A stretch of DNA of 64,000 nt from Desulfomonile tiedjei. GTDB taxonomy: Bacteria > Desulfobacterota > Desulfomonilia > Desulfomonilales > Desulfomonilaceae. This document shows positions 1-64,000 of the stretch, one piece after another; position 1 is the first letter of the stretch; the number at the start of each line of letters is the position of its first letter. Where the stretch lies: NCBI GenBank assembly GCA_016218715.1, contig JACRDG010000120.1:1-64000 (forward strand). Direction: 5' to 3'. A program made the translations under genes and the position numbers. The notes below the pieces were generated by a model, which saw nothing but the letters and a program-made list of their open reading frames with translations, made no database searches and had not been told where the DNA came from.

Positions 1-2
1 GA

Positions 3-875
3 CCGCCTGATGTGAGCGCTCTCAAGGGGTTGCAGCAATCCTTCAGAGAAGTCGCTCGATCGGTCACCCCTGCGGTGGTCAATGTGTCTGCGGTGAGAAC
101 CAGGACCGCACAAGCTCCTATGCAGGATGTCGACCCGTTCTTCGAAAACAGTCCATTCAGGGAATTCTTCGGTGACGAATTCTTCCGACGGTTTTTCCAA
201 GCACCCCAAGGATCGAAGAGCTATCGGCAACAAGGTCTGGGCTCGGGTTTCCTGATCGACCCCCGCGGGTACATCCTGACCAACCGCCACGTGATCAAGG
301 GTGCTGACGAGATACGGGTAACGTTCAAAGGCAAACAACAATTCAAGGCTCGAGTAATCGCAGCAGACCCAAAGACCGATGTCGCGGTCATTAAAATAGA
401 CGGAAACGGCTTCCCCTACGCAAAGCTCGGAGATTCTGCCGGTCTGCAGGTCGGTGATTGGGTCCTGGCGATCGGCAATCCATTCGGACTGACGCAAACC
501 GTGACCCAGGGGATTGTGAGTGCAAAAGGCCGCCGAGAGCTGGGTATCTCGGACGTGGAAGACTTTATCCAGACCGATGCGCCGATCAACCCCGGGAATT
601 CCGGCGGCCCGCTGGTAAATCTTGACGGCGAGGTCGTGGGAATGAACACCGCTATCGCCTCCAGGAGCGGCGGATACGTGGGCATCGGCTTTGCGATACC
701 TGCCAATTTGCTTCAGAAAGTGGTGCAGCAGGCTATGACCGTGGGTCAGCGAAATCCGCGCGTACAGCGCGACAACGCGGATCGCGCGCAACATCCGAAC
801 GCGCCTCGCAAAAGCAACAATTTGCTCCGCTCTCCCGTGTCCGTTCCGCGCAACGGGAAGGGCCATGACATTTGA
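3..875 (+). CDS. HtrA/DegP-like serine protease, 5'-partial and lacking a PDZ domain
   Basis: This is a trypsin-like periplasmic protease or chaperone of the HtrA/DegP family. The frame is open to the left edge, so the signal peptide probably lies outside the window; a GTG at 12 is an internal possibility. The catalytic triad is visible: His in TNRHV, Asp in KTDVAVIKI and Ser in NPGNSGGPL, and the fold runs to GIGFAIPANLL. Family members then continue into one or two PDZ domains. Here homology stops after about position 745 and is replaced by about 40 Arg/Asn/Pro-rich residues with no family resemblance before the TGA. The protease core looks intact, but substrate recognition and oligomer control by PDZ are gone, so it may be a degenerate or rearranged gene. 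Confidence in the family is high; confidence that it is functional is low. Confidence 0.8.
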   Translation, partial: PPDVSALKGLQQSFREVARSVTPAVVNVSAVRTRTAQAPMQDVDPFFENSPFREFFGDEFFRRFFQAPQGSKSYRQQGLGSGFLIDPRGYILTNRHVIKGADEIRVTFKGKQQFKARVIAADPKTDVAVIKIDGNGFPYAKLGDSAGLQVGDWVLAIGNPFGLTQTVTQGIVSAKGRRELGISDVEDFIQTDAPINPGNSGGPLVNLDGEVVGMNTAIASRSGGYVGIGFAIPANLLQKVVQQAMTVGQRNPRVQRDNADRAQHPNAPRKSNNLLRSPVSVPRNGKGHDI

Positions 876-1057
876 TACCCGCTCTCGTAGCCGGTTCCGC
901 GCCGTGTGCACTCCCATGCCGCGGCGCGTACAAGCATTGTGTTAGTGGGGTAAAGGGGTCTTTTTCATTCCCGATCTTGGTGAATAATTGGAAGTTTAGC
1001 TTTTCTCGATGCCCAGTTAGTAGTATACTGTGCTTACACCCCTTACCGGAGGACTCT

Positions 1058-1519
1058 ATGAGGAGAGGAAGATCCTGCCTTTGGCTCGCCGTATGTTTGT
1101 CGCTCATCATGGCGGGTTCAGTGTTCGGCAGTTCCGTGGCAAAGATTCCCGTGGGATTTCGGGACATTAAACTCGGAATGACCAAGACTCAAGTGATGGA
1201 TTTGCTCAAGAAAAGTCGAGATCACTTTTCCTACGACGACTTTGGGCAAGAAATCCGAGAGGTTGTTCGGGGCGACGAGTTGTTCCGCTATGCGACCTAC
1301 TCGTTCAATCCCGACGGCGTACTCGCTGAAATCGTGCTGCAGATGCGCGAAATACTGGGAAGAGACCGCTGCTTGGAGCTGTACAACAGCCAGCACGGCC
1401 TGAGTATTTCGACGCGCCAGGCCACGGTGGATGCCACCACGAGCATTGAAGTGTGCAACGACACGCTCGTGATGAAATTGGTCCAGTCTAGCGACATGAG
1501 ATCCGCTAAGCGACCGTAA
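1058..1519 (+). CDS. Small exported protein of unknown function
   Basis: A 153-residue protein. The ATG at 1058 is preceded by a GGAGG at 1048-1052, which decides this start over the longer open frame that begins at 872. Residues 1-25 form a classical signal peptide (Arg-rich n-region, Leu/Ile/Val core, small residues before SSVAK). The mature part carries FRDIKLGMTKTQVMDLLKKS, reminiscent of the G-M-T/S-x-x-Q-V motif in BamE/SmpA-like small envelope proteins, but without a lipobox Cys and too divergent to assign. Two Cys residues in the C-terminal half could form a disulfide. It stands alone between the protease remnant and a convergent gene. Confidence 0.6.
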   Translation: MRRGRSCLWLAVCLSLIMAGSVFGSSVAKIPVGFRDIKLGMTKTQVMDLLKKSRDHFSYDDFGQEIREVVRGDELFRYATYSFNPDGVLAEIVLQMREILGRDRCLELYNSQHGLSISTRQATVDATTSIEVCNDTLVMKLVQSSDMRSAKRP

Positions 1520-1703
1520 TTAGTGATCTTGCTGATTGTTCGGCTCGACGGGCTCGAGGAGCGTCCCAGACGGCCAGGAAATTTCGTAACCGTTTTCGCC
1601 TTCAACGGGGGGAAACTGTCTTCGGAAGCAATGTTTCCCCTCGACCCCCCATTTTCGACGAAGCCCGGAATCTGTTACCGCTATTAACACCCTCGGCTTG
1701 GCA

Positions 1704-2069
1704 TCACGCGTCGAGGGTCTCCCCGGCGTTTTCCACGACCTTCTCAATTGCATCGATCCAACGACGAAGTTTCGGGTTGTCCGTCAGGACTCTGCGCACC
1801 TCGCGATGTTGGTACACGGTCCCCATGACGATCATGTCCGTAATCGCGCCTTCTTCTCCCTGGTACGCATCGCGACTGATGGCTGCCTCCGCGCCCACAT
1901 CATTGTAAGTCCATTTCAATAGACGAGCCTCTTCGCCCGGGACCGACCGCAAGCGAACGTTGATGTGAATAGCTCGGGTCGCCATCAAGGCGCTGTTGTT
2001 GGAACCGAGGAGGTCGATCGCCTCGGTCGCTTCTCTTACGGAGGCCAAGAGGATCTTTTCTGCGGTCAT
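1704..2069 (-). CDS. Hypothetical cytoplasmic protein
   Basis: A 121-residue protein read on the minus strand. It has a good Shine-Dalgarno (GAGGTG) five bases before the ATG at 2069, which argues it is real. It is mixed alpha/beta in character, with no signal peptide or membrane segment, and ends in an acidic amphipathic helix (RRWIDAIEKVVENAG). No family is recognised. It is divergent from the UPF0280 gene at 2154, leaving about 85 bases for both promoters. The ORF reading across it on the plus strand is only the upstream extension of the UPF0280 frame. Confidence 0.5.
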   Translation of the reverse strand: MTAEKILLASVREATEAIDLLGSNNSALMATRAIHINVRLRSVPGEEARLLKWTYNDVGAEAAISRDAYQGEEGAITDMIVMGTVYQHREVRRVLTDNPKLRRWIDAIEKVVENAGETLDA

Positions 2070-2153
2070 CTGTCACCTCTGGAATCTTATACCCGTTTGC
2101 CGCGAACAAAGTATAGTATCGCTCATGGAAATTCGCGCAAAGGATTGCAGGCC

Positions 2154-2918
2154 ATGACCATTCCCATTGTTTACGAACCCAGAACGTACCGGGATTTTGA
2201 AGAAACCGACGACTTCAAGACCTTCCGCGTCGTAGTGGAGACTTCTGACCTCTATGTGAAGGCCCTGGCCCGACTCGAGAAGGAAACGGAACGCCTTATA
2301 CGCCTTTGCCGCGCCCAAATAAAGCAAGCGATCGCGGCAAGGGCAGAATTTCTCACCAGTCTCGTCCCAATCCGGGAGCATCCTGACGATGCGCCGATAG
2401 TCGTGCAAATGATCCGCGCGTCAAGGAAGGCCGGAACCGGCCCAATGGCCGCGGTCGCCGGCGCGGTGGCCGATTTCGTCGGGAGAGGTTTGCTCCCGCA
2501 ATCCTCCGAAGTGATTGTAGAAAACGGGGGGGATATCTTTCTGAAGGTATCCAGGCCCCTCGTAGTCGGAATCTTTGCCGGGGACTCTCCGCTGAGCGGA
2601 CAGATCGGCATACACGTGCAGCCGACCCCCATTCCGCTGGGAATCAGTACCTCGTCCGCATCGGTGGGGCCTTCTGTGAGCCTTGGTCGGTCCGACGCGG
2701 CCACGGTGATCTCGCGGGACGTTCCTTTGGCCGACGCGGTTGCCACGGCGCTCGGCAACAGAATTCGCGAGGCCCGCGACCTGAAGGCGGCAGTGGAATG
2801 GGCAGTGCAGGTGCCGGGAGTCGATGCCGCTATCGCCGTATCCGGAGATCGTATTGCCGCTGTAGGGGACGTGGAATTGACCCCGATACGGAAGGAGCGT
2901 GCCGCTGCTCCCTCCTAG
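2154..2918 (+). CDS. UPF0280 (ApbE-like) family protein
   Basis: A 254-residue protein matching the UPF0280 family: N-terminal YEPRTYRDF, a central RASRKAGTGPMAAVAGAVADFVGR block, then VIVENGGDIFLK and the C-terminal GISTSSASVGPS(V)SLGRSDAATVIS motif. These motifs are shared with the flavin transferase ApbE, and UPF0280 is regarded as an ApbE relative whose own reaction is unknown. The ATG at 2154 is the only Met before the conserved YEPRTYR; the open frame extends upstream but overlaps the divergent gene. The stop codon TAG at 2916-2918 is the first three bases of the inverted-repeat arm of a MITE-like element, so insertion may have set the present C-terminus. Confidence 0.8.
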   Translation: MTIPIVYEPRTYRDFEETDDFKTFRVVVETSDLYVKALARLEKETERLIRLCRAQIKQAIAARAEFLTSLVPIREHPDDAPIVVQMIRASRKAGTGPMAAVAGAVADFVGRGLLPQSSEVIVENGGDIFLKVSRPLVVGIFAGDSPLSGQIGIHVQPTPIPLGISTSSASVGPSVSLGRSDAATVISRDVPLADAVATALGNRIREARDLKAAVEWAVQVPGVDAAIAVSGDRIAAVGDVELTPIRKERAAAPS

Positions 2919-3012
2919 TGCTCTGTCCCGCAAATAACTATGGGAAATAGCGGCCTGGTACATGCACTTTTAGCCCACAGAGGTGCCAAGGTAAATCCTG
3001 GACAGAACACTA
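2916..3012. mobile_element. MITE-like element, 97 bp, with 13-bp terminal inverted repeats
   Basis: The arm TAGTGCTCTGTCC at 2916-2928 is matched by GGACAGAACACTA at 3000-3012, an inverted match at 12 of 13 positions, enclosing 71 bases without coding capacity. Both ends carry TA at the outermost position, as expected for a TA target-site duplication of IS630/Tc1-mariner-type elements. No transposase is present in the window. Its identity as a MITE is inferred from the termini alone. Confidence 0.5.
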
Positions 3013-3094
3013 GTGAACGGCCGCACGCGAATGCATTCACTTACTGGAGTGATTGACTGCTCAGCCTGGACCATAAGAAAGTAGAGTCTTTTAT

Positions 3095-3180
3095 CCGTTA
3101 TTCCGGTGGAGGCCGGAATCCAGTTTTTTCATTACCGAGAGACGCGAGACCGGACCACGGCCTTCGCCGGGGTGACGAGG
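3095..3180. repeat. Dispersed repeat A, copy 1
   Basis: A block starting CCGTTATTCCGGTGGAGG and ending CGGGGTGACGAGG recurs, diverged, at 47973-48055. Each copy opens with a small palindrome (TTCCGGyGGAGGCCGGAA) and closes with a GC-rich G-G-G-G-T-G-A-C-G end. Both copies are intergenic. The rest of the 2919-3360 interval outside this repeat and the MITE-like element shows no gene. Confidence 0.7.
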
Positions 3181-3360
3181 CCGAGCCTGGGGATTGGCCC
3201 CGAGTCAACGATGGTGACCTGTTGCCGCGGATAGCCCAATGCTACCCTGCGCACACTCTTTTCTGTTGTCTCCGGATCTGATTTCGGCTAATTTCTCGCG
3301 CCGGCGCGCTTCCGCCTGCGTGGCGTGCCTCGCGGATGTTCGAGAAATGAGGAGTATGAG

Positions 3361-4425
3361 ATGAGCGATATAGTCACCCAGCTGTTCGGCCTCACGGGAA
3401 AGCTTATCGGATTCCTGCTGAGCTGGCCTTTTCTCCTCTTTGTCTTCCTTTTCTGGGTTGTAAACCGATACCGGGACCAGATCGGTTCCATGTTGGACCG
3501 TCGGGGGGCTGTCAAGGCAGCGGTCATCTCGCAGGCGGTCCAGCGTGGGCTGGAACCGATCGGCAAGCAATTGGAGGCGGTCGTTCCCAACATCTCCGCA
3601 CTGAAGCGCGAGGTGGACCAGCTCAGGACCGAGCAATCGAAAGATAAACTGACGCCTGCCCTGGATGCGGTCCAAAAGAAGATAGCCGCCCTGGAAGGCC
3701 GTCTCACTGCCATGCTCGCCGAATCCGAACGCGTTCTACGCAACGAACTCTCCCAAGGGCTGACCAAGGAGCGTGAGACCTCGGCCCAGGAATCGACCAA
3801 GCTCAGCGAGGACTTCACCGCGCAGCAGCGCCAGCTCGCCACGCTCGCGCCTCAAGCAGGGGTCGACGCCCTTGCCGCTTCTCTGGAGCCGACCCGAACG
3901 GAGCTTGCCGCGGTAACGGACGCGATTGCCCTTCTGCGCACGCAAGTGGACGCGGCTGCATCCAAGAGGGAGATTGAGCGCCTGGAACGCGACTCCGCGT
4001 CGATCAAGTCGGCACTGGACGCGGTGACCGACCTGGTTCGCGAGGTCGAGACTAAAGCGAAATCCGCGCCCAAGCAGTTGGAACGAATCATGGCGGACGC
4101 CCAGGAACCGGTTCGCCGCGGCATGGAGAGTCTTGCCAGCGAGGTGGATGCGCTCAGGATTCAGTTGGCTAGTGCCGCGGAAGCAGCGACTTCGGACCGA
4201 TTGCAGCAAGAGCTTGCAGGACTCAAGGATTCGGTGGATTCGCTCCAACAGGGACTCGAATCCGTCAAAGGGGAAATCGAGAGGCGAGCCGCCGGACCGG
4301 CGGAAACGGTACCCCGGGAAGTGACTGCGGGCAAAGAGACGGCAGTCGCCCGGCAACGACAGTCCAAGGCGCCTGACAAGCCCCAGGCGACTAAGCCGAA
4401 GCGCACGCCCAAGCGCGCGGGGTAG
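3361..4425 (+). CDS. Membrane-anchored coiled-coil protein
   Basis: A 354-residue protein. The ATG at 3361 has a GAGGAG just upstream; an earlier in-frame ATG at 3325 lacks one. Residues about 12-30 (LIGFLLSWPFLLFVFLFWVV) form one membrane helix, followed directly by basic residues. The remainder is almost entirely heptad-like Ala/Leu/Glu/Lys sequence, predicted as long coiled coil, ending in a Lys/Pro/Arg-rich tail (SKAPDKPQATKPKRTPKRAG). This architecture suits a structural or tethering envelope protein, but no family is recognised. It has no obvious operon partner. Confidence 0.65.
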   Translation: MSDIVTQLFGLTGKLIGFLLSWPFLLFVFLFWVVNRYRDQIGSMLDRRGAVKAAVISQAVQRGLEPIGKQLEAVVPNISALKREVDQLRTEQSKDKLTPALDAVQKKIAALEGRLTAMLAESERVLRNELSQGLTKERETSAQESTKLSEDFTAQQRQLATLAPQAGVDALAASLEPTRTELAAVTDAIALLRTQVDAAASKREIERLERDSASIKSALDAVTDLVREVETKAKSAPKQLERIMADAQEPVRRGMESLASEVDALRIQLASAAEAATSDRLQQELAGLKDSVDSLQQGLESVKGEIERRAAGPAETVPREVTAGKETAVARQRQSKAPDKPQATKPKRTPKRAG

Positions 4426-4932
4426 TCCCACTGAACACGAGGCAACGAGGACCGGCCTTTCCGACCGGTCTGATATGGTACGTCTTTACGCAAGTTCGGT
4501 CACCTATTTAAGACAGTGTGGTGGGATCGGCATGTTGCCTGTCTTTCAGGAAAAGACAGTTAAGAAGTCGGTCCCACCGATCCAGCTCCGGAGACTGTTG
4601 TAACTGACCGAGCAGGGTTCTCCGTCTTATGAGAATCCCTCACGTCAGCGGCCATTCAATCGCACGTCACTTCCGGCAAGCGCTAAACTCCCCCATCCGC
4701 CACTGTAAAGAACCGATTCCGGACCTCGTGGTCAACATGAAGTACAGCCCAGGATCTCATACCAGCGCGCGTACGGGGGAGAACTTGACAGTTGGGCTGG
4801 CAATGAATACCTGAAATCCGAGAACCGGCGCTTGCCGGGTTACACCTGCATTTTTGGAGAAGTTAAACGAACGGGACCGCGGGGAGAGAAATCAGCCGCG
4901 ACAAGAGAATGTGTCTCAAGGAGGAACGCACG
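4426..4932. other. Non-coding interval with hairpins upstream of the Hsp20 pair
   Basis: No convincing gene is seen. A perfect 8-bp hairpin, CTGTCTTT/AAAGACAG with a 5-base loop, lies at 4539-4559, nested inside the imperfect inverted repeat GGTGGGATCG (from 4520) and CGGTCCCACC (from 4572). A consensus -35 (TTGACA) lies at 4785-4790 about 145 bases before the first Hsp20 start, but no clear -10 follows at normal spacing, and no CIRCE element is seen. Confidence 0.4.
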
Positions 4933-5367
4933 ATGTATTGGAAGCGCCTGAGTGATCTTCAGCATGAAGTGGACGAGCTGTTCAACGCACTTACCGGAGC
5001 TATGAGGCCGGTCAGGGAACCTCTGTGGCGCGCGGCCAGGCTCTTTCCACTCCTCAACGTGGGAAAGACCGACCAGGGGTACGAAGTGTCAGCGGAACTG
5101 CCGGGAATCAAAGCCGATGACCTCGAGATCGACGTCGTGGGCGACACTCTCACTCTCAAAGGAGAACGCAAGCCTGTCCCGTTGGATGAAAAAGCCAGCT
5201 ATCACCGCCGGGAGCGAGCCACGGGGACATTCCAGCGGAGCGTCACCCTTCCCGGAAGGGTCGACGGAGAAAACGTGAAGGCCGTTTACAGGGATGGGGT
5301 TCTCACGGTGACTCTTCCGTTCGAGAAGAGCACCGCACCGAAACAGATTCACATAAAGGCGGAATGA
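4933..5367 (+). CDS. Hsp20/alpha-crystallin small heat shock protein 1
   Basis: A 144-residue ATP-independent holdase chaperone. The alpha-crystallin domain spans about residues 38-135, with the beta-strand pattern YEVSAELPGIKADDLEIDV, GERK, RRERATGTFQRSVTLPG and the signature A-x-x-x-(D)GVLTVTLPF. The ATG at 4933 follows AAGGAGG at ideal spacing; an in-frame start at 4909 would place the Shine-Dalgarno inside the gene. The C-terminal APKQIHIKAE contains an I-x-I-like motif (IHI) used for oligomer contacts. It sits 27 bases before a second Hsp20, so the two are co-transcribed. Confidence 0.92.
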   Translation: MYWKRLSDLQHEVDELFNALTGAMRPVREPLWRAARLFPLLNVGKTDQGYEVSAELPGIKADDLEIDVVGDTLTLKGERKPVPLDEKASYHRRERATGTFQRSVTLPGRVDGENVKAVYRDGVLTVTLPFEKSTAPKQIHIKAE

Positions 5368-5394
5368 CGCCTGGCGAAAGGAGGACGGAAAGCG

Positions 5395-5796
5395 ATGTCG
5401 AACCAGGAGCTTCAAACCACGGAAAAGAAGGAACTTGATACGCCGACGGCAGAGTTTACCCGTGAAGGCGTTTACTTTTCGCCCGCGGTAGATATCTACG
5501 ATTCAGAAACGGAATTGGTCCTGCTCGCCGACATGCCGGGTGTCAGCCCGGATCGTGTGGAGATCGATCTGAGGGAGAACATGCTCACCATCGTGGGAAA
5601 GGTGGCGGAAGAAACCGGTGATTTTCAGCCGCTTCTCACGGAGTATCGGAGCGGGAACTATTTTCGCACGTTCAGGATCAGCGAAATCGTCGATCAGAGC
5701 AAGATCACTGCCTCCGTTGCCGACGGTGTGTTGAAACTGGTGTTGCCGAAGGTGCAGAAAGCAGTTCCGCGCAAGATCACCATATCCGCTGGCTGA
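5395..5796 (+). CDS. Hsp20/alpha-crystallin small heat shock protein 2
   Basis: A 133-residue second small heat shock protein, only distantly similar to its upstream neighbour. It has a polar N-terminal arm, then an alpha-crystallin domain from about residue 25: YFSPAVDIYDSETELVLLADMPGVSPDRVEIDL, followed by FRTFRISEIVDQSKITAS and ADGVLKLVLPK. The C-terminal PRKITISAG provides an I-x-I motif. Tandem, unequal Hsp20 pairs usually form hetero-oligomers; that is known of the family, not shown here. A perfect hairpin follows directly. Confidence 0.92.
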   Translation: MSNQELQTTEKKELDTPTAEFTREGVYFSPAVDIYDSETELVLLADMPGVSPDRVEIDLRENMLTIVGKVAEETGDFQPLLTEYRSGNYFRTFRISEIVDQSKITASVADGVLKLVLPKVQKAVPRKITISAG

Positions 5797-5800
5797 TGCC

Positions 5801-5824
5801 GATAGCAGAGTCTCCTCTGCTATC
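5801..5824 (+). terminator. Hairpin after the hsp20 pair
   Basis: GATAGCAGAG at 5801-5810 and CTCTGCTATC at 5815-5824 make a perfect 10-bp stem with a four-base loop (TCTC), starting five bases after the Hsp20 stop. There is no U-tract, so it may act as a 3'-end stabiliser or a factor-assisted terminator. Confidence 0.55.
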
Positions 5825-5899
5825 GAGATGCGATCGGCTCAGGATCGCTGGCCGTCAACCCAGAGCGCGTCGCGAATTTCAAAGAACGGCCTCAGGACA

Positions 5900-5964
5900 C
5901 CCTGTCAAGTGCCCGTGGACGTGCAATGGTGCTTGACAGGGGTCGTGCCGTGCACCAATATAAA
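5900..5964 (+). promoter_or_regulatory. Putative promoter and inverted repeat upstream of def
   Basis: A perfect 10-bp inverted repeat (CCCTGTCAAG at 5900-5909, CTTGACAGGG at 5932-5941) overlaps a consensus -35 TTGACA at 5933-5938. An AT-rich -10-like stretch AATATAAAT follows at 5957-5965 (TATAAA is 20 bases from the -35, longer than ideal). The overlap of the palindrome with the -35 would suit repression. The position supports translation of def from 5997 and not from 5964. Confidence 0.4.
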
Positions 5965-5996
5965 TGGCGGCAACACTGGACCGAGCGGGTATCGCC

Positions 5997-6521
5997 ATGG
6001 CTGTAAGACCCATAGTAATCGTCCCGCACGAGGCACTCAGCCGAAATGCGGAAGAGATTACCGACATCAACGAGCACATTCGCCAACTGGCCCACGACAT
6101 GACGGACACCATGTACCGCGCGCCGGGGGTCGGATTGGCTGCGAATCAGGTCGGCGAAGCACTACGATTGATCGTGGTGGACGTGGAGTACGCCTATGCG
6201 GAGCCCCGAGACAAGAAGAAGAAGCCGACTATTCTCATCAATCCGCGTATCTGCCTGGCTGAGGGCGCGGAGAGCAAAGAAGAGGGATGCCTGAGCGTCC
6301 CCGAATTCGGCGTGGAGATCACGCGGGCCACTAACGTGAAGGTAGAGGCGCTCGACCTCGAAGGCAAGCCCATCACCATAGAGGCCTCAGGGCTGATGGC
6401 CCGCGCGCTCCAACATGAAATCGATCATCTCAACGGGACTACGGTCCTGGATCACGCGTCCGCTCTGAAGCGGAGCCTGTACCACCGGCGTCTGAGAAAG
6501 AAGGCGAGGAGCGATCGGTGA
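5997..6521 (+). CDS. def: Peptide deformylase
   Basis: A metallohydrolase that removes the formyl group from the N-terminal Met of nascent proteins. All three family motifs are present: GVGLAANQVG, EGCLSVP (metal-binding Cys) and HEIDHLNG (HExxH with catalytic Glu). Length 174 residues from the ATG at 5997; a start at 5964 adds 11 residues but lies within the likely promoter. The gene overlaps fmt by GTGA, the usual pairing, since Fmt adds the formyl group that Def removes. A short insertion of lysines (PRDKKKKP) sits between motifs 1 and 2. Confidence 0.96.
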   Translation: MAVRPIVIVPHEALSRNAEEITDINEHIRQLAHDMTDTMYRAPGVGLAANQVGEALRLIVVDVEYAYAEPRDKKKKPTILINPRICLAEGAESKEEGCLSVPEFGVEITRATNVKVEALDLEGKPITIEASGLMARALQHEIDHLNGTTVLDHASALKRSLYHRRLRKKARSDR

Positions 6522-7477
6522 GCCTCAGGGTCGTGTTCATGGGATCCCCCGATTTTGCCGTTCCAACCCTCCGTGCGTTGCATCAGGAATTCCAGGTTAC
6601 GGGCGTCATCACCCAGGCTGATAAGCCAAAAGGACGCGGGCAGAAACGGATCCCGACTGCCGTGAAGAGGGCGGCCCAGGAACTGGGGCTCCCTGTTGCC
6701 GAGCCGCATCGGCTTTCCACACCGGAGACCGTCGAATTGATCGAGCAGTGGAAGCCCGACGTGATCGTCGTCGCGGCCTATGGAAAAATCCTCCCAATGT
6801 CGCTACTGAACCTTCCGCAGATGGGGTGTGTGAATCTGCACGCCTCGCTTCTGCCGCGATATCGGGGAGCATCCCCCATCAGTGCAGCGATCCTCGCAGG
6901 GGAAAGCGTTACGGGCCTGTGCACCATACTCATGGATGAGGGAATGGACAGCGGCGCTGTCCTGCTCCAACGTGAGGTCCCAATTCGGGACGACGATACC
7001 GCGGGGTCACTGCACGATCGTCTCCTGGAACCCGGCGCCGCGCTGGTGGTCGAAACAGTACGAGGATTGGCTGACCACCGAATTGCAGCGATACCCCAGG
7101 ATCACGAGCAGGCGACTTACACGATGCCTCTGGCCAAAGATGACGGCAGAATCGACTGGGACCGGGAGGCCGGACTCCTCGAACGCCTCGTCAGGGCGAT
7201 GGACCCGTGGCCTGCGGCGTTTTTCGACCTCTCCGGCGAGAAGGTGAAAGTGTGGCGCGCGTTCGCGGAACAAGGCCAGGACGAGCCGGGACGAATCGTC
7301 CACATCGGCAAAGATGGAGCGCTCGTGGGAACCGGTAGAGGACTGCTCTTGCTGAAAGAGGTGCAGGCTCCCTCACGGAAAAGAGTCAAAGCAGCCGAGC
7401 TTTTTAGAGCCCGGGGGATACCGATGGGACACCACTTGCACATGAATCACGGCACCTCGCCCATCAGGGAGCCATAG
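6518..7477 (+). CDS. fmt: Methionyl-tRNA formyltransferase
   Basis: Transfers a formyl group from 10-formyl-tetrahydrofolate to Met-tRNA-fMet for initiation. The N-terminus [18 protein letters not shown] is the family signature, followed by [12 protein letters not shown] (tRNA acceptor-stem loop), [16 protein letters not shown] (catalytic Asn-x-His and the SLLPRYRG motif) and [10 protein letters not shown]-like catalytic Asp region. The C-terminal OB-like tRNA-binding domain follows. Length 319 residues is normal. It starts at GTG overlapping the def stop, implying translational coupling. Its substrate tRNA-fMet is also in this window at 43081. Confidence 0.96.
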
Positions 7478-7518
7478 ACAACGATTATTGGACGGTACGA
7501 GACCAGGAGAAACGCGAC

Positions 7519-8364
7519 ATGAATCAGTTGAAAACGTTGATTCTTCTCACAGCCCTCAGTGCTCTCCTCATCGCCATCGGGGGGTACTTTGGAGGAAAGG
7601 GCGGCATGACCATCGCACTGGTCATAGCTCTAGCGCTGAACTTCGGAAGTTACTGGTTCAGCGACAAGATCGTTCTCAGCATGTACAACGCTCAGGAAGT
7701 GACTGAGGCCGAGGCGCCGGACCTCTTCAACATGGTTCAACAACTCACAACGGCCGCAAATCTCCCTATGCCGAAGGTCTATATCATCCCCGAGGACTCG
7801 CCGAATGCCTTTGCCACCGGCAGAAACCCCGAGCACGCCGCGGTCGCGGTGACGACCGGGATCCTGAGAATCCTCTCATGGGAGGAGTTGGCCGGGGTGA
7901 TCGGTCATGAACTGGGCCACGTCAAGAACCGCGACATCCTCATCCAGACCGTTGCCGCGACCATCGGGACCGCCATAACCTATGTAGCCCAGTTCGGCTT
8001 CCTCTTCGGAGGACGCAGTGAAGACGATGAGCACGGAGGAGGCTCCATCGTCGGGATGATCCTGATGATGATCCTTGCTCCCCTTGCTGCCACCATCATT
8101 CAAATGGCAATCTCCCGATCGCGGGAGTACCTTGCGGACGACGCGGGAGCCGCGATATGCGGTCACCCGCTCTGGTTGGCCGGCGCGCTGGACAAGCTCA
8201 GGAGGGGAGTGGAAGCTGTTCCGATGGAAGGAGCGAACCAGGCCACCGCGCACATGTTCATTGTCAGCCCCCTTTCCGGCGGGGCTATCGCTGGCCTCTT
8301 TTCGACTCATCCTCCGCTCGAAGAGCGCATCGCCAGACTGGAAAAGATGGCTGGCCGCGCGTAG
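7519..8364 (+). CDS. htpX: HtpX-like M48 membrane metalloprotease
   Basis: A 281-residue inner-membrane zinc protease for quality control of membrane proteins. Two N-terminal membrane helices (about residues 5-25 and 29-47) precede the cytosolic domain with [11 protein letters not shown] (HExxH zinc site), two further helices around residues 148-200 and the third ligand region [11 protein letters not shown]. The C-terminal [15 protein letters not shown] is a hallmark of the family. It lies 41 bases after fmt and 4 bases before rsmB, so it belongs to the same operon. Confidence 0.95.
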
Positions 8365-8368
8365 CCAC

Positions 8369-9721
8369 ATGTCACCCGTGTCCCCGTCGAGGGAGATCGC
8401 GTTCGCTGTACTGGAGCGCGTCCGTGCCGGCAGCTTCGTCGAAGACGCGCTCTCCGCCGCGCTCTCGCAATCGGCGCTTCGGCGAGAGGACAGAACGCTG
8501 GCCACGGAACTCGTGTACGGTGTCGTCAGGTGGCGCCTGAGACTCGACGGGATCATAGACCGGTGCGCCGCGGGTTCGGGCAAGCCGGTAAAGCCCAGAC
8601 TTCGACAAATACTGCGGATTGCCCTGTACCAAATCATCTTCCTCAGCAAAATACCCGACCGCGCCGCGGTGGACGAGGCAGTAAGTCAAGCGCGCCATCG
8701 GGTAGGCCCCGGCCCGGCAGGGTTCGTGAACGCGCTCTTGCGAAACGCGCTCCGGAATCGTTCGGCAGCAGACCCACCGCCTGCAGACACTCCCGCTTCG
8801 GTCTCGGTCTACTATTCGCACCCGGAATGGCTGGTTGCCCGCTGGATCGGGGAGTTCGGGAAGGATCTGACGCGCCGAATCCTCGAGCACAACAACTCAC
8901 GCGCCTCTCTCGACCTGCGCGTCAACACCCTGAAGACGACTCGAGAAGACGTTGTCCAACTCCTGCAAGGAGCCGGGATCGCAGCCGAGCCCATCGGGTT
9001 CTTGCGTGACGGGTTGGCAATCCCCCGCGGAGGAGGCCCCGTCCATACGCTCCCCGGATACGAAGATGGGCTGTTCGCCGTTCAGGAGAGAGCGTCCCAG
9101 ATGGTCGCACCTCTGCTTCGCCCGGTCTCCGGGGGTCGCATACTCGACGCGTGTGCCGCACCAGGAGGAAAGACCGCGCATCTTGCCGCTCTGGTCGAAA
9201 AGGATACGGAAATCATAGCAATGGACGAACAGAGCCGCCGCGTCGCGGAGACCAGAAAGAACCTTCAGCGCCTGGGCGCTTCTTGGGTCGAGGTGAGACG
9301 AGGGGACGCGACCGATCCGAACTTTATCCGCGGCATGGGTTCTTTCGACCGCATTCTGCTCGACCCTCCCTGCACCGGCCTCGGCGTGCTGCGCCACAAC
9401 CCCGAAACCAAGTACAGACTGACTGCCCAGGACCCGGCCGCGTTTGCGGCGCGTCAGCTTCAGATGCTTACTGCGACTGCCCCTGCTCTGCGACCCGGTG
9501 GCGAACTCCTGTATTCGGTCTGCACCGTCACCCCTGAGGAAACCACCGGCGTGGTAAGCCTTTTCTTAGCCCAACGGCCCGGTTTTGCGTGCGTTCCCGT
9601 CGACGAGGGGGAAGTGGGGTTGGCTTCCCTTATCTCCCAGGGTCGGTATTTTAGGACTTTCCCCTCGCCTGAGAACGAACCGATGGATGGTTTTTTCGCA
9701 GCACGCATTTGTCGGCTCTGA
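8369..9721 (+). CDS. rsmB: 16S rRNA (cytosine-967-C5)-methyltransferase
   Basis: A 450-residue SAM-dependent rRNA methyltransferase (RsmB/Sun/Fmu). Residues 1-140 form a NusB-like RNA-binding domain (LATELVYGVVRWRLRLD). The catalytic domain shows SAM motif I ILDACAAPGGKTAHLA, motif IV DRILLDPPCTGLG with one catalytic Cys, and motif VI ELLYSVCTVTPEE with the second. ATG 8369 was chosen because the frame upstream overlaps htpX out of frame. The def-fmt-rsmB order is conserved across many bacteria; htpX is the extra member. Confidence 0.95.
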   Translation: MSPVSPSREIAFAVLERVRAGSFVEDALSAALSQSALRREDRTLATELVYGVVRWRLRLDGIIDRCAAGSGKPVKPRLRQILRIALYQIIFLSKIPDRAAVDEAVSQARHRVGPGPAGFVNALLRNALRNRSAADPPPADTPASVSVYYSHPEWLVARWIGEFGKDLTRRILEHNNSRASLDLRVNTLKTTREDVVQLLQGAGIAAEPIGFLRDGLAIPRGGGPVHTLPGYEDGLFAVQERASQMVAPLLRPVSGGRILDACAAPGGKTAHLAALVEKDTEIIAMDEQSRRVAETRKNLQRLGASWVEVRRGDATDPNFIRGMGSFDRILLDPPCTGLGVLRHNPETKYRLTAQDPAAFAARQLQMLTATAPALRPGGELLYSVCTVTPEETTGVVSLFLAQRPGFACVPVDEGEVGLASLISQGRYFRTFPSPENEPMDGFFAARICRL

Positions 9722-9863
9722 GACTACATTTGTCAAGGTGAGAGGGTCACCGTACGCGACCGTGAAACTCCCTCCATGGTGGTATCGGGGACCGAGTTGA
9801 GCCTTGCCCAGACGATGGCTTTGGAGAGAGTTCGCTCAGGGAGAGGCGTGGATCGAGATAGAT

Positions 9864-9890
9864 ATAACAAGCTGATATCAGGCTTGTTAT
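9864..9890. promoter_or_regulatory. Perfect 9-bp inverted repeat with a palindromic loop
   Basis: ATAACAAGC (9864-9872) and GCTTGTTAT (9882-9890) flank a 9-base centre containing TGATATCA. It could be an operator or a weak hairpin, about 140 bases after rsmB. It lies in AT-richer sequence than its surroundings. Confidence 0.4.
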
Positions 9891-10010
9891 TCATATGCGA
9901 AAAAAATGCGCACCCAGTAAGAGCAGAAAGCGGCGAGTGCGAAAAAATTTAGCAGGGCAAACTGCCCAAACGGAGGAGTGAACGCGGGTGCTCCCCGTGA
10001 AATCAATGAG

Positions 10011-10040
10011 TTGTGAGTGTGGCACGCGGATTGCTATATA
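10011..10040 (+). promoter_or_regulatory. Putative promoter of a small RNA
   Basis: TTGTGA at 10011-10016 (4 of 6 to TTGACA) and TATATA at 10035-10040, or the overlapping TATAAG at 10037-10042 (5 of 6 to TATAAT), are spaced 18-20 bases apart. A transcript starting near 10048 would run straight into the strong terminator below. Confidence 0.35.
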
Positions 10041-10044
10041 AGTG

Positions 10045-10108
10045 GTCGAACAACGACTCCTAACCATACCCTCTTAGCAATCCTCCTCATTGGGATTGCT
10101 TTTTTTTT
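10045..10108 (+). ncRNA. Candidate small RNA of about 60 nt
   Basis: There is no reading frame between the putative promoter at 10011-10040 and the perfect terminator at 10076-10108. The interval contains a small hairpin GTCG-AACAA-CGAC near 10045-10057, a single-stranded C/A-rich linker (CTAACCATACCCTC) and the terminator stem. That layout, hairpin plus unstructured seed plus terminator, is common in trans-acting sRNAs. Alternatively the RNA is longer and starts before 9960, where GGGCA-AAC-TGCCC and other stems occur. It may also be simply the 3' end of the rsmB transcript. Confidence 0.3.
10076..10108 (+). terminator. Strong intrinsic terminator
   Basis: AGCAATCC (10076-10083) pairs perfectly with GGATTGCT (10093-10100) over a 9-base loop and is followed at once by eight more T. 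It is the clearest intrinsic terminator in the window, yet lies about 360 bases beyond the nearest plus-strand gene. Confidence 0.85.
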
Positions 10109-10642
10109 GCCTATTTCCTGCCACGTGCAAACATCACCACTCCCGCAGCTTCTGAGCGGCTCGGACGCACCCTCCCTCCCTTTCCTGTAGAACAGGGGAC
10201 AGCCGGACAGGCGAGCCCTGCCTCCATTTCTCCCTCTCCTTCCTCGCGGAGAGACGCACGCGGCCTCGCTCCCTCTCCCAGCGGGAGGGGAGCTGCGAGG
10301 GTTGCCCAAGCTATGCCGTTTCGCTGAACTTCGCGGCCTCTGCTCCCTTCACCTGATTCTGGGAATGTGCTCATAAAAGTTGTTGCCCTTTCGAAATCAG
10401 GTAAATTAGGATTCAAGCCGCAGGGTCTCGAGCATGGCCAAGAGGTCCCCGCGGCCGGGAGTTGCCTTTATCATGCAGTTATCGGGGATAGGCACCCGGT
10501 TTCTCTGCGGACCCCAAGGGGGCGGGCAGAATCGACGAAACGATCCCGCGCCCTGGCACCATGAACAAAGGAGTGGCCGTCCGTTGCGACAGCGCGCAGG
10601 CAATCCGCAGCGCGCTCCAACACCGGCTTAAGGAGATTGAGG
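10109..10642. other. Non-coding interval with C/T-rich repeat-like sequence
   Basis: The stretch 10140-10320 is rich in CCCTCTCC/GGGAGGGG blocks (for example CTCCCTCTCCC followed by GCGGGAGGGGAGCTGCGAGG) of a kind seen in dispersed intergenic repeats; related blocks occur near 45265. Open frames across it encode low-complexity Pro/Gly/Arg sequence and have no ribosome binding site. No gene is supported. Confidence 0.4.
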
Positions 10643-10819
10643 ATGGAACTCACCGAAGCAATGGTAAATGATACCAACGACGAAATCATCGAGATTACGT
10701 TCACCGGCGATGAGGACGAATGGAGAGAGATCGCCGCGGTGCTCAAGGAGTCTGATTCCGACCTCGCCACCGAACTCGGCCTCAAGATCAGGGAAGCGCT
10801 TCGCACGGCAGGCCAATAG
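10643..10819 (+). CDS. Small acidic protein of unknown function
   Basis: A 58-residue protein starting at ATG 10643, eight bases after AAGGAG at 10629-10634. It is strongly acidic (NDTNDEIIEITFTGDEDEWREI) with a predicted beta strand and then an amphipathic C-terminal helix (DLATELGLKIREALRTAG). Codon choice looks like that of its neighbours. No family is recognised. It converges on lipA. Confidence 0.5.
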   Translation: MELTEAMVNDTNDEIIEITFTGDEDEWREIAAVLKESDSDLATELGLKIREALRTAGQ

Positions 10820-11014
10820 ATTTGTCGCAGGATGGCCTTCCGCTCCGCGTGGCCGCGCTGCGGGACGTGCGGCCGGAAACGAGGTCTCGATGGAGGTTGA
10901 AGCGTTGCCCAGTCCCGCTTCTTTCGAGGAGCGGAAGGAAGCGCGCAGGCAAGGTCGGGTGTGGAATTGGTTACCTGCCCGCCACAAACAAAAAGGGGGA
11001 AAAAAAACCGGAAC

Positions 11015-11890
11015 TCAAGAACGCACGGCAGAGCGGAACTTCGTCAGGATATCTCCGGACCGGTACGAACTCCTCACCAGCGGACCCGAGACGACGTGCT
11101 GGATCCCGGCGGCCTGGGCGAGCTCCCTCAGCGCCGCAAATTCCTCGGGAGTGACAAACCGAGCTACTGGGTGATGTCCACGGGTAGGTCGGAGGTACTG
11201 CCCGATGGTCAGGACAAGGCATCCGACCTTCACCAGGTCGTGTATGACGCGCACGATCTCCTCGCGGCCCTCACCCGTGCCGACCATGATCCCCGATTTG
11301 CTCACAATCCCGGAGCCGCTGTTCGCGACGTGGCCGATAACTGCGAGCGAGCGCTCGTACGATGCAGCAGACCTTACGAGAGGGTACAAGCGCGGAACCG
11401 TCTCCACATTGTGGCCGATGACCTCCGGTCGGGCTCTTATCACCTGATCGATGCTTTCTTTGTTACCGTGAAAATCCGGGACCAACACCTCGATGGTGGT
11501 GCTGGGGGATGAGTTGCGGATCGCATGAATCGTGCTTGCGAAGGCTACGGCGCCTCCGTCCGGGAGATCGTCTCGCGTGACCGAAGTGATCACCGCGTGC
11601 CGGAGCTCCAGTGCTGCGATGGCTGATGCAACCCTCTCAGGTTCGTGGGGGTCCACCGGGAGAGGTGTGCCGTGCCGCACCGCGCAGAACCGACAATTTC
11701 GCGTGCACCGATCACCGAGGATCAGGAAGGTCGCGGTGCCATTTCGGCTGCATTCGGCCCTGTTAGGGCAACGCGCCTCCGTGCAGACGGTCGGTAAGCC
11801 TTTGTCATAGGAGTTGCGCCTGATGTGCGCGGACATGGCAGCGGCCGGTGATTCAGATCGGATCCATTCCGGCAATCGCCGTGTGGCCAT
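11015..11890 (-). CDS. lipA: Lipoyl synthase
   Basis: A radical-SAM enzyme that inserts two sulfurs into protein-bound octanoyl groups to make lipoyl cofactor. The N-terminal auxiliary cluster motif is CTEARCPNRAEC, the radical-SAM motif CTRNCRFCAV, and the C-terminal RSSYRS motif supplies the serine that ligates the auxiliary cluster. At 291 residues it is of normal length. It stands alone, without lipB or lipoate-ligase neighbours, convergent with the small acidic gene. Just past its stop (10993-11009, read on the minus strand) is a run of T in TTTTTTTTCCCCC, possibly part of its terminator. Confidence 0.96.
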   Translation of the reverse strand: MATRRLPEWIRSESPAAAMSAHIRRNSYDKGLPTVCTEARCPNRAECSRNGTATFLILGDRCTRNCRFCAVRHGTPLPVDPHEPERVASAIAALELRHAVITSVTRDDLPDGGAVAFASTIHAIRNSSPSTTIEVLVPDFHGNKESIDQVIRARPEVIGHNVETVPRLYPLVRSAASYERSLAVIGHVANSGSGIVSKSGIMVGTGEGREEIVRVIHDLVKVGCLVLTIGQYLRPTRGHHPVARFVTPEEFAALRELAQAAGIQHVVSGPLVRSSYRSGDILTKFRSAVRS

Positions 11891-12528
11891 GGTGCGGATT
11901 CCCCCTCAGCCGCCGGGCAGCGTTTCTTACGAATTTACTGGGAAAACATGCAAGTCGCTACGCCCGCGAACGACCTGGCTCCGTTCTTCTTCAAAAGCGG
12001 CCTGAATGGTTCCGAGCCGCTTTGGCACGGGCTTGTACCGGTACGCACTTCGAAAAAAGGAAGACCGTCTCCGGTAAGGTATCAAGGGGGGGGAGTCATG
12101 ATACAAATGGAAGACGGCCTTACACTCATGAACATAGCCTTGCACGGTACAAAAGTCAACCCCTACGAGAAAAAAACGCAGGGGTCGGCCTGTGACTCCC
12201 GGGAACCTTCGATACCAACCGGGCTGTAAATAGACTAGACGAAACCCGGGCGCTGTCAAGGTATAATTTTTAGGTATCCTTTAGGTAGTTTATCTACCTC
12301 ATTTGGACGGTAATACCCCGTTATTTCACCGGAATGCCCCTGTAAAACCGCTCCGCAAAACCTCGTTGAGCTCTCTCTTTTGACTGGTGTATGATAGAAA
12401 ACTTCACCTGCGGATCGCCAATGCGGTCCCGGCGGCGAGTCCCTGGAGGACCGGCGCACCGCGGCGCTTCGGAGGAATCGGCTCCGCTCAAGCGCTTGCA
12501 CGTATCAAACATGAGAAGAGGCGTTAGT
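11891..12528. other. Non-coding interval between lipA and the dehydrogenase gene
   Basis: No supported gene. A perfect -10 hexamer TATAAT sits at 12262-12267 without a good -35. A perfect 6-bp inverted repeat AGGTAG-TTTAT-CTACCT lies at 12283-12299, preceded by a partial copy TAGGTA at 12271, downstream of that -10, which would suit an operator for the gene at 12529. Confidence 0.35.
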
Positions 12529-13590
12529 ATGTCACGATCCTACTCCATCGCAGTGATCCCAGGAGACGGCACCGGCCCGGAGGTCATCCGGGAGGGGAGG
12601 AAAGTCCTCGCCACCGCGGCGTCCGTCGGAGGGTTTTCCCTGGAATTCGTTGAGGTCGATCTTGGCGGCGACCGCTACCTCCGGACCGGAGAGATCTTGC
12701 CGGACTCAGTGCTGGAAGATCTCCGAAAGGTGGATGCTATCTATCTCGGAGCGATCGGACACCCGGATGTGCCTCCCGGCATCCTCGAAAAGGGCATTCT
12801 CCTCAGGCTTCGCGTCGAGCTTGACCAGTATGTGAATCTCAGGCCAGTGCGGCTCTACCCTGGGGTTCAAGCCCCTTTGCAGGGGAAAGGAGCGGAGGAC
12901 ATAGACTTCATTGTGGTCAGGGAGAACACCGAAGGGTTTTATGTCGGATCCGGCGGCTTCTTCAAGAAGGGGACTGCCGATGAGGTGGCCATTCAAGAAT
13001 CCATCAACACGCGCAAGGGAGTGGAACGCCTGCTCCGCTACGCTTTCGAGACGACTCGCCAGAAAGGCCGCCGTAAGAGGCTAACCCTTTGCGGGAAGAG
13101 TAACGTCCTGACGTATGCATGGGGCCTCTGGACGCGCACCTTCGCGGAAATCGCCCTGGAATATCCCGATGTCACCACGGATTACGCGCACGTCGATGCT
13201 ATCTGCATGTGGATGGTCAAGAACCCCGAATGGTTCGACGTGATTGCGACCGACAACATGTTCGGCGACATCATTACGGACCTTGGGGCCATGATACAGG
13301 GCGGAATGGGCATTGCCGCCGGGGCCAACGTCAACCCTAACGGTGTCTCGATGTTCGAGCCTATCGGGGGATCCGCGCCGAAATATACCGGGAAGAATCT
13401 TATCAATCCGCTGGCTTGCATCCTCGCAGGGGGGCTCATGCTCGAAACTCTGGGCGAAACTGCTTCAGCCAACGCGGTGGAAGCGGCCGTGGTCAAAGTC
13501 TTGTCGAACGACATGAAGAGCCTCGAAGCGGGTCGGATGGGGCACACGACGACCGACGTGGGAGACCTGGTAGCACGATACCTCCAGTAA
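12529..13590 (+). CDS. Isocitrate/isopropylmalate dehydrogenase family enzyme
   Basis: A 353-residue NAD(P)-dependent beta-hydroxyacid oxidative decarboxylase. Start ATG 12529 follows an AGAGG. Family features are SIAVIPGDGTGPEV at the N-terminus, VRENTEGFYVG, the YAHVDA helix with the substrate-metal Lys/Asp region, the signature NMFGDIITDLGAMIQGGMGIAAGANVNP and the NAD site EPIGGSAPKYTGKN. It is most like 3-isopropylmalate dehydrogenase (LeuB), but tartrate, homoisocitrate and isocitrate enzymes share these motifs. No leuA, leuC or leuD lies nearby, so the substrate is left open. Confidence 0.85.
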   Translation: MSRSYSIAVIPGDGTGPEVIREGRKVLATAASVGGFSLEFVEVDLGGDRYLRTGEILPDSVLEDLRKVDAIYLGAIGHPDVPPGILEKGILLRLRVELDQYVNLRPVRLYPGVQAPLQGKGAEDIDFIVVRENTEGFYVGSGGFFKKGTADEVAIQESINTRKGVERLLRYAFETTRQKGRRKRLTLCGKSNVLTYAWGLWTRTFAEIALEYPDVTTDYAHVDAICMWMVKNPEWFDVIATDNMFGDIITDLGAMIQGGMGIAAGANVNPNGVSMFEPIGGSAPKYTGKNLINPLACILAGGLMLETLGETASANAVEAAVVKVLSNDMKSLEAGRMGHTTTDVGDLVARYLQ

Positions 13591-13628
13591 TTGCGCGCTG
13601 ATAGGTTTGAACCGCGCCTCACCCCCTG

Positions 13629-13650
13629 CCCTGTTCGTCGATAAACAGGG
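13629..13650 (+). terminator. Hairpin after the dehydrogenase gene
   Basis: CCCTGTT (13629-13635) and AACAGGG (13644-13650) form a perfect 7-bp stem with an 8-base loop, 38 bases past the stop. No U-tract follows. The alternative pairing CCCCCTG/CAGGGGG spans 13622-13652. Confidence 0.45.
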
Positions 13651-13884
13651 GGCCGGCCCGTGTCGCGGAAAGCCTCTCTCCGCTCAACGACGGACTTCTC
13701 ATCCGGCTTTAGAAGTGATATTATTTCATTAGAGGAATGATCGATGTTTTGGGTTCACGTACCCCACCAACATGGTTCGATCAGATGTCATACAGAGCAG
13801 TTGCCACGAATGATGCCCTGGTGGATAGCCGACTTGATGAATCGCTGAGAGAAGTTGGCAGCTGCTCCACAGGGAAGGTCCGTC

Positions 13885-15456
13885 ATGCCCGGTGCAGATG
13901 ACCACGAGCACGGATTCAAGAGAATTGCCGATGTACCGTTTAAGATCACTTCCGCGGCCATGGATTCAATGGTGGCCGTCTTACTCTTTGCCAACGGCAT
14001 GGCCCGCGCGTGGCAGGATTTCGTGACGCCGTTTCTCACTGCGAGTAATTCCTTTGCGTCGAAAGAAGAAAAGGCTCTTCAGCAAAACACGCCGGACAAG
14101 AATCTCCGTGATTACAACGAGCTGTACCATTTCAACGCGCAGATATCCCAGACCGGCGCGCGTGCTTCCATCCGACAGATGAACGAGTACCACCGAAGGG
14201 AATGGAACCGGTTTGTCCCTGCCCTTCTGAACACCTTCTGGGGCAACGGCGGCGAGACTGTCGACGTGTACATGGCCGAGAAAGTCGAGATCCTCAGGAG
14301 ACTGGTCGTGGACTACCCCGATGCGATCAGAGATATCGGACAAGAGTTCGGGTTTCATCTCGACCGCGCAGGATATTCTCTGGTGGCGGAAACCGACCGA
14401 ATGGGCCTGTATCAGGTTCATCCAACGAAGCCGGGGGTGAAAACCGATCCGTCCATCAAACCGATTCTCGTGGCGCATCCGTACGTTTTGGGTTCGGGTA
14501 TCCTGGCGTTTCTCCCGACCGAGGACAAGAGCTACGTGCATGCCTTCGCCAATCAGGGGATACCGACCTATGCTCGGATCGTCAAGAACATAGACGAGGT
14601 CGAAGCGGTGCAGGTCATGACCGGCGAGGACGACGCTCGAGACACTGCACATTTCTGTCGTGTTCTCAAGGAGAGGCACGGAAAGCCGGTAACCTTGAAC
14701 GGGTTTTGCCAGGGCGGTTTCATCTGTCTGCTCAATCTGCTCTCCGGAGAACTCGAGGGACTCGTTGACGCGCTGATCACGTGCGTGGCCCCAATGGATG
14801 GGACCCGGAGCCGGGGGTTGGTGGATTACCTCGAGCACATTACCCCCCGATTCCGGAATCTCGCTTATGCGACCAAGGTGCTCCCCAGCGGCAACGAGGT
14901 GGTAGACGGCAAGGTCATGAGCTGGGTCTACAAGCTCAAGAGCATTGAGCGGGAAGCGCCCATCTTTACCTACTATCGAGACATCAACCTGTTCGAGACC
15001 ATGCTCCGGAAAGGGATCCGGGGTATCGGCAAGACCGCGGCAGCCATTAATCACTGGCTCCTTTACGACAGAAACGATCTCCCCATCGCTATCACGCAAC
15101 TGAGCTTCGACTCGTACACCATCCCCATATCGGCCGACGGAGACCTGCCGGTTCGGCTCTTCGGTCGGCGCCTCAATTTCGATTATATACGGGACAAGGA
15201 GATCAAATTCCTCATCTGCTACGCGGCCAAAGACGATCTCGTCGATCCTCCCTCCGCGCTGGCTCCGCTGGAGTTCATCGAGGTGGAGACCACCGAATTC
15301 CCCAAGGGACATGCAGCGATCGCGACCTCCTGGTCCGACCCCTCGACAGAGTTCGCGCTTCACAAACGGTTCCCGGACGGCAGCAGGGGGCCGGTGAGGT
15401 TTCAGCTAGACCTGGACGAAGAGCTGTCAGGGCGAAATCTTTCCGCAGAGGCTTGA
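13885..15456 (+). CDS. PhaC-like alpha/beta hydrolase (PHA synthase-related)
   Basis: A 523-residue protein. The ATG at 13885 follows GGGAAGG; the frame is open upstream to 13855. The nucleophile elbow is GFCQGGF with Cys275, the Cys-for-Ser substitution typical of polyhydroxyalkanoate synthases; the catalytic Asp is probably in AAKDDLVDP and His in FPKGHAA. The N-terminal 170 residues are helical and do not match a standard class I PhaC N-domain. It is followed after 150 bases by a small protein rich in Trp/Met/Lys that could be a PhaR/PhaE-like partner. No phaA or phaB is present. It may be a true PHA synthase or a diverged hydrolase. Confidence 0.75.
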   Translation: MPGADDHEHGFKRIADVPFKITSAAMDSMVAVLLFANGMARAWQDFVTPFLTASNSFASKEEKALQQNTPDKNLRDYNELYHFNAQISQTGARASIRQMNEYHRREWNRFVPALLNTFWGNGGETVDVYMAEKVEILRRLVVDYPDAIRDIGQEFGFHLDRAGYSLVAETDRMGLYQVHPTKPGVKTDPSIKPILVAHPYVLGSGILAFLPTEDKSYVHAFANQGIPTYARIVKNIDEVEAVQVMTGEDDARDTAHFCRVLKERHGKPVTLNGFCQGGFICLLNLLSGELEGLVDALITCVAPMDGTRSRGLVDYLEHITPRFRNLAYATKVLPSGNEVVDGKVMSWVYKLKSIEREAPIFTYYRDINLFETMLRKGIRGIGKTAAAINHWLLYDRNDLPIAITQLSFDSYTIPISADGDLPVRLFGRRLNFDYIRDKEIKFLICYAAKDDLVDPPSALAPLEFIEVETTEFPKGHAAIATSWSDPSTEFALHKRFPDGSRGPVRFQLDLDEELSGRNLSAEA

Positions 15457-15608
15457 CATATTCGACGAAGAGAGTCACGCTTCATTCAGTGGCTCAGTCA
15501 GGAGAATCCTCAGCGGGTTTTGAGGGGGGAGAAGTGTGCTCCGTCACGAGACCGGCGTCTACCCCTTCGCACCACGTCGAACGCAGAGACGAGAGGAGGA
15601 ACGGAGAC

Positions 15609-15962
15609 ATGAAGGAGATTCTCGATCAGTGGACCAAGACCATGGGCAAGATGTGGGACCCCTGGCAGAAAATGATGACCGATCTCGACTTCATGAAGGG
15701 ACAGGTCAAGTGGAGTTCCTGGCTGGCCGCGATGCGGTCCAGCTATGACGTGAACGCCTCATGGTGGCAAATGTTCATGGATCAGACGGAGGAAGTCTTC
15801 TTCAAGACGTTCAAGGAATCGCCTTTCTACAATCAGGCAGCGGAAGACCAGATGAGGGAATACGGCGTCAACCTGAGAAAGGCTTACACCATGCAGCAGG
15901 ATTCCGTGAAGGAATACCTGGACAGGATGGAGTCACTTCTCAAAGACAAGGAAGGCAGCTAA
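15609..15962 (+). CDS. Small helical protein, possible PHA synthase partner or phasin
   Basis: A 117-residue protein starting at ATG 15609, preceded by GAGGAGG. It is amphipathic helical with many Trp and Met (KMWDPWQKMMTDLDFMKGQVKWSSWLAAM) and ends in DSVKEYLDRMESLLKDKEGS. Position directly after the PhaC-like gene, size and composition suggest a PhaE/PhaR-type subunit or a phasin. No conserved motif proves this. A perfect 9-bp hairpin lies downstream. Confidence 0.6.
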   Translation: MKEILDQWTKTMGKMWDPWQKMMTDLDFMKGQVKWSSWLAAMRSSYDVNASWWQMFMDQTEEVFFKTFKESPFYNQAAEDQMREYGVNLRKAYTMQQDSVKEYLDRMESLLKDKEGS

Positions 15963-16105
15963 CATTCCCGGAGGACGAACCGCCCGATCTGAGCCCCGGC
16001 TGGAATCGATCGCGGTCCGGACCCGGACACTCAATGTGGCCTGCGCTGAGGATGGTGGGTAAACCTGGCTCTCGCCGTGCAAAGAACCCGATAACAATCA
16101 CCGAG

Positions 16106-16136
16106 GGGAGAGGCCCCACGCTAGGAAGCCTCTCCC
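16106..16136 (+). terminator. GC-rich hairpin terminator
   Basis: GGGAGAGGC (16106-16114) pairs with GCCTCTCCC (16128-16136), a perfect 9-bp stem, loop 13. Followed by TATAAC, not a T-run. It separates the PhaC-like pair from the RNase J gene. Confidence 0.55.
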
Positions 16137-16242
16137 TATAACCGTGCGGCATTCGCGCCGGTGCGGTTCGCTCACTTGTCTAGAGAGGACCTGCAGGCCG
16201 CCGCCGTTTCACTTCATTACGGAGCAATTGTAAAAGACCTGT

Positions 16243-17913
16243 ATGAATCAGAGAGAAATCCCGAAACTTACTATTTTTCCATTGGGGGGGCTTGGAGAAA
16301 TCGGCCTGAACATGATGGCCGTAGTCTTCGAGAAGGACGCGTTCTTTATCGACGCTGGTCTCATGTTTCCCGACGAGTCGATGCCAGGCGTGGACATTGT
16401 GATCCCGGACGTGGACGCGGTGATCCGGCAAGGCTGGAACATCCTCGGCATCGTTCTCACTCACGGGCACGAGGACCACATCGGCGCGCTCCCCTATGTT
16501 CTCAAGAAGACTCCCGTTCCGGTGTTCGCCACTGGGCTCACCATGGGACTCGTGGACCAGAAGCTGGAAGAATACGATCTGCTGAAGTCTACTTCCCGAC
16601 ATATCATCTCTGCGGCAGAACCCATCGAACTCGGACCGTTCCGCATCGATTTCTTCAGCATGTGCCATTCCGTGGCCGACGGGGTGGGCCTTGCGGTGAC
16701 CACTCCCGCAGGGACGATCATGCATTCCGGTGACTTCAAGCTGGACCCAACCCCGGTTGATGGACGCCTGTGCGATCTTGAAAAGATTTCCGCGCTCGCT
16801 CGCAACAAGGTCCTCGCGCTGTTCTCAGACAGCACCAACGCGGAGAATCGCGGCACCACGCTCTCCGAAAGCATGATTCGGCCGGCCTTTGAGAACATCT
16901 TCAGTGAGGCTGACGCGCGAATCCTGATAGCCACCTTCTCTTCCAATATCCACCGGATACAACAAGTACTCTCCATCGCGGAGGAGTATGGACGGAAAGT
17001 GGTGCTGGTCGGCCGGTCCATGGTGTCGAACACCAGGATTGCATCCGAACGAGGCTACCTCACCATCCCTAAGGGCATTCTCGTTGACATGAAGGACCTG
17101 GAAGGACTGCCGGACCACAAGGTCACGGTGCTCTCCACGGGCTCACAGGGAGAGCCGATGTCCGCGCTCGCTCTCATGGCCCTGGATCGGCACAAGTATC
17201 TGAAGGTCAAACCCGGTGACGTGGTGGTCTTCTCCTCGCGGTTCATACCCGGCAACGAGCGCGCGATAAACCAGATTATCAACGAATTCTCCCGGAGAGG
17301 CGCGCGCGTGATGTACGAGAAGGTCTCCGACGTCCACGTGTCCGGTCACGCGAGTGAGGAAGAGCTTCGGTATCTGATCCGGCTGGTTCACCCCCAGTGC
17401 TTCATTCCGATCCACGGAGAGTACCGCCACCTTCGGCGACACATGGAGATTGCCATAGACGAAGGGGTGCTTCCGGAGAACGTCCTGCTCGCGCAGGACG
17501 GCGACATGGTCGAGCTCTCCGCGGCCGGTGCACGGATCGTCGAACAGCTCGACGTCCGCCGTATATTCGTGCACGGCAAGGGGGTGGGCGACATCGGACA
17601 CGATGTCTTGCGCGACCGGCGAGTCCTCTCCGAGGTGGGGATGGTGACGGTGGTGGTGGTGATCCGCGAGGACACCGGAGAACTCGTTGCGGGCCCCGAG
17701 TTTGCGTCCCTGGGGGTGACCTATGAAGAGGTGGAACCCGAAGTCCTGGACGGAGCGCGCATCGCGTTGGAAGAGCGCCTCGCATACCTGGATCCAAAGA
17801 CCCCCCAAGACTGGGACAACTCCAAAGAGGAGATCAGGCTCGCGGTTCGGAGGTACGTCAACCGGCTTCTCGGGCGAAAACCGGTGGTCCAAACGATTAT
17901 CCTCAGGATTTGA
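16243..17913 (+). CDS. rnj: Ribonuclease J family metallo-beta-lactamase RNase
   Basis: A 556-residue RNase with 5'-3' exo- and endonuclease activity in RNA decay and maturation. The start gives KLTIFPLGGLGEIGLNMMAV, then the zinc motif HGHEDH (His74, His76, Asp78, His79), the beta-CASP region with SDSTNAENRG and FSSNIHRIQQVL, and VHVSGHASEEELRYLIRLVHPQCFIPIHGEYRHL (motifs B and C). The C-terminal alpha/beta domain is complete. RNase J occurs in many Desulfobacterota. It is monocistronic; repeat elements follow. Confidence 0.95.
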   Translation: MNQREIPKLTIFPLGGLGEIGLNMMAVVFEKDAFFIDAGLMFPDESMPGVDIVIPDVDAVIRQGWNILGIVLTHGHEDHIGALPYVLKKTPVPVFATGLTMGLVDQKLEEYDLLKSTSRHIISAAEPIELGPFRIDFFSMCHSVADGVGLAVTTPAGTIMHSGDFKLDPTPVDGRLCDLEKISALARNKVLALFSDSTNAENRGTTLSESMIRPAFENIFSEADARILIATFSSNIHRIQQVLSIAEEYGRKVVLVGRSMVSNTRIASERGYLTIPKGILVDMKDLEGLPDHKVTVLSTGSQGEPMSALALMALDRHKYLKVKPGDVVVFSSRFIPGNERAINQIINEFSRRGARVMYEKVSDVHVSGHASEEELRYLIRLVHPQCFIPIHGEYRHLRRHMEIAIDEGVLPENVLLAQDGDMVELSAAGARIVEQLDVRRIFVHGKGVGDIGHDVLRDRRVLSEVGMVTVVVVIREDTGELVAGPEFASLGVTYEEVEPEVLDGARIALEERLAYLDPKTPQDWDNSKEEIRLAVRRYVNRLLGRKPVVQTIILRI

Positions 17914-17933
17914 TGCATCAGCTGCTGGAAGGT

Positions 17934-18020
17934 CCCGTAGGATGTGGTGAGCGAAGCGAACCGCATCTGTCGCGAAGAAATCCCGTAGGATGCGGTTCCC
18001 GTTGGTCACCGCATCCTACG
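17934..18020. repeat. GTAGGATGCGGT palindromic repeat
   Basis: CGTAGGATGCGGT (17984-17996) and ACCGCATCCTACG (18008-18020) form a perfect 13-bp inverted repeat with an 11-base loop. A diverged half-copy (CGTAGGATGTGGTGAGCGAA) lies just upstream from 17937, with CCGCATC at 17961. The arrangement resembles REP/BIME-type intergenic palindromes; it could also end the rnj transcript. The rest of 17914-18355 has no gene; a consensus -35 TTGACA lies at 18264-18269. Confidence 0.7.
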
Positions 18021-18355
18021 CTTACTGTGTGGGACGAGAGGGAAACACGGCTTTGCTCTTTTTCGCTGGCTCTGAACGCCCCCGCGTGTCCCCACGGTAA
18101 GAAAATTTTTCCCCTGGACGATTTTTCTTTTGCATTTCGTTCGGGAAGGACTTACAAAGGTTTCATCTTGTCGGAAGGGCCGACAGGACTTATGTGGAAG
18201 GAGGAGGCGACGAGCGCCACAGTAGCTTGCTTTCGTTAAATTTTCCGGGATACTGGATTTTTCTTGACAAAGGCGGATTTTTCGTGGTACGTTGCCGATA
18301 ATCTTGAACTGACAGTTCCTTATGTGGGATACGCTTCAATAAAGGAGGGTTTGGA

Positions 18356-18808
18356 ATGAAGAAGTCGTTGGTTATTCTAGCGGTTTTGACCGTGTCGCTA
18401 GCTGTGGTTGGCGTAGCATTCGCCGCGGACGCGGGACCCTGTCCCCCTGGGTTCAAGACTGAGTACAAGTTGGACAAGGGTAAACCCACGCTGCCGAAGT
18501 GTGTAACGGTCCCCTGCAAACAGATGGTCACCATTCCCGGCAAGCCGTACACCATGCTGGAAAAAGCGGGAAAGCCGAAGATCGTCATGGTTGAGAAGGA
18601 CGTGATGACCGATCTCTGCGCCGGCAAGACCAAGGGCCAGTGCAACCTGTGCGGTCCGTGCTCTCCCACGATCAAGTGGGCCGTTAACTGGAAGACCTCG
18701 ATGATTTGCGGCACCGTGAAGGTACCCACCAAGGTCCCCACGAAGGTTAAATACCCGCAGGTGGTGAAGTGCGTGCCCGTGCCGTGCCCCCCGCCTGACT
18801 GCTTCTAA
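18356..18808 (+). CDS. Secreted Cys/Pro/Lys-rich protein of unknown function
   Basis: A 150-residue protein with a textbook signal peptide (MKKSLVILAVL...VAFAAD, cleavage near residue 23). The start has an AAAGGAGG at 18341-18349 and a consensus -35 (TTGACA, 18264-18269) with a poor -10. The mature protein has about eleven Cys in pairs (CPPGF, CVTVPC, LCAG, CNLCGPC, CGTV, CVPVPCPPPDCF), many Lys, and KVPTKVPTKV repeats, which suggests a small disulfide-rich or metal-binding extracellular protein. No heme-binding CxxCH is present. A strong hairpin follows, so it is probably monocistronic and well expressed. Confidence 0.75.
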   Translation: MKKSLVILAVLTVSLAVVGVAFAADAGPCPPGFKTEYKLDKGKPTLPKCVTVPCKQMVTIPGKPYTMLEKAGKPKIVMVEKDVMTDLCAGKTKGQCNLCGPCSPTIKWAVNWKTSMICGTVKVPTKVPTKVKYPQVVKCVPVPCPPPDCF

Positions 18809-18843
18809 GAAAAGATCAGCGTAACTCGCTGTGACCGATGATG

Positions 18844-18873
18844 AAATCCTGGCCTCGGAAGGGGCCAGGATTT
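18844..18873 (+). terminator. Intrinsic terminator
   Basis: AAATCCTGGCC (18844-18854) pairs with GGCCAGGATTT (18863-18873), a perfect 11-bp stem with an 8-base loop, 36 bases after the secreted-protein stop. The 3' arm ends in TTT followed by CTGCGTTCTTG. Confidence 0.75.
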
Positions 18874-18933
18874 CTGCGTTCTTGCCCCCCGTGGGTCCCC
18901 CCACGCCCCCTCGCTCAACCTTGTGGAGGAAAC

Positions 18934-20085
18934 GTGCAGCAGGATGACCTTGTACACTTGACGGAGGAGGACCCGGCGGTCCCTCTGCTCGATCTCGAAC
19001 CCGTTCACAGGCCGATTCAGGCCGCATTGAAGGATGCGGTGGTCGGGGTGGTCGAAAGCAATCGTTTTATCGGCGGCCCCGAAGTTGAAGGTTTCGAGCG
19101 CGAAATGGCTCAATACCTGGGAGTTGAGCACGCTGTGGGGGTGTCTTCCGGGACCGACGCGCTGATCGTCTCCATGATGGCCATGGGAATCGGACCTGGC
19201 CACGAGGTGATTGTCCCGAGCTTCACGTTCTTTTCCACAGCCGGGTCGGTGCACCGGCTCGGTGCGGTCCCCATCTTTTGCGATATCGACCCCGTGACGT
19301 TCAACATGGACCCGGCAGAGCTGGAGCGTCTCATAACCGCCAGAACGCGAGCAGCGGTGCCTGTGCACCTCTATGGCCAGGTAGCTGAAATGAAACCCAT
19401 TATCGAGATTTGCCGGAAAAGGGGGGTGCGCGTAATAGAGGACGCGGCTCAAGCCATCGGCGCGCAGTATTACGAATCGTCGGCTGGATCGATGGGTGAT
19501 GTCGGTTGTTTCTCCTTTTTTCCATCAAAGAATCTCGGGGCCATGGGTGATGCCGGGTTGGTTTCCACCAACGACTTGGAGTTAGCCGAGAAAATCCGCC
19601 TCCTTCGCGATCACGGCGCCACCAAGCGGTACTACCACGACGTGGTAGGGGGTAACTTCAGGATTGACGCTCTCCAGGCCGCGGTCCTTCGCGTGAAACT
19701 TCCGCACCTGGAAGCATGCCATGAGCAGCGCCGAGCCAATGCACGGGCGTACGTCCGGGGCCTGGCAGACCTGCAGGAACGGGGGCTGATCCGCCTGCCC
19801 GTGGAACTGCCGGGAAGGCGGCACATTTTCAACCAGTTTGTGATAAGGACTCAAAGAAGAGACGAGTTGCAGGACTATTTGACATCGAGAAGAATCGGTA
19901 CGGCCATCTACTACCCTGTGCCCCTCCACCTCCAGGAGTGCTTCCGGGACTCGGCAGGTCCGCCGCCCAGCCTTCCTCATTGCGAACAGGCTGCTCGGGA
20001 AGTTCTAGCGCTGCCTGTGTTTCCGGGTTTGACCCAGATCCAGAGAGACAAGGTGATCCGTTGCATAAGAGAATTTCTTGCGTGA
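18934..20085 (+). CDS. DegT/DnrJ/EryC1/StrS-family sugar aminotransferase
   Basis: A 383-residue PLP enzyme that usually transaminates a keto-sugar nucleotide. The core shows VPLLDLEP at the N-terminus, the cofactor region VSSGTDALIVSMMA, PSFTFFSTAGSV, the Asp in VIEDAAQAIGA and the Schiff-base lysine in SFFPSKNLGAMGD, then GNFRIDALQAAVLRVKL. GTG 18934 is used because TGGAGGA lies just upstream and no ATG precedes the conserved region; spacing is short. It resembles WbpE/FdtB-like enzymes of envelope glycan synthesis. The neighbouring minus-strand polysaccharide-type genes fit that role, but the exact sugar is unknown. Confidence 0.9.
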   Translation: MQQDDLVHLTEEDPAVPLLDLEPVHRPIQAALKDAVVGVVESNRFIGGPEVEGFEREMAQYLGVEHAVGVSSGTDALIVSMMAMGIGPGHEVIVPSFTFFSTAGSVHRLGAVPIFCDIDPVTFNMDPAELERLITARTRAAVPVHLYGQVAEMKPIIEICRKRGVRVIEDAAQAIGAQYYESSAGSMGDVGCFSFFPSKNLGAMGDAGLVSTNDLELAEKIRLLRDHGATKRYYHDVVGGNFRIDALQAAVLRVKLPHLEACHEQRRANARAYVRGLADLQERGLIRLPVELPGRRHIFNQFVIRTQRRDELQDYLTSRRIGTAIYYPVPLHLQECFRDSAGPPPSLPHCEQAAREVLALPVFPGLTQIQRDKVIRCIREFLA

Positions 20086-20245
20086 AGTGGTGCTTTCGTC
20101 AGGCCGGAAACGTCGATTCCGCCGTGGTGATCCCTCGCTTTTCTGACCCATTCATCTCCGAATTTGTTGAACGAGGAACCTTTTTCGGATAGAGACGGTT
20201 CGTGTTCCAGCGATGTGCGTCGCAATTCTGGGAAAGGAACTCGGT

Positions 20246-20689
20246 ATGGACCAGTCAAAGCGCTTCGGACGAGCGTTGCGGGGGCTGGACGGCATGATCG
20301 TGTGGGTGCACGAATTCGGCGAGGATGCCCGCAAGGCCGGCGTCTCGAGGCAACACCTCCAGGATACGGTGGTGATCAAGCTGCTCGATTCAGGGATCAG
20401 GGCCCTGGGAATCGGCAACGTCCCGGAGCCCCCCGGCAATCCCTGGCTCAACATCTTTGTCGCCACGGCAAGCTCCCACGATCTTGTCTTCTACGCCGTG
20501 ACGGTACGCCTCGATGAGATCGTTTGGCTGGACAGGAATCGCTCGTTTAAAACTATCGCGACCACCTGGGAGGTCAACGCCAGCGCCGCTGTCGTGAAGG
20601 CAGATCTTCCCCGAAACACGGAAAAGACCATCGACGAATTGGTCGATTACTTTGTCTACGACTACCAGACCGCCAATCCCCGCAGATGA
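20246..20689 (+). CDS. Hypothetical protein
   Basis: A 147-residue protein. ATG 20246 has AAGGAA about ten bases upstream; the frame has an earlier ATG at 20213 without a ribosome binding site. It contains a mixed alpha/beta region (KLLDSGIRALGIGNVPEPPGNPWLNIFVATAS, FYAVTVRLDEIVWL) and ends in an acidic helix plus DYFVYDYQTANPRR. There is no signal peptide or membrane helix. The pattern of LxV strands followed by a helix recalls small regulatory or lipoprotein-like domains, but no assignment is made. It converges on the TPR membrane protein. Confidence 0.55.
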   Translation: MDQSKRFGRALRGLDGMIVWVHEFGEDARKAGVSRQHLQDTVVIKLLDSGIRALGIGNVPEPPGNPWLNIFVATASSHDLVFYAVTVRLDEIVWLDRNRSFKTIATTWEVNASAAVVKADLPRNTEKTIDELVDYFVYDYQTANPRR

Positions 20690-20750
20690 GCCGCGAGTCT
20701 CAGAGCGACTCACTTTCAAAGAAATAATCTGGGGTGAACTTCATTGCACA

Positions 20751-20790
20751 AAGAAGTTCCATCCAAAGTTACTCTTTGGATTGCGACGTG
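20751..20790. repeat. Dispersed repeat B, copy 1
   Basis: This 40-base block (starts AAGAAGTTCCATCCAAAG, ends CTCTTTGGATTGCGACGTG) matches 46761-46800 at 36 of 40 positions in the same orientation. A short diverged piece (TTCTTTGGAACGCGACTTGG) occurs near 56994. All three are intergenic. Confidence 0.75.
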
Positions 20791-20813
20791 CTATGCGATA
20801 GGCGTCCGGCGGA

Positions 20814-22883
20814 TCATTCCGACGATTTCTCGTGCTGCCGCTGCTCGCTGTGGCGCAATTCCTCGATTGCGGCCTCCAGATTTGCCCTGATTGATTGGTT
20901 GGTCGGGTTGATGCTGAGCGCTTGTCGAAACGCAGCAACAGCCTCGGAGCGCCTTCCCGCCAGTGCGTGTGCGATCCCCAGAGCATTATAACCTTGCCAG
21001 TAGCCGGGTTGGAGTTCCACGGCTCTCCGGAACTGTGCGGAAGCCTCTGGAATGTCTCCCTGCATGAAGAGTGCTTGCCCCAGTTCGTAGTGCCCGAGCG
21101 GGGAGGCAGGGTCAAGCTCAATGGCCTGGCGGAACGTCTTGATGGCTTGGGTCACGTCCCCTCGCGCCAGGAGAACCCGGCCGAGAGCCTTATGCAGCGA
21201 AGGATCGTACGGAGCAAAGTTGAGGGCCTGCTCGAAACGCTCCGAAGCCTGCTCGTAGCTCTTTTCTTTCATGAGCAGCATGCCAAGGTTCTTGTACGCG
21301 ACCGTGCAGCGAGGGTCAGTTTCGATGGCCCGCTCCAGAAAAGATTTTCCCTCTTCCATCCTCCCCATTTCCCCATACGCAGCGCCAAGAGATGCGAGTT
21401 TGCGCGCATCGCCAGGACTCAACTCAATCGCTCGCTCGTAGTAGGCCGCAGCTTCCGGGTACCGCCCCGCCTCATAGAGAGCTGCCGCAAGATTGCCCAC
21501 CGCATGAGAAGCCACCTTGCTTTCAATCCCTGGATCGGACTGAGAAGGGAACTGATCGACCGAGTCTCGCCAGAATCGGAGGCTGTTGCTCCACAGGTCT
21601 GCCCTGAGGGAGGTAGACAGGCCTTCAAGAAAGACAAACCCGAGGCAGAGCCCGAGTACCACACCTCTGGCCAGTCGCCATGATCGATTCTCTTCCCGGA
21701 CAGTGAAGACGGCGAGCAGAACGTCGGCAGCGATGAGCAAGAGGCCGAACATCGGCAAAGATGCACGATATCCGAAATAAGCATACTGCGGAACAAGCAG
21801 CCCCTCCGGAAGGAGATTCCCCAGAAAAAAGAGTATCCCAAATCCAAGGAGCGGTCTCTTCGTGAGGGAGTAGAGACCCACACCCAAGACGATCGCCATT
21901 GCCGCTATGGCGGGGAGCGTCGAAGCCGGTTCCCACAGCGAACGGGAAACGACCTGAGGGTTGATCAGTTGAACCTTCGCGGGAAACGGAGCGAGAATCA
22001 CGGACACGTAGTGGAAGAGGACCCGGCATTGCGTCAAGGCGACCTCGGTCACGGTCAGGCCGCTGTCCGCATAATAGTTCTGGAGCGTGCTCATGATGCC
22101 GGTTCCCAGCGCAGCATTCCCGTGAGGGTGCTGGATCAGGGAGACGAATCCGACTAGTCCGATCAGCACGAGAAGATAGACGGCCCCCCGCCTCGCCACC
22201 TGATTCCAACCCTCGCGGAAGAAAGCGATTTCCGCGAGGATGAAAACGAACGGCAAGGTCGCGCTGTTCTCTTTGCTCAGAAGCGCACATACGAACAGCA
22301 CGAGACATGACGCGTACCCGGCCGTACGATTCCGGACCTTGCCGGTGCGCACCGCCAGATAACACGCGAAGGAAGCATAGAAGAACAGGCAGGACATGAG
22401 CGCCATTCGCTGCCAAATGTACAGGGTAAGATAAATTTGTAAGGGGTGGGCCAGGAAGACCAGTCCGAGAAAGATGCTGATGCAGTGTTTCTCAATTGGC
22501 CTGCCTCGATTCCAGGGACCCGGGATGTCCAGGATGAGGTCGAGCAGCCAGACCACGACCAGAGCCGTGCAAGCCAGGAGAAGCAGATTGACTAACCTGA
22601 AATACGAAGGATTCAATCCTCCCGCGAGGTAGTTCAGGTAGAGAGTCATCATCGGAATCGGCCGCTGTGGAAACAAATTGATAACGGACGAGATTCCTTC
22701 GTGCTGGAAAAGGTGCCGCTTCTCCGCAATCTGGCCTGCAGAATCATAGTACATGGGCGCGTGAAAGCCGCTGTACTGCAGCCCCACCGCGATGAGAAAG
22801 AATACCGACAGCAGCACCGCGCTGGAGAGGTACCATCGTCTCACGTGTGATTCCGCATTGGCTGGCAGGTCAGGCATGCTCAC
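20814..22883 (-). CDS. Polytopic membrane protein with C-terminal TPR repeats
   Basis: A 689-residue inner-membrane protein. The first about 430 residues hold roughly ten hydrophobic helices, beginning LSSAVLLSVFFLIAVGLQYSGF, with loop motifs (FQHEGISSVINLFPQRPIPMMTLYLN) resembling GT-C or TMTC-like membrane proteins. From about residue 450 at least five TPR units follow (AAALYEAGRYPEAAAYYERAIELSPGDA, AYKNLGMLLMKEKSYEQASERFEQAL, GHYELGQALFMQGDIPEASAQFRRAVEL). This layout is common in glycan-related or O-mannosylation-like proteins of unknown activity. It is the last of three minus-strand genes with a heparinase-like and a TPR/Pro-rich protein. Confidence 0.8.
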   Translation of the reverse strand: MSMPDLPANAESHVRRWYLSSAVLLSVFFLIAVGLQYSGFHAPMYYDSAGQIAEKRHLFQHEGISSVINLFPQRPIPMMTLYLNYLAGGLNPSYFRLVNLLLLACTALVVVWLLDLILDIPGPWNRGRPIEKHCISIFLGLVFLAHPLQIYLTLYIWQRMALMSCLFFYASFACYLAVRTGKVRNRTAGYASCLVLFVCALLSKENSATLPFVFILAEIAFFREGWNQVARRGAVYLLVLIGLVGFVSLIQHPHGNAALGTGIMSTLQNYYADSGLTVTEVALTQCRVLFHYVSVILAPFPAKVQLINPQVVSRSLWEPASTLPAIAAMAIVLGVGLYSLTKRPLLGFGILFFLGNLLPEGLLVPQYAYFGYRASLPMFGLLLIAADVLLAVFTVREENRSWRLARGVVLGLCLGFVFLEGLSTSLRADLWSNSLRFWRDSVDQFPSQSDPGIESKVASHAVGNLAAALYEAGRYPEAAAYYERAIELSPGDARKLASLGAAYGEMGRMEEGKSFLERAIETDPRCTVAYKNLGMLLMKEKSYEQASERFEQALNFAPYDPSLHKALGRVLLARGDVTQAIKTFRQAIELDPASPLGHYELGQALFMQGDIPEASAQFRRAVELQPGYWQGYNALGIAHALAGRRSEAVAAFRQALSINPTNQSIRANLEAAIEELRHSEQRQHEKSSE

Positions 22884-22975
22884 TTATACCATGTAGCATG
22901 TGGAGGGGTGAAGGAAGCCGCGGTTTCACGAAGATGGGTTCTGCCTTGAGGCCCCAGCCGGTGGCTGTTCAGTGG

Positions 22976-22994
22976 GGCCGGCATCTTGCCGGCC
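22976..22994. repeat. Dispersed repeat C, copy 1 (GCCGGCATCTTGCCGG)
   Basis: A perfect 7-bp inverted repeat, GGCCGGC-ATCTT-GCCGGCC. The core plus flanking AGTGG reappears at 45238-45258. It lies in the 256-base gap between the TPR membrane gene and the heparinase-like gene, where nothing else is seen. Confidence 0.6.
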
Positions 22995-23139
22995 GTCCTT
23001 CCTGAGCCAATTTCCTCCATCGGTGCTGTTCCCGTGGCCGAATCCCGGCTGTTTGCATGGGTGCCCGTGCCGGGAAAGCCAGCAGCGGCACCCCGAATGG
23101 CAAGTCCGTGAGAGTGGGAGGGCGAATACGCGACCGCAT

Positions 23140-25581
23140 TCAAGAAGTGGCGTTCCCTGGTCCGCGGGGAGGGCACAGGTCCCCTTCGACCGCACGCCCG
23201 TCCGCGGAGAGTCTGATCAGGTCTCTACCACCTTCCGGAAAGAGGATCTGAAAAGCATCCATTCCATCGCTGCCGCGGATCATGGAGCCATGCATCCCTG
23301 AAACCTGTCGCTCGGAAAAGGGGGCCATGAGCCAGGCCTGAGTCACCGGCAAGGAGGCTCTCCGCCGGCAAACGCACCTGGCGGCAGCGATATCGCGTCC
23401 CGCGAGGGAGACCCACCCGCGCTCGACGGCACACGAACCCGCCCAGGTTTCGGTCCTCTGCTGGTCAGAATCAGGCAACAAGCAGACCTCAAGATGAGGT
23501 CCCGTGCCGCTGGTATACCGTATGGCACCGCAGTCGGCCTTCACGTCGATCGTGCCGGGGACAAACTGCCAGCGAGTGGAGATTTCGTGTTCCCCTTCCC
23601 CTGAAATCGTATCCCGGACAATCCAGTAATCGCCTTTCACAAAGACCACCGTGCGTGTCACCGCGATTTTCGGCCCGCGTCCGTTCCGCGGCCACGAGCA
23701 CACCCCCACAACCACGTCCAGATACTGAGTCCGATGCCAGAAGAAAGAGTTTTCCGCACTCTCGATCCGTTCCCGAAAAGGGATGCCGGAACGCTCCGGC
23801 CCCACGCCATCCACCAGCACCATGTTGTGAGCCTGCGCGAAGCGGTAATGATCGGTGAGCGGGCCGGGCGCGTAGGTGGTGATCCCAGGGTCCACGAGCA
23901 ATGGGACACCCCGCGCGGTCACGTCCAGCGACAACGCGTCGTCATGGATGTGGAACGCGCCTGGCGGACCAGCCCGGAAGACGAGAAAGTTCGCCGCCCG
24001 GTCCCACCCGGATCGCATGGCCGCGATCCCCGCGTGGGGAAAGACATGAAACGTTCGCTCGGGAGCTATCCCCTCCCCTCCTCGAGTGCCGACCCACGTC
24101 AGGTCGCGGCGATAGAAGAACCGCCCTGCCTTTTTCATGAGTCCCGTGTAGTCAGCGTCGGCTGAGCCGCCATCATTGAGAGAAGGCCACGTGAAATCCG
24201 GACGGCACAGAGCGGACAGGTATTCCGTGCATCGTTCCAAAGGTGTATCGAACTCTTCGGGCAGGGGAAATCCCCTCAGTTCGGCCGCCTCTCTCACTTC
24301 CAGCAGCGCGTGCACGCAGATGGCGTGGTACAGCGGCGAGATCTCAAAATGGACCGCGTCTTCGAGGAACTGCCTGCGAAATGCCCTCTGGAGTCGTTCG
24401 ATCCCGGTTTGCACCCAAAGGCCCGCGTCGCGAAATTCAGGGAAACAGAGCCCGGCGAGCGCCAGTGCCGCGGACTCGACCACGATCCAGTTGTTGGGAT
24501 GACCCTTATGGTCGAGGAGGCTTCGGGCATGTTCCCAGATCGAGCAGAGCATATCTCGGCGCGTCTCTTCTCTGAAGGCCCCGAGCGGCCAGGCTAGACC
24601 CGCCACCCACAACCATTCGCGTAGCCGCCAGGCTGCGGTGAGCGTCTCCCACCCGGGTCCCGCGCCGCCGTTGGAATCAACCGGGACCGGATTGGTTTTC
24701 ATCCATCCGTCCAAGAGATCGTCAAGCTTTCGCGCGTAACGATCGTCGCGTTGCTCCACGAGAGCGACGATCAGCTCCCTCATGAAATGGTGTCGATTGA
24801 GGAAATGGGTCCATTCCTGCACGCCCAAGGGGTTCGCATCCCACGGGAGCGGGTCGGGAAGGACCTGACCCATGATCGTACCTTCCAGGACCTCAGGGCC
24901 TCGCTCCTTCGGGTAAGGATGGGGAGGCGGTATGTGGAGGGCCAGGTTGTCATGGGTGTATGGCAGCCTCGTGACCTCACGGGTCGATTCGGCCCGCTGT
25001 CCGGCTTCTTCGGACGCGTTCGCGAGGTTCGATCGGAGCATCGCGGCCAGGCCCGAGCGAGTCAGCCGAGGGCCGGGAGGCATCCGCCGAAGCTCCGCTT
25101 CGAGAGAACCCACCGCAATTCGGAGCGCTCCCGGGTCGTCAGCGGTACGCTCGCGACCGAAGGCGATCTCGATCTCCCTCACGTCAGCCCATCCTGCGGG
25201 TGAACCGTAGAAGCCGAAGGACTCCATGGGGAATTGCAGTTGCCGCCATTGCGCAGGCGGGAGTTCCTCTCTCCCTCCGGAAAACGAAACCGGCTCCAGA
25301 GAGTCGCCATGGCTTTTCGTGCCATGACGGAGCCTCAGTCCCACGAGAAGGAGCCCTTCGGAACCATTTCTAACTTTCAGCAATAGGCTGTTGAACCGGG
25401 AAAGATCGGAGAACGGGAGGGACAACCGAAGCACCAACCGGCAGCGTGCGGAAAACATGAAGGCGCCGTCTTCACGGACAGCGCCTTCCAGTCGGCCGAA
25501 ATCTTGCGTGTCGAAGAGGGTGACCCGAGTGACGATCTCGTCACGCCGGAACTGCTCCGGAGCCAGGTTTGGGTCCCACAT
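23140..25581 (-). CDS. Heparinase II/III-like polysaccharide lyase family protein
   Basis: An 813-residue protein. Residues 1-150 form a beta-rich domain without a signal peptide; the middle holds an alpha/alpha toroid (GHPNNWIVVESAALALAGLCFPE, HFEISPLYHAICVHALLEVREAAEL); the C-terminal half is the heparinase II/III beta-sandwich with FHIHDDALSLDVTARGVPLLVDPGITTYAPG, where family members show HxHxD. These enzymes cleave uronate-containing polysaccharides such as alginate or heparin. The lack of an export signal is unusual for a lyase; it may act on intracellular polymer or the start may be further upstream. It begins 12 bases after the TPR/Pro-rich gene. Confidence 0.75.
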   Translation of the reverse strand: MWDPNLAPEQFRRDEIVTRVTLFDTQDFGRLEGAVREDGAFMFSARCRLVLRLSLPFSDLSRFNSLLLKVRNGSEGLLLVGLRLRHGTKSHGDSLEPVSFSGGREELPPAQWRQLQFPMESFGFYGSPAGWADVREIEIAFGRERTADDPGALRIAVGSLEAELRRMPPGPRLTRSGLAAMLRSNLANASEEAGQRAESTREVTRLPYTHDNLALHIPPPHPYPKERGPEVLEGTIMGQVLPDPLPWDANPLGVQEWTHFLNRHHFMRELIVALVEQRDDRYARKLDDLLDGWMKTNPVPVDSNGGAGPGWETLTAAWRLREWLWVAGLAWPLGAFREETRRDMLCSIWEHARSLLDHKGHPNNWIVVESAALALAGLCFPEFRDAGLWVQTGIERLQRAFRRQFLEDAVHFEISPLYHAICVHALLEVREAAELRGFPLPEEFDTPLERCTEYLSALCRPDFTWPSLNDGGSADADYTGLMKKAGRFFYRRDLTWVGTRGGEGIAPERTFHVFPHAGIAAMRSGWDRAANFLVFRAGPPGAFHIHDDALSLDVTARGVPLLVDPGITTYAPGPLTDHYRFAQAHNMVLVDGVGPERSGIPFRERIESAENSFFWHRTQYLDVVVGVCSWPRNGRGPKIAVTRTVVFVKGDYWIVRDTISGEGEHEISTRWQFVPGTIDVKADCGAIRYTSGTGPHLEVCLLPDSDQQRTETWAGSCAVERGWVSLAGRDIAAARCVCRRRASLPVTQAWLMAPFSERQVSGMHGSMIRGSDGMDAFQILFPEGGRDLIRLSADGRAVEGDLCPPRGPGNATS

Positions 25582-25593
25582 GGAGAGTTCCCG

Positions 25594-27165
25594 TCATCGG
25601 GACAGCGCCAGGTAGTACGGCACTGCGAACCATGTGAGGAGCGAGAGTCCAGCCAGCCCCGTGAAAACCATGTTCAGATCCATGAGCAACTTGACATCCA
25701 CGATGGCTACCACCGCCTGGACGACTGTTAGCAGGATCATCGGGAGACAGATAAGCAATCCCCAGAACGCGGCTTTCCCGCGGGCGTCGGCGATTCCCGT
25801 GCAAATCGGTATCCAGATCAACGTGGATATGAGGTACAGGAGAGCGGGCACCAGGATAGCCGCAATGATGATCACCGGTGAGATCAGAGCGCCAAGGAAG
25901 AGCAGGCCGAGGCAGATCGCCACTTGAACGACCGGATCTCCCAGGACGAACAGTACGAACGTGAACGCGCCCTTTCCCGCAATCTTGGCTTTGAGGTACT
26001 TGTCCAGGACGGGAATGAACGCCATCCACCCGCCCGACGTTCCGGTCTTGTTGGCGATGAGGAAATACGGCAGGCTCGTGAGAACGATGTAGACGAGCAG
26101 GCCGATCAACACGAACACCAGGCTCGCCATGAGCGCGGGTACCAGAACGTTTGTCAAGAGGGCCTGGAGTTGCTCCGGCGATGTGGGGATTCCACCGGGA
26201 AGGCCCGGCACGCCCGGAACAGACGGAACGGCCGGCTGTGCTGGGGAGGGCGGGACACCAGGCTGAAACTTCTTCGGCGGGCCGGCAGGGCTCGGAGCCT
26301 TGGGCGGCTGAGTTGCTGCAGGAGGCTGGCCGGCCGGAGCTTGAGCGGTCGGTGGTTGGACTGCAGGTCGTTGAGCCTCAGGGGCCTGAGCGGTCGGAGG
26401 CTTGGCCGCTGGAGGCCGAGCAGCAGGAGCTTGAGCAGCCGGTGGCTGGACGGCTGGCGGTTGCGCTGCAGGGGGTTTGGCCTCCGCGGGTTTCGGTGTC
26501 GGTGCTGCGGCCGCTGCCGCCTTGAGAGTCTTGATTCTCTCGGCCAGTTGGTCTTTATCCGCGGCCTTCGGTTTGAGTCTCAAATACTGTTCGTACTCCT
26601 TCACTGCTTCCGCGGGATTTTTTTCCACATACTGCGCCAAAAGCCCGATGTTGTAGTGGGCTTCGGCGAAGTTCGGTTCCAGAGAGGCGGCCTTGCGGTA
26701 ATCGGCCATGGCCTCGCGATACTTCTTCAGCTTGCGGTATACCTCGCCGCGGTTATTATAGGCGTCAGCATAGTTGGGGCTGGTGTTGACGGCTTTCGTG
26801 AGGTCTGCCAGCGCCGCGTCATATTCCCCGAGTTCGTCGTACGCCATGCCCCGCCAGTTCATCGCTTCCGCGGACTGGGGGTGTTTCTCCAGGACCTCTG
26901 TGTACATCGTAACGGCTTCTTTTAGGCGACCGGACTTCTGAGCTTCGAGGGCATCGTCCAGTTCCGGAATCCCCGTCGTGGCAGTGACGGGAGAAACAGC
27001 CAGGAAGCCGGCGAGGAAGGCAATCAGCACCAATGAGGGGAGCCGACCCCAGGGCCGCGATCCGAAGAAGGCCCCTCTTCGGAGTGAGAAGATCCTGCCA
27101 ACTGATGGACGGGATGTCCGATCGTTCATTTGGGCTCGGTCGGCGTGTACAGTCAAGGTGTTCAT
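25594..27165 (-). CDS. TPR, Pro/Ala-rich linker and DUF5684-like membrane protein
   Basis: A 523-residue three-part protein. An N-terminal hydrophobic segment (LVLIAFLAGFLAVSPVTA) is followed by about four TPRs (AMNWRGMAYDELGEYDAALADLTKAVNTSP and similar), then about 110 residues of degenerate Pro/Ala/Gln repeats (PPAAQPPAVQPPAAQAPAA), then about four membrane helices with GGWMAFIPVLDKYLKAKIAGK, like DUF5684. ATG 27165 has GGGGAA upstream; starts at 27228 and 27129 are possible. The topology suggests an envelope anchoring or scaffolding protein. It heads the minus-strand operon with the lyase-like gene. Confidence 0.75.
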   Translation of the reverse strand: MNTLTVHADRAQMNDRTSRPSVGRIFSLRRGAFFGSRPWGRLPSLVLIAFLAGFLAVSPVTATTGIPELDDALEAQKSGRLKEAVTMYTEVLEKHPQSAEAMNWRGMAYDELGEYDAALADLTKAVNTSPNYADAYNNRGEVYRKLKKYREAMADYRKAASLEPNFAEAHYNIGLLAQYVEKNPAEAVKEYEQYLRLKPKAADKDQLAERIKTLKAAAAAAPTPKPAEAKPPAAQPPAVQPPAAQAPAARPPAAKPPTAQAPEAQRPAVQPPTAQAPAGQPPAATQPPKAPSPAGPPKKFQPGVPPSPAQPAVPSVPGVPGLPGGIPTSPEQLQALLTNVLVPALMASLVFVLIGLLVYIVLTSLPYFLIANKTGTSGGWMAFIPVLDKYLKAKIAGKGAFTFVLFVLGDPVVQVAICLGLLFLGALISPVIIIAAILVPALLYLISTLIWIPICTGIADARGKAAFWGLLICLPMILLTVVQAVVAIVDVKLLMDLNMVFTGLAGLSLLTWFAVPYYLALSR

Positions 27166-27552
27166 TTCATTCCCCTGTGGTGACGCGCAGCTTAGCTCTG
27201 GGAATTCCGTCCGGAGGATGCTCCTCACCTCTCGGAGGGTCTGGCGGTTATGCTAAAGTTTCAGTCTCCAATGAGGTCTTCTAGCGGTAGACTCTCACTT
27301 TCTATCAGATTTTTCAGCCGCGGTCAAGGTTTATCACGGCCAGGTCATTGAAAACTCAGGAATTTTTTACCTCATCGCGCCAAAACGGATCGCTCATCTT
27401 TCGGGAGCGCGAACAACCTGGAATTACCCGAATCCCAGGCCCGTCAACATCTGAAGACGAGCCGGCCTCAGGGAGAGCTGCTTGCAGCTTGACACGCTTC
27501 TGCCGGTTCTGTAGCGTAAACCTCGCCCATCTTGCCTGACTCCGGAGCCAAA
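27166..27552. other. Divergent intergenic region upstream of mutS
   Basis: About 390 bases between the minus-strand operon and mutS. It contains a small inverted repeat TCTA-GCGG-TAGA near 27279-27291, and no clear promoter hexamers or gene were recognised. Confidence 0.3.
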
Positions 27553-30195
27553 ATGAGCCCCGATCCCGAGGACCGGAACCCGAAAGACCCAGTTGTAACG
27601 CCGATGATGCGCCAGTACCTCGATCACAAGGCGCGGCATCCGGATGCGATTCTCCTTTTTCGCATGGGCGACTTCTACGAGATGTTCTTCGATGACGCCA
27701 AGAAGGCTTCCCGACTCCTGGACATTGCGCTCACCACACGGGACAAAAACAAAGAAGAGAGCGTCCCCATGTGTGGATTCCCCCATCACGCGGCGGCCTC
27801 GTACATCTCGCGGCTGCTGTCCTCTGGTGAGCGGGTCGCTGTGTGCGATCAGATGGAAGACCCGCGAAAGGCCAAGGGAATCGTTCGCCGCGAGGTTACG
27901 CGCGTCCTGACGCCCGGCCTGACCGAGGACAGTGCGACCATCAAATCCGAAGAGAACCATTACGTGGTCGCCCTGGCCTCCAAAGGGAAAGAGATTGCAC
28001 TGGCAGCGTTCGATCTTTCCACCGGCGAACTGCTCGTCACCGGAACCTCCCTGATCGCCCTGGCTGCCGAGGAATTGCGGAGGCTCGACCCCAAAGAGGT
28101 CCTGATCCCGGACAGTCTCCCCGAGGATCACGCGATGCGCACTCTTTTGGACGACACCTTGTACGTTCATACCGTGGAAGACTGGATTGGCGATCCCAAG
28201 ACCTGTGCTGACGCTCTTTTGGATCAGTACGGTGTGAGAAATCTCGAAGGGTTCGGCTTGGATGACGGTTCTGCGCTCACCGTGGCCGCGGGAACCATCG
28301 TCACCTACGTCAGGCAAACCCGCGTTGATGCGCCGGCGCACATCAAGCCTCCGCGAGTGTACCATCTGGGCAATTACATGGTCCTGGATCACTCGACATT
28401 GAAAAATCTCGAAATCTTCAAAAACATGCGAGACGGCTCTGCCACAGGGACTCTCGTCCGGCTCCTCGATCGCACCATCACCCCTATGGGTGCGCGACTG
28501 ATGCGACGGTGGATCTCGTACCCTCTGCTGGACATAGAGGAAATCGCCCAGCGCAGTGAAGCGGTCGAGCACCTCAAAGAGGCCGCGGTGTTGCGAGGTG
28601 AACTGAGGGACGTCCTGAAAGACATGGCAGATCTGGAAAGGATAGCCGGCAAGATCTCGCTCAAGAGCGCGGGACCGCGAGACCTTGTCCACCTCAAAAC
28701 CTCCGCGGAAAGTCTCCCCTCGGCGATCGAGTTGCTCGGCGGCCTGGACACGCCACTGATCGACAGCATCAGGCGCATGGACGACCTCTCGTACGTCGTC
28801 CACGCCATTGCCTCGGTGCTGGTGGACGATCCCCCATTCAGTTTGAAGGACGGCGGAGTGATCCGGGGCGGCTACCACGAGGAACTCGACGAGCTTCGCT
28901 CCATGAGCCTGGATGGGAAAAAATGGATCGCAGGCATAGAAGCCCGAGAGCGCGAACAGACCGGTATTGCCAACCTGAGAGTCGGTTATAACAAGGTATT
29001 CGGCTATTACATCGAGATCACCAAGAGCCATCAACACAAGGTCCCCACCAACTACGTGCGGAAACAGACCCTGGTCAACGCGGAACGCTACATAACCGAG
29101 GACCTCAAGGAATACGAACTCAAGGTCCTGAACGCCCAGGAACGAATCATCGAGCTGGAACAGGAGATCTTTGACCTCCTCCGGAGCAAGCTGATCGAGA
29201 TCATCCCGCGGATTCAGGAGACCGCTGCGGCAGTCGCGACCCTTGACGTGCTCCTGTCGCTGGCCGAAGTTGCCGCGCTCCATGGATACACGCGGCCCAC
29301 GGCCGTCAACGGAGACGAGATCCGCGTGGTCGAAGGGCGGCATCCGGTGGTGGAAACCTTCGACCTGCGCGAGATGTATGTGCCCAACGATATCCTGTTG
29401 AATCGGTCAACGGATCAGATCCTCATTATCACCGGCCCCAACATGGCGGGAAAATCCACATACCTGAGACAGGTGGCGCTTCTCGTGGTCATGACGCAGA
29501 TGGGGAGCCTCGTCCCGGCAAAAGAGGCTGTCGTGGGGGTTGTGGACCGAATCTTCACCCGCATAGGCGCGGCGGATTACCTCGCGTTCGGCCAGTCGAC
29601 CTTCATGGTGGAAATGACCGAGACCGCGGACATTCTTCACAACTCCACGGAACGGTCCCTTGTACTGCTTGACGAGGTGGGTCGGGGAACCAGCACGTTC
29701 GACGGTCTTTCCATCGCGTGGGCGGTTACCGAGTACCTGCACGACAGGCCGGATCGCGGCCCGAGAACGCTCTTTGCGACCCACTACCACGAACTGGTGG
29801 ACATTGCTCGGTACAAGGAGCGAGTGCGAAATTACAACATCGCCGTGAAGGAGTGGGAAAACAGCGTCGTGTTCTTGCGGAAAATCGTGCCGGGCGGCTG
29901 CAGTCGCTCATACGGCATACAGGTGGCCAAACTCGCGGGCATCCCTCACCCGGTCATTGCCCGGGCGGGTGCAATACTGAAGAATCTCGAAAAGAAAGAG
30001 CTGAACGCGGAGCCTCATACCGGAAACTCCACCAGGAGCCGCAAGAAAAACCGCGCGGAAGGGGACGCAGTTCAGTCGGAGCTGTTCCGCTCTCCTGGTG
30101 CCGAACTTCTGGACGAGCTGCGGCAGGTCGATCCGAACAACCTCACCCCGCTCCAGGCCCTCCATCTCCTCTCAGAGTGGAAGAACAAACTCTGA
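27553..30195 (+). CDS. mutS: DNA mismatch repair protein MutS
   Basis: An 880-residue mismatch-recognition ATPase. The N-terminal mismatch-binding motif is LLFRMGDFYEMFFDDA (Phe-x-Glu wedge), followed by connector and lever domains with GYNKVFGYYIEITKSH, then the ATPase: Walker A GPNMAGKS near residue 628, Walker B LVLLDEVGRGTSTFDG, and HTLFATHYHEL-like (RTLFATHYHEL). The ATG at 27553 follows CCGGAG and gives MSPDPEDRNPKDP; a TTG at 27532 is the alternative. No mutL lies in the window. It is monocistronic. Confidence 0.97.
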   Translation: MSPDPEDRNPKDPVVTPMMRQYLDHKARHPDAILLFRMGDFYEMFFDDAKKASRLLDIALTTRDKNKEESVPMCGFPHHAAASYISRLLSSGERVAVCDQMEDPRKAKGIVRREVTRVLTPGLTEDSATIKSEENHYVVALASKGKEIALAAFDLSTGELLVTGTSLIALAAEELRRLDPKEVLIPDSLPEDHAMRTLLDDTLYVHTVEDWIGDPKTCADALLDQYGVRNLEGFGLDDGSALTVAAGTIVTYVRQTRVDAPAHIKPPRVYHLGNYMVLDHSTLKNLEIFKNMRDGSATGTLVRLLDRTITPMGARLMRRWISYPLLDIEEIAQRSEAVEHLKEAAVLRGELRDVLKDMADLERIAGKISLKSAGPRDLVHLKTSAESLPSAIELLGGLDTPLIDSIRRMDDLSYVVHAIASVLVDDPPFSLKDGGVIRGGYHEELDELRSMSLDGKKWIAGIEAREREQTGIANLRVGYNKVFGYYIEITKSHQHKVPTNYVRKQTLVNAERYITEDLKEYELKVLNAQERIIELEQEIFDLLRSKLIEIIPRIQETAAAVATLDVLLSLAEVAALHGYTRPTAVNGDEIRVVEGRHPVVETFDLREMYVPNDILLNRSTDQILIITGPNMAGKSTYLRQVALLVVMTQMGSLVPAKEAVVGVVDRIFTRIGAADYLAFGQSTFMVEMTETADILHNSTERSLVLLDEVGRGTSTFDGLSIAWAVTEYLHDRPDRGPRTLFATHYHELVDIARYKERVRNYNIAVKEWENSVVFLRKIVPGGCSRSYGIQVAKLAGIPHPVIARAGAILKNLEKKELNAEPHTGNSTRSRKKNRAEGDAVQSELFRSPGAELLDELRQVDPNNLTPLQALHLLSEWKNKL

Positions 30196-30504
30196 AAGAT
30201 TGATTCGGCTTGTGGTAGCTGGCAGTATTCTCGTCCGACTTCGGTTTCCGGGAGAAGCAACGAAGCCGACCATAGATTGGTGGGAGAGGCCGCTCGCGTG
30301 TCATTTCTGGATGGACAGGCGGCATACCGGTCCGACCAAAGCTTCTCACGTATCGGACATTTGGCATTACTATTATTATAAATTATCTACTTACAATATG
30401 TTATGAGTTTTTCTTTACAATTTAGTTGAGATATGGTACGGTGGCATTGACAAAGGGAGTTCCCGGACCGCAGACCAATTTCTGTCGGTCGAGGAGGAGA
30501 GTCA
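30196..30504. promoter_or_regulatory. AT-rich upstream region of the gene at 30505
   Basis: The segment 30360-30440 is far more AT-rich than its surroundings (runs such as TATTATTATAAATTATC). A consensus -35 TTGACA is at 30447-30452 without a matching -10, so the promoter is not placed exactly. No gene is present. Confidence 0.35.
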
Positions 30505-31584
30505 ATGCGAAATCGGATGGCGATCTGTGCCTGTATGCTCTCGTTGGTGCTTTTCATTTCCCCGCACGTCCCGGCTCAGGCAGGCTGTGGCCCAGGCTTC
30601 GCGGCCGATCTACAGTGCTATGACCTGTTCATAAAGTATTCCAAGATCATGACCGGAGATCTGCTCAAGATCGTCCCGCGAGCGATGGGCCAGTTCATTT
30701 ATCAGAATCGCGACGACTTTATTCGCGGTATGACTCAGTCCCTGCGCGACGTGGAGCAGAATCCTCTCAAGCAAAAGGATTTCGAAGAGATCCGCAGGGA
30801 AGCCTACGCGCGCTTGATGCGTGACATACCCTATTGCCTCGAAGTGTTCAAGGGCGGTGACCTCAAGATGGACACGTCTCCCGCCAATTTGTCCAGCCGA
30901 TTGGGGATGATTGCCTATAACATCGCGATCCTGAAACTGCCGACCTTTCCCGACGTGACGTACCAAGACAAGGTCTCCGGCAACCTCGCGCAGGCCATAG
31001 TGGACGATCACATCGATCTGTGGCTCTATTACGATGGATATGGCGAGTTCAACTCGCTCGGCGAACTCATGGAGCGTCTCCGACCGGCAGGCATGCCGAC
31101 CTTCAGGTTCGTTCGTAATGACCTGTACACCGTGAAGATGCGGGAAGACGTCTTCTCCATGTTCCGGCCGCCCAACAAGTTCGACCGGAACATGCTGGTG
31201 ACGACCCTGGATTTCAACGAGATGTACAGCACGATCGTCAACTGTGTTGCGGACACGTACATGTACATCTGGAAGTGCTCCGGCATGGACCTGGAACATC
31301 CATCGTATTCGGCTCCACCCGGAACCGTCATCAGCAGAAGGAGCAGACGGCTGATCAGTGTCTCGGAGGCAGAAAGGCGAGCGATTGCCCCGCCTGTGAC
31401 TGAAGAACAGATTCCGGAACGAGGACAAGCGGTGGCTCCGCCTCAAGGCGGCCTCGGCGCCAGCCCATACACCTCGCCCGGTGCGCCTCCTGGCTCGATG
31501 TTTGAACCGGGTCCTCGGCAACCTTCCGGCCCCGTTCCTCCTTTCACTCCCAGCCCAATGCCGCCGCCGATGGAGCTGCAGTAA
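30505..31584 (+). CDS. Exported protein of unknown function with a Pro-rich tail
   Basis: A 359-residue protein with a signal peptide (MRNRMAICACMLSLVLFISPHVPAQA, cleavage near residue 26) and a mature N-terminus GCGPGF. A GGAGGAGA precedes the ATG. The folded part (residues 30-250) is helical and rich in charged and aromatic residues, with KDFEEIRREAYARLMRDIPYCLEVFKGGD and a conserved-looking VDDHIDLWLYYDGYGEFNSLGELMERLRPAGMPTF. The last about 90 residues are low-complexity Pro/Gly/Ala. No family is recognised. It is monocistronic, upstream of the ribosomal operon. Confidence 0.65.
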   Translation: MRNRMAICACMLSLVLFISPHVPAQAGCGPGFAADLQCYDLFIKYSKIMTGDLLKIVPRAMGQFIYQNRDDFIRGMTQSLRDVEQNPLKQKDFEEIRREAYARLMRDIPYCLEVFKGGDLKMDTSPANLSSRLGMIAYNIAILKLPTFPDVTYQDKVSGNLAQAIVDDHIDLWLYYDGYGEFNSLGELMERLRPAGMPTFRFVRNDLYTVKMREDVFSMFRPPNKFDRNMLVTTLDFNEMYSTIVNCVADTYMYIWKCSGMDLEHPSYSAPPGTVISRRSRRLISVSEAERRAIAPPVTEEQIPERGQAVAPPQGGLGASPYTSPGAPPGSMFEPGPRQPSGPVPPFTPSPMPPPMELQ

Positions 31585-31815
31585 GGTTTCAACAGCCGGT
31601 ACGCCTCCGACACGAAGACAAGTATTCCGTTCATCGTGGAGGGGGACGTACCGCGGATAATAATTCCCAGGCCTGCGCGCACCAAGGATGCTCTGTCGCC
31701 CGAGCAGACAGCGCCGCGGGCCGTTTCACTTTTTTCCTTGACATCCCCCGCTAAGTCCAGCATTATTGATCTCTTATAAACTGGCATGCAAGCCGAGGCC
31801 CAGGAGTGTCTGTCT

Positions 31816-32073
31816 ATGGCAGTAAGAATACGTTTGGCACGTCATGGTTCGAAGAAGAAACCATTCTACCGCGTCGTCGCGGCTGCGAATCCTTTTACCC
31901 GGGACGGTCGATTTCTGGAAGTACTGGGGACGTACGATCCGCGAAACAAGACTTCCGGAATCAACCTCAATGTCGAAGCTGTCCAGAAATGGGTCGCCAG
32001 CGGGGCGCAGCTGTCACCGACCGTGCGTCGAATTTTGAAGCAATGTGCCCGTACGGCGTCCACTCCATCATAA
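31816..32073 (+). CDS. rpsP: 30S ribosomal protein S16
   Basis: An 85-residue ribosomal protein: MAVRIRLARHGSKKKPFYRVVAA, then RDGRFLEVLGTYDPRNK and LNVEAVQKWVASGAQLSPTVRRILKQ, all family signatures. ATG 31816 follows CAGGAG. It heads rpsP-khpA-rimM-trmD-rplS-rnhB, a common bacterial operon order. Confidence 0.97.
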   Translation: MAVRIRLARHGSKKKPFYRVVAAANPFTRDGRFLEVLGTYDPRNKTSGINLNVEAVQKWVASGAQLSPTVRRILKQCARTASTPS

Positions 32074-32137
32074 CATCTTCCCGCAGTCTGTTCGTTCACG
32101 GTCTCGATGATCGCTTTCGGAGGAAGAGAGGGGACCG

Positions 32138-32368
32138 ATGAAGGAGTTGATAGAGTTCATTGCCAAGGCACTCGTAGACAGCCCGGAAGAAGTGTCAGTC
32201 GTAGAAGTTGAGGGCGAGAGAGGTTCCGTCATCGAGCTGAAGGTCGCCAAGCCGGATCTGGGTAAGGTTATCGGCAAGCAGGGTCGCACCGCGCGAGCCA
32301 TGCGGACGATCTTGAGCGCAGCCTCCACCAAGGTCAGGAAGCGAGCGGTTCTGGACATCGTTGAATAG
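32138..32368 (+). CDS. khpA: KH-domain RNA-binding protein (KhpA/YlqC)
   Basis: A 76-residue single KH-domain protein with the GxxG RNA-binding loop in [18 protein letters not shown]. It binds RNA and in some bacteria partners KhpB in post-transcriptional control. The position between rpsP and rimM is the family's usual one. It begins after GGAAGAGAGGGG and ends three bases before the first possible rimM start. Confidence 0.93.
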
Positions 32369-32371
32369 ACG

Positions 32372-32932
32372 ATGGCCGGCCCCGCGGACGTGACGGGAAT
32401 TGCCCTCCGGGCCAGGAGCATGGGTACGTCCCGGAAGAAACTCGTCGTGATCGGGAAGGCGGTCAAACCCTTCGGAGTGAAGGGGGAACTCAAAATACAC
32501 GCCTATACGGAATCACTCGACGTATTCGGAAGGTCAGCCGTCCTGTTCTTTGACAATGCACCGTTTGAAGTGGTGAAAACGCGCGTACACGGCGGAGCGA
32601 TCCTTGCATCGCTTGAGGGTGTGGACAACCCCGAGAGTGCCCGCGAACTGGTGGGAAAGCTCGTCCAAACAGAGGAGGACAATCTCCCGCCCAAAGAGGA
32701 GGACGAGTACTACTGGATTGAACTCATCGGGATGAAAGTCTCTACCACTGACGGCCGAGATCTTGGCGAAATTACCCGTATCACCCCCACCGGAGCTCAT
32801 GACGTCCTTCATGTAGAAGGTTCCTTCGGTGAAGTGCTCCTCCCGTACATCGATGAGGTCGTGATGAGCGTCGATACGGAGAAGAACGAGATGCTCGTCG
32901 ATCCCCTGGAGGGGCTCGTTCCCGATGCTTGA
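32372..32932 (+). CDS. rimM: Ribosome maturation factor RimM
   Basis: Binds ribosomal protein S19 and helps 30S head assembly. The N-terminal domain shows [23 protein letters not shown]; the PRC-barrel domain shows [34 protein letters not shown]-like ([10 protein letters not shown]) and [30 protein letters not shown] 32372 gives 186 residues; an internal ATG at 32420 would give the more usual N-terminus ([13 protein letters not shown]) but has the Shine-Dalgarno only one base away. The stop overlaps trmD by 8 bases. Confidence 0.93.
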
Positions 32933-33776
32933 CGTAACTATCCTGACGATATTCCCCAGGCTCTTCGACTCGTTTCTCAGTTTCGGCAATCCTGCACGGG
33001 CCATCCAGGCAGGTCTCGTGAAGATTGAGACCGCGGACCTCAGAGATTTCACGGATGACCGCCATCGGACCACCGATGACTACCCATACGGCGGCGGTAC
33101 CGGTATGATCATGAAACCGGAGCCGGTGGTTCGGGCGATCCGACATATCCGCGGGACCAAGGGAGCACCGAAAGTCATCCTCATGACGCCGCAGGGACGG
33201 GTTCTCACGCAGGAAATCGCAGAAGAACTCGCGAGAATGGAGCGCATTCTCCTCGTTTGCGGCAGGTACGAAGGGATCGACGAACGTATCCGAGCATTCG
33301 CGGACGACGAGATTTCGATAGGAGACTACGTTTTGTCTGGCGGCGAGACCGCTTGCATGGTGCTGATCGACGCGGTGGCCCGCCTCGTGCCCGGGGTCCT
33401 GGGCGCGGACAGCCACCTGTATGGAGAGTCCTTTTACAATGGGTTATTGGAACACCCCCAGTACACCAGGCCCGCGGACTTTGAGGGAATGGCGGTTCCT
33501 CCGGTGCTTCTGGAGGGTCACCACGAAAAAATCCGTCGCTGGAGAAGAAAAGAGAGCCTGGCCCGAACCCTGGATAGGCGACCCGACCTCGTCAAAGGCC
33601 GAGTCTGGGATCGGGAGGAGTTGGAACTCCTCGAAGAACTCCGGCGTGAAACTCGTTTGACTGAATTGGAGACGGAATATGGACATATTGAGGATGATCG
33701 AGAGCGAACAGTTCAGGATGGACCTTCCGGAATTCAGACCGGGAGACACGGTGAAGGTCCATGTGAAGATAGTTGA
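32925..33776 (+). CDS. trmD: tRNA (guanine-37-N1)-methyltransferase
   Basis: A SPOUT-class methyltransferase making m1G37, which prevents frameshifting. Signature segments are [25 protein letters not shown]-like ([15 protein letters not shown]), [27 protein letters not shown] and the trefoil-knot region. The core ends near residue 245, yet the frame stays open another 38 residues (through [17 protein letters not shown]) and overlaps the start of rplS by 98 bases. The tail is encoded out of frame with rplS and is unlike the family. The protein is 283 residues, longer than the usual about 240-250. Confidence 0.95.
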
Positions 33777-34032
33777 AGGTGCTCGGCAACGCATTCAGGC
33801 CTTTGAAGGGGTCGTGATCGGGATAAACCGAAAGGGCGCGCGTACGAGCTTTACCGTGAGAAAGGTCTCTTACGGGGTCGGTGTTGAACGTATATTCCCC
33901 ATCCATTCGCCGATGATCGATAAGGTGGACCTGGTTAGCCGGGGTCGAGTTCGGCGTTCAAAGATCTACTACATCAGGAAACTCAGAGGGAAAGCCGCAA
34001 GGATTAAAGAGCGCGTCTATCGCGGCGCGTAG
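33679..34032 (+). CDS. rplS: 50S ribosomal protein L19
   Basis: A 117-residue ribosomal protein: [49 protein letters not shown] and RAKLYYLR-like ([17 protein letters not shown]). ATG 33679 is the only start that gives the complete N-terminus and lies 98 bases inside the trmD frame. L19 sits at the 30S-50S interface. The overlap with trmD implies coupled translation. Confidence 0.96.
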
Positions 34033-34060
34033 TATCGGTCCCAATACCAGGGGTTCGGTC

Positions 34061-34732
34061 GTGCCTCGCAAGGCGTCATCTAAAGTGTCTGGGCCTTCCG
34101 CTCGTTTCGAGGATGAAGCGATCCAGCGGGGGGCTACGAGGATTGCCGGTGTCGACGAGGCCGGTCGCGGTCCATTGGCAGGTCCTGTCGTTGCTGCGGC
34201 TGTTGTCCTGGCAGCCGGTCGACCGATCCCCGGGTTGAACGATTCGAAGCTCCTCACCCCTGCCAAGCGAGAGCGACTCTTCCAGGAGATTCAAGAAAAG
34301 GCCGCGGCCATCGGGGTTGCCGCGGTGCCGGTCGAAACGATCGATCGGATCAACATCCTGCAAGCTACTCGGCTGGCCATGGCCAACGCAGTCGCGCAGA
34401 TCCTCCCCCCACCGGACTACCTGCTCATCGACGGCCCGATCCTCCTGGATCTCGCAATACCGCAACGTGCCATCATCGACGGGGACAGGCTCTCGTTTTC
34501 CGTTGCCGCGGGCGGCATCATGGCGAAGGTGACCCGTGACAGAATCATGGCGGAGCTTCACGAACGCTTTCCCCAGTACGGCTTTGACCGAAACAAAGGG
34601 TATGGCACCCGCGAGCACCGGGAGGCCATCGCGCGACACGGCCCGACCCCCGCACACCGCGCCCACTTCCGGGGGGTCAAGGAGCATCTGGCACGACCGC
34701 TATTCGGCCGTCGCAAGCTTCCAAGAGACTGA
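34061..34732 (+). CDS. rnhB: Ribonuclease HII
   Basis: A 223-residue enzyme removing ribonucleotides from RNA-DNA hybrids. GVDEAGRGPLAGPVVAAAV carries the first catalytic Asp-Glu, YLLIDGP the third acidic residue, and MAKVTRDRIM the fourth Asp; the C-terminal YGTREHREAIARHGPTPAHR is characteristic. Start GTG 34061. About 25 residues of basic, Ser-rich leader precede the core. It closes the rpsP operon. Confidence 0.96.
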   Translation: MPRKASSKVSGPSARFEDEAIQRGATRIAGVDEAGRGPLAGPVVAAAVVLAAGRPIPGLNDSKLLTPAKRERLFQEIQEKAAAIGVAAVPVETIDRINILQATRLAMANAVAQILPPPDYLLIDGPILLDLAIPQRAIIDGDRLSFSVAAGGIMAKVTRDRIMAELHERFPQYGFDRNKGYGTREHREAIARHGPTPAHRAHFRGVKEHLARPLFGRRKLPRD

Positions 34733-34768
34733 AACATTGTCCCAGAACCGAGACCGTTGGATTGAACC

Positions 34769-35572
34769 TTGCCCTGCCCACTTCATCCCAGAGCCACCGA
34801 AAGTGAAACCACGCTGATCATCGTTTCCGCCAGACCGGAACAGATCCGCGATAACATCGTCGCATTGGCCACAGTCGGCGAGTTTACCCTCGCGCCTGGG
34901 GGTACGATCGAATACGAGGATTTCTACTTCGACACGCCGGCCCGAGAGCTGAGGACTCACCGGTGGGCGCTCAGGATCAGATCCGGGATGGGCGGATGTC
35001 TCTTTGCGCTGAAAGGACCCTCCCGGAGAACGGAATGGGGTGGCGTGGAGCGTATTGAGATAGAAGCGGCTTGGTCCGAAGAGGCTTCGCGTCGCATCAG
35101 CGACGAGCTTACCTCGCGGGGTGTCGCGGTCCCCGTTCCGCCGGCTCCTGATCCGAACATCCCGCCGGTCGGGGCGATGAAGCAGGCGGGCTTCCAGGTC
35201 ATACAGGCACGGAGGACCCGGAGAGACCTGAAGCTGGTCCTCCGAGCCTCGGGGGGCGAGGCTCTGGCGGAACTCGTCGTGGACCTAGTGCGATACTCGT
35301 TTCTTGGCCGGGAATTTTGGCACTGGGAACTGGAGATCGAGGCGAAAAGCCCCGTCACTGCGGCTCAAACACAGGCCCTGGCCGATCTCTTCCTGGCCGA
35401 GTACAGCCCTGAACTCAGACGGTGGAACCACGGAAAGCTCTTGACCGGGCTCGTCCTGGCAAAATTGTTGCAGGCAGGAATGCTCGAAGGCCTCGTGAGA
35501 CCCGACAACACGCTGACTGCAGCAGCGTACGACCGCCTGGAACAATACCTGAACCGCTCCGATGACCTGTGA
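34769..35572 (+). CDS. CYTH-domain protein (triphosphate tunnel metalloenzyme-like)
   Basis: A 267-residue protein of the CYTH fold, which includes class IV adenylate cyclases, thiamine triphosphatases and inorganic triphosphatases. Strands with YEDFYFDTPARELRTHRWALRIRSG, LFALKGPSRR, RIEIEA and FWHWELEIEAKSP follow the tunnel pattern of alternating charged residues. The classical ExExK signature is degenerate (ATESETTLIIV), so the substrate is uncertain. The start is doubtful: TTG 34769 is used, and no good ribosome binding site is seen. It lies 36 bases after rnhB. Confidence 0.7.
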   Translation: MPCPLHPRATESETTLIIVSARPEQIRDNIVALATVGEFTLAPGGTIEYEDFYFDTPARELRTHRWALRIRSGMGGCLFALKGPSRRTEWGGVERIEIEAAWSEEASRRISDELTSRGVAVPVPPAPDPNIPPVGAMKQAGFQVIQARRTRRDLKLVLRASGGEALAELVVDLVRYSFLGREFWHWELEIEAKSPVTAAQTQALADLFLAEYSPELRRWNHGKLLTGLVLAKLLQAGMLEGLVRPDNTLTAAAYDRLEQYLNRSDDL

Positions 35573-35594
35573 GGCCAGCCGCTTTTAGAGGAGT

Positions 35595-35650
35595 AATCTG
35601 GGGAGCCCTTTTTGGAAAAAGGTTTCTCCCCAAATTCCTTGTTTGAATGG
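35595..35650. repeat. Dispersed repeat D, copy 1
   Basis: TAATCTGGGGAG, CCCTTTTTGG, AAAAAGGTTTC, TCCCCAAATTCC, TTGTTTGAATGGGCTTG: this intergenic block reappears, diverged, at 62063-62120. The arms GGGGAG/CTCCCC can fold into a long hairpin. Each copy begins within about 25 bases of a gene's stop codon. Confidence 0.65.
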
Positions 35651-35658
35651 GCTTGGTC

Positions 35659-36270
35659 TCACAGGTCTTCGGAGCCGAGTTCGGGGAGCGCTTCGCCGGT
35701 CTGTCTGGTCTTGTACTCGCGGGCCAGTTTTGCCCCGAGAGCGATGGCTCTCTTGTTCAGTTCCTCGGTTCCAGCAGGCGCCCGTGCGATCAGCGCCTTC
35801 TCCAGAGAACGCCGGCCGACCAGCCCCGTCAGCTCCGAGATCGCAGCCAGCGCCAAAACGTTGGCCACCATCACTTTCTTGAGCTTGTCACGGGCGATAG
35901 CGGTGAAGGGGAGCGCAACGGCCAGGCTGCTGGGAGGATGAGCTACAAGATCCTTGTCCACCAGTATCAGGGCGCCGGGCTTGAGGTCCCAGCAGTACGC
36001 GTCAGCCGCTTCCTGGCTCAGTGCGACGAGGACATCTACGCTGGTGCAGAGCGGATAGTCGATGGGCGCGTCACTGATGATGACTTCCGCTTTGCTTGCG
36101 CCTCCGCGGGCTTCCGGTCCGTACGATTGGACCATGGCGACCTCACGGCCTTCGTAGATGCCAACGGCTTCGGCCAGCACCAAGCCTGCCAGAACGAGCC
36201 CTTGGCCTCCGGAACCGGCGAGGCGGACCTCCACCCGCGCTCCGGGAAGGGACGGCGCCTTGTTCTTCAT
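35659..36270 (-). CDS. korC: 2-oxoacid:ferredoxin oxidoreductase, gamma subunit
   Basis: A 203-residue gamma subunit (pyruvate/ketoisovalerate/2-oxoglutarate:ferredoxin oxidoreductase family) that binds part of CoA. Characteristic motifs are LAGSGGQGLVLAGLVLAEA, VAMVQSYGPEARGGASKAEVIIS and the Rossmann-like VLVALSQEAADAYCWDLKPGALILVD. It overlaps the beta subunit stop by 4 bases. Ferredoxin-linked oxidation feeds acyl-CoA synthesis or its reverse in anaerobes. Confidence 0.93.
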   Translation of the reverse strand: MKNKAPSLPGARVEVRLAGSGGQGLVLAGLVLAEAVGIYEGREVAMVQSYGPEARGGASKAEVIISDAPIDYPLCTSVDVLVALSQEAADAYCWDLKPGALILVDKDLVAHPPSSLAVALPFTAIARDKLKKVMVANVLALAAISELTGLVGRRSLEKALIARAPAGTEELNKRAIALGAKLAREYKTRQTGEALPELGSEDL

Positions 36271-37115
36271 ATCTGTCCTTCCGCACGGAGCCGGGCCGCG
36301 GTTTCACAGATCCGCTTATACGAATCGAGGTAGAGCGGCCGGTCGCGGTCCACGAGCACGCCAACCGGAAAACGACCCTCGCGTTCGGATTCGCTCATCT
36401 TGTCCCAGCGGCTCGCCTGCACCGCGGCTTTCTTGAAACCTTTCATCATATCTATCTGGGAGCCCAGCCGATTCTGCCGCCCAAAGTTGGTGTGGCACGG
36501 TGAGAGAACCTCCACGACGTTGAAGCCCCGTCGGGTGATCGCCTGGAGCAGCAGTTTGTCCATCTGGACCACGTGAAAGACCGTGGCTCGCGCAACAAAC
36601 GACGCTCCCGCAGTGGCACAGAGCGCACTGATGTCAAACGCGGGCTCGATGTGACCGTATGCCGCAGTGGAGGCTCGCGCGCCGAGCGGAGTGGTCGGGC
36701 TGAACTGGCCTCCGGTCATGCCGTAGGTCTGGTTGTTCACGATGATCGCGGTGAGGTCGAGGTTTCTCCGGGCCGCGTGGATGAGATGATTCCCGCCGAT
36801 GGCTGTGCTGTCGCCGTCCCCCATCACCGTGATCACGGTGAGTTCCGGTTTGGCCAGCTTGATGCCCGTGGCAAAAGTCAAGGCCCGGCCGTGCGTCGTG
36901 TGGACGCTCCCGACATCCACATACACCGGCAGGCGGCCGGAACAACCGATGCCTGAAACCAGGACGACCTCGTTCTTGCCGAGGCCGCTGCGGGCCAGAG
37001 CCCGTACCAGGCTCCCCAGGACGATCCCGAGGCCGCATCCGGGGCACCAGACGTGCGGAAATTTCTTGTCGTGACGCAGCCAATCGTACACGATGCTCGG
37101 GTGGACGGTGGACAC
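36267..37115 (-). CDS. korB: 2-oxoacid:ferredoxin oxidoreductase, beta subunit (TPP-binding)
   Basis: A 282-residue subunit carrying thiamine diphosphate. It shows WCPGCGLGIVLGSL, GIGCSGRLPVYVD, the TPP-binding GDGDSTAIGGNHLIHAARRNLDLTAIIVNNQTYGMTGGQFSPTT and EVLSPCHTNFGR. Substrate type (2-oxoglutarate versus branched-chain or indolepyruvate) cannot be fixed from sequence alone, though the order and lengths of D-A-B-C subunits fit the KorDABC (2-oxoglutarate) group. Confidence 0.94.
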   Translation of the reverse strand: MSTVHPSIVYDWLRHDKKFPHVWCPGCGLGIVLGSLVRALARSGLGKNEVVLVSGIGCSGRLPVYVDVGSVHTTHGRALTFATGIKLAKPELTVITVMGDGDSTAIGGNHLIHAARRNLDLTAIIVNNQTYGMTGGQFSPTTPLGARASTAAYGHIEPAFDISALCATAGASFVARATVFHVVQMDKLLLQAITRRGFNVVEVLSPCHTNFGRQNRLGSQIDMMKGFKKAAVQASRWDKMSESEREGRFPVGVLVDRDRPLYLDSYKRICETAARLRAEGQI

Positions 37116-38251
37116 TACTTCAACTCCCTCAGTCGGGCCAGGATCTCGTCCGGAGCAATCATGGACCCGTCCATTTTTGTCAGGCTCACTATCTGAGTAC
37201 GACCGTTGTTGACCCGCAGCACTTCGCGCCTGACCTGCCCCATGTTCAGCTCCGGGACAAGCACTGCGCGCTTCCCTTCGAGCGCAGCTTCCACCGAGCG
37301 CCTGGGGAACGGCCAGATCGACAGAATCTGCAACAGACCGATCTTCAGACCTCGTTCCCGCCCGATGCGCACCGCGGCCCGAGCGGCGCGAGCCGTGCAG
37401 CCGTACGCGATGACGAGGATCTCGGCGTCTTCGATACGGAATGCCTTGACCTGTTCCAGGTACGGGAAATTGCGGCTGATCTTGGCAAAGAGGCGCGTAG
37501 AGAACGCCTGCACCTCCTCAAGCCGTTCGGTGGGAAACCCCCGCTCGTCGTGCACCAGGCCGGTAACGTGGTACCGGTAACCTTCTCCCAGATCGGCAAG
37601 GCGAGGTATGAGACTGCCGTCCGTCTTGTACGGCACGTACCAGTCCGGGGGGACCGTCGGGCGCCGGCGGTCGATAACCTCGATCTCGCCCGGTTCCGGA
37701 AGCGCGACCTTCTCCCGCGTGTGTGCGGTCATTTCGTCTGCAAGGAGAATCACGGGGGTGCGGAACCGCTCCGCATGATTGAACGCGGTCACCGTAAGCT
37801 CGAAGCACTCGAGGACGGTGGCCGGGCAGAGGACGATGGCCGGATGGTCTCCGTGGGTGCCCCATCGGGCTTGCTGGACGTCTCCCTGGGATGAGTGGGT
37901 GGGCATGCCTGTGGAAGGCCCGGCACGCATGACGTCGACCACGACCACCGGTACTTCCGTTATGCACGCGTAACCGAGATTCTCCTGCATGAGAGAGAAT
38001 CCCGGGCCACTGGTGGCGGTCATGGCCTTCCGGCCGGCGAGGCTCGCGCCGATGCAAGCCCCTAACGAGGCGATCTCGTCTTCCATCTGGAGGAACGGGT
38101 GCCCGCGAATCGGCAGTTCGCGGCTCATGAACTCCGTGATCTCGCTGGCAGGTGTGATGGGATATCCCGCGAAGAAGTTGCACCCCGCTGCAAGCGCGCC
38201 GAGAGCTATCGCTTCGTTTCCCTGGAGCAGCTTGGCCCGGCCCTTATGCAC
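37115..38251 (-). CDS. korA: 2-oxoacid:ferredoxin oxidoreductase, alpha subunit
   Basis: A 378-residue subunit. Features are LLQGNEAIALGALAAGCNFFAGYPITPASEI, FLQMEDEIASLGACIGASLAGRKAMTATSGPGFSLM, RAGPSTGMPTHSSQGDVQQARWGTHGDHP and the C-terminal transketolase-like PELNMGQVRREVLR. It overlaps korD by 8 bases and korB by 1 base, so the four subunits are translationally coupled. Confidence 0.95.
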   Translation of the reverse strand: MHKGRAKLLQGNEAIALGALAAGCNFFAGYPITPASEITEFMSRELPIRGHPFLQMEDEIASLGACIGASLAGRKAMTATSGPGFSLMQENLGYACITEVPVVVVDVMRAGPSTGMPTHSSQGDVQQARWGTHGDHPAIVLCPATVLECFELTVTAFNHAERFRTPVILLADEMTAHTREKVALPEPGEIEVIDRRRPTVPPDWYVPYKTDGSLIPRLADLGEGYRYHVTGLVHDERGFPTERLEEVQAFSTRLFAKISRNFPYLEQVKAFRIEDAEILVIAYGCTARAARAAVRIGRERGLKIGLLQILSIWPFPRRSVEAALEGKRAVLVPELNMGQVRREVLRVNNGRTQIVSLTKMDGSMIAPDEILARLRELK

Positions 38252-38609
38252 CGTCGTCCTCCTCTTCCCGGTCAGCAGGTTCCGGCGCTAGACGTTCAGG
38301 GCTGTGGCTGAATTCTCTGGCGCCGCGCGGAGCTGAGGGCGTTTCTTCCTTGAACCAGGCCCCTTCCTTGCGGACGGGAGCGTCTTCTCCCACGCTTATG
38401 GCGAAGTCGGGACAGAGCATCTCGCACATGTGGCATGAGATGCACTTCTCGGGATGTGCAACCTGTGGATAGCCCCACTCGTCGTTCTTCAGTACCTGGC
38501 GAGGACAGAAAGCAACGCAGTTGCCGCAGCGTTTGCACCACGCTGGGTACAGAGTAATTTTCTTGGGGGAATCGGCCGGTGGGGGTTGATCGACTGCATT
38601 TTCGGACAT
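38244..38609 (-). CDS. korD: 2-oxoacid:ferredoxin oxidoreductase, ferredoxin-like delta subunit
   Basis: A 121-residue 2[4Fe-4S] subunit with WCKRCGNCVAFCPRQVL and KCISCHMCEMLCPDFAI, two CxxCxxCxxxCP motifs that pass electrons from TPP/acyl-CoA chemistry to ferredoxin. The acidic C-terminal tail (PEPADREEEDDGA) overlaps korA. It is first in the minus-strand operon D-A-B-C. Confidence 0.94.
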   Translation of the reverse strand: MSENAVDQPPPADSPKKITLYPAWCKRCGNCVAFCPRQVLKNDEWGYPQVAHPEKCISCHMCEMLCPDFAISVGEDAPVRKEGAWFKEETPSAPRGAREFSHSPERLAPEPADREEEDDGA

Positions 38610-38987
38610 AGTCAGTTAGCCTCGATCGTCGGTTTCAGAAACACGCTGAGCCCTCCCCAGGTCTGGCCCACCAGGGTCGGGACGCGGGCATTCCTAGTCT
38701 CACAGCGCAACTTATTAGACAGCCCTTCCGGACAAAAGGTTCTGAGCGGCCCGTATCCGCCGCGTCAAGTGTCACAGTAAAGCATGAAAGTGTCAACGGC
38801 CGCTGTGAGCATCGCATGAAGTCCGGTGGCCACGCGCGCTCCACGTTGCACGAAACGATGGGACCGGGGCACATGCCCCGACCTCCGGTGAATCCTTGTC
38901 CCGGCAAGCGCATCTCAACTTCCAGAACCAGTGCACGCAGGGTCGAGGCCCGCGCAGCTGACGACTCTTGCATACCAGGAGGCCGAA

Positions 38988-39761
38988 ATGACTGGATTAC
39001 TGATTGCGCTCCTCGCTCTGGCACTCCCCGCAGTGGCCTTCGCCGAGTTTCAGAGCGGGCCGGTGGAATACAAAGATCGCGATACCGTGCTGGAAGGATA
39101 CCTGGCGCTCCCGAAGGGAGCTGAGACCGCACGGCCGGGGGTGCTCGTCGTCCCGGACTGGATGGGACTGAAAGACTTCGACCGGCAAGTTGCGGAAAAG
39201 CTCGCTGAGATGGGATACGTGGCCTTTGCCGTGGATATGTACGGCAAGGGAGTCCGACCCGCGGACAGCGGCCAGGCTGCCGCATTGGCCACGAAATACA
39301 AGTCCGACCGCGGGCTCATGCGGGAACGGATGAGCGCGGCACTTGAGACGCTGAAAAAAGTTAAAACCGTGGATGAGAAGCACATTGCAGCCATCGGATA
39401 CTGCTTTGGCGGAACCGCAGTCCTGGAACTGGCCCGGAGCGGCGCACCGGTCGCCGGTGTGGTGAGCTTCCACGGAGGACTGGAGACGCCGACGCCGCAG
39501 GATGCCAAGAACATCAAAGGCAAAGTCCTTGCACTACACGGGGCTGACGATCCTTTCGTGCCGCCCAAGGAGGTCGCTGCTTTCCAGGAAGAGATGCGCA
39601 ACAGCAAGGTCGATTGGCAAATGAACTTCTACGGCCACGCAGTGCACTCTTTCACGAACCCGGCCGCGGGGACGGACAACTCCAAGGGTGCGGCTTACAA
39701 CGAGAAGGCAGCCAAACGCTCCTGGGAGGCAATGAAGATCTTCTTCAAAGAGATCTTGTAA
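38988..39761 (+). CDS. Exported dienelactone hydrolase family protein
   Basis: A 257-residue alpha/beta hydrolase. ATG 38988 has CCAGGAGG upstream and opens a signal peptide (MTGLLIALLALALPAVAFAE). The nucleophile Cys is in GYCFGG; the catalytic Asp is in HGADDPFVPP and His in GHAVHSFTNPAAG, the standard triad. Substrates of periplasmic members are unknown; cytoplasmic relatives hydrolyse dienelactone in chlorocatechol breakdown. It is followed after 128 bases by the VOC-superfamily gene. Confidence 0.9.
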   Translation: MTGLLIALLALALPAVAFAEFQSGPVEYKDRDTVLEGYLALPKGAETARPGVLVVPDWMGLKDFDRQVAEKLAEMGYVAFAVDMYGKGVRPADSGQAAALATKYKSDRGLMRERMSAALETLKKVKTVDEKHIAAIGYCFGGTAVLELARSGAPVAGVVSFHGGLETPTPQDAKNIKGKVLALHGADDPFVPPKEVAAFQEEMRNSKVDWQMNFYGHAVHSFTNPAAGTDNSKGAAYNEKAAKRSWEAMKIFFKEIL

Positions 39762-39889
39762 CCCCCCGTTCGTCATTTCGAAGGACCGCTCTTGTCCCGG
39801 CAAACGGGTACCGATCTTCGACGCGCGGCCATGATCCGGACGGATCGAGACACGAACGCGCGTGAGCGTGTCCTTGCAGGGAGATCAGA

Positions 39890-40849
39890 ATGACTGAACA
39901 GATAGCAGGAATACATCATGTTACCGCCATAGCAGGCGAGCCGCAGCCGAACCTCGATTTCTATACCGGGGTTCTGGGCTTGCGTCTCGTAAAGCTCACC
40001 GTGAATTTTGATGACCCGAACACGTATCATCTCTATTTTGGTGATGACGCAGGGCGTCCGGGGACCATTATGACGTTCTTCCCCTGGCCGGGCGGGGCAA
40101 AAGGCCGACGAGGATCCGGCCAGGTCGACATCGTCTCGTTTGCGATCCCGGATGGATCGATGGGCTTCTGGATGGAGCGGTTCAAGCACCGCGGCGTGCG
40201 TTTCGAGGCCCCCGCGGCCAGACTCGACGAGGAAGTGCTCCCCTTCACCGATCCCGACGGTTTGCACCTCGAGCTGGTGGCAGTCCCGGTGCGCGGCCTG
40301 CGGGAAAGCCAACCGCGGAGCACCCTGCCGGGCGACCGCGCGATCATGGGTTTCCACGGCGTGACGCTCCTCGAATCGGACTGGCGCGCAACCGATCGGT
40401 TGTTGCATCAAACACTCGGTTTCCGGCGGCTCAGCGAGGAAGGGAATCGGTTGAGATATGGAATCAGCGCGGGCCAAATCGGGGCTCGTGTGGATGTTCT
40501 CCGCGTTCCGGAGCCGATACACGGCCGCGTGGCTGTCGGAACCGTTCATCATGTGGCGTGGCGGACACCGGATGAAAGCGAACAGCTCTATTGGCAGGAA
40601 AGACTTCGCTCGGTCGATCTGAACGTCACCCCGGTGATCGACCGCAAGTACTTTCATTCGATCTATTTCCGGGAACCGGGAGGGACACTGTTCGAGATAG
40701 CCACGGATCCGCCTGGCTTCGCGGTCGACGAGGATCCGGCCGAGCTGGGCACGCATCTTATGCTGCCGTCCCGGTTCGAAGCGCGAAGGGAGGCGATCCA
40801 GCGCGCATTGCCGAGACTCTCCTTACCCCCGGTCGTGCGAGCCGCATGA
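39890..40849 (+). CDS. VOC-superfamily ring-cleaving dioxygenase-like protein
   Basis: A 319-residue protein with two tandem glyoxalase/bleomycin-resistance (VOC) domains. The N-terminus MTEQIAGIHHVTAIAGEPQPNLDFYTGVLGLRLVK and C-terminal YFHSIYFREPGGTLFEIATDPPGF match MhqO/DOXX-type ring-cleaving dioxygenase-like proteins. Candidate metal ligands are His in IHHVT, His in GTVHHVAWR and Glu in LFEIA. In quinone-response operons these act on hydroquinones; whether oxygen is used in an anaerobe is unclear. Upstream is a dienelactone-hydrolase-like gene. Confidence 0.88.
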   Translation: MTEQIAGIHHVTAIAGEPQPNLDFYTGVLGLRLVKLTVNFDDPNTYHLYFGDDAGRPGTIMTFFPWPGGAKGRRGSGQVDIVSFAIPDGSMGFWMERFKHRGVRFEAPAARLDEEVLPFTDPDGLHLELVAVPVRGLRESQPRSTLPGDRAIMGFHGVTLLESDWRATDRLLHQTLGFRRLSEEGNRLRYGISAGQIGARVDVLRVPEPIHGRVAVGTVHHVAWRTPDESEQLYWQERLRSVDLNVTPVIDRKYFHSIYFREPGGTLFEIATDPPGFAVDEDPAELGTHLMLPSRFEARREAIQRALPRLSLPPVVRAA

Positions 40850-40890
40850 CGTGCGCCGCAGGAGCAATGGGGTCACAGACAAAGTCACAT

Positions 40891-42936
40891 TCAGAAGAGC
40901 GCTCCCAGATAGTATCGCCGCAGTCTGTCATACGTGCTCTGACACTCGATCCTTGACTCTCGAAACTGGCGGGCACGCTGCGGTTCACCGCACTTGGCCG
41001 CGTTGGCCTCAAGAAGTTCGTAAATCTGAACGAGGCTCTGGAGCACCTGTTCCGCTCCACTGGAGTATCGTGGGTCAGTTTCGGAGAGCCGCGCAGCCTC
41101 GGCGGTGAGGAACTTCACCGTTTCCGGTCGGAAACACGCATTCGGGTTGTTCGCCCCGGCAGAGATGAGGCTGTAGTAATTGGGCCAAGGGGCCTTGGCG
41201 ACCCGTTCGGTGAGGGCCTGCACGAGGTTCGCGGGGATCCTCCCCGAGGTGAAATACCACAGCACTGCTTCGCTGAGCGTCCGAGCTGTCGAATCGGGAA
41301 ACCAGAGCGAGCCGAGATCGCGGTTGTGTATCATCTCGCGAAACCGTGAAGAGTCTTCCCGGACCAGGAGGATCGAGTCAGGGTCTGTGTACAGGCACAC
41401 CCATTTCCCGGTTCTCATGAGTCGCACTGCCAGAGCGAAATCGATCGGGCCGGTCGTCAACGCGATCGTCGCCACACCGTAGCGGTCCAGGAGTGCCTGC
41501 GCGTCCGCCTGAGTCCCGGGAAGGATACCCATGATGATGAAGTAGTCGCGGGCAATCTCCGCCGGATAATAAGATTGGTCGCGCGTATCCATGAACAGTC
41601 GAATTTCCGGAAGGTTGGCCATGAGATAGGGGGCCAGGCCCCACCCGCTCAGGACCCTGTCCGTAAGGTGGTTGTTCCGCATGAAGTCCACCAGTGCGGG
41701 AGAGAATGAATCGAAACTCATCAGCTCTCGCATTACCGGGCGGGGCGGGCGAAAGGGATTGCCCGGGAGGTACGGGATCACCGCGACGCGGTAACAGAGG
41801 AACACCATCGTACCGGTCAGGAGCACGGCTCCTGCCGTCTGGTACCGGCCGGCTTTGGAGGGGTGAAGGCTCGCCGGCGCGACGGACCTGAACAACAGCG
41901 AAAAGACCACGGAAGCGAACGGCACGAGAGACAACGCCGAGAACAGAGCCAGCCTCCCGAACCTGAATGCCAGCACCACCGTCAAGGCGGCCACGACCGC
42001 CTCCATGAGAAGATCGGCCTCCCGATGGTTCGGACCAACGAATCGTTCGCGGAGCGCGTACGGATTCACGAGCAACACAGCCACGATTGACAGGAAGATC
42101 GCTCCCAGAAAGATCAGGTACGGATACGGGCTACCGGCGGCAAACAGCCCCTCGTCGATCTGCTGAAAACTGAGGAGCGGGAGCCAATCCGCCGAGTGGC
42201 CCGTAATCGTTTTGGTTCCCACTTGGGTAAAAGGCATAAGCAGATTCTCGAGCCCGAAAGGGTTTGCCACCGCGATGAGCACCGCGCTGACGATTCCCAC
42301 CAGCGACCATTCCGCGGCCTCAAGGCACCCCCCCCGGCCGGCACCCTCCTTCCTGTCCCCCAACACCGCTCTCCCCGCAGTCAGGATCCCTTTGACGAAA
42401 ACGAGACCCAGACCCAGAAGCGCCGAGCCGTGGCAATTTGACCATACGGTCAGGACCGCGGCAATCCCCAGATAGCGGGCGCTCCTCGGCAGGTCGGTCC
42501 GGGTGAGCAGAGTCGTCAGACCCAGGAAGAAGAACAGCCCGAAATTCTCCTGCCGCAACCCGAGAAAGGGGCCGGTGGCCAGCACCCCTCCCAGGAGTGT
42601 TACCAGACAGACGTTCCAGGAGATATCGAGCGAACGGGACCGGAAAAGGACCAGAGCGATACTTCCCACGAAAAGGAGGACCTTGATCGCAACAGGCCCG
42701 GCAGGTCCGAAATATGTGTGGGACAAGTATAGCAGGAGGTGGCTCAACCACGCCTGATTCACCCAGATCTTTCCCTCAGCCGTGAAAGACCAATGATCCG
42801 GTTGCGTGAGCAGGCCCCGATAGATGTCGCTCCCCGCAGCGAAGGCCCCGAACAGATCCTCATTGACGTAGCGGGATCCCAAGGCAATGGCAACGCCCGC
42901 AAACACCGAAATGACGAACAACAGGCGGCGAATCAA
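40891..42936 (-). CDS. Polytopic membrane protein of unknown function
   Basis: A 681-residue protein with about ten membrane helices in residues 1-420 (for example LLFVISVFAGVAIALGS, LLFVGSIALVLF, LIFLGAIFLSIVAVLLV) and a hydrophilic C-terminal 260 residues that contain DRYGVATIALTTGPIDFALAVRLMRTGKWVCLYTDPDSILLVRED. The loop after the first helix (LTQPDHWSFTAEGKIWVNQAWLSHLLLYL) recalls GT-C-type membrane transferases. No function is assigned. Its start is about 145 bases from the tRNA gene in divergent orientation. Confidence 0.7.
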   Translation of the reverse strand: MIRRLLFVISVFAGVAIALGSRYVNEDLFGAFAAGSDIYRGLLTQPDHWSFTAEGKIWVNQAWLSHLLLYLSHTYFGPAGPVAIKVLLFVGSIALVLFRSRSLDISWNVCLVTLLGGVLATGPFLGLRQENFGLFFFLGLTTLLTRTDLPRSARYLGIAAVLTVWSNCHGSALLGLGLVFVKGILTAGRAVLGDRKEGAGRGGCLEAAEWSLVGIVSAVLIAVANPFGLENLLMPFTQVGTKTITGHSADWLPLLSFQQIDEGLFAAGSPYPYLIFLGAIFLSIVAVLLVNPYALRERFVGPNHREADLLMEAVVAALTVVLAFRFGRLALFSALSLVPFASVVFSLLFRSVAPASLHPSKAGRYQTAGAVLLTGTMVFLCYRVAVIPYLPGNPFRPPRPVMRELMSFDSFSPALVDFMRNNHLTDRVLSGWGLAPYLMANLPEIRLFMDTRDQSYYPAEIARDYFIIMGILPGTQADAQALLDRYGVATIALTTGPIDFALAVRLMRTGKWVCLYTDPDSILLVREDSSRFREMIHNRDLGSLWFPDSTARTLSEAVLWYFTSGRIPANLVQALTERVAKAPWPNYYSLISAGANNPNACFRPETVKFLTAEAARLSETDPRYSSGAEQVLQSLVQIYELLEANAAKCGEPQRARQFRESRIECQSTYDRLRRYYLGALF

Positions 42937-43041
42937 CGACCGGTCCTTTTTGTCGGGGTCTCGTGGAGAGATAGAAAGCTGTCAGAGCATCCTAGCACCG
43001 TCTCTCGGTCAGGGCAAGAGCGCCGGTTCGACCGCTTGTGC

Positions 43042-43070
43042 TTGACACGCAGATTCTTGGTTGGTATTGT
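43042..43070 (+). promoter_or_regulatory. Sigma-70-type promoter of tRNA-fMet
   Basis: TTGACA at 43042-43047 and TATTGT at 43065-43070 are separated by exactly 17 bases, and the tRNA 5' end at 43081 is 10 bases beyond the -10. It is the best promoter match in the window. Confidence 0.8.
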
Positions 43071-43077
43071 AGGGAGA

Positions 43078-43157
<80 letters not shown>

Positions 43158-43182
43158 ACCAATCAGTCGGCATCACGAAGGT

Positions 43183-43226
43183 AACCCGGAAAGATCGTGT
43201 CAAAGGGGCGCGGAATTTTCCGGGTT
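43183..43226 (+). terminator. Terminator of tRNA-fMet
   Basis: AACCCGGAAA (43183-43192) pairs perfectly with TTTCCGGGTT (43217-43226) across a 24-base loop, and TTT follows immediately. Located 26 bases past the tRNA 3' end. Confidence 0.75.
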
Positions 43227-43416
43227 TTTGGTTCTGGGCGTTGAGGTTCCTCTCCCGAGCCTCTGCCCCTCCGGATTCTGAACGCGGACTATGAAGACAA
43301 GTCGGATCATCCCTTGAAGCCTACGGGGCAGAGGTGCGCGACCGGCCCTCGCACGCGCCTCTGAGGCAACACTCGTCCATGAATGCGGCTCTCTTTCTAA
43401 ATGCGCGGAGGCGACC

Positions 43417-45054
43417 ATGAGACGCGGACAGTTTGGCTTGAGAGCGAAGGCCATGCTGGGGAGTTCGCTCCCTCTTGCGGTGGCCATAGTCCTTTGCGGC
43501 ATCGCTATCGGCAGCGTGCGATTTCTTCTCGGAACGATCCGTGCCGTGGATGGCTCGCATAACCTCATTGAGAATGCGTTAGCTATCGAAGTGTCCTCCG
43601 CGGAAACGAGCGCGGCGCTCAGCGAGTACGCCCTGACCGGCGCGAAGTCCGGACTCGAAGCTTACCGGGAGGGCGAGAAACGCCTGGCCGGTCTCCTGGG
43701 GGACGCGAAACACCAATCCCTGAATAGGGTGCAGCAGGAATCCCTCGCTCAGGCCGAGCAGAACCTGGGAGCCTGGAGGAAAGAATTCGCAGAGCCAGCC
43801 GTGGCATTGCGCGGCCAAACTCACGAACGTGATGACTCGGCAAGCGTGGTGAAATTCGGTGCATTAGCTGTCAAATCAGACGAAGCGAGATACCGTGCTC
43901 GCTTCCGGGCATCCATGGCCGCGTACCGGGCGGAATCATCGTCTCTGCTCCAAGCGCAGCTGAACGAAGCAAGCACGAAGGCGGATGTCGCACAAAAGTC
44001 GTTGATGGTTGGGATAATCCTCCTCCTCGTCGCGTCTCTTGCCAAGAACTACATTATGGTGGGCCGCACTGCCAAACCTCTGCTGGAAGCCGCCAACCTT
44101 GCCGAGGCGATCAGCAGAGGCGACCTGACCCGCCGGGTCGTGGTTCACAAGAGTGACGAGGTGGGTCGGCTCAGTACCTCACTCAACAAAATGGCTGATA
44201 TGTTGAGAAACCACAGTACCCGCATACTAGACGGGGTAACCGTCTTGACCTCCTCTTCCGGAGACATATCCTCCTCGGTATCCTCTCTCTCTACCAACAT
44301 CTCCAGGAGCGTGGCAGCGGTGAATCAAACCGCGGCCACGGTGGAAGAAGTCAGACGGGCGGCGCTAATCTCTGCCGAGAAGGCCAAAGAAGTCGCCATG
44401 AGGTCGGACGACGCGGTGAGAGTCTCCGAGACTGGGCTCAAAGCGACCGAGGACACGGTTGGGCGGATGAACGTGCTCCGGGAACAGATGACCGCCATTC
44501 GCGGTACCGTAATGACGCTTCAGGAAAAGACCCTGGAGATCAAGAAGATCATGACCGCAGTTCAGGATGTTGCTGCCCAGTCGAACCTACTGGCGGTCAA
44601 CGCGTCCATCGAAGCTGCCAGGGCCGGCGATCAAGGCAAAGGGTTCGGCGTGGTCGCGGACGAGATCAAAGGGCTGGCAGATCGCTCCAGAACTGCCACA
44701 TCAGAGGCTGCCAGGATTCTTGAGGAGATAGGGCAGGCGGTCAGCGGGGTCGTCGTAGCGACCGAAGAGGGGTCAGTGGCTGCCGAATCCGGGTTGGAAC
44801 AGGCCGTACGCACAGGCGAGTCTATTCGCGAGCTGGCTGCGACGGTGCGGGCTTCGTCCGAGGCCGCGAACGTCATCGGCGCGTCCAGTGGCCAGCAGGT
44901 CGTGGGGGTAGCGCAGGTCTCCGACGCGATCAAGGACATCGAGACAGCCATGTCCCAGAATATCGGCAGTACGAGCCAACTCGAAGAGTCGGTGCACCAG
45001 TTGGCCGATCTCGGGACGCAGCTCAAAGAACTCACGGACCGATACCACGTATAG
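43417..45054 (+). CDS. Methyl-accepting chemotaxis protein
   Basis: A 545-residue chemoreceptor. Two membrane helices flank a periplasmic domain: TM1 about residues 19-40, TM2 about residues 190-207 (LMVGIILLLVASLA). The periplasmic region is helical and resembles CHASE3 (SAETSAALSEYALTGAKSGLEAYREGEKRLAGLL). A HAMP domain (AKPLLEAANLAEAISRGDLTRRV...DEVGRLSTSLNKMADML) and an MCP signalling domain follow, with the hairpin tip VAAQSNLLAVNASIEAARAGDQGKGFGVVADEIKGLADRS. It has no C-terminal CheR pentapeptide. No chemotaxis genes are near. Confidence 0.94.
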   Translation: MRRGQFGLRAKAMLGSSLPLAVAIVLCGIAIGSVRFLLGTIRAVDGSHNLIENALAIEVSSAETSAALSEYALTGAKSGLEAYREGEKRLAGLLGDAKHQSLNRVQQESLAQAEQNLGAWRKEFAEPAVALRGQTHERDDSASVVKFGALAVKSDEARYRARFRASMAAYRAESSSLLQAQLNEASTKADVAQKSLMVGIILLLVASLAKNYIMVGRTAKPLLEAANLAEAISRGDLTRRVVVHKSDEVGRLSTSLNKMADMLRNHSTRILDGVTVLTSSSGDISSSVSSLSTNISRSVAAVNQTAATVEEVRRAALISAEKAKEVAMRSDDAVRVSETGLKATEDTVGRMNVLREQMTAIRGTVMTLQEKTLEIKKIMTAVQDVAAQSNLLAVNASIEAARAGDQGKGFGVVADEIKGLADRSRTATSEAARILEEIGQAVSGVVVATEEGSVAAESGLEQAVRTGESIRELAATVRASSEAANVIGASSGQQVVGVAQVSDAIKDIETAMSQNIGSTSQLEESVHQLADLGTQLKELTDRYHV

Positions 45055-45237
45055 CGAGAACGCCGCGTCGATCCTGCCGCTGGAGGAGCATACGGGCTCG
45101 TGGCGGTGAACGGTCCGGATTGCGGGGTGGACAGGGTGCCTGCTTGAAAGCCCGAGCGTATTATACGATCGCGCTGTCAAACGAGGAATCCTCATGCCCT
45201 TACCCCAACCGGATCCCAGCGTGGGAGGGGACTCCCA

Positions 45238-45258
45238 GTGGCGCCGGCATCTTGCCGG
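45238..45258. repeat. Dispersed repeat C, copy 2
   Basis: AGTGGCGCCGGCATCTTGCCG: inverted repeat CCGGC-ATCTT-GCCGG at 45244-45258, matching the copy at 22976. It lies between the convergent stops of the chemoreceptor and the beta-barrel-like gene; the rest of 45055-45326 holds no gene. Confidence 0.55.
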
Positions 45259-45326
45259 TGATCTCCCTCTCCCTCTGGGAGAAGGTCGCTGGTTGGGCCG
45301 GCTCAACGCCTGAGTGCGAAATCGTA

Positions 45327-46397
45327 TTACAGGAAGAGCATGACCGAAAGACCGGCTGCGAGGGATTGAGCCGAGAAATAAGCCGTAGCCGACACTTCCT
45401 GCGCGCCTCTGGGAACGAGAATGCCTCCGAAGGATTCCTCCGCCAGGTAGTTTTCGGTCCCCGAGCCTGCCACACGCAGGAGACTCCCCTGCGCCCACAA
45501 GGCCATCTGGAGGCTGCCGAACGCGCGGAAGTCGTAATCGAACCTGCACTGCAAGAAACGACCGTTGTTCGTCAGTCGATAACGCGCATCATCCCAGGTT
45601 CCATCGACTCCCGGGATAAATTCGGTGAAAAATCGCAAGGGCACGTTAACGTCGGATCGAGCGAACAGGCTCCCGGCCAAGGTCGCCCTGTAGTTGGCAT
45701 GCTTAATCCTGAAGCCCAGGTACGGTATGATGAGCTTTGCCTGCAGATCTCCCGCGTACCAGGACCCCGGAAAGAGAAGGTCTCGCCACGCGTGCAGAAA
45801 GCCCGTCGCTTCGGCAGGTTCGACGAGCCCCGCGGTGAACTTTTCCCACTTGATGCCGGCGACTACGGACAGGCTGTCCCAGACGACGTAACCCGCATTC
45901 CCGTCGATGGCCGACCATCTTGGTTTGGCCCCCTCCCACTGCACATCTTCGACCAATGTTGGGAAGAACGGCTGCTGGGCTGTCGCGATCTTGACCGTTT
46001 TCATGGCATTCATGGCCGCATTCACGCTCAGCGAAAAGAGATCGTTCACGATCGCGTCAGCTCCCGCGGCCCCAATCCATAGGTCCCCTTCCAGCAACTG
46101 GAGATCGAGAGCGCTGGCTGTTTGCAGCGGGCCGTACCCGGGCAACCCCAACGGGATGGGGATGCTGAGGCTGATTATCTGCCTTTGATACCCCGCCCCG
46201 ACCCATGGTCGAAGTTCGATGCCTCGGAGATAGTCGAAATACGCGTTCCCGGAGAGAGGTCCGAAGAGCGACGTCAGCCAGGTTCCTGTCTGAGCCGAGG
46301 ACTCCGCCGGAGCCGAAGGCTCCTGTTGCGCATGAAGTGGACCGCCGACTGCGATCAGGCAATAGACGGCGACAAGGACGATTAGGGCGCGTTTCAT
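45327..46397 (-). CDS. Predicted outer-membrane beta-barrel-like exported protein
   Basis: A 356-residue protein from the ATG at 46397, which follows AGGTGA. The signal peptide is MKRALIVLVAVYCLIAVGGPLHAQQ. The mature protein is rich in alternating hydrophobic/polar strands (GIELRPWVGAGYQRQIISLSIPIPL, SLQMALWAQGSLLRVAG) and ends in SLAAGLSVMLFL, a hydrophobic terminus with a final aromatic/aliphatic pattern as in outer-membrane barrels. No family is recognised. It is transcribed away from an AT-rich patch. Confidence 0.65.
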   Translation of the reverse strand: MKRALIVLVAVYCLIAVGGPLHAQQEPSAPAESSAQTGTWLTSLFGPLSGNAYFDYLRGIELRPWVGAGYQRQIISLSIPIPLGLPGYGPLQTASALDLQLLEGDLWIGAAGADAIVNDLFSLSVNAAMNAMKTVKIATAQQPFFPTLVEDVQWEGAKPRWSAIDGNAGYVVWDSLSVVAGIKWEKFTAGLVEPAEATGFLHAWRDLLFPGSWYAGDLQAKLIIPYLGFRIKHANYRATLAGSLFARSDVNVPLRFFTEFIPGVDGTWDDARYRLTNNGRFLQCRFDYDFRAFGSLQMALWAQGSLLRVAGSGTENYLAEESFGGILVPRGAQEVSATAYFSAQSLAAGLSVMLFL

Positions 46398-46539
46398 CAG
46401 CGTCACCTAGACAAGAAAGTTGAGCGCAACCGTTCACCAGGTCTGGAGTGGCTCGACACCCGGTAAACTATCACGATTAAGCAGCCAAATGGCTCGACTT
46501 TGCAGTCCGTTCGGGCCAGCTCGGAACGGAAGTCCTGTC

Positions 46540-46680
46540 GATATAGTGTAATAATTATAACATGTAATAAGCAAATTAGTCAATCTTTCATACTATAATA
46601 TTGCAACATATTCATATCATTGTGATTATTAATATATGTCGTCAAATTAATTGGTCATAATGGGTAAACATGAAGTCTGA
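46540..46680. other. AT-rich patch
   Basis: About 140 bases (runs such as AATAATTATAACATGTAATAAG, cut here to key pieces TAATTAT and TTATTAATATATG) of markedly lower GC than anything around it. It lies between the divergent upstream side of the barrel-like gene and the convergent end of the hypothetical gene at 46850. It could hold a promoter, a nucleoid-protein binding region or foreign DNA. No gene is seen in 46398-46849; repeat B copy 2 is within it. Confidence 0.5.
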
Positions 46681-46760
46681 ATAGATTTGGCGATCTGTCA
46701 GCCGGGCGGAATGATACCCGGTGCGCTGTCTCACGAGGGATTCATACCGATTCGCTTCTA

Positions 46761-46800
46761 AAGAAGTGCCCTCCAAGGTCACTCTTTGGATTGCGACGTG
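46761..46800. repeat. Dispersed repeat B, copy 2
   Basis: AAGAAGTGCCCTCCAAGG followed by TCACTCTTTGGATTGCGACGTG. It matches 20751-20790 at 36 of 40 positions. Confidence 0.75.
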
Positions 46801-46849
46801 GTACAAAAAAGCGGGCGGGACCGTGGGAACGAATCGTGGAACCGCGATG

Positions 46850-47752
46850 TTATTCGGGGGTCTCGAAGCTCAATTTCGGTTTGCCATAATAGCGCCAGAG
46901 AATCGCGTCGAGAGCGCGCGAAATATTCCCCTCATGCTTGGCCCGACTTTCACGGTCGAGGATTTCGAAAAGGTTCTTGTCGATTTTTGCGTGTATATAG
47001 GTTTTCTTGGGCCTGAAGCGCCGGCCGAGCCTCTGGGGAACGGGAGGATCTTCGTCCTTGAAGCTGTCCGCGGCCGAACGATTCTGGGTTTCCATAAAAA
47101 TCCGAATCTTATTCACGAGGGACGTAGTCAGCCGCGCCTCCAGTACCTCAATCCTCGCGGTCACCTTGGCCATAATCGCCTCTTCCAGTGGGGTACCATC
47201 CGGCTCGGCCGTGGACCTGGTTTCGGCGATACGGTCCTGAGCGGATTTGAGGGTGTCGATTAGCTCCGAGGTATCCAAAAGGGCATCAGCCTGAACTTCT
47301 TCGAACGGCCGGTCCGCGATGAAGGCCGGCTTCGGTTGCGACAGGGGCTCAGGCCGCTCGTCCGCATCACCGGTCGAGCCGGTCAAGATATCGAGGGTCT
47401 GCAATTCTTCGGTATCGAGCCTGACCACGATCGACGGGGTCGTTTCCTCGGAACCCGACGCAACAGCATCCGTAACCGCGTCGGCCGGAAGGCCGGCGGT
47501 ATCCGTCTGCTGCCGATACCGCAAGATGAAGCCGGCGATTTCTCCCTGATTTCGCTTCCAGTGTGCGCTGAGGTGCTCTTTGTTGGACCACGGTTCGCCG
47601 CTCGGGGTGGTGGAGCCCTCCGGCAGGTTTTCTATCACACGTTCCCAGAAGCCGCGAGGAACTCGCTTCCGGAGCATGTCCAACGTGACCCCTCGTTCTG
47701 CCATGACCGTCACGCATGCTCTGGCGATCCCCTCGTTGGTTCCTATCTTCAT
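46850..47752 (-). CDS. Hypothetical protein with possible C-terminal ribbon-helix-helix
   Basis: A 300-residue protein; ATG 47752 is preceded by AGGAGCAGGATC. Residues 1-80 are a helical region (MAERGVTLDMLRKRVPRGFWERVIENLPEG); the middle is acidic and low-complexity; residues 170-225 form an Ala/Glu/Arg helix; the last about 50 residues (KKTYIHAKIDKNLFEILDRESRAKHEGNISRALDAILWRYYG) have the beta-strand, helix, helix pattern of ribbon-helix-helix DNA-binding proteins. It may be a DNA-binding accessory protein. No relation to a mobile element is visible beyond the AT-rich patch downstream. Confidence 0.6.
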   Translation of the reverse strand: MKIGTNEGIARACVTVMAERGVTLDMLRKRVPRGFWERVIENLPEGSTTPSGEPWSNKEHLSAHWKRNQGEIAGFILRYRQQTDTAGLPADAVTDAVASGSEETTPSIVVRLDTEELQTLDILTGSTGDADERPEPLSQPKPAFIADRPFEEVQADALLDTSELIDTLKSAQDRIAETRSTAEPDGTPLEEAIMAKVTARIEVLEARLTTSLVNKIRIFMETQNRSAADSFKDEDPPVPQRLGRRFRPKKTYIHAKIDKNLFEILDRESRAKHEGNISRALDAILWRYYGKPKLSFETPE

Positions 47753-47972
47753 GATCCTGCTCCTGTAAGTCCGACCCGTCGTTCAGCGCATTCCCGTGCT
47801 GTTGTCCGCTTTGCTGGTACGAATCATTAACAGCAGATCGCTTTCGGATCAAGCCCCCTGTCATGAATTCGCACGGTCGCAACGGGATTTCCGCAATCTC
47901 GAAGCGTGCATTCAGTTGTCCGGGGGAACAGCTCCACGCTGCGGTCTCAAAGACTAGCCGGTTCACCCTCTT

Positions 47973-48055
47973 CCGTCATTCCGGCGGAGGCCGGAATCCA
48001 GGTTTGTCAATCCGGCCAGACGCGGGACTAGACCCCGGCCCTCGCGGGGTGACGG
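47973..48055. repeat. Dispersed repeat A, copy 2
   Basis: The intergenic block CCGTCATTCCGGCGGAGG ... CTCGCGGGGTGACGGA is a second copy of the element at 3095-3180 in the same orientation. The remaining sequence of 47753-48128 contains no supported gene. Confidence 0.7.
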
Positions 48056-48128
48056 AGGAGGTTCTCTTCGTGTTCATGGTCTTGGTCAAGCGAGAAGGTG
48101 CCCCCGTGCGTAAGTGAGTCGATACATC

Positions 48129-49058
48129 TCAGACCGCCCGGAGTTCCTGGCGCCGGCCGAGGGTGCGTTCTCCGTCCATCAGGACAGTGAGGAAGGTATT
48201 GTCCGCCTTGGAGAGTCTTCGGCCCTTCCGGACCACGATGTCAATATCGAGCTTGAATTCTCCCTCCCAGAGAGGGAGCACTTTGAGGTGTCCCCGGTTG
48301 AGGTCTTGATCGACCCCCATGCGCGCGAGCATGGTGATCCCTTGCCCGTTTCGCACCAATTCCTTGATGAAATCGACATTCCCCGTTTCGAGAGACGCGA
48401 GGGGGACCAGGCCGGTCTTTTGGAAAACCGTATCGATCACCCGCCTGGTTCCCGATCCCCGCTCTCTGAGTATGAAATTCTCACCCACGAGGTCCTCTAC
48501 GGTGAGCTGGGCTTTCTTGCAGAGCGGATGCCCAGGCGTAGCCAGGAGGACAAGAGTGTCCTGGATGAACGGAATGACCTGCAATCGGTCGTCGTACTCC
48601 ATCCTGCCGACAATGGCCAGGTCGTTCCGGTCGTCCAGAACGCTCTGAACCATGCTCTCCGAACTCCCTTCGTCAACCTGTATCTGAATGGTGGGAAACG
48701 TCTTGCGGAATTTCGCGATGTGCCCGGCCAGGAGATAGCGGACGAGCGTCTTGGTGCTCCCTATTCTCAGCACATCCTTCGCGCAACCTGCCGACTCGGT
48801 AAGAACCTGCTCCGCTTCCAATACCAGGCCGAAGATCTTCTCCGCCACCTGGTAGAGCCGCTTACCCGTTTCGGTCAGCTGGAGTTTTCTCTTCTTGCGG
48901 ACGAACAACGCCACTTCGTAATGCGCTTCCAATGCCTTGATCTGCATGCTCACCGCAGGCTGAGAGATGGAAAGCGCTTCTGAAGCGAGCGTGATTCCGC
49001 CGCTCCGCACGGTATAGTAAAAGATCCGTAACTGGTTCAGGTTCAGATCTCCAACCAT
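48129..49058 (-). CDS. LysR-family transcriptional regulator
   Basis: A 309-residue regulator starting at ATG 49058 (MVGDLNLNQLRIFYYTV); the longer frame to 49160 runs through its own promoter. The winged HTH covers residues 5-65 (LRIFYYTVRSGGITLASEALSISQPAVSMQIKALEAHYEVALFVR) and the co-inducer-binding domain residues 90-300 with LRIGSTKTLVRYLLAGHIAKFRKTFPTIQIQV and SLETGNVDFIKELVRNGQGITMLA, typical of CysB/CbbR-like sensing. It is divergent from the catabolic cluster at 49299, with shared operator elements between. Confidence 0.94.
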   Translation of the reverse strand: MVGDLNLNQLRIFYYTVRSGGITLASEALSISQPAVSMQIKALEAHYEVALFVRKKRKLQLTETGKRLYQVAEKIFGLVLEAEQVLTESAGCAKDVLRIGSTKTLVRYLLAGHIAKFRKTFPTIQIQVDEGSSESMVQSVLDDRNDLAIVGRMEYDDRLQVIPFIQDTLVLLATPGHPLCKKAQLTVEDLVGENFILRERGSGTRRVIDTVFQKTGLVPLASLETGNVDFIKELVRNGQGITMLARMGVDQDLNRGHLKVLPLWEGEFKLDIDIVVRKGRRLSKADNTFLTVLMDGERTLGRRQELRAV

Positions 49059-49073
49059 TGTAGCCTGCCACGA

Positions 49074-49124
49074 TACATAAGTTTTACTTATGTAATCATA
49101 AGAATTAATGCTTTGACATGTCAA
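49074..49124. promoter_or_regulatory. LysR operator and lysR promoter
   Basis: A perfect palindrome TACATAAG-TTTTA-CTTATGTA lies at 49074-49094 and contains the LysR box pattern T-N11-A. A third half-site CATAAG at 49097-49102 repeats the half-site at 49076-49081 exactly 21 bases away, two helical turns. On the minus strand TTGACA (49119-49124) and TATGAT (49095-49100), 18-base spacing, form the lysR promoter, so the palindrome lies just past its start site, as in autorepression. TTGACATGTCAA at 49113-49124 is itself palindromic and supplies a plus-strand -35 with no good -10, as in activator-dependent promoters. Confidence 0.7.
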
Positions 49125-49170
49125 GGAAAATCTTGGCATTCTCGTAAGAGGTGAAATCAATCCTTCACAT

Positions 49171-49223
49171 GCAATTCACTGGTTTTTGACCGTCATCCAC
49201 ACGCAAGTCACTGGTTTCTGACC
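49171..49223. repeat. Two 21-bp direct repeats, 32-bp period
   Basis: Units at 49171-49191 and 49203-49223 match at 19 of 21 positions; the shared core is TCACTGGTTT followed by TGACC. The 32-base period is close to three helical turns, so the units face the same side of the DNA. They lie 76-128 bases before the first gene of the cluster and could be activator sites or part of the mRNA leader. Confidence 0.65.
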
Positions 49224-49298
49224 AACAACCAACTTTCCCGGGCTCCCAAGTCGTGAACCGGCCCACCCGCACCTGCAAACCTAACAAGGAGGAACCAC

Positions 49299-50924
49299 AT
49301 GCCGGAAGAATATGATGGCATTATCATCGGCGCGGGCCCAAACGGATTGACGCTGGCCGCCTACCTCGCGAAGGCCGGCCTGAAGATTCTCCTTTTGGAA
49401 AAACGTTTTGAAGCGGGGGGCGGTCTGGCCACCGAACAGGTCACATTACCGGGCTTCCTCCACAACACCCACGCGGTTTACATGCCGATGGTAGATTATG
49501 CGCCTCCGCTGAAGGATTTCGAGGATTACCTGACCAAGGATTACGACCTGGAATTTGTGTTTCCCGCTCTGGTAATGGCCATGCCTTTTGCGGATGGATC
49601 GTCGCTGTGTCTGTACCAGGACGTCGACAAGACGTGCGAATCCATCGCGCAATTCTCCAAGAAAGATGCGGATACCTATCGGCGGATTGCTGACAGGTTT
49701 CGAGTCCTGACAGAGGGTTTTCTCGGCCCCGCCACGTACGAGCTACCCAAGCCCGCTTTCGAGCAGATGATCAAACTCCAGAGCACGGACGTGGGTCGAG
49801 AGATCACGGAGATGACCGAAAAAACACCTCGGGACATCATCCACGAGCTATTCGAGCACGACAAGGTGCGATGCCTCTTCCTGTATCTCACCTGTATGTG
49901 GGGACTCCATCACGACCTGGAAGGGGTTAGTTACCTCGTGCCGCTCATGATCAACCGGGCGGTGAATTATCGCCTCGTGGTGGGTGGCTCGCATCATCTC
50001 GCGCACCTCTTCACCAAGGTACTGTACCGCAATGGAGGGATGATCATCTCGCCGGTGACGGTCAAGCGGATCGTCATCGAGGGCGGGAAAGCGGTCGGCG
50101 TGGAACTCCAGGACGGAAGGCAGTACGTGGCTCGGAAATTCGTGGCGAGCAGCCTCGATCCATATCAGACGTTCCTCAAGTACGTGGGCGAAGCGAACCT
50201 GGAAGACCGGTTCGTGACCCGTGTCAACGATTGGCAGTGGGAATTCACCAGCCTGTTCCACGTGCATCTGGCGCTGGACGAGACTCCGCACCTCGCGGCT
50301 GCGAAATCCAATCCGGATCTGGATAAGGCCTTCATCACCGTGCTCGGGTACGAGACGGAGGAGGCCCTGGTGCGCCACTACGACGCGATTCATGCGGGCG
50401 AGTTGCACCCGGGCGGCTTCAACTGCAGCTTCCCGTCTCTTCATGACCCGAAGCAGGCGCCTGCTGGCCACCACACCGCGTTGATTTCACTGCACGCCCC
50501 ATACAACCTGAAGGAAGGCGGCGGCCAACGCTGGTATCGCATCCGTGAGCAAGAAGCCCGGCGATGCGTCCAGATGTTGCAGAAATATTTTCCCAACCTG
50601 ACTGACGATCACATCCTGTGGCATTACATTACCACGCCGCTGGACATCGAGAACAAGTTTGCCGACATGGTCCGGGGTTCGTTCAAACAAGGGGCGTACC
50701 TACCGCTCCAGATGGGGTATCTGCGCCCCAACGAGGACTGTTCCCAGTACGCGACCCCCGTGCAGGGGCTCTACGTTTGCGGTGCGAGCACTTTCCCGGG
50801 CGGCCTGATTACTTTCGGCCCGGGGTACAACGCGGCCTGCAGGATCGCTGAAGATCTTGGAATCGAACGCTGGTGGGGAGAGCCCGAATGCGTCCGAAGG
50901 GCAAAGGAAATGGGCACCTTATAG
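49299..50924 (+). CDS. CrtI/phytoene-desaturase-like FAD oxidoreductase 1
   Basis: A 541-residue flavoprotein of the phytoene dehydrogenase/amine oxidase superfamily. The FAD site is GIIIGAGPNGLTLAAYLAKAGLKILLLEKR (GxGxxG then acidic strand end) and the C-terminal FAD-contact region is GLYVCGASTFPGGLITFGPGYNAA. The middle domain (substrate cap) includes HHDLEGVSYLVPLMINRAVNYRLVVGGSHHLAHLF. An AAGGAGG lies at 49285-49293. It begins the operon and is paralogous to the gene at 51236. Reactions in this family include desaturation, isomerisation and amine oxidation; its substrate is unknown. Confidence 0.9.
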   Translation: MPEEYDGIIIGAGPNGLTLAAYLAKAGLKILLLEKRFEAGGGLATEQVTLPGFLHNTHAVYMPMVDYAPPLKDFEDYLTKDYDLEFVFPALVMAMPFADGSSLCLYQDVDKTCESIAQFSKKDADTYRRIADRFRVLTEGFLGPATYELPKPAFEQMIKLQSTDVGREITEMTEKTPRDIIHELFEHDKVRCLFLYLTCMWGLHHDLEGVSYLVPLMINRAVNYRLVVGGSHHLAHLFTKVLYRNGGMIISPVTVKRIVIEGGKAVGVELQDGRQYVARKFVASSLDPYQTFLKYVGEANLEDRFVTRVNDWQWEFTSLFHVHLALDETPHLAAAKSNPDLDKAFITVLGYETEEALVRHYDAIHAGELHPGGFNCSFPSLHDPKQAPAGHHTALISLHAPYNLKEGGGQRWYRIREQEARRCVQMLQKYFPNLTDDHILWHYITTPLDIENKFADMVRGSFKQGAYLPLQMGYLRPNEDCSQYATPVQGLYVCGASTFPGGLITFGPGYNAACRIAEDLGIERWWGEPECVRRAKEMGTL

Positions 50925-50935
50925 GAGACTGAACG

Positions 50936-51196
50936 ATGAAGGTCAATTCGACAGGTTTAGGAAAAACCACCATGGTGGCTCATTTCGCGGACCTGGCGAA
51001 GGTGGACGGTGAAGCGAGCGGCGCGATGAAACTCAGCATCGAAGCCACCCAACCTGTCCACTGGTCCATCAAGGCCACGGTCGGGGGAGACGACCTGAGG
51101 CAGTTCGCCCGTCTCATGTTCAAGCCGTCCAATTTGTGGTGCGTGATACGGCTTCTCCTCTTTGGCAAGAGCCTGAACACACCAGAATCTCAATGA
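50936..51196 (+). CDS. Small protein between two flavoproteins
   Basis: An 86-residue protein, 11 bases after the first oxidoreductase and 39 before the second. It has a beta-rich first half (AKVDGEASGAMKLSIEATQPVHWSIKATVGG) and a C-terminal hydrophobic helix (NLWCVIRLLLFGKS). A GGAG precedes the ATG. No family is recognised. Position suggests a partner or membrane tether for one or both flavoproteins. Confidence 0.6.
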   Translation: MKVNSTGLGKTTMVAHFADLAKVDGEASGAMKLSIEATQPVHWSIKATVGGDDLRQFARLMFKPSNLWCVIRLLLFGKSLNTPESQ

Positions 51197-51235
51197 GGAC
51201 GTACGTGCCGCGAGCTATGGTAAGGAGGTCTCTCC

Positions 51236-52900
51236 ATGGCAGATAAGACGTATGACGCCATTGTAGTCGGAGGCGGACACCAGGGAACCATTATCGCCTG
51301 TTACCTGCAACACGCGGGCATGCAGACGGTTGTATTCGAGCGACAACACGAACTCGGGGGCGGTGCGTGCGGAGAAGCGCTTCCTCTGCCCGGCTTTCTG
51401 CAGAACCCTTGTGCTCATTTCACCAGATTCTACGGACATCCCGCGTATGAGGACTTCAAGCTCAGGGACAAGGGACTGGTCTATGTGTACCCGGACCACA
51501 GCGAAGGAATGATCTACGACGACGGGGTCAGCTTCCTCGGGTACACAGCCTGGAAGGTGGTCGATCCGGATACCGGCCGGGCTGAGTTCAGCGAAGAGAA
51601 CGCGCAGAAGACCATCGATCAGATCGCCCGATTCTCCAAGCGAGATGCGGACGTGGCTTACGACCTGCTGGAGAAATACAAGAAGAAATGGCGGGCAGCG
51701 TTCCACGAATGGCGGTACAATCCGCCGACGCCGTGGGGGGTCGCGGACGCTTTCGAGCGGCTGATCGACGATCCCGATGCGCCGATTCCGCCGGAGTATC
51801 AGTTCTACACCTCGCAGCAGGTCGCGTGGGACCTCTTTGAGAGCGACTATCTGCGGACGCTCTTCATGAGGTCGTGCATGACCTCGAGCGGCGTGTTCCC
51901 CGCGGACTGCATCGGCATCTACAAGATCCTGCACACCCTGGGCCTGATTCTTTCCTGGGAACCGGCTTCCATTGCCGTTGGCGGAACCCACGCGATCACC
52001 CACGCGCTCCAGCGGGCGTTCAGCTCGATGGGCGGCGAATTTGTCGTAGAAACCGCGGTTCAACGGGCCATCATCGAAAACGGAAAAGCCGTGGGCGTCA
52101 AGCTGGCCGACGGCCGGGAGATCGCCGCGCGCCACGTGGTGGTGAGCGACTTGAACACCCCCCAGACCGTGCTCAATCTTATGGGAGAGGAGCACGTCCC
52201 CGCGAAGATAGCCCACCGGGCCAGAAACGTGCTGTTCAACCGGGCCCAGCTCTTCTGGGGCAATTTTGCGTTGCACGAGCTTCCCCAGTACACGGCAGCC
52301 AAAGACAATCCCGAGATCGGTATGTGTCCGAGGCTCAACTGGGGACCGAAGGACGCCGACTACTTCGCTACCCGCCATCAGGCAGAGCTTTTCGTCAAGG
52401 GCATACCGGAGAAGCTCGTGGTGATCGTAGCTCCCGACTCCATCTGGGACCGGACGAGAGCGCCTGAAGGGAAGCACACCATCCTCATCGAGCAGTTCAC
52501 CGCACCGTACCGCTTCTTCAGCGACAAGGAATGGCTCCGGATGAAGAAGGACATTGTAAAGATCATGCTGGAGCAGTGGTCCTGGTACGCTCCCAATATG
52601 ACTGAGGACAACCTCATCGCGTCGCACATCACAACGCCGATGGACACCAAGATGCGCAACTTCAACATGCCTCAAGGAGGCTGGACCGCGGAGGACATGA
52701 TCGCATCCCAGATGGGACGGATGAGACCGTTCCCGGAGCTGGCTCACTACCGGCTTCCGGTGAAGAACCTGTACCTCTGCTCGGCCGCGGCGCACTCGGG
52801 TCCGGGAATCGGCAGGGGGAGCGCTTACAACTGCTTCAAGGTGATCGCGGAAGATTTCGCCCTGCCCAAGATATGGGAACAAAAAGGGCGACCGTACTGA
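51236..52900 (+). CDS. CrtI/phytoene-desaturase-like FAD oxidoreductase 2
   Basis: A 554-residue paralogue of the gene at 49299. The N-terminal FAD site is AIVVGGGHQGTIIACYLQHAGMQTVVFERQHELGGG, with a His-Gln in the dinucleotide loop instead of Pro-Asn, and the C-terminal FAD region is NLYLCSAAAHSGPGIGRGSAYNCF. Central segments (GIYKILHTLGLILSWEPASIAVGGTHAITHAL) correspond to those of the first. The two may form a heterodimer or act in sequence. AAGGAGG lies upstream of the ATG at 51236. Confidence 0.9.
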   Translation: MADKTYDAIVVGGGHQGTIIACYLQHAGMQTVVFERQHELGGGACGEALPLPGFLQNPCAHFTRFYGHPAYEDFKLRDKGLVYVYPDHSEGMIYDDGVSFLGYTAWKVVDPDTGRAEFSEENAQKTIDQIARFSKRDADVAYDLLEKYKKKWRAAFHEWRYNPPTPWGVADAFERLIDDPDAPIPPEYQFYTSQQVAWDLFESDYLRTLFMRSCMTSSGVFPADCIGIYKILHTLGLILSWEPASIAVGGTHAITHALQRAFSSMGGEFVVETAVQRAIIENGKAVGVKLADGREIAARHVVVSDLNTPQTVLNLMGEEHVPAKIAHRARNVLFNRAQLFWGNFALHELPQYTAAKDNPEIGMCPRLNWGPKDADYFATRHQAELFVKGIPEKLVVIVAPDSIWDRTRAPEGKHTILIEQFTAPYRFFSDKEWLRMKKDIVKIMLEQWSWYAPNMTEDNLIASHITTPMDTKMRNFNMPQGGWTAEDMIASQMGRMRPFPELAHYRLPVKNLYLCSAAAHSGPGIGRGSAYNCFKVIAEDFALPKIWEQKGRPY

Positions 52901-52913
52901 ACGGGAGGGTGTC

Positions 52914-53669
52914 ATGGCGCGCCTCGAAGGTCGTGTGGCCATAGTCACGGGTGCAGGAAAGGGGCTCGGCAAAGCCTTCTGCCTGGGCCTCGCCCGTGAG
53001 GGCGCGGACATTGTGGCAGTGACCCGCGCGGACATGGAAGGTCTCCAGGATACTGCCAAAGGGGTGAAAGCGCTCGGGAGAGAGGCCATCGTGAGTCAGG
53101 TGGACGTCTCGAACGAGGAAGACACCCTGAGAATGGCCCGTGAAGCCTTGGCCAAATTCAGCCGGATCGACATCTTGGTCAATAACGCTGCCTATTACTA
53201 TGGGGTCACGCGGCGCTCGTTCACCGAAATCACGGGAGCCGAGTGGGACCGCATGATGGGCGTCAATGTGAAGGGACCGTGGCTCTGTGCGAGAGCAGTG
53301 TTCCCTGCGATGAAACAACAAGGAAAGGGGAAGATTATCAACCTGGCTTCCGAGGTTTTCTTTACCGGTTCCCAAGGTTTTGTCCACTACGTCTCGTCAA
53401 AAGGAGGCGTGATCGGCCTCACGCGGGCCCTGGCAATCGAGCTGGGACCGCACGGGATCTGCATCAACGCTGTGGCGCCGGGGTACACCGATACGGAAGC
53501 CAGCAGGACCATTGCCGACGTAAGCAAATATGACACGAGCCGCACCCCGCTGAGGCGGCTCGAATCACCCGAAGACCTGGTAGGCATCGTAAACTTCCTG
53601 GCCTCGGACGAAAGCGACTTCATAACCGGCCAGACCGTATTGGTGGATGGGGGTCGAGCCATGCACTGA
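52914..53669 (+). CDS. Short-chain dehydrogenase/reductase
   Basis: A 251-residue classical SDR. The cofactor motif is TGAGKGLGKAF, NNAAYYYG provides the NNAG equivalent, the catalytic Ser is in INLASEVFF, and Tyr-Lys is YVSSKGG. PGYTDTEA follows, then the FabG-like C-terminus SDESDFITGQTVLVDGGRAMH. It is an NAD(P)-dependent alcohol or ketone oxidoreductase. It begins 13 bases after the second flavoprotein, in the same operon. Confidence 0.93.
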   Translation: MARLEGRVAIVTGAGKGLGKAFCLGLAREGADIVAVTRADMEGLQDTAKGVKALGREAIVSQVDVSNEEDTLRMAREALAKFSRIDILVNNAAYYYGVTRRSFTEITGAEWDRMMGVNVKGPWLCARAVFPAMKQQGKGKIINLASEVFFTGSQGFVHYVSSKGGVIGLTRALAIELGPHGICINAVAPGYTDTEASRTIADVSKYDTSRTPLRRLESPEDLVGIVNFLASDESDFITGQTVLVDGGRAMH

Positions 53670-53951
53670 TTCCGAACGCGCGTCCAGCTCGGCTGAACGG
53701 GAAAAACAACAAGACCGTCTCATCTGGATAAGGAGTCGCCTCCTCCTCAATGTGCCCGCTCTTGGATTCATTGCGGTAGCGGACCTTGGGCCGACGACCC
53801 AAGGGGCTTGGCGATGCCGCTGCTCTCCCGACTCCTTATCCTCCCTTCCGTAGCCGGAGGTGTAACCACAATAGGGTTTCCATATAGATCGCGTAGTCCA
53901 AGAGAGCTGATTCAACGGTCACGACCAACAGTCAGGGAGGAGGATGCAAGC

Positions 53952-55631
53952 ATGAAGGTCTATGATGTGGTACCAGGCTTGGAATTCGACGCGGAGAGGG
54001 ACCTGGAGCAGTCGCCCGCATGGTTTCTCGACGCAACCCACTCGGTCCCCCCGTGGACACCCATGTTCGGGTGGTTCTGGATCAACTTCTGCCGCCATGG
54101 GATGCAGTATGGCGCGGAGAAACTCTCCTTACCCACCGTCAAAGGCTGGGACTGGCGCTTCCATAACGGTGGCGGCTATCTCACCCTGCTCCTGGTCAAA
54201 AGCGAAGAAGAAAAGCAGCGCCGTGAAGCCGGCTTTCGCAAAGCCATACTCCCGCTCATCCAGGATTATGACGGCATCTGGAACGGGTTCGTGAAAGAGA
54301 TCCTGGGCCGGTACGAAAGCCTCAAAGCACTGGACCCCGACCAGGCGACGAACATAGACTTGCTGGCGAACTTCGAAGACACGATCGCCACCTGCCGCCG
54401 CATGTGGGAAATCCACATGTACATGATGTACGGGACGTACACCGCGTACATCCTGTTCGAAAACATGTGCCGGGAACTGGTCGGCATCGACGACACTTCG
54501 CCGACGTTCCATGCACTCGTGTCCGGCTTTGACAACAAGGTCTTTCAGGTGGACCGTCGGATATGGGAGTTTTCGAAGCGAGCCAAGGAGGAAGGGCTCG
54601 CCCAAGTCATCCTTGAGACTGAAGCTCCTAATATTCGAGCAAAGCTGGAACAGACACCCAAAGGGCAGGCTTTCATGGCCGACTTCATGGCCTTTATGAA
54701 CGAGGACGGCTGGCGTATGCAGCGCATGTCCGAGATCAATCTCCCCACATGGGTGGAAGATCCTGCCCCGGCTCTCGGCATGGTCAAACATTTCCTTGCG
54801 AAAGGCGGAGGGTTCAACCTCGACGAGGAACGCAAGAAACTCGCTGACGCCCGCGTGGCCGCGGAAAAGGAAGTGTTGGCCAAAATCCCCACGGAACAGC
54901 GCGGGTGGTTCGAGCAGTTGATGCGCCTTGCCCAGAAGAGCGGTATTTTCAGCGAGGAGCACGATCATTACCTCGACCTGTACACCCACGCGATGATGCG
55001 ACGAAGCGTTCTGGGTCTTGGGAAGCGTTTTACCAACCTCGGATCTTTGGACGATCAGGAAGACGTCTTTTTCCTCATGCCGGACGAAGTTCGCCGCGCA
55101 GGGATCAATCCCGATCAATTCGATCTCCGCTACATCGTCACGCGCAGAAAAGCCGACTGGAAAGAATGGCAAAAGACTCCCAATCCGCCCGCCATTCTGA
55201 AAGAGGGGTTCGACCTGGACCAGGCCATGGGCGTGCTCGTCAAATCCAACGACCCCATTGCCTTGAAAGTGGTAGTGGGTTCCATGCCACAGGTCCGGCC
55301 GGAGTTGAAGGCCGATCTGTACGGAACGTGCGGCTCTCCGGGAGTGGCGGAAGGCCCCGCCCGGGTCGTTATGACCGAAGACGAACTCCACCTCGTCAAA
55401 GAAGGAGACATTCTGGTGGCTGTCAGCACCTCGCCGAGCTGGACGCCGGTATTCTCCGTCATCAAAGGAGTGGTGGTGGACCGGGGCGCGAGTCTCTCCC
55501 ATGCGGCCATCGTGGGTCGCGAATACGGCATCCCGGTCGTAATGAACGTCTTCGAAGGGACCGCCAAGATCAAAACAGGCCAGAGAATAAAAGTCGACGC
55601 CAACTTGGGCACCGTTTACATCCTTGATTAG
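53952..55631 (+). CDS. Phenylphosphate-synthase alpha-like / PEP-utilizer swivel subunit
   Basis: A 559-residue protein whose last about 100 residues are a PEP-utilizing enzyme mobile (phosphohistidine) domain: GCGSPGVAEGPARVV, DILVAVSTSPSWTPVF and DRGASLSHAAIVGREYGIPVVM, with His517 as the expected phosphorylated residue. The first about 440 residues are a helical domain (WEIHMYMMYGTYTAYILFENMCRELVG) like the substrate-binding domain of rifampin phosphotransferase and the alpha subunit of phenylphosphate synthase. The ATP-grasp partner is the next gene but one interval away at 55922. Start ATG 53952 follows GGGAGGAGG. It should carry phosphate from ATP to an organic hydroxyl. Confidence 0.85.
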   Translation: MKVYDVVPGLEFDAERDLEQSPAWFLDATHSVPPWTPMFGWFWINFCRHGMQYGAEKLSLPTVKGWDWRFHNGGGYLTLLLVKSEEEKQRREAGFRKAILPLIQDYDGIWNGFVKEILGRYESLKALDPDQATNIDLLANFEDTIATCRRMWEIHMYMMYGTYTAYILFENMCRELVGIDDTSPTFHALVSGFDNKVFQVDRRIWEFSKRAKEEGLAQVILETEAPNIRAKLEQTPKGQAFMADFMAFMNEDGWRMQRMSEINLPTWVEDPAPALGMVKHFLAKGGGFNLDEERKKLADARVAAEKEVLAKIPTEQRGWFEQLMRLAQKSGIFSEEHDHYLDLYTHAMMRRSVLGLGKRFTNLGSLDDQEDVFFLMPDEVRRAGINPDQFDLRYIVTRRKADWKEWQKTPNPPAILKEGFDLDQAMGVLVKSNDPIALKVVVGSMPQVRPELKADLYGTCGSPGVAEGPARVVMTEDELHLVKEGDILVAVSTSPSWTPVFSVIKGVVVDRGASLSHAAIVGREYGIPVVMNVFEGTAKIKTGQRIKVDANLGTVYILD

Positions 55632-55921
55632 GGAGCTGTTGCGGAACGCAATGCTTTTCTGAAACGTGCTACCGTGCGGGTCGATGTGCAGGATACGGGT
55701 TAAGGGCAACCAGCCCGACCGCTTAGTCTGTCAGGCATTCTAGAAGCCGTTGTATGTCGTGACGGCCCTGCCAATAGTATCCCCGTAGCACGGTCAAGGA
55801 TCATGTTGGGGTTTCCCGACAGGCTCCTCGTAATCGGTCTCAGCGGAATCGGCATGCTGCAGGGTTCGGATTCCGTGTCCGTTCCTTGCCGCATGCTGTC
55901 CGGAAGGAAAGGCTGGCCGTG
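55632..55921. other. Interval between the two dikinase subunit genes
   Basis: 290 bases without a supported gene. It is unusually long for the interior of this cluster and may contain an internal promoter or processing site; no clear hexamers were recognised. Confidence 0.3.
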
Positions 55922-56947
55922 ATGTCGAAGAAATGGATCTTCTGGTTCGAAGAGCTGTGCACCGCGGACAACGATCTGGTCGGGAAGAAATGCGCTAATC
56001 TGGGGGAAATGACCAAGCTGGGGATGAGGGTTCCCCCGGGATTTGCCATCTCCGTGGACGGGTACGAGCGATTTATGGAGGAGAGCGGCGCGGGAAGAGA
56101 AATCAGGAAATACGCTCTCGGCAATAAACATCTGTTGCATGATGTGGCCAAGCAGGTGGAAGTCGGTCGAGTGATTCGCGGGCTCATCGAAACCAAAGAG
56201 ATGCCCGGCGAAATGAGACGGGAGCTGGAGGAACAGTACGCTGAACTGTGCAGGCGCACGGGGATGGAGAATCTCGCGGTCGCCGTCCGGTCCAGCGGCT
56301 CGGTCAGTATGCCCGGCCAAATGGAGACGTACCTGAACGTTCGAGGCCCGCAAGACCTGATGGATAAAGTGATCCGAGTGTGGGGGAGCGCTTTCACCAC
56401 GCGAGCGATCGCGTTCCGGCTCGAAAAAGGAATGGAGATGGACAAGGCCCCTATTGGCGTTGCGGTACTCAAGATGGTCAATGCGAAGTGCGCGGGCGTT
56501 GTCTTGACCGTAATGCCCACAACGGGGGATACTTCCCGCATGGTGATCGAAGGAAACTGGGGCCTGGGCGAAAGCGTCGTGAGCGGCGAGATCACCCCGG
56601 ACCAATTCATCGTGGACAAGGCCCTCGGGGATTTCCAGTGCGTGATCGGTGAAAAGAACAAGATGGTCTGCTTCCACTCCACAGGAACTCATACCAAGGA
56701 GGTGCCTCGGGAATTGAGGTGCCAGCCGTGCCTCGACGAGACGGAATTGCGAGAAATCGCCCGGGTGGCCAAGCAGGTCGAAGATCATTTCCAGGTGCCA
56801 CAGGACATGGAATGGGTCGTCGATAGCGATCTTCCGTTTCCGGAGAATCTCTTCTGGGTGCAGGCGCGGCCAGCCAAGTACACCCAACAGAAGAAGGACG
56901 ATGCCGAGTACCTGGCGGAACTGATGACCCGCATCTTCAAAATGTAG
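55922..56947 (+). CDS. Phenylphosphate-synthase beta-like / PPDK N-terminal ATP-grasp subunit
   Basis: A 341-residue ATP-grasp protein corresponding to the nucleotide-binding half of PEP synthase and PPDK. Motifs are NDLVGKKCANLGEMTKLGMRVPPGFAISVDGY, AVAVRSSGSVSMPGQMETYLNV (residues about 120-140), IEGNWGLGESVVSGEITPDQFIVDK and DMEWVVDSDLPFPENLFWVQARP. It lacks the His and PEP-binding domains, so it can only make phosphohistidine on a separate subunit, namely the gene upstream. ATG 55922 is used; the frame is open to 55886. Confidence 0.9.
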   Translation: MSKKWIFWFEELCTADNDLVGKKCANLGEMTKLGMRVPPGFAISVDGYERFMEESGAGREIRKYALGNKHLLHDVAKQVEVGRVIRGLIETKEMPGEMRRELEEQYAELCRRTGMENLAVAVRSSGSVSMPGQMETYLNVRGPQDLMDKVIRVWGSAFTTRAIAFRLEKGMEMDKAPIGVAVLKMVNAKCAGVVLTVMPTTGDTSRMVIEGNWGLGESVVSGEITPDQFIVDKALGDFQCVIGEKNKMVCFHSTGTHTKEVPRELRCQPCLDETELREIARVAKQVEDHFQVPQDMEWVVDSDLPFPENLFWVQARPAKYTQQKKDDAEYLAELMTRIFKM

Positions 56948-57037
56948 AACGCGGGGTAATACGAATTTGGTTTCAAAGGGATAGTCGCTAGTATTCTTTG
57001 GAACGCGACTTGGTATGACCCCTCCGAGGAGGCAACC

Positions 57038-57697
57038 ATGGCAATCCTATTCACCCAGTACTGGGATGTCCTGCCCGGCAAGTTCGACGAATACTCCGCG
57101 TTTATTACCAACGAGTATATTCCCGAGGTAACGAAAGTGGGGCTCAAGCTCCTGGGTGGCTACTACGTGGCGGTCGGTGAAGGACCGCGTATCATTGCGG
57201 TGGCCACCGTCGACGAACAAGATTACCTGAGGAAGATCCTGTCCACTGAAGAATACCGCACCATTACCGGGAAGCTGCTTCGGATCGTGCACAAGTATGC
57301 CTGCAAGCTGTGGGTCTCCAGCGGCAGGGTGATCGAAGAGCCATACGGCATTCAGACCGGTGCGTGGAAATTCAATCAGTATTATAATGTCCTCCCCGGC
57401 GCGGAAGAGGAACACTATCGTTTCGTGAAAGATGAGTGCATACCCGGCATGAAAGAGCTGCGGGTGCCGATTACCGGAGCATGGCGTCTGCTTATCGGGT
57501 CCGGAGCACAGATCCTGGCCGAGTGCTCCGCACGCGACCTGGTGGATATCGCCAAATGCATTGACTCGGCTGAGTTCAGACGAATGGTGCGAAGGCTGAA
57601 GAAACATTTTGCCACCGATTACAGCAGTCGAATCCTGGCTCCCACAGGTCGAATCGAAATCCCTTCATTGTTGAGCGAGATGATGAAACGGTTCTAA
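57038..57697 (+). CDS. Duplicated dimeric alpha/beta-barrel (NIPSNAP/ABM-like) protein
   Basis: A 219-residue protein made of two similar halves of about 105 residues. Half 1 has QYWDVLPGKFDEYSAFITNEYIPEVTKVGLKLLGGYYVAVGEGPRIIAV; half 2 has QYYNVLPGAEEEHYRFVKDECIPGMKELRVPITGAWRLLIGSGAQILAE. That pattern matches the ferredoxin-like dimeric alpha/beta-barrel fold, here fused as a pseudodimer. Such proteins bind small hydrophobic molecules or act as monooxygenases without cofactors. GGAGG precedes the ATG. The last about 30 residues are outside the repeat. Confidence 0.75.
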   Translation: MAILFTQYWDVLPGKFDEYSAFITNEYIPEVTKVGLKLLGGYYVAVGEGPRIIAVATVDEQDYLRKILSTEEYRTITGKLLRIVHKYACKLWVSSGRVIEEPYGIQTGAWKFNQYYNVLPGAEEEHYRFVKDECIPGMKELRVPITGAWRLLIGSGAQILAECSARDLVDIAKCIDSAEFRRMVRRLKKHFATDYSSRILAPTGRIEIPSLLSEMMKRF

Positions 57698-57826
57698 GCG
57701 CCATCCAGGCATCCGAGAACACCCGGGTGGGAAATGACGAGAGGTCATCCCGCAATCGAGTCAAACTTCGGGAAATGACTATTAATACCAATGTGCGATT
57801 CAATAAGTAATATTGCTGAAAGGCGC

Positions 57827-57889
57827 TCCTGGGAGGTCTCCGGAGCGCAGTCAGGCTGTGCCGTTCGTAGCGGAGGAGACCTCCCAGGA
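57827..57889. repeat. 15-bp perfect inverted repeat within the cluster
   Basis: TCCTGGGAGGTCTCC (57827-57841) and GGAGACCTCCCAGGA (57875-57889) enclose 33 bases. As RNA it would be a very stable hairpin. It lies in the 272-base gap between two dimeric-barrel genes; a second small hairpin (ATGAC-GAGAG-GTCAT) is at 57734-57748. It may attenuate, process or stabilise the operon transcript, or be a palindromic repeat. Confidence 0.75.
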
Positions 57890-57969
57890 AAAGCCCAGAG
57901 CAGAGTCCGCGGATGTTACAAATTGAACTGCACACTGGTATAACACCTCCACGGGAAAGGAGTACCGTT

Positions 57970-58290
57970 ATGTACGTGCGTATGACGTTCTTCAAGGTGA
58001 AAGACGGACGGATGGATGATTTGCGAGACATGTACAACAGCGCGGTGATTCCAGCACACAAGAGCCACAAAGGACTGCGCTTCGTGCATCTGTTGGAAGG
58101 GCTCGAGGACAGAAGCGAGGGAATCTCCGTCACCGCGTGGGACACCAAAGCAGATGTCGATGCCTACGAAAAGAGCGGCGATTACGAAACGCTTGTCGGC
58201 AAATTTCAGGAAATGTACGCGGGAATACCGCACCTCAAATCTTACGAGGTAACCGCAAGTTCCGAACCGATCCTTCTGAGGATATTCTGA
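57970..58290 (+). CDS. Antibiotic-biosynthesis-monooxygenase (ABM)-like protein
   Basis: A 106-residue single dimeric alpha/beta-barrel domain: MYVRMTFFKVKDGRMDDLRDMYNSAVIPAHKSHKGLRFVHLL, then AWDTKADVDAYEKSGDYETLVGKF. The Trp-Asp and the SGDYE region are typical of ABM proteins. AAAGGAG precedes the ATG 57970. It is 11 bases before the HD protein. Its role is unknown; with the duplicated neighbour it may bind the pathway's ligand. Confidence 0.88.
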   Translation: MYVRMTFFKVKDGRMDDLRDMYNSAVIPAHKSHKGLRFVHLLEGLEDRSEGISVTAWDTKADVDAYEKSGDYETLVGKFQEMYAGIPHLKSYEVTASSEPILLRIF

Positions 58291-58300
58291 GGCAGCCTCG

Positions 58301-58897
58301 ATGGAACCTACATACCTGCGCATCTTCGAGCGTGCAAAGGCGTTTCTCGACACGCGAGACAACGAACTCCACACCAGGATTGCCTCGGCGTTTGCCGAGA
58401 GACTCCTCGATGCCGAGGGAGGGGATGCACGGGTGGTGCTCCCCGCGATTCTCCTCCACGATGTCGGATGGAAGAGCGTCCCCGAAGATCTGCAGCTCAA
58501 GGCATTCGGTCCGGGCCACAACGATATGACGATCAACCGAATCCACGAGGTGGAAGGAGCCAAAATTGCCCGACGCCTCCTCGAAGAGGTGGGGTACGAC
58601 CCGAAACTGATCGATGAAATCGTGGAGATTATCCTGGAGCATGACTCCAGGACGAAAGCCCTTTCCCTGAACGACGCGATCGTCAAAGATTCTGACAAGC
58701 TCTGGCGATTCTCCGCGGAGGCGCTCCAGGTCGATCCCAAGCGGTTCAGGATCGATCCCGGCGTCCACACGCGCTGGCTGAAGCTGCAGATAGACGGATG
58801 GTTCATCACTGAGACCGGAAAACGCCTGGCCCGACAGGAACAAAGGCAGAGGGCAGTCCAGTTCGGAGTCGCGGACCCCGATGAGGAAGACGTTTGA
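58301..58897 (+). CDS. HD-domain phosphohydrolase-like protein
   Basis: A 198-residue HD-superfamily protein. Ordered metal-ligand motifs are the N-terminal helix HTRIASAFAERLL, LLHDVGW (HD), HEVEGAKIA, EIILEHDSR and IVKDSDKLWRF. The set fits hydrolysis of a phosphate ester. Its placement after a phosphotransferase suggests a house-cleaning phosphatase, but it may be a different hydrolase. It is 10 bases from the following AOR gene. Confidence 0.85.
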   Translation: MEPTYLRIFERAKAFLDTRDNELHTRIASAFAERLLDAEGGDARVVLPAILLHDVGWKSVPEDLQLKAFGPGHNDMTINRIHEVEGAKIARRLLEEVGYDPKLIDEIVEIILEHDSRTKALSLNDAIVKDSDKLWRFSAEALQVDPKRFRIDPGVHTRWLKLQIDGWFITETGKRLARQEQRQRAVQFGVADPDEEDV

Positions 58898-58907
58898 GGA
58901 GGCATGA

Positions 58908-60743
58908 ATGTCCGCATACACCGGATATCTCCTGCGGGTGAACCTTTCATCCGGGTCGACGAACAGAGAGCCGATCCCGGTTGAAGTGCAGCGGCGGTTT
59001 GTCGGCGGCCGAGGCTTCGGGATCAGGTATCTGTTCGGAGAGACGGACGGAGGGATCGATCCGCTCGGTGAACGGAACAAACTGCTCTTCATGCCCGGTG
59101 TTTTGGCCGGAACCAAAGCGCTCGGCTTCGGCCGATGGATCGTGATGACCCGGAGCCCACTCACCGGAGGTCTGGCTCGGGCGTGCGGAGGCGGCAACTT
59201 TGCCGCGTTCATGAAGTTCGCTGGATGCGACCTCGTCATCATAGAGGGTAAGGCCGAACGCCCCTCGTATCTCTTCCTGCACGAAGGCGGCACCGAGATC
59301 AGGAGCGCGGCGGATCTCTGGGGACTCGACACGGAGATGACGCAAAAGGCGCTGCAGGAAAAGCATGGCCAGCGTACCCAGACCGCCTGCATCGGACCAG
59401 CCGGGGAACGGCTCGTACGATTCGCGACCATTACCCACGGCACGCGGACCGCTTCGCGGTGCGGTGTCGGCACGGTGATGGGTGCAAAGAACCTCAAGGC
59501 CATCTCGATATCGGCAAGACCCAAGCTCCTGGAACCTGTCGACAAAGAAGGGTTCGACGGGCTGCAAAAGGAGCACAGCACTATTCTCCGGGACCACAAA
59601 CGACGGGTGAAGATGCACACCTTCGGCACGACCTTCCTCGCACACATGATGCGAGACGCGGGGATCCTGCCGTTCAAGAACTTCCAGACCGGGAACATCG
59701 AAGCCATCGAGAATCTCTTCACCGACGCGTACGCGGAAATGCGGAAAGGAACCCACGGCTGCTACAACTGCATGACCCGATGCGGCCAGGTGCACGAGGT
59801 GAAGGAAGGCCCCTACACGGGAGCATGGAGCGAAGGGCCGGAATACGAGACCATATGGGCCTTCGGGCCTCAGGTTGCAAACACCGATGTCGGTGCGACG
59901 GTCCGTGCCGACAGGTTGTGCGATCTCCTGGGGATTGACACCATCAGCACCGGGAGTGCTATCGGCTTTGCCATGGAGCTGTTCCAGCGAGGCATCATCA
60001 CGACTCAAGATACCGATGGTATCGAACTCAACTGGGGCGATCATCGGGTCATGCTGGATCTTATCCACAAGATCGCCTACCGGGATGGGTTCGGCAAACT
60101 GCTCGGGGAAGGGACCAAGAGGGCGGCCGAACACATCGGCAAAGGAGCTGAAAGGTATGCGATGCATTGCAAGGGAATGGAACTGCCGGCATACGAACCC
60201 CGTGCGGCAAAGGGTCACGGACTGAGCATGGCGACGTCGAACATAGGCGGCAGTCACATGTACGGGTACGCGAGGCAGGAAATATCCGGAAAGAAAGACC
60301 CCCGACCCGTTGACCGGTTCGCTGACGAAGGGAAAGGCGATATCGCCGCGTACAATCAGATCGACAAGGGGCTGGAAGAAGTCGGCATCCTGTGCAATTT
60401 CGCGGATTCGGGACTCACGTACGAGCTGTTGGGCGGCCTTTACGCCACCGCCACCGGGTTCGACGAACTGCGAGAAGTCCCGGCCCTGCGACGTCTCGGC
60501 GAGAGAATCGTGTGCCTGGAGCGGTGTTACAACGTGAGGGAGGGTTTCACCCGGAAGGATGACACCTTGCCCGAACGAATGCTGACCGAACCCCTCCCCG
60601 ATGCAGGGCCGGCCACCGACCAGGTGGTGAGAAACCTCGACGCGCTGTTGGACGAGTACTACGATTATCTCGGCTATTCTCGGGATGGGGTCCCGACTCC
60701 TGAGAAGCTGAAGGAACTGGGTCTGGACGACATCTCGCTTTGA
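58908..60743 (+). CDS. Aldehyde:ferredoxin oxidoreductase family tungstoenzyme
   Basis: A 611-residue AOR-family protein with bis-pterin tungsten chemistry. The N-terminal pterin domain has RRFVGGRGFGIRYLF and GRWIVMTRSPLTGGLARACGGGNFAA; GPAGERLVRFA and ASRCGVGTVMGAKNLKAI follow; the 4Fe-4S ligands are Cys285, Cys288, Cys292 (CYNCMTRC) and Cys496 (GILCNF). Most members oxidise aldehydes to acids with ferredoxin; others act on aromatic rings or are uncharacterised. The presence of this low-potential enzyme in the operon shows the pathway is anaerobic. The stop overlaps the next frame's upstream extension only. Confidence 0.94.
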   Translation: MSAYTGYLLRVNLSSGSTNREPIPVEVQRRFVGGRGFGIRYLFGETDGGIDPLGERNKLLFMPGVLAGTKALGFGRWIVMTRSPLTGGLARACGGGNFAAFMKFAGCDLVIIEGKAERPSYLFLHEGGTEIRSAADLWGLDTEMTQKALQEKHGQRTQTACIGPAGERLVRFATITHGTRTASRCGVGTVMGAKNLKAISISARPKLLEPVDKEGFDGLQKEHSTILRDHKRRVKMHTFGTTFLAHMMRDAGILPFKNFQTGNIEAIENLFTDAYAEMRKGTHGCYNCMTRCGQVHEVKEGPYTGAWSEGPEYETIWAFGPQVANTDVGATVRADRLCDLLGIDTISTGSAIGFAMELFQRGIITTQDTDGIELNWGDHRVMLDLIHKIAYRDGFGKLLGEGTKRAAEHIGKGAERYAMHCKGMELPAYEPRAAKGHGLSMATSNIGGSHMYGYARQEISGKKDPRPVDRFADEGKGDIAAYNQIDKGLEEVGILCNFADSGLTYELLGGLYATATGFDELREVPALRRLGERIVCLERCYNVREGFTRKDDTLPERMLTEPLPDAGPATDQVVRNLDALLDEYYDYLGYSRDGVPTPEKLKELGLDDISL

Positions 60744-60826
60744 CCGACCAAAGCACGCTCCCCCGCCGCGACAAGGCAAACCGAGCGAACCCCGATGGGT
60801 ATTTTGTCCGTCCCAACGAGGTCACC

Positions 60827-62065
60827 ATGAGCCCCACGATAGCTGTTGTCGGGACCCTGGATACCAAGGGAAGAGAATTCGTTTACCTCAAGAGCCTCAT
60901 CGAAGCCAATGGATGCGAAACCCTGGTGATGGACGTCGGGGTGTTTCCGCAGTCCGAGCTGACCCCGGACATTTCGAGAGAGGACGTCGCCGCTGCCGGC
61001 GGCATGCCGATCGCGGATCTGCTCGCGGCGAAGGACCGATGCCTCGCGGTCAGGATCATGATGGAAGGGGGTGCCCGACTCCTCAGGGATCTCTACGATC
61101 AGGGGCTTTTCTCGGGGATAGTCTCAATGGGGGGCGGCACCGGGACCAACATCGTCTCGGGGATCATGCGTGCCATGCCCGTGGGCGTGCCGAAGCTTAT
61201 CGTCTCCACCGTCGCCGCCAGGGATATGAGTCAGGTCATCGGCAGCAAGGACATTACCCTGATGCACGCAGTGGCCGACCTCCAGGGGCTGAACTTCATG
61301 ACCCGCAAGATTATCGGGGACGCAGCCGCGGCCATCGTGGGCATGGTACATGCAGCCAACAAGATCGTGCCCCAGGGGCGCGTCATCGGGCTGACTTCCT
61401 ATGGACCCTTGAATCAATGCGCGTTCCTGGCTGCGGACATGTTAGCGGACTACGGGTACGAGGTGGTTCCTTTCCACGCAGTGGGCCCGGGGAGCATGTC
61501 CATGGAGGATCTCATCGATCAGGGCGTGATTCATGGAGTCCTGGATCTGTCCCTTCACGAATTTGCGGACCAGATCCATGGCGGGTACTGCGCGAACATC
61601 GGGCCTAACCGGCTCGAGACCGCGAGCAGAAAGGGGATCCCCCACGTGATCCTTCCCGGCGGCCTGGACATGATTGCCTTTGAGTGCACGTCCATCGACG
61701 GTATGCCCGAGAAATTGCGCAACCGGCGCTTTCTCTCCCACGATTTCAGGTCGTTCGTTCGGAGCACCGCGGAGGATCTCGTGCTGCTCGCCTCGCTCAT
61801 CGCAGAAAAACTCAACCGGGCCGCTTCCCCTCCAACCGTGGTGCTCCCGCTCCAGGGGTGGTCCAAGGCCGACGCACCCGGCGCGCCCTTCTTCGATCTC
61901 GAGCTGGACAAAGTTTTCATCAAGGAGCTGAAAGCCCGGCTGTCGACTCGAATCAAGGTGATCGAGGTGGACGCAAATATCAACGACCCGCTCTGCGCCC
62001 GAACCGCCGTCGAAGAACTTCACGCGCTGATGCTGGCCAATTCCAGGTCGCAATCCAAGGAATAA
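60827..62065 (+). CDS. UPF0261 (Tm-1-like ATP-binding) family protein
   Basis: A 412-residue protein. ATG 60827 (MSPTIAVVGTLDTKG) follows ACGAGGT; the frame is open upstream to 60740, overlapping the AOR gene. Signature segments are VSMGGGTGTNIVSGIMRAMPVGVPKLIVSTVAARD and ANIGPNRLETASRKGIPHVILPGGLDMIAF, with GRVIGLTSYGPLNQC. UPF0261 proteins resemble the N-terminal domain of plant Tm-1, and ATP binding is reported for that protein. The reaction is not established. It is the last gene of the same-strand cluster. Confidence 0.88.
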   Translation: MSPTIAVVGTLDTKGREFVYLKSLIEANGCETLVMDVGVFPQSELTPDISREDVAAAGGMPIADLLAAKDRCLAVRIMMEGGARLLRDLYDQGLFSGIVSMGGGTGTNIVSGIMRAMPVGVPKLIVSTVAARDMSQVIGSKDITLMHAVADLQGLNFMTRKIIGDAAAAIVGMVHAANKIVPQGRVIGLTSYGPLNQCAFLAADMLADYGYEVVPFHAVGPGSMSMEDLIDQGVIHGVLDLSLHEFADQIHGGYCANIGPNRLETASRKGIPHVILPGGLDMIAFECTSIDGMPEKLRNRRFLSHDFRSFVRSTAEDLVLLASLIAEKLNRAASPPTVVLPLQGWSKADAPGAPFFDLELDKVFIKELKARLSTRIKVIEVDANINDPLCARTAVEELHALMLANSRSQSKE

Positions 62066-62120
62066 TTCGAGGGGAATTTCAAAAAGGTTCTCCCCAGATT
62101 GCTTCTTTGAATGCGGCTTG
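62063..62120. repeat. Dispersed repeat D, copy 2
   Basis: TAATTCGAGGGGAATTTC, AAAAAGGTTCTCCCCAGATT, GCTTCTTTGAATGCGGCTTG. It starts at the stop of the UPF0261 gene and matches the element at 35595-35650. Arms GGGGAA/TTCTCCCC allow a hairpin. Confidence 0.65.
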
Positions 62121-62134
62121 ATATCAGGTCGGCG

Positions 62135-63181
62135 CTACTTCCCGGGAGGGACCAGTATACTCTGGAGGTCGGTGATGCCCTGGAGGTTGGCTTTCTTTGC
62201 GAACCTGTCATCGATGAGGCCGGAGATGTCGTTTGATTGGATGAGCTTGAATTTGACCATCTGATCCGCGAGGTGCTGCATCTCCCGTTCGGTCGGGGCA
62301 AACTGATCGAAAACCGTACGGTTCGGGGGATTCTCCAGCGCATACTCCACAAATTCGACCGGCTGATTCCAGTACTGCGCAACGATTCTTGCAGCCTCTT
62401 TCAGATGCGTCTGCGCCCACAAGCCCGAGCGGGCCGCGCTCTGCACCAGTAGAGCGACAAGGTCCGGGTTCCTCTCGATGAGATCCTGCCGGACCAGCAT
62501 GAGATTGCAGATGAAACTGGGCCAGACCTCTTCCACATAGTACAGGACTTTTGCCTCGCCGGCAGAGACCGACCTGGCGGCAAAGGGCTCGCCGACAAAA
62601 TAGGCGTCCAGCGCGCCGGCGGTGAGAGCAGACGGCATATCGGGCGGGTTCATCTCCACGATGTTCAGATTGGCTCCGGACAGTCCGAATTTTTCCGCGA
62701 GCTGCCTCGTCGCGAGGTTGTGGCCGGAAAACCGCATGGGGACGGCAATGGTCTTGCCGGCCAGATCGCCGAAGGTCTTGACGTCGAGTCCCTTGCGATA
62801 CACGAGGGTGCTCTCGTGACGGTTGCCGATGTAGACGAGCTTGACATCCGCGCCCTGCTGATGGAGCACGACGGACAACGGCGCAATAATGAACGCGGCC
62901 TGTATATGCCCGTTTCGCAGGGATTCCCCCATCTCGGCAAAGGACGAGAACTTCAGGGCCTCAAATCGAACCCCGGAGCCTTCCTGACTCGCGTAGTCCA
63001 GAAGCGGCGCGGCAAGATTCGCAATCACCGGCATGTACCCCATGCGAACGATCTGCCGATGACCGTGCTCCATGTTAAGCTCGTAGTGCAGCCATGAGAT
63101 CAGCGCGAGCCAGCTCAGGGCGATGGCCGCGATGGAAGCGGCCGAAGAACCCCGCATGCGGCTGAGAACATCAGAGCGCAT
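62135..63181 (-). CDS. ABC transporter substrate-binding protein (NMT1/SsuA-like)
   Basis: A 348-residue binding protein of the nitrate/sulfonate/taurine-type family. Residues about 10-32 form a signal anchor (AASIAAIALSWLALISWLHYEL) without a lipobox Cys. The binding core shows RMGYMPVIANLAAPLLDYASQ, SFAEMGESLRNGHIQAAFIIAP, LAGKTIAVPMRFSGHNLATRQLAEKFGL and PSALTAGALDAYFVGEPFAARS. Such proteins bind small anions, sulfonates or pyrimidine-like compounds. It overlaps the ATPase by 11 bases and converges on the catabolic cluster. Confidence 0.9.
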   Translation of the reverse strand: MRSDVLSRMRGSSAASIAAIALSWLALISWLHYELNMEHGHRQIVRMGYMPVIANLAAPLLDYASQEGSGVRFEALKFSSFAEMGESLRNGHIQAAFIIAPLSVVLHQQGADVKLVYIGNRHESTLVYRKGLDVKTFGDLAGKTIAVPMRFSGHNLATRQLAEKFGLSGANLNIVEMNPPDMPSALTAGALDAYFVGEPFAARSVSAGEAKVLYYVEEVWPSFICNLMLVRQDLIERNPDLVALLVQSAARSGLWAQTHLKEAARIVAQYWNQPVEFVEYALENPPNRTVFDQFAPTEREMQHLADQMVKFKLIQSNDISGLIDDRFAKKANLQGITDLQSILVPPGK

Positions 63182-63971
63182 AGTGGACTCCCAGGCCTAC
63201 GTACACGTCTCGCCTCAATGCCTCCAAATCAGGCTCTCGCATGAAATCGCGGGGATGAGGGAACCCGAGCGCCAAATCGAGTTGAATCGTGGCCGGACGG
63301 TCGGTGAACACCACCACGCGGTCGGCCATAACCAGTGCTTCATCGATGTCATGGGTAATAAAGATGACCGTTTTCTTGAAGTATTCATGCATGTTGATGA
63401 TTTCTTCCCGCATCTTGAGTCGGGTCAAGAAATCCAGGCCTGCAAAAGGCTCGTCCATGAACAGGACTTCCGGGTTGACCACCAGTGCTCGTGCCAGCTC
63501 GGCTCGCCGTTGCATGCCGCCGGATAGCTGATGGGGATACTGGTGCTCAAAACCGGAAAGGTTGACGATATCGATGTACTCGCTCACCCGTTCGGCCTGT
63601 TCTCGCCTGTCCTTCATGTGGCGGAGGCCGAGCCTGACGTTCTCTTCCACGGTGAGCCAGGGGAGTAGCCCATTATGCTGAAACACGAAGATGTTGTCGG
63701 AACTCGGCCCGGTCACCTCGTTTCCGTCAATGATCACATTTCCGGAGGTGCTCCTTTCAAAACCCGCGATAATGCGCACCATTGTGGTCTTGCCGCAGCC
63801 GGAAGGCCCGAGGACACAGACCAGTTCTCCGTCGTAGACTTCGAGGTCGATGTGGTTCAGCACGAGCAGTTCATCGTCCGCTACGGGGTCCGCCTCGGAA
63901 TTGAACTGCCAGGCGACCCCGCCTCGACGCAAATAGGTCTTCGTCAGGTCTTGGATTAGGATATGTCCCAC
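63171..63971 (-). CDS. ABC transporter ATPase (SsuB/TauB-like)
   Basis: A 266-residue ATPase. Walker A GPSGCGKTT, Q-loop QHNGLLPWLTVEENV, signature LSGGMQRRAELARAL, Walker B VLFMDEPFAGLD and H-loop ITHDIDEAL are all present. The start is GTG 63971; the N-terminus has an inserted segment (RGGVAWQFNSEADPVADDE) before the first strand. The permease gene probably lies beyond the right edge: the last 26 bases of the window are compatible with its 3' end (stop TAA just before GTG). Operon order would be permease-ATPase-binding protein. Confidence 0.93.
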   Translation of the reverse strand: MGHILIQDLTKTYLRRGGVAWQFNSEADPVADDELLVLNHIDLEVYDGELVCVLGPSGCGKTTMVRIIAGFERSTSGNVIIDGNEVTGPSSDNIFVFQHNGLLPWLTVEENVRLGLRHMKDRREQAERVSEYIDIVNLSGFEHQYPHQLSGGMQRRAELARALVVNPEVLFMDEPFAGLDFLTRLKMREEIINMHEYFKKTVIFITHDIDEALVMADRVVVFTDRPATIQLDLALGFPHPRDFMREPDLEALRRDVYVGLGVHYAL

Positions 63972-64000
63972 CCTTACACCGACCCCCAGGATACCGATTT

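Follow-up and report, generated by a model that had tools for sequence, protein, structure and literature searches.

What could an anaerobe do with a run of co-oriented genes for paired flavoproteins, a dehydrogenase, a split kinase, barrel proteins and an aldehyde oxidoreductase, set beside a divergent LysR-type regulator? This question is raised by one locus in the window, as we call the whole 64,000-nucleotide stretch of Desulfomonile tiedjei DNA analysed here. An earlier, sequence-only reading had described ten genes on the + strand at 49299-62065. All ten are present and their families were confirmed, but an eleventh gene, encoding an 86-aa protein at 50936-51196, had been overlooked. The features are as follows; the starts given for kinase alpha (PpsA-like), kinase beta (PpsB-like), the ABM and the UPF0261 genes are likely ones, judged by eye from conserved N-termini.

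48129..49160 (likely start about 49058, by eye), - strand, divergent: LysR-type regulator (open reading frame)
49077..49124: two palindromic operators, ATAAG-N5-CTTAT at 49077-49091 and TTGACATGTCAA at 49113-49124
49299..50924, + strand: flavoprotein A (flavoA), CrtI/CtmAB-like, motif GFLHNTHA with His58
50936..51196, + strand: 86-aa protein between flavoA and flavoB, family not recognised
51236..52900, + strand: flavoprotein B (flavoB), paralogue of A, with Cys59 where A has the covalent His
52914..53669, + strand: short-chain dehydrogenase/reductase (SDR), PF13561, E 1.7e-58
53952..55631, + strand: kinase alpha, PpsA-like phosphohistidine/PEP-utiliser subunit with a C-terminal mobile domain, PF00391
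55922..56947, + strand: kinase beta, PpsB-like, PPDK_N ATP-binding domain, PF01326, E 1.1e-85
57038..57697, + strand: g06, tandem alpha/beta-barrel, no Pfam match, AlphaFold2 pLDDT 89
57970..58290, + strand: ABM-type alpha/beta-barrel, PF03992, E 9.7e-9
58301..58897, + strand: HD-domain metal phosphohydrolase-like protein, PF01966, AlphaFold2 pLDDT 93.5
58908..60743, + strand: aldehyde:ferredoxin oxidoreductase (AOR), PF02730 and PF01314, PDB 9g7j at E 1e-123
60827..62065, + strand: UPF0261 (Tm-1-like) protein, PF06792 and PF23189

The genes had been described as separated mostly by short gaps, which holds for seven of the ten intergenic distances (11, 39, 13, 282, 290, 90, 272, 10, 10 and 83 bp in gene order), but three are of about 280 bp. 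Neither promoter-like nor terminator-like sites are in excess within the cluster (3 vs 4.7 and 12 vs 12.9 expected, respectively). The clear operators claimed for the LysR gene were borne out by alignment of nine loci, the window counted: TTGACATGTCAA (49113) is unaltered in all nine and ATAAG-N5-CTTAT (49077) in seven, being changed in L065 and L119, and a promoter-like match on the LysR strand lies at 49124-49095. The regulator gene is present in 25 of 66 loci, with 53-60% identity across the Desulfomonile-type loci. A linked ABC importer proved not to be conserved, since across 65 loci the adjacent NMT1-type binding protein had no match and the ABC ATPase query gave only weak, scattered ones.

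The gene cluster is real and widely conserved among uncultured anaerobes. A scan with two peptide patterns of kinase alpha yielded 65 loci besides the window, which together make up the 66 loci considered here; all of them are centred on kinase alpha by construction, and they are not all separate (L077 and L082, for example, come from one metagenome-assembled genome, or MAG, and L063 and G102 from the same record). All 65 are from MAGs, with no cultured carrier among them, and the record titles assign the cluster to Desulfobacterota, Actinomycetota, Chloroflexota and Gammaproteobacteria. The same-family MAG locus L039 retains nine genes (g01-g09) plus LysR at 56-88% identity, and because order and orientation are kept there, this synteny, together with the co-occurrence of the genes, rules out a chance neighbourhood. 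Co-conservation of the families, the test which the sequence-only reading had set itself, was found in the phylum sample as well: flavoB is encoded, after one match was dropped (G003, 39%), by 15 of the 16 genomes carrying kinase alpha, carriers being those with a match of at least 60% identity (that of G113 is a fragment) and weaker paralogues, such as that of G238 (42%), having been dropped.

The "dikinase" of the sequence-only reading does belong to the PEP-utiliser/PPDK family, but it is made of two genes rather than one. Judged from its sequence, it is a split phosphohistidine kinase of the phenylphosphate-synthase type. The His within SHAAIV-RE of kinase alpha is invariant in 13 of 13 sequences, and this catalytic residue was aligned with PpsA of Azoarcus KH32C, a reference found by querying plasmids with the kinase and located in an annotated, plasmid-borne Pps-PpcBDAG operon. 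Kinase alpha shares only 26% identity with Azoarcus PpsA, and kinase beta 40% with PpsB. In quick trees (LG+G4, SH-aLRT only), kinase alpha forms one clade apart from the phenol PpsA proteins, and kinase beta sequences fall among those of phenol PpsB in a tree that gave long-branch warnings. The third, CBS subunit PpsC had no match in the window; in 5 of 65 loci a PpsC-like CBS gene adjoins the cluster, and in the window's own genome one closes the phenol locus (G000:C9).

The cluster also shares genomes with phenol carboxylation loci. Among 297 genomes, the window's own included, kinase alpha was found in 16, the phenylphosphate carboxylase PpcB in 46 and both in 13 (13/16 carriers vs 33/281 others, p=2.3e-9), BamA in 10/16 carriers vs 55/281 others (p=0.00036) and, among the 65 BamA-positive genomes (those over the curated cut-off, out of 72 at E 1e-100), PpcB in 10/10 cluster carriers vs 26/55 others (p=0.0014), all these p-values being too small because related genomes are not independent. 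A PpcB match is missing in 3 of the 16 carriers and BamA falls below the cut-off in 6, so the link to phenol is not absolute. The cluster lies physically near a phenol locus in L126, with L039, L130 and L062, and a phenol-locus neighbourhood is seen in G102, G309 and others. It could thus be an accessory phenol cluster, whose kinase makes an aryl phosphate for a phenol-locus carboxylase encoded elsewhere and whose redox genes act on some other compound or on a by-product. We consider this quite unlikely: the presence of PpcB in most carriers speaks for it, but the remaining three have no PpcB match, the link of kinase alpha to flavoB is closer, and both the window's genome, with its separate phenol locus on contig C9, and G102 have their own PpsAB set beside PpcB, distinct from the cluster kinase. 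A genuine phenylphosphate synthase role was rejected, as the cluster has no carboxylase and the same genome has a separate phenol locus: Ppc, UbiD and UbiX gave no match in the window, and over the 66 locus sequences UbiX, PpcD and PpcG were found in none, PpcA in one and PpcB in three. Accessory genes are shared to varying degrees with 40 phenol stretches (out of 49 PpcB places, some of them from carriers and three from a single genome), which contain LysR in 34, UPF0261 in 24, an AMP ligase in 22, g06 in 7 and HD in 4; flavoA, flavoB and ABM were absent from all 40. AOR-like genes (33-36%) occur in four of these stretches and XDH-family genes in 11, the latter of which may, from their split form, be 4-hydroxybenzoyl-CoA reductases.

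FlavoA and flavoB share 30% identity over 557 columns and differ at the flavin attachment site: the covalent-flavin His is present in 26 of 27 flavoA sequences, and flavoB reads GFLQNPCA, with Cys in 24 of 24 flavoA-type loci. The published consensus of limonene dehydrogenase and the sterol delta-24 desaturase, G-F-L/R-X-N/S-T/L-H-A, is matched by flavoA and not by flavoB, so that the pair carries in one subunit a motif which marks both subunits of CtmAB and the delta-24 desaturase. A homologue of the 86-aa protein lies between the two genes in all 24 loci holding both, the window counted, or in 23 of 24 if own-locus queries are excluded (L112, which holds flavoA twice, is the exception); two homologues of this family gave no Pfam match. 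A search of plasmids with flavoB returned 16 records at 24-28% identity only. The flavoprotein of anaerobic benzene degradation, which the available part of PMC13416013 describes as GlcD/VAO type, was set apart on that description as another family.

The modules that replace one another in these loci point to the chemistry of one step. AOR-type genes occur in 26 loci, XDH or ALDH genes in 19 and both in none, as counted from neighbour clusters (our own ORF caller, at least 90 aa, with blastp/Louvain clustering), which makes these counts approximate. A more sensitive tblastn recheck of the 66 loci with all cluster members raised the numbers to 31 and 22 with one overlap (L085, AOR and XDH; p=4e-7) and added a second between XDH and ALDH (L109), whose mutual exclusion alone is not significant (p=0.36); 14 of the 66 loci, many on cut contigs, have none of the three. 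FlavoA and ETF, in 26 and 20 loci, never occur together by either count. On the tree, the aldehyde oxidisers changed at least seven times and flavoA/ETF at least four times, with labels resting on the first, less sensitive neighbour-cluster count. Because AOR can be exchanged for an unrelated aldehyde oxidiser, either a molybdenum hydroxylase or an NAD-ALDH, the step they share is probably aldehyde to acid. The AOR gene encodes AFOR_N and AFOR_C domains and matches PDB 9g7j at 417 bits vs 184 bits for BamB (4z3w), a much weaker match by which a class II benzoyl-CoA reductase was rejected. The XDH gives its best score, 833 bits, with an aldehyde oxidoreductase model, vs 476 with 4-hydroxybenzoyl-CoA reductase, both under their own cut-offs.

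As for the remaining proteins, Foldseek places g06 only within a broad barrel superfamily (ABM, anthrone oxidase-like and HemQ types). The HD protein, whose best sequence match in the PDB reaches only E 0.054, resembles 2pq7, PgpH and YpgQ in fold; of its metal ligands, H24, H53, D54, H82, D115 and D132 do not vary across 19 sequences, and H114 hardly does. The member least firmly tied to the cluster is UPF0261, present in 19 of 66 loci and often at another place in the locus.

Our literature search found no described pathway combining these gene families, as the sequence-only reading had held, although the parts are related to known ones (a PpsABC-type kinase, phenol-locus accessories, the flavoA motif). 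Its idea of a catabolic redox route for a hydroxylated compound in anaerobes is supported. We tentatively favour, as somewhat short of probable, a catabolic operon that works without oxygen on a ring hydroxy compound bearing a methyl group open to oxidation, most likely a methylphenol-like one. The substrate, the order of steps and each reaction, as we infer them, would run as follows. Kinase alpha and beta would use ATP to phosphorylate the hydroxyl group of the substrate. A flavin dehydrogenase composed of flavoA, flavoB and the 86-aa protein would oxidise the methyl carbon, using water, so that a primary alcohol results; the electrons would leave via flavoA or, in other versions, reach the quinone pool via ETF and a membrane Fe-S oxidoreductase. 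The SDR would yield the aldehyde and AOR the acid, with electrons passed to ferredoxin, and a CoA ligase, adjoining the cluster in some relatives and located here in the phenol locus on C9, would make hydroxyaroyl-CoA for entry into the benzoyl-CoA pathway. Phosphate may be removed by the HD protein, and the barrel proteins may bind or isomerise an intermediate. The carboxyl group would then be made by methyl oxidation rather than ring carboxylation, and phosphorylation may power a limonene-dehydrogenase-type reaction with low-potential acceptors. Against this proposal, ring-oxygen phosphorylation before methyl oxidation is chemically of no obvious help, and no pair of enzymes coupling these reactions is known to us; in addition, flavoB has no covalent His, kinase alpha is distant from PpsA and the window has no PpsC. 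It seems possible, if doubtful, that the cluster represents an undescribed anaerobic pathway, present in at least four phyla by record titles, in which a flavin heterodimer for C-H hydroxylation (A-His, B-Cys and a constant 86-aa partner) is coupled to the split phosphohistidine kinase, enabling limonene-dehydrogenase-type chemistry in low-potential sulfate-reducing or syntrophic bacteria.

The motif that flavoA shares with the delta-24 desaturase and the allylic-acting limonene dehydrogenase also suits an ATP-dependent dehydration, in which the kinase phosphorylates a tertiary alcohol (of a terpenoid or sterol side chain), an alkene arises by phosphate elimination through the HD or a barrel protein, flavoA/B hydroxylates or desaturates the allylic position, and SDR and AOR produce the acid. 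The closest published logic is the cholesterol side-chain cascade of Sterolibacterium, which proceeds from phosphorylated tertiary alcohol through alkene, allylic hydroxylation and aldehyde to acid (PMC11061730 and PMC8449060, in their accessible parts). Nevertheless, we regard this route as unlikely: the cluster tracks phenol loci and shares with them a CoA ligase, the regulator, UPF0261, a barrel protein and the type of kinase, the frequent neighbour families named include no C25-type molybdenum hydroxylase, and the 25-hydroxysteroid kinase (25-HSK) is described, in the accessible text, as acting through a sequential ternary complex, as opposed to the phosphohistidine domain found here. The main text of the 25-HSK paper contains none of the terms "phosphoenolpyruvate synthase", "PEP synthase" and "phenylphosphate synthase".

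The same enzymes might also run backwards in a reductive or detoxifying route, AOR turning acid into aldehyde, the SDR aldehyde into alcohol and the flavoproteins reducing or isomerising the product. AORs are reversible, and the names in record titles suggest strict anaerobes or syntrophs as carriers; however, AOR is replaced in other loci by XDH-type oxidoreductases or NAD-ALDH, which normally oxidise, and the presence of ETF alongside a membrane Fe-S oxidoreductase of NarI type points to outward electron flow, making this direction very unlikely. Highly improbable, finally, is a biosynthetic cluster that tailors polyketides, carotenoids or quinones. Such clusters do contain ABM barrels, PPDK-like ligases and CrtI-like proteins, g06 resembles an anthrone oxidase-like protein in fold, and NCBIfam likens the kinase halves to prodigiosin ligases and the flavoproteins to CrtO/CrtI, but all these family matches are far under the model cut-offs (flavoA scores 200 of 1000 bits for CrtO and 90 of 238 for the CrtI family, and flavoB lower), for which reason carotenoid biosynthesis was rejected. 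Moreover, no synthase gene is among the frequent neighbours named, and CoA ligases, ETF and aldehyde oxidisers predominate.

If the methylphenol-type proposal is true, strict anaerobes own another solution for phenolics, in which an existing methyl is oxidised instead of the ring being carboxylated. Limonene-dehydrogenase-type chemistry has been argued, in the accessible portion of PMC12583861, to need a positive-potential acceptor, so that it may fail in sulfate-reducing or methanogenic systems, and an ATP-coupled version would answer this objection. The orphan families UPF0261, g06 and the 86-aa protein would be tied to anaerobic aromatic metabolism, and genes found by scan in metagenome-assembled genomes only would acquire testable roles.

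Among known systems, p-cresol methylhydroxylase (PCMH), a VAO-family flavocytochrome that converts the methyl group to the aldehyde with water, gives the same net result as proposed here, and no PCMH-type model was among the matches listed for flavoB or for flavoA (25 of 32 families). CtmAB of Castellaniella and the delta-24 desaturase of Sterolibacterium, compared via the published motif and descriptions, likewise consist of an adjacent homologous flavoprotein pair (26-27% identity reported, vs 30% here) with the covalent-His consensus in subunit A; in the cluster, by contrast, subunit B has Cys for His, the 86-aa gene lies in between and, relative to CtmAB, the window genes include no CtmEF-type ferredoxin/reductase. 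As far as the accessible description allows comparison, the 25-HSK cascade shares ATP activation, C-H hydroxylation, aldehyde and acid, but uses a sequential-mechanism kinase and molybdenum hydroxylases. PpsABC has an alpha subunit with a phosphohistidine domain and catalytic His and a separate PPDK-type beta subunit, both found in the cluster kinase, which stands without PpsC and without a PpcABCD/UbiX carboxylase and has paired flavoproteins, SDR and aldehyde oxidase instead. Phenylphosphate synthase and phenol carboxylation loci are also described from Thauera and Desulfatiglans (PMC7500099, in part). The Desulfobacterota loci compared here pair a UbiD/UbiX carboxylase, where the cluster has flavoproteins, SDR and aldehyde oxidase, with the same kinase type, LysR regulator, CoA ligase and UPF0261 and, less often, with g06-like and HD proteins as in the cluster.

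The window is part of contig C80 in a genome of 5.55 Mb, and the ten genes that a sequence-only reading had placed in a same-strand cluster (49299-62065) are all present: two flavoproteins (flavoA and flavoB), an SDR, a kinase pair, the barrel proteins g06 and ABM, an HD protein, an AOR and a UPF0261 protein. The "dikinase" of that reading was correct as to family, but it is a split enzyme and not a single protein: gene 4 (kinase alpha, PpsA-like, 53952-55631) carries the swivelling phosphohistidine domain and gene 5 (kinase beta, PpsB-like, 55922-56947) the ATP-binding domain. Two further features were located:

50936-51196, + strand, eleventh gene of the cluster, an 86-aa ORF with a purine-rich stretch 5' of its ATG
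62138-63971, - strand, genes for an NMT1-type binding protein and an ABC ATPase, transcribed towards the operon

All 24 loci holding both flavoA and flavoB have a homologue of the 86-aa protein between the two (23/24 without self queries). The expected co-occurrence with an ABC importer was not borne out, the window's NMT1-type binding protein having no match in the cluster loci. Elsewhere in the window, two long ORFs lack a Pfam match at E 0.001 (40894-42936 and 27427-29343, both - strand; 681 and 639 aa), and a heparinase II/III-like protein (23143-25581, - strand) is flanked on both sides by TPR proteins.

Close orthologues of the gene-4 protein (64-82% identity), mostly from other families, were found among 297 genomes of the phylum, with much of the gene set kept around them; G102, the only other genome of the window's family in the sample, has g01-g09 and the LysR gene in conserved order. 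Scanning of named genomes gave 65 loci, every one marked MAG in the record title, with names from Desulfobacterota, Actinomycetes/Thermoleophilia, Anaerolineales/Chloroflexi, Gammaproteobacteria and others. Counts over 66 loci, window included, are lower bounds because many contigs are cut: kinase alpha 64 (by construction, being the query), kinase beta 55, SDR 47, flavoB 42, g06 34, flavoA 26, HD 26, LysR 25, AOR 21, UPF0261 19 and ABM 13. The proposed co-conservation of the families held in a search separate from the locus scan, with flavoB in 15/16 phylum genomes carrying kinase alpha (p=2e-21); the single carrier without it is a 76%-complete genome with only a kinase fragment. At 47% identity or more, flavoB occurs in 18/297 genomes, and flavoA homologues spread wider (32/297). 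More distant kinase alphas (39-44%) beside kinase beta and flavoB, SDR, AOR or UPF0261 (L053, L054, L055, L056) suggest several pathway versions within one phylum.

Enzymes are exchanged at two steps. By neighbour clustering, 26 loci have an AOR-type gene and 19 others have either an NAD aldehyde dehydrogenase or a fused molybdenum aldehyde-oxidoreductase-like protein; no locus holds both types. A more sensitive tblastn recount gave 31 and 22 loci with one overlap (L085; p=4e-7, inflated like the other swap p-values by kinship of the genomes), and in 14 loci none of these aldehyde-oxidising enzymes; in that recount the molybdenum protein and the NAD aldehyde dehydrogenase overlapped once (L109), and the exclusion of these two was not significant. 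Repeated changes on the tree are better evidence: in a 63-sequence kinase-alpha tree, the states of the first count changed at least seven times, and one tight clade holds two loci with AOR (L063/L064) and two with XDH (L060/L084), the g01-g07 order being unchanged. As the three enzymes replace each other, the simplest reading of the AOR step is oxidation of an aldehyde to an acid. Likewise, neither count has a locus combining flavoA (present in 26) with ETF genes (present in 20), and the tree shows at least four changes; flavoA may thus accept electrons as the partner of flavoB, a role that would elsewhere fall to ETF together with a membrane Fe-S oxidoreductase of NarI type. HdrA-like, second-AOR and ferredoxin genes upstream of the kinase in L094, L095, L099, L104, L115 and L117 suggest an electron-bifurcating AOR complex in these six loci.

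The kinase is akin to phenylphosphate synthase. On an Azoarcus KH32C plasmid, a PEP-utiliser/PEP-binding/CBS gene trio precedes annotated ppcBDAG; the window's alpha and beta are 26% and 40% identical to its counterparts, with the catalytic His aligned. In quick trees, cluster kinase alpha forms one clade (1 change among 96), while the betas interleave with phenol PpsB (at least four changes among 83, with long-branch warnings). It thus seems that a phenol-type beta can work with the cluster alpha, which would fit the same ATP-to-His chemistry. In a Desulfatiglans study (PMC7500099), a phenylphosphate-type kinase acts on aniline as well as phenol, so non-phenol substrates are possible. Other relatives lie in different settings: in Rhizobium leguminosarum pRlBT01c (L125, 9914-19073), PpsAB-like genes precede a biotin/lipoyl-containing protein, biotin carboxylase, HAD hydrolase and acetoacetate-CoA ligase, an arrangement resembling an operon for kinase- and biotin-dependent carboxylation of acetone; in Thermomicrobium (L124), a biotin carboxylase lies on the opposite strand beside a PpsAB-like pair; and a distant PEP-utiliser kinase gene (L129, G047:C90:20001-40000; 27% to Rhizobium PpsA) is surrounded by apparent ABC importer genes, identified by eye, with SDR and AMP-ligase matches nearby.

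Carriers also tend to hold phenol loci, marked by the phenylphosphate carboxylase gene PpcB. In the phylum sample, PpcB occurs in 13/16 carriers vs 33/281 others (p=2.3e-9), and among the 65 genomes in which the aromatic marker BamA reaches the cut-off, in 10/10 carriers vs 26/55 others (p=0.0014); BamA itself is in 10/16 carriers vs 55/281 others (p=0.00036) and absent from 6/16. PpcB reached 48% identity or more in 18 of 20 chosen carrier handles (17/19 genomes, G102 and G299 being one); G302 had weaker matches only and G307 none. The window's genome has a separate phenol locus (L127, G000:C9:150001-170000; LysR-UbiX-x-PpsA-PpsB-PpcB-AMP ligase-UPF0261-PpsC). The cluster directly adjoins a phenol locus of this kind on the same strand in G102; in G309, flavoA follows the end of a Ppc/UbiX block at a distance of about 4.4 kb; genuine PpsAB lie upstream on the opposite strand in L062; and in G259, below the carrier cut-off, flavoA-flavoB lie on the phenol-locus contig, which ends soon after. 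The cluster lacks a carboxylase of its own; across the 66 sequences searched, UbiX, PpcD and PpcG gave no match, PpcA one weak match and PpcB three, two of them the edge of an adjoining phenol locus.

Gene content was compared with 40 of 49 PpcB places (L134-L173), some from carriers. These hold LysR (34), UbiX (29), UPF0261 (24), AMP ligase (22), g06-like (7) and HD (4) genes and no flavoA, flavoB or ABM; the window alpha was the nearest kinase query in one, at only 29-31%. AOR-like genes (33-36%) in four and XDH-family genes in 11 mean that neither family is foreign to phenol loci; in our own reading, the mostly split XDH matches resemble 4-hydroxybenzoyl-CoA reductase. On this gene content, the cluster resembles a phenol-type locus in which flavin oxidation, SDR and aldehyde oxidation take the place of carboxylation, suggesting a carboxyl group made from carbon that the substrate already carries. 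UPF0261, with Tm-1 and 9mpy as solved relatives, gave no bacterial function in the titles and opening abstract lines of papers listed under its name, and its presence in 24/40 PpcB loci is a lead to the function of this orphan family. For g06, structure prediction gives two alpha/beta barrels in tandem (pLDDT 89), with fold matches only at the level of a broad superfamily. The predicted HD structure (confidence 93.5) is nearest to 2pq7, PgpH and HD hydrolases including YpgQ, with a single match at E 0.001 or better, and favours a phosphohydrolase.

We propose that the kinase would phosphorylate a phenol-like hydroxyl, and that a methyl group of the same substrate would be oxidised to carboxylate. 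Kinase class, aldehyde step and phenol kinship are well supported; we infer the methylphenol substrate, hydroxylation rather than desaturation by flavoA/B, and the step order. The main rival, modelled on the Sterolibacterium cascade (PMC8449060), is that a tertiary alcohol is instead dehydrated in an ATP-dependent manner. According to PMC12583861, limonene dehydrogenase depends on an acceptor of positive potential and may be inoperable in sulfate-reducing or methanogenic systems; phosphoryl activation could, speculatively, be an answer to that limit. Literature searches, with little subscription coverage, showed no paper in which flavoproteins of CtmAB type and a kinase of phenylphosphate type belong to one pathway.

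CtmA and CtmB are phytoene-dehydrogenase-like and 27% identical (PMC4109377), and the delta-24 desaturase subunits, with CtmAB as closest characterised enzymes, are 26% identical and bind flavin covalently at the His of G-F-L/R-X-N/S-T/L-H-A (PMC11061730). The window's flavoA and flavoB are likewise homologous (30% identity), and flavoA matches the consensus, its His being kept in 26/27 sequences. Unlike the desaturase, flavoB has Cys at this position in 24/24 flavoA-type loci; in ETF-type loci it has Cys (11), His (5: L077, L074, L076, L078, L080), Gly (1) or a gap (1), so that this residue has changed among family members, and from these alignments we predict a cysteinyl or unlinked flavin in flavoB.
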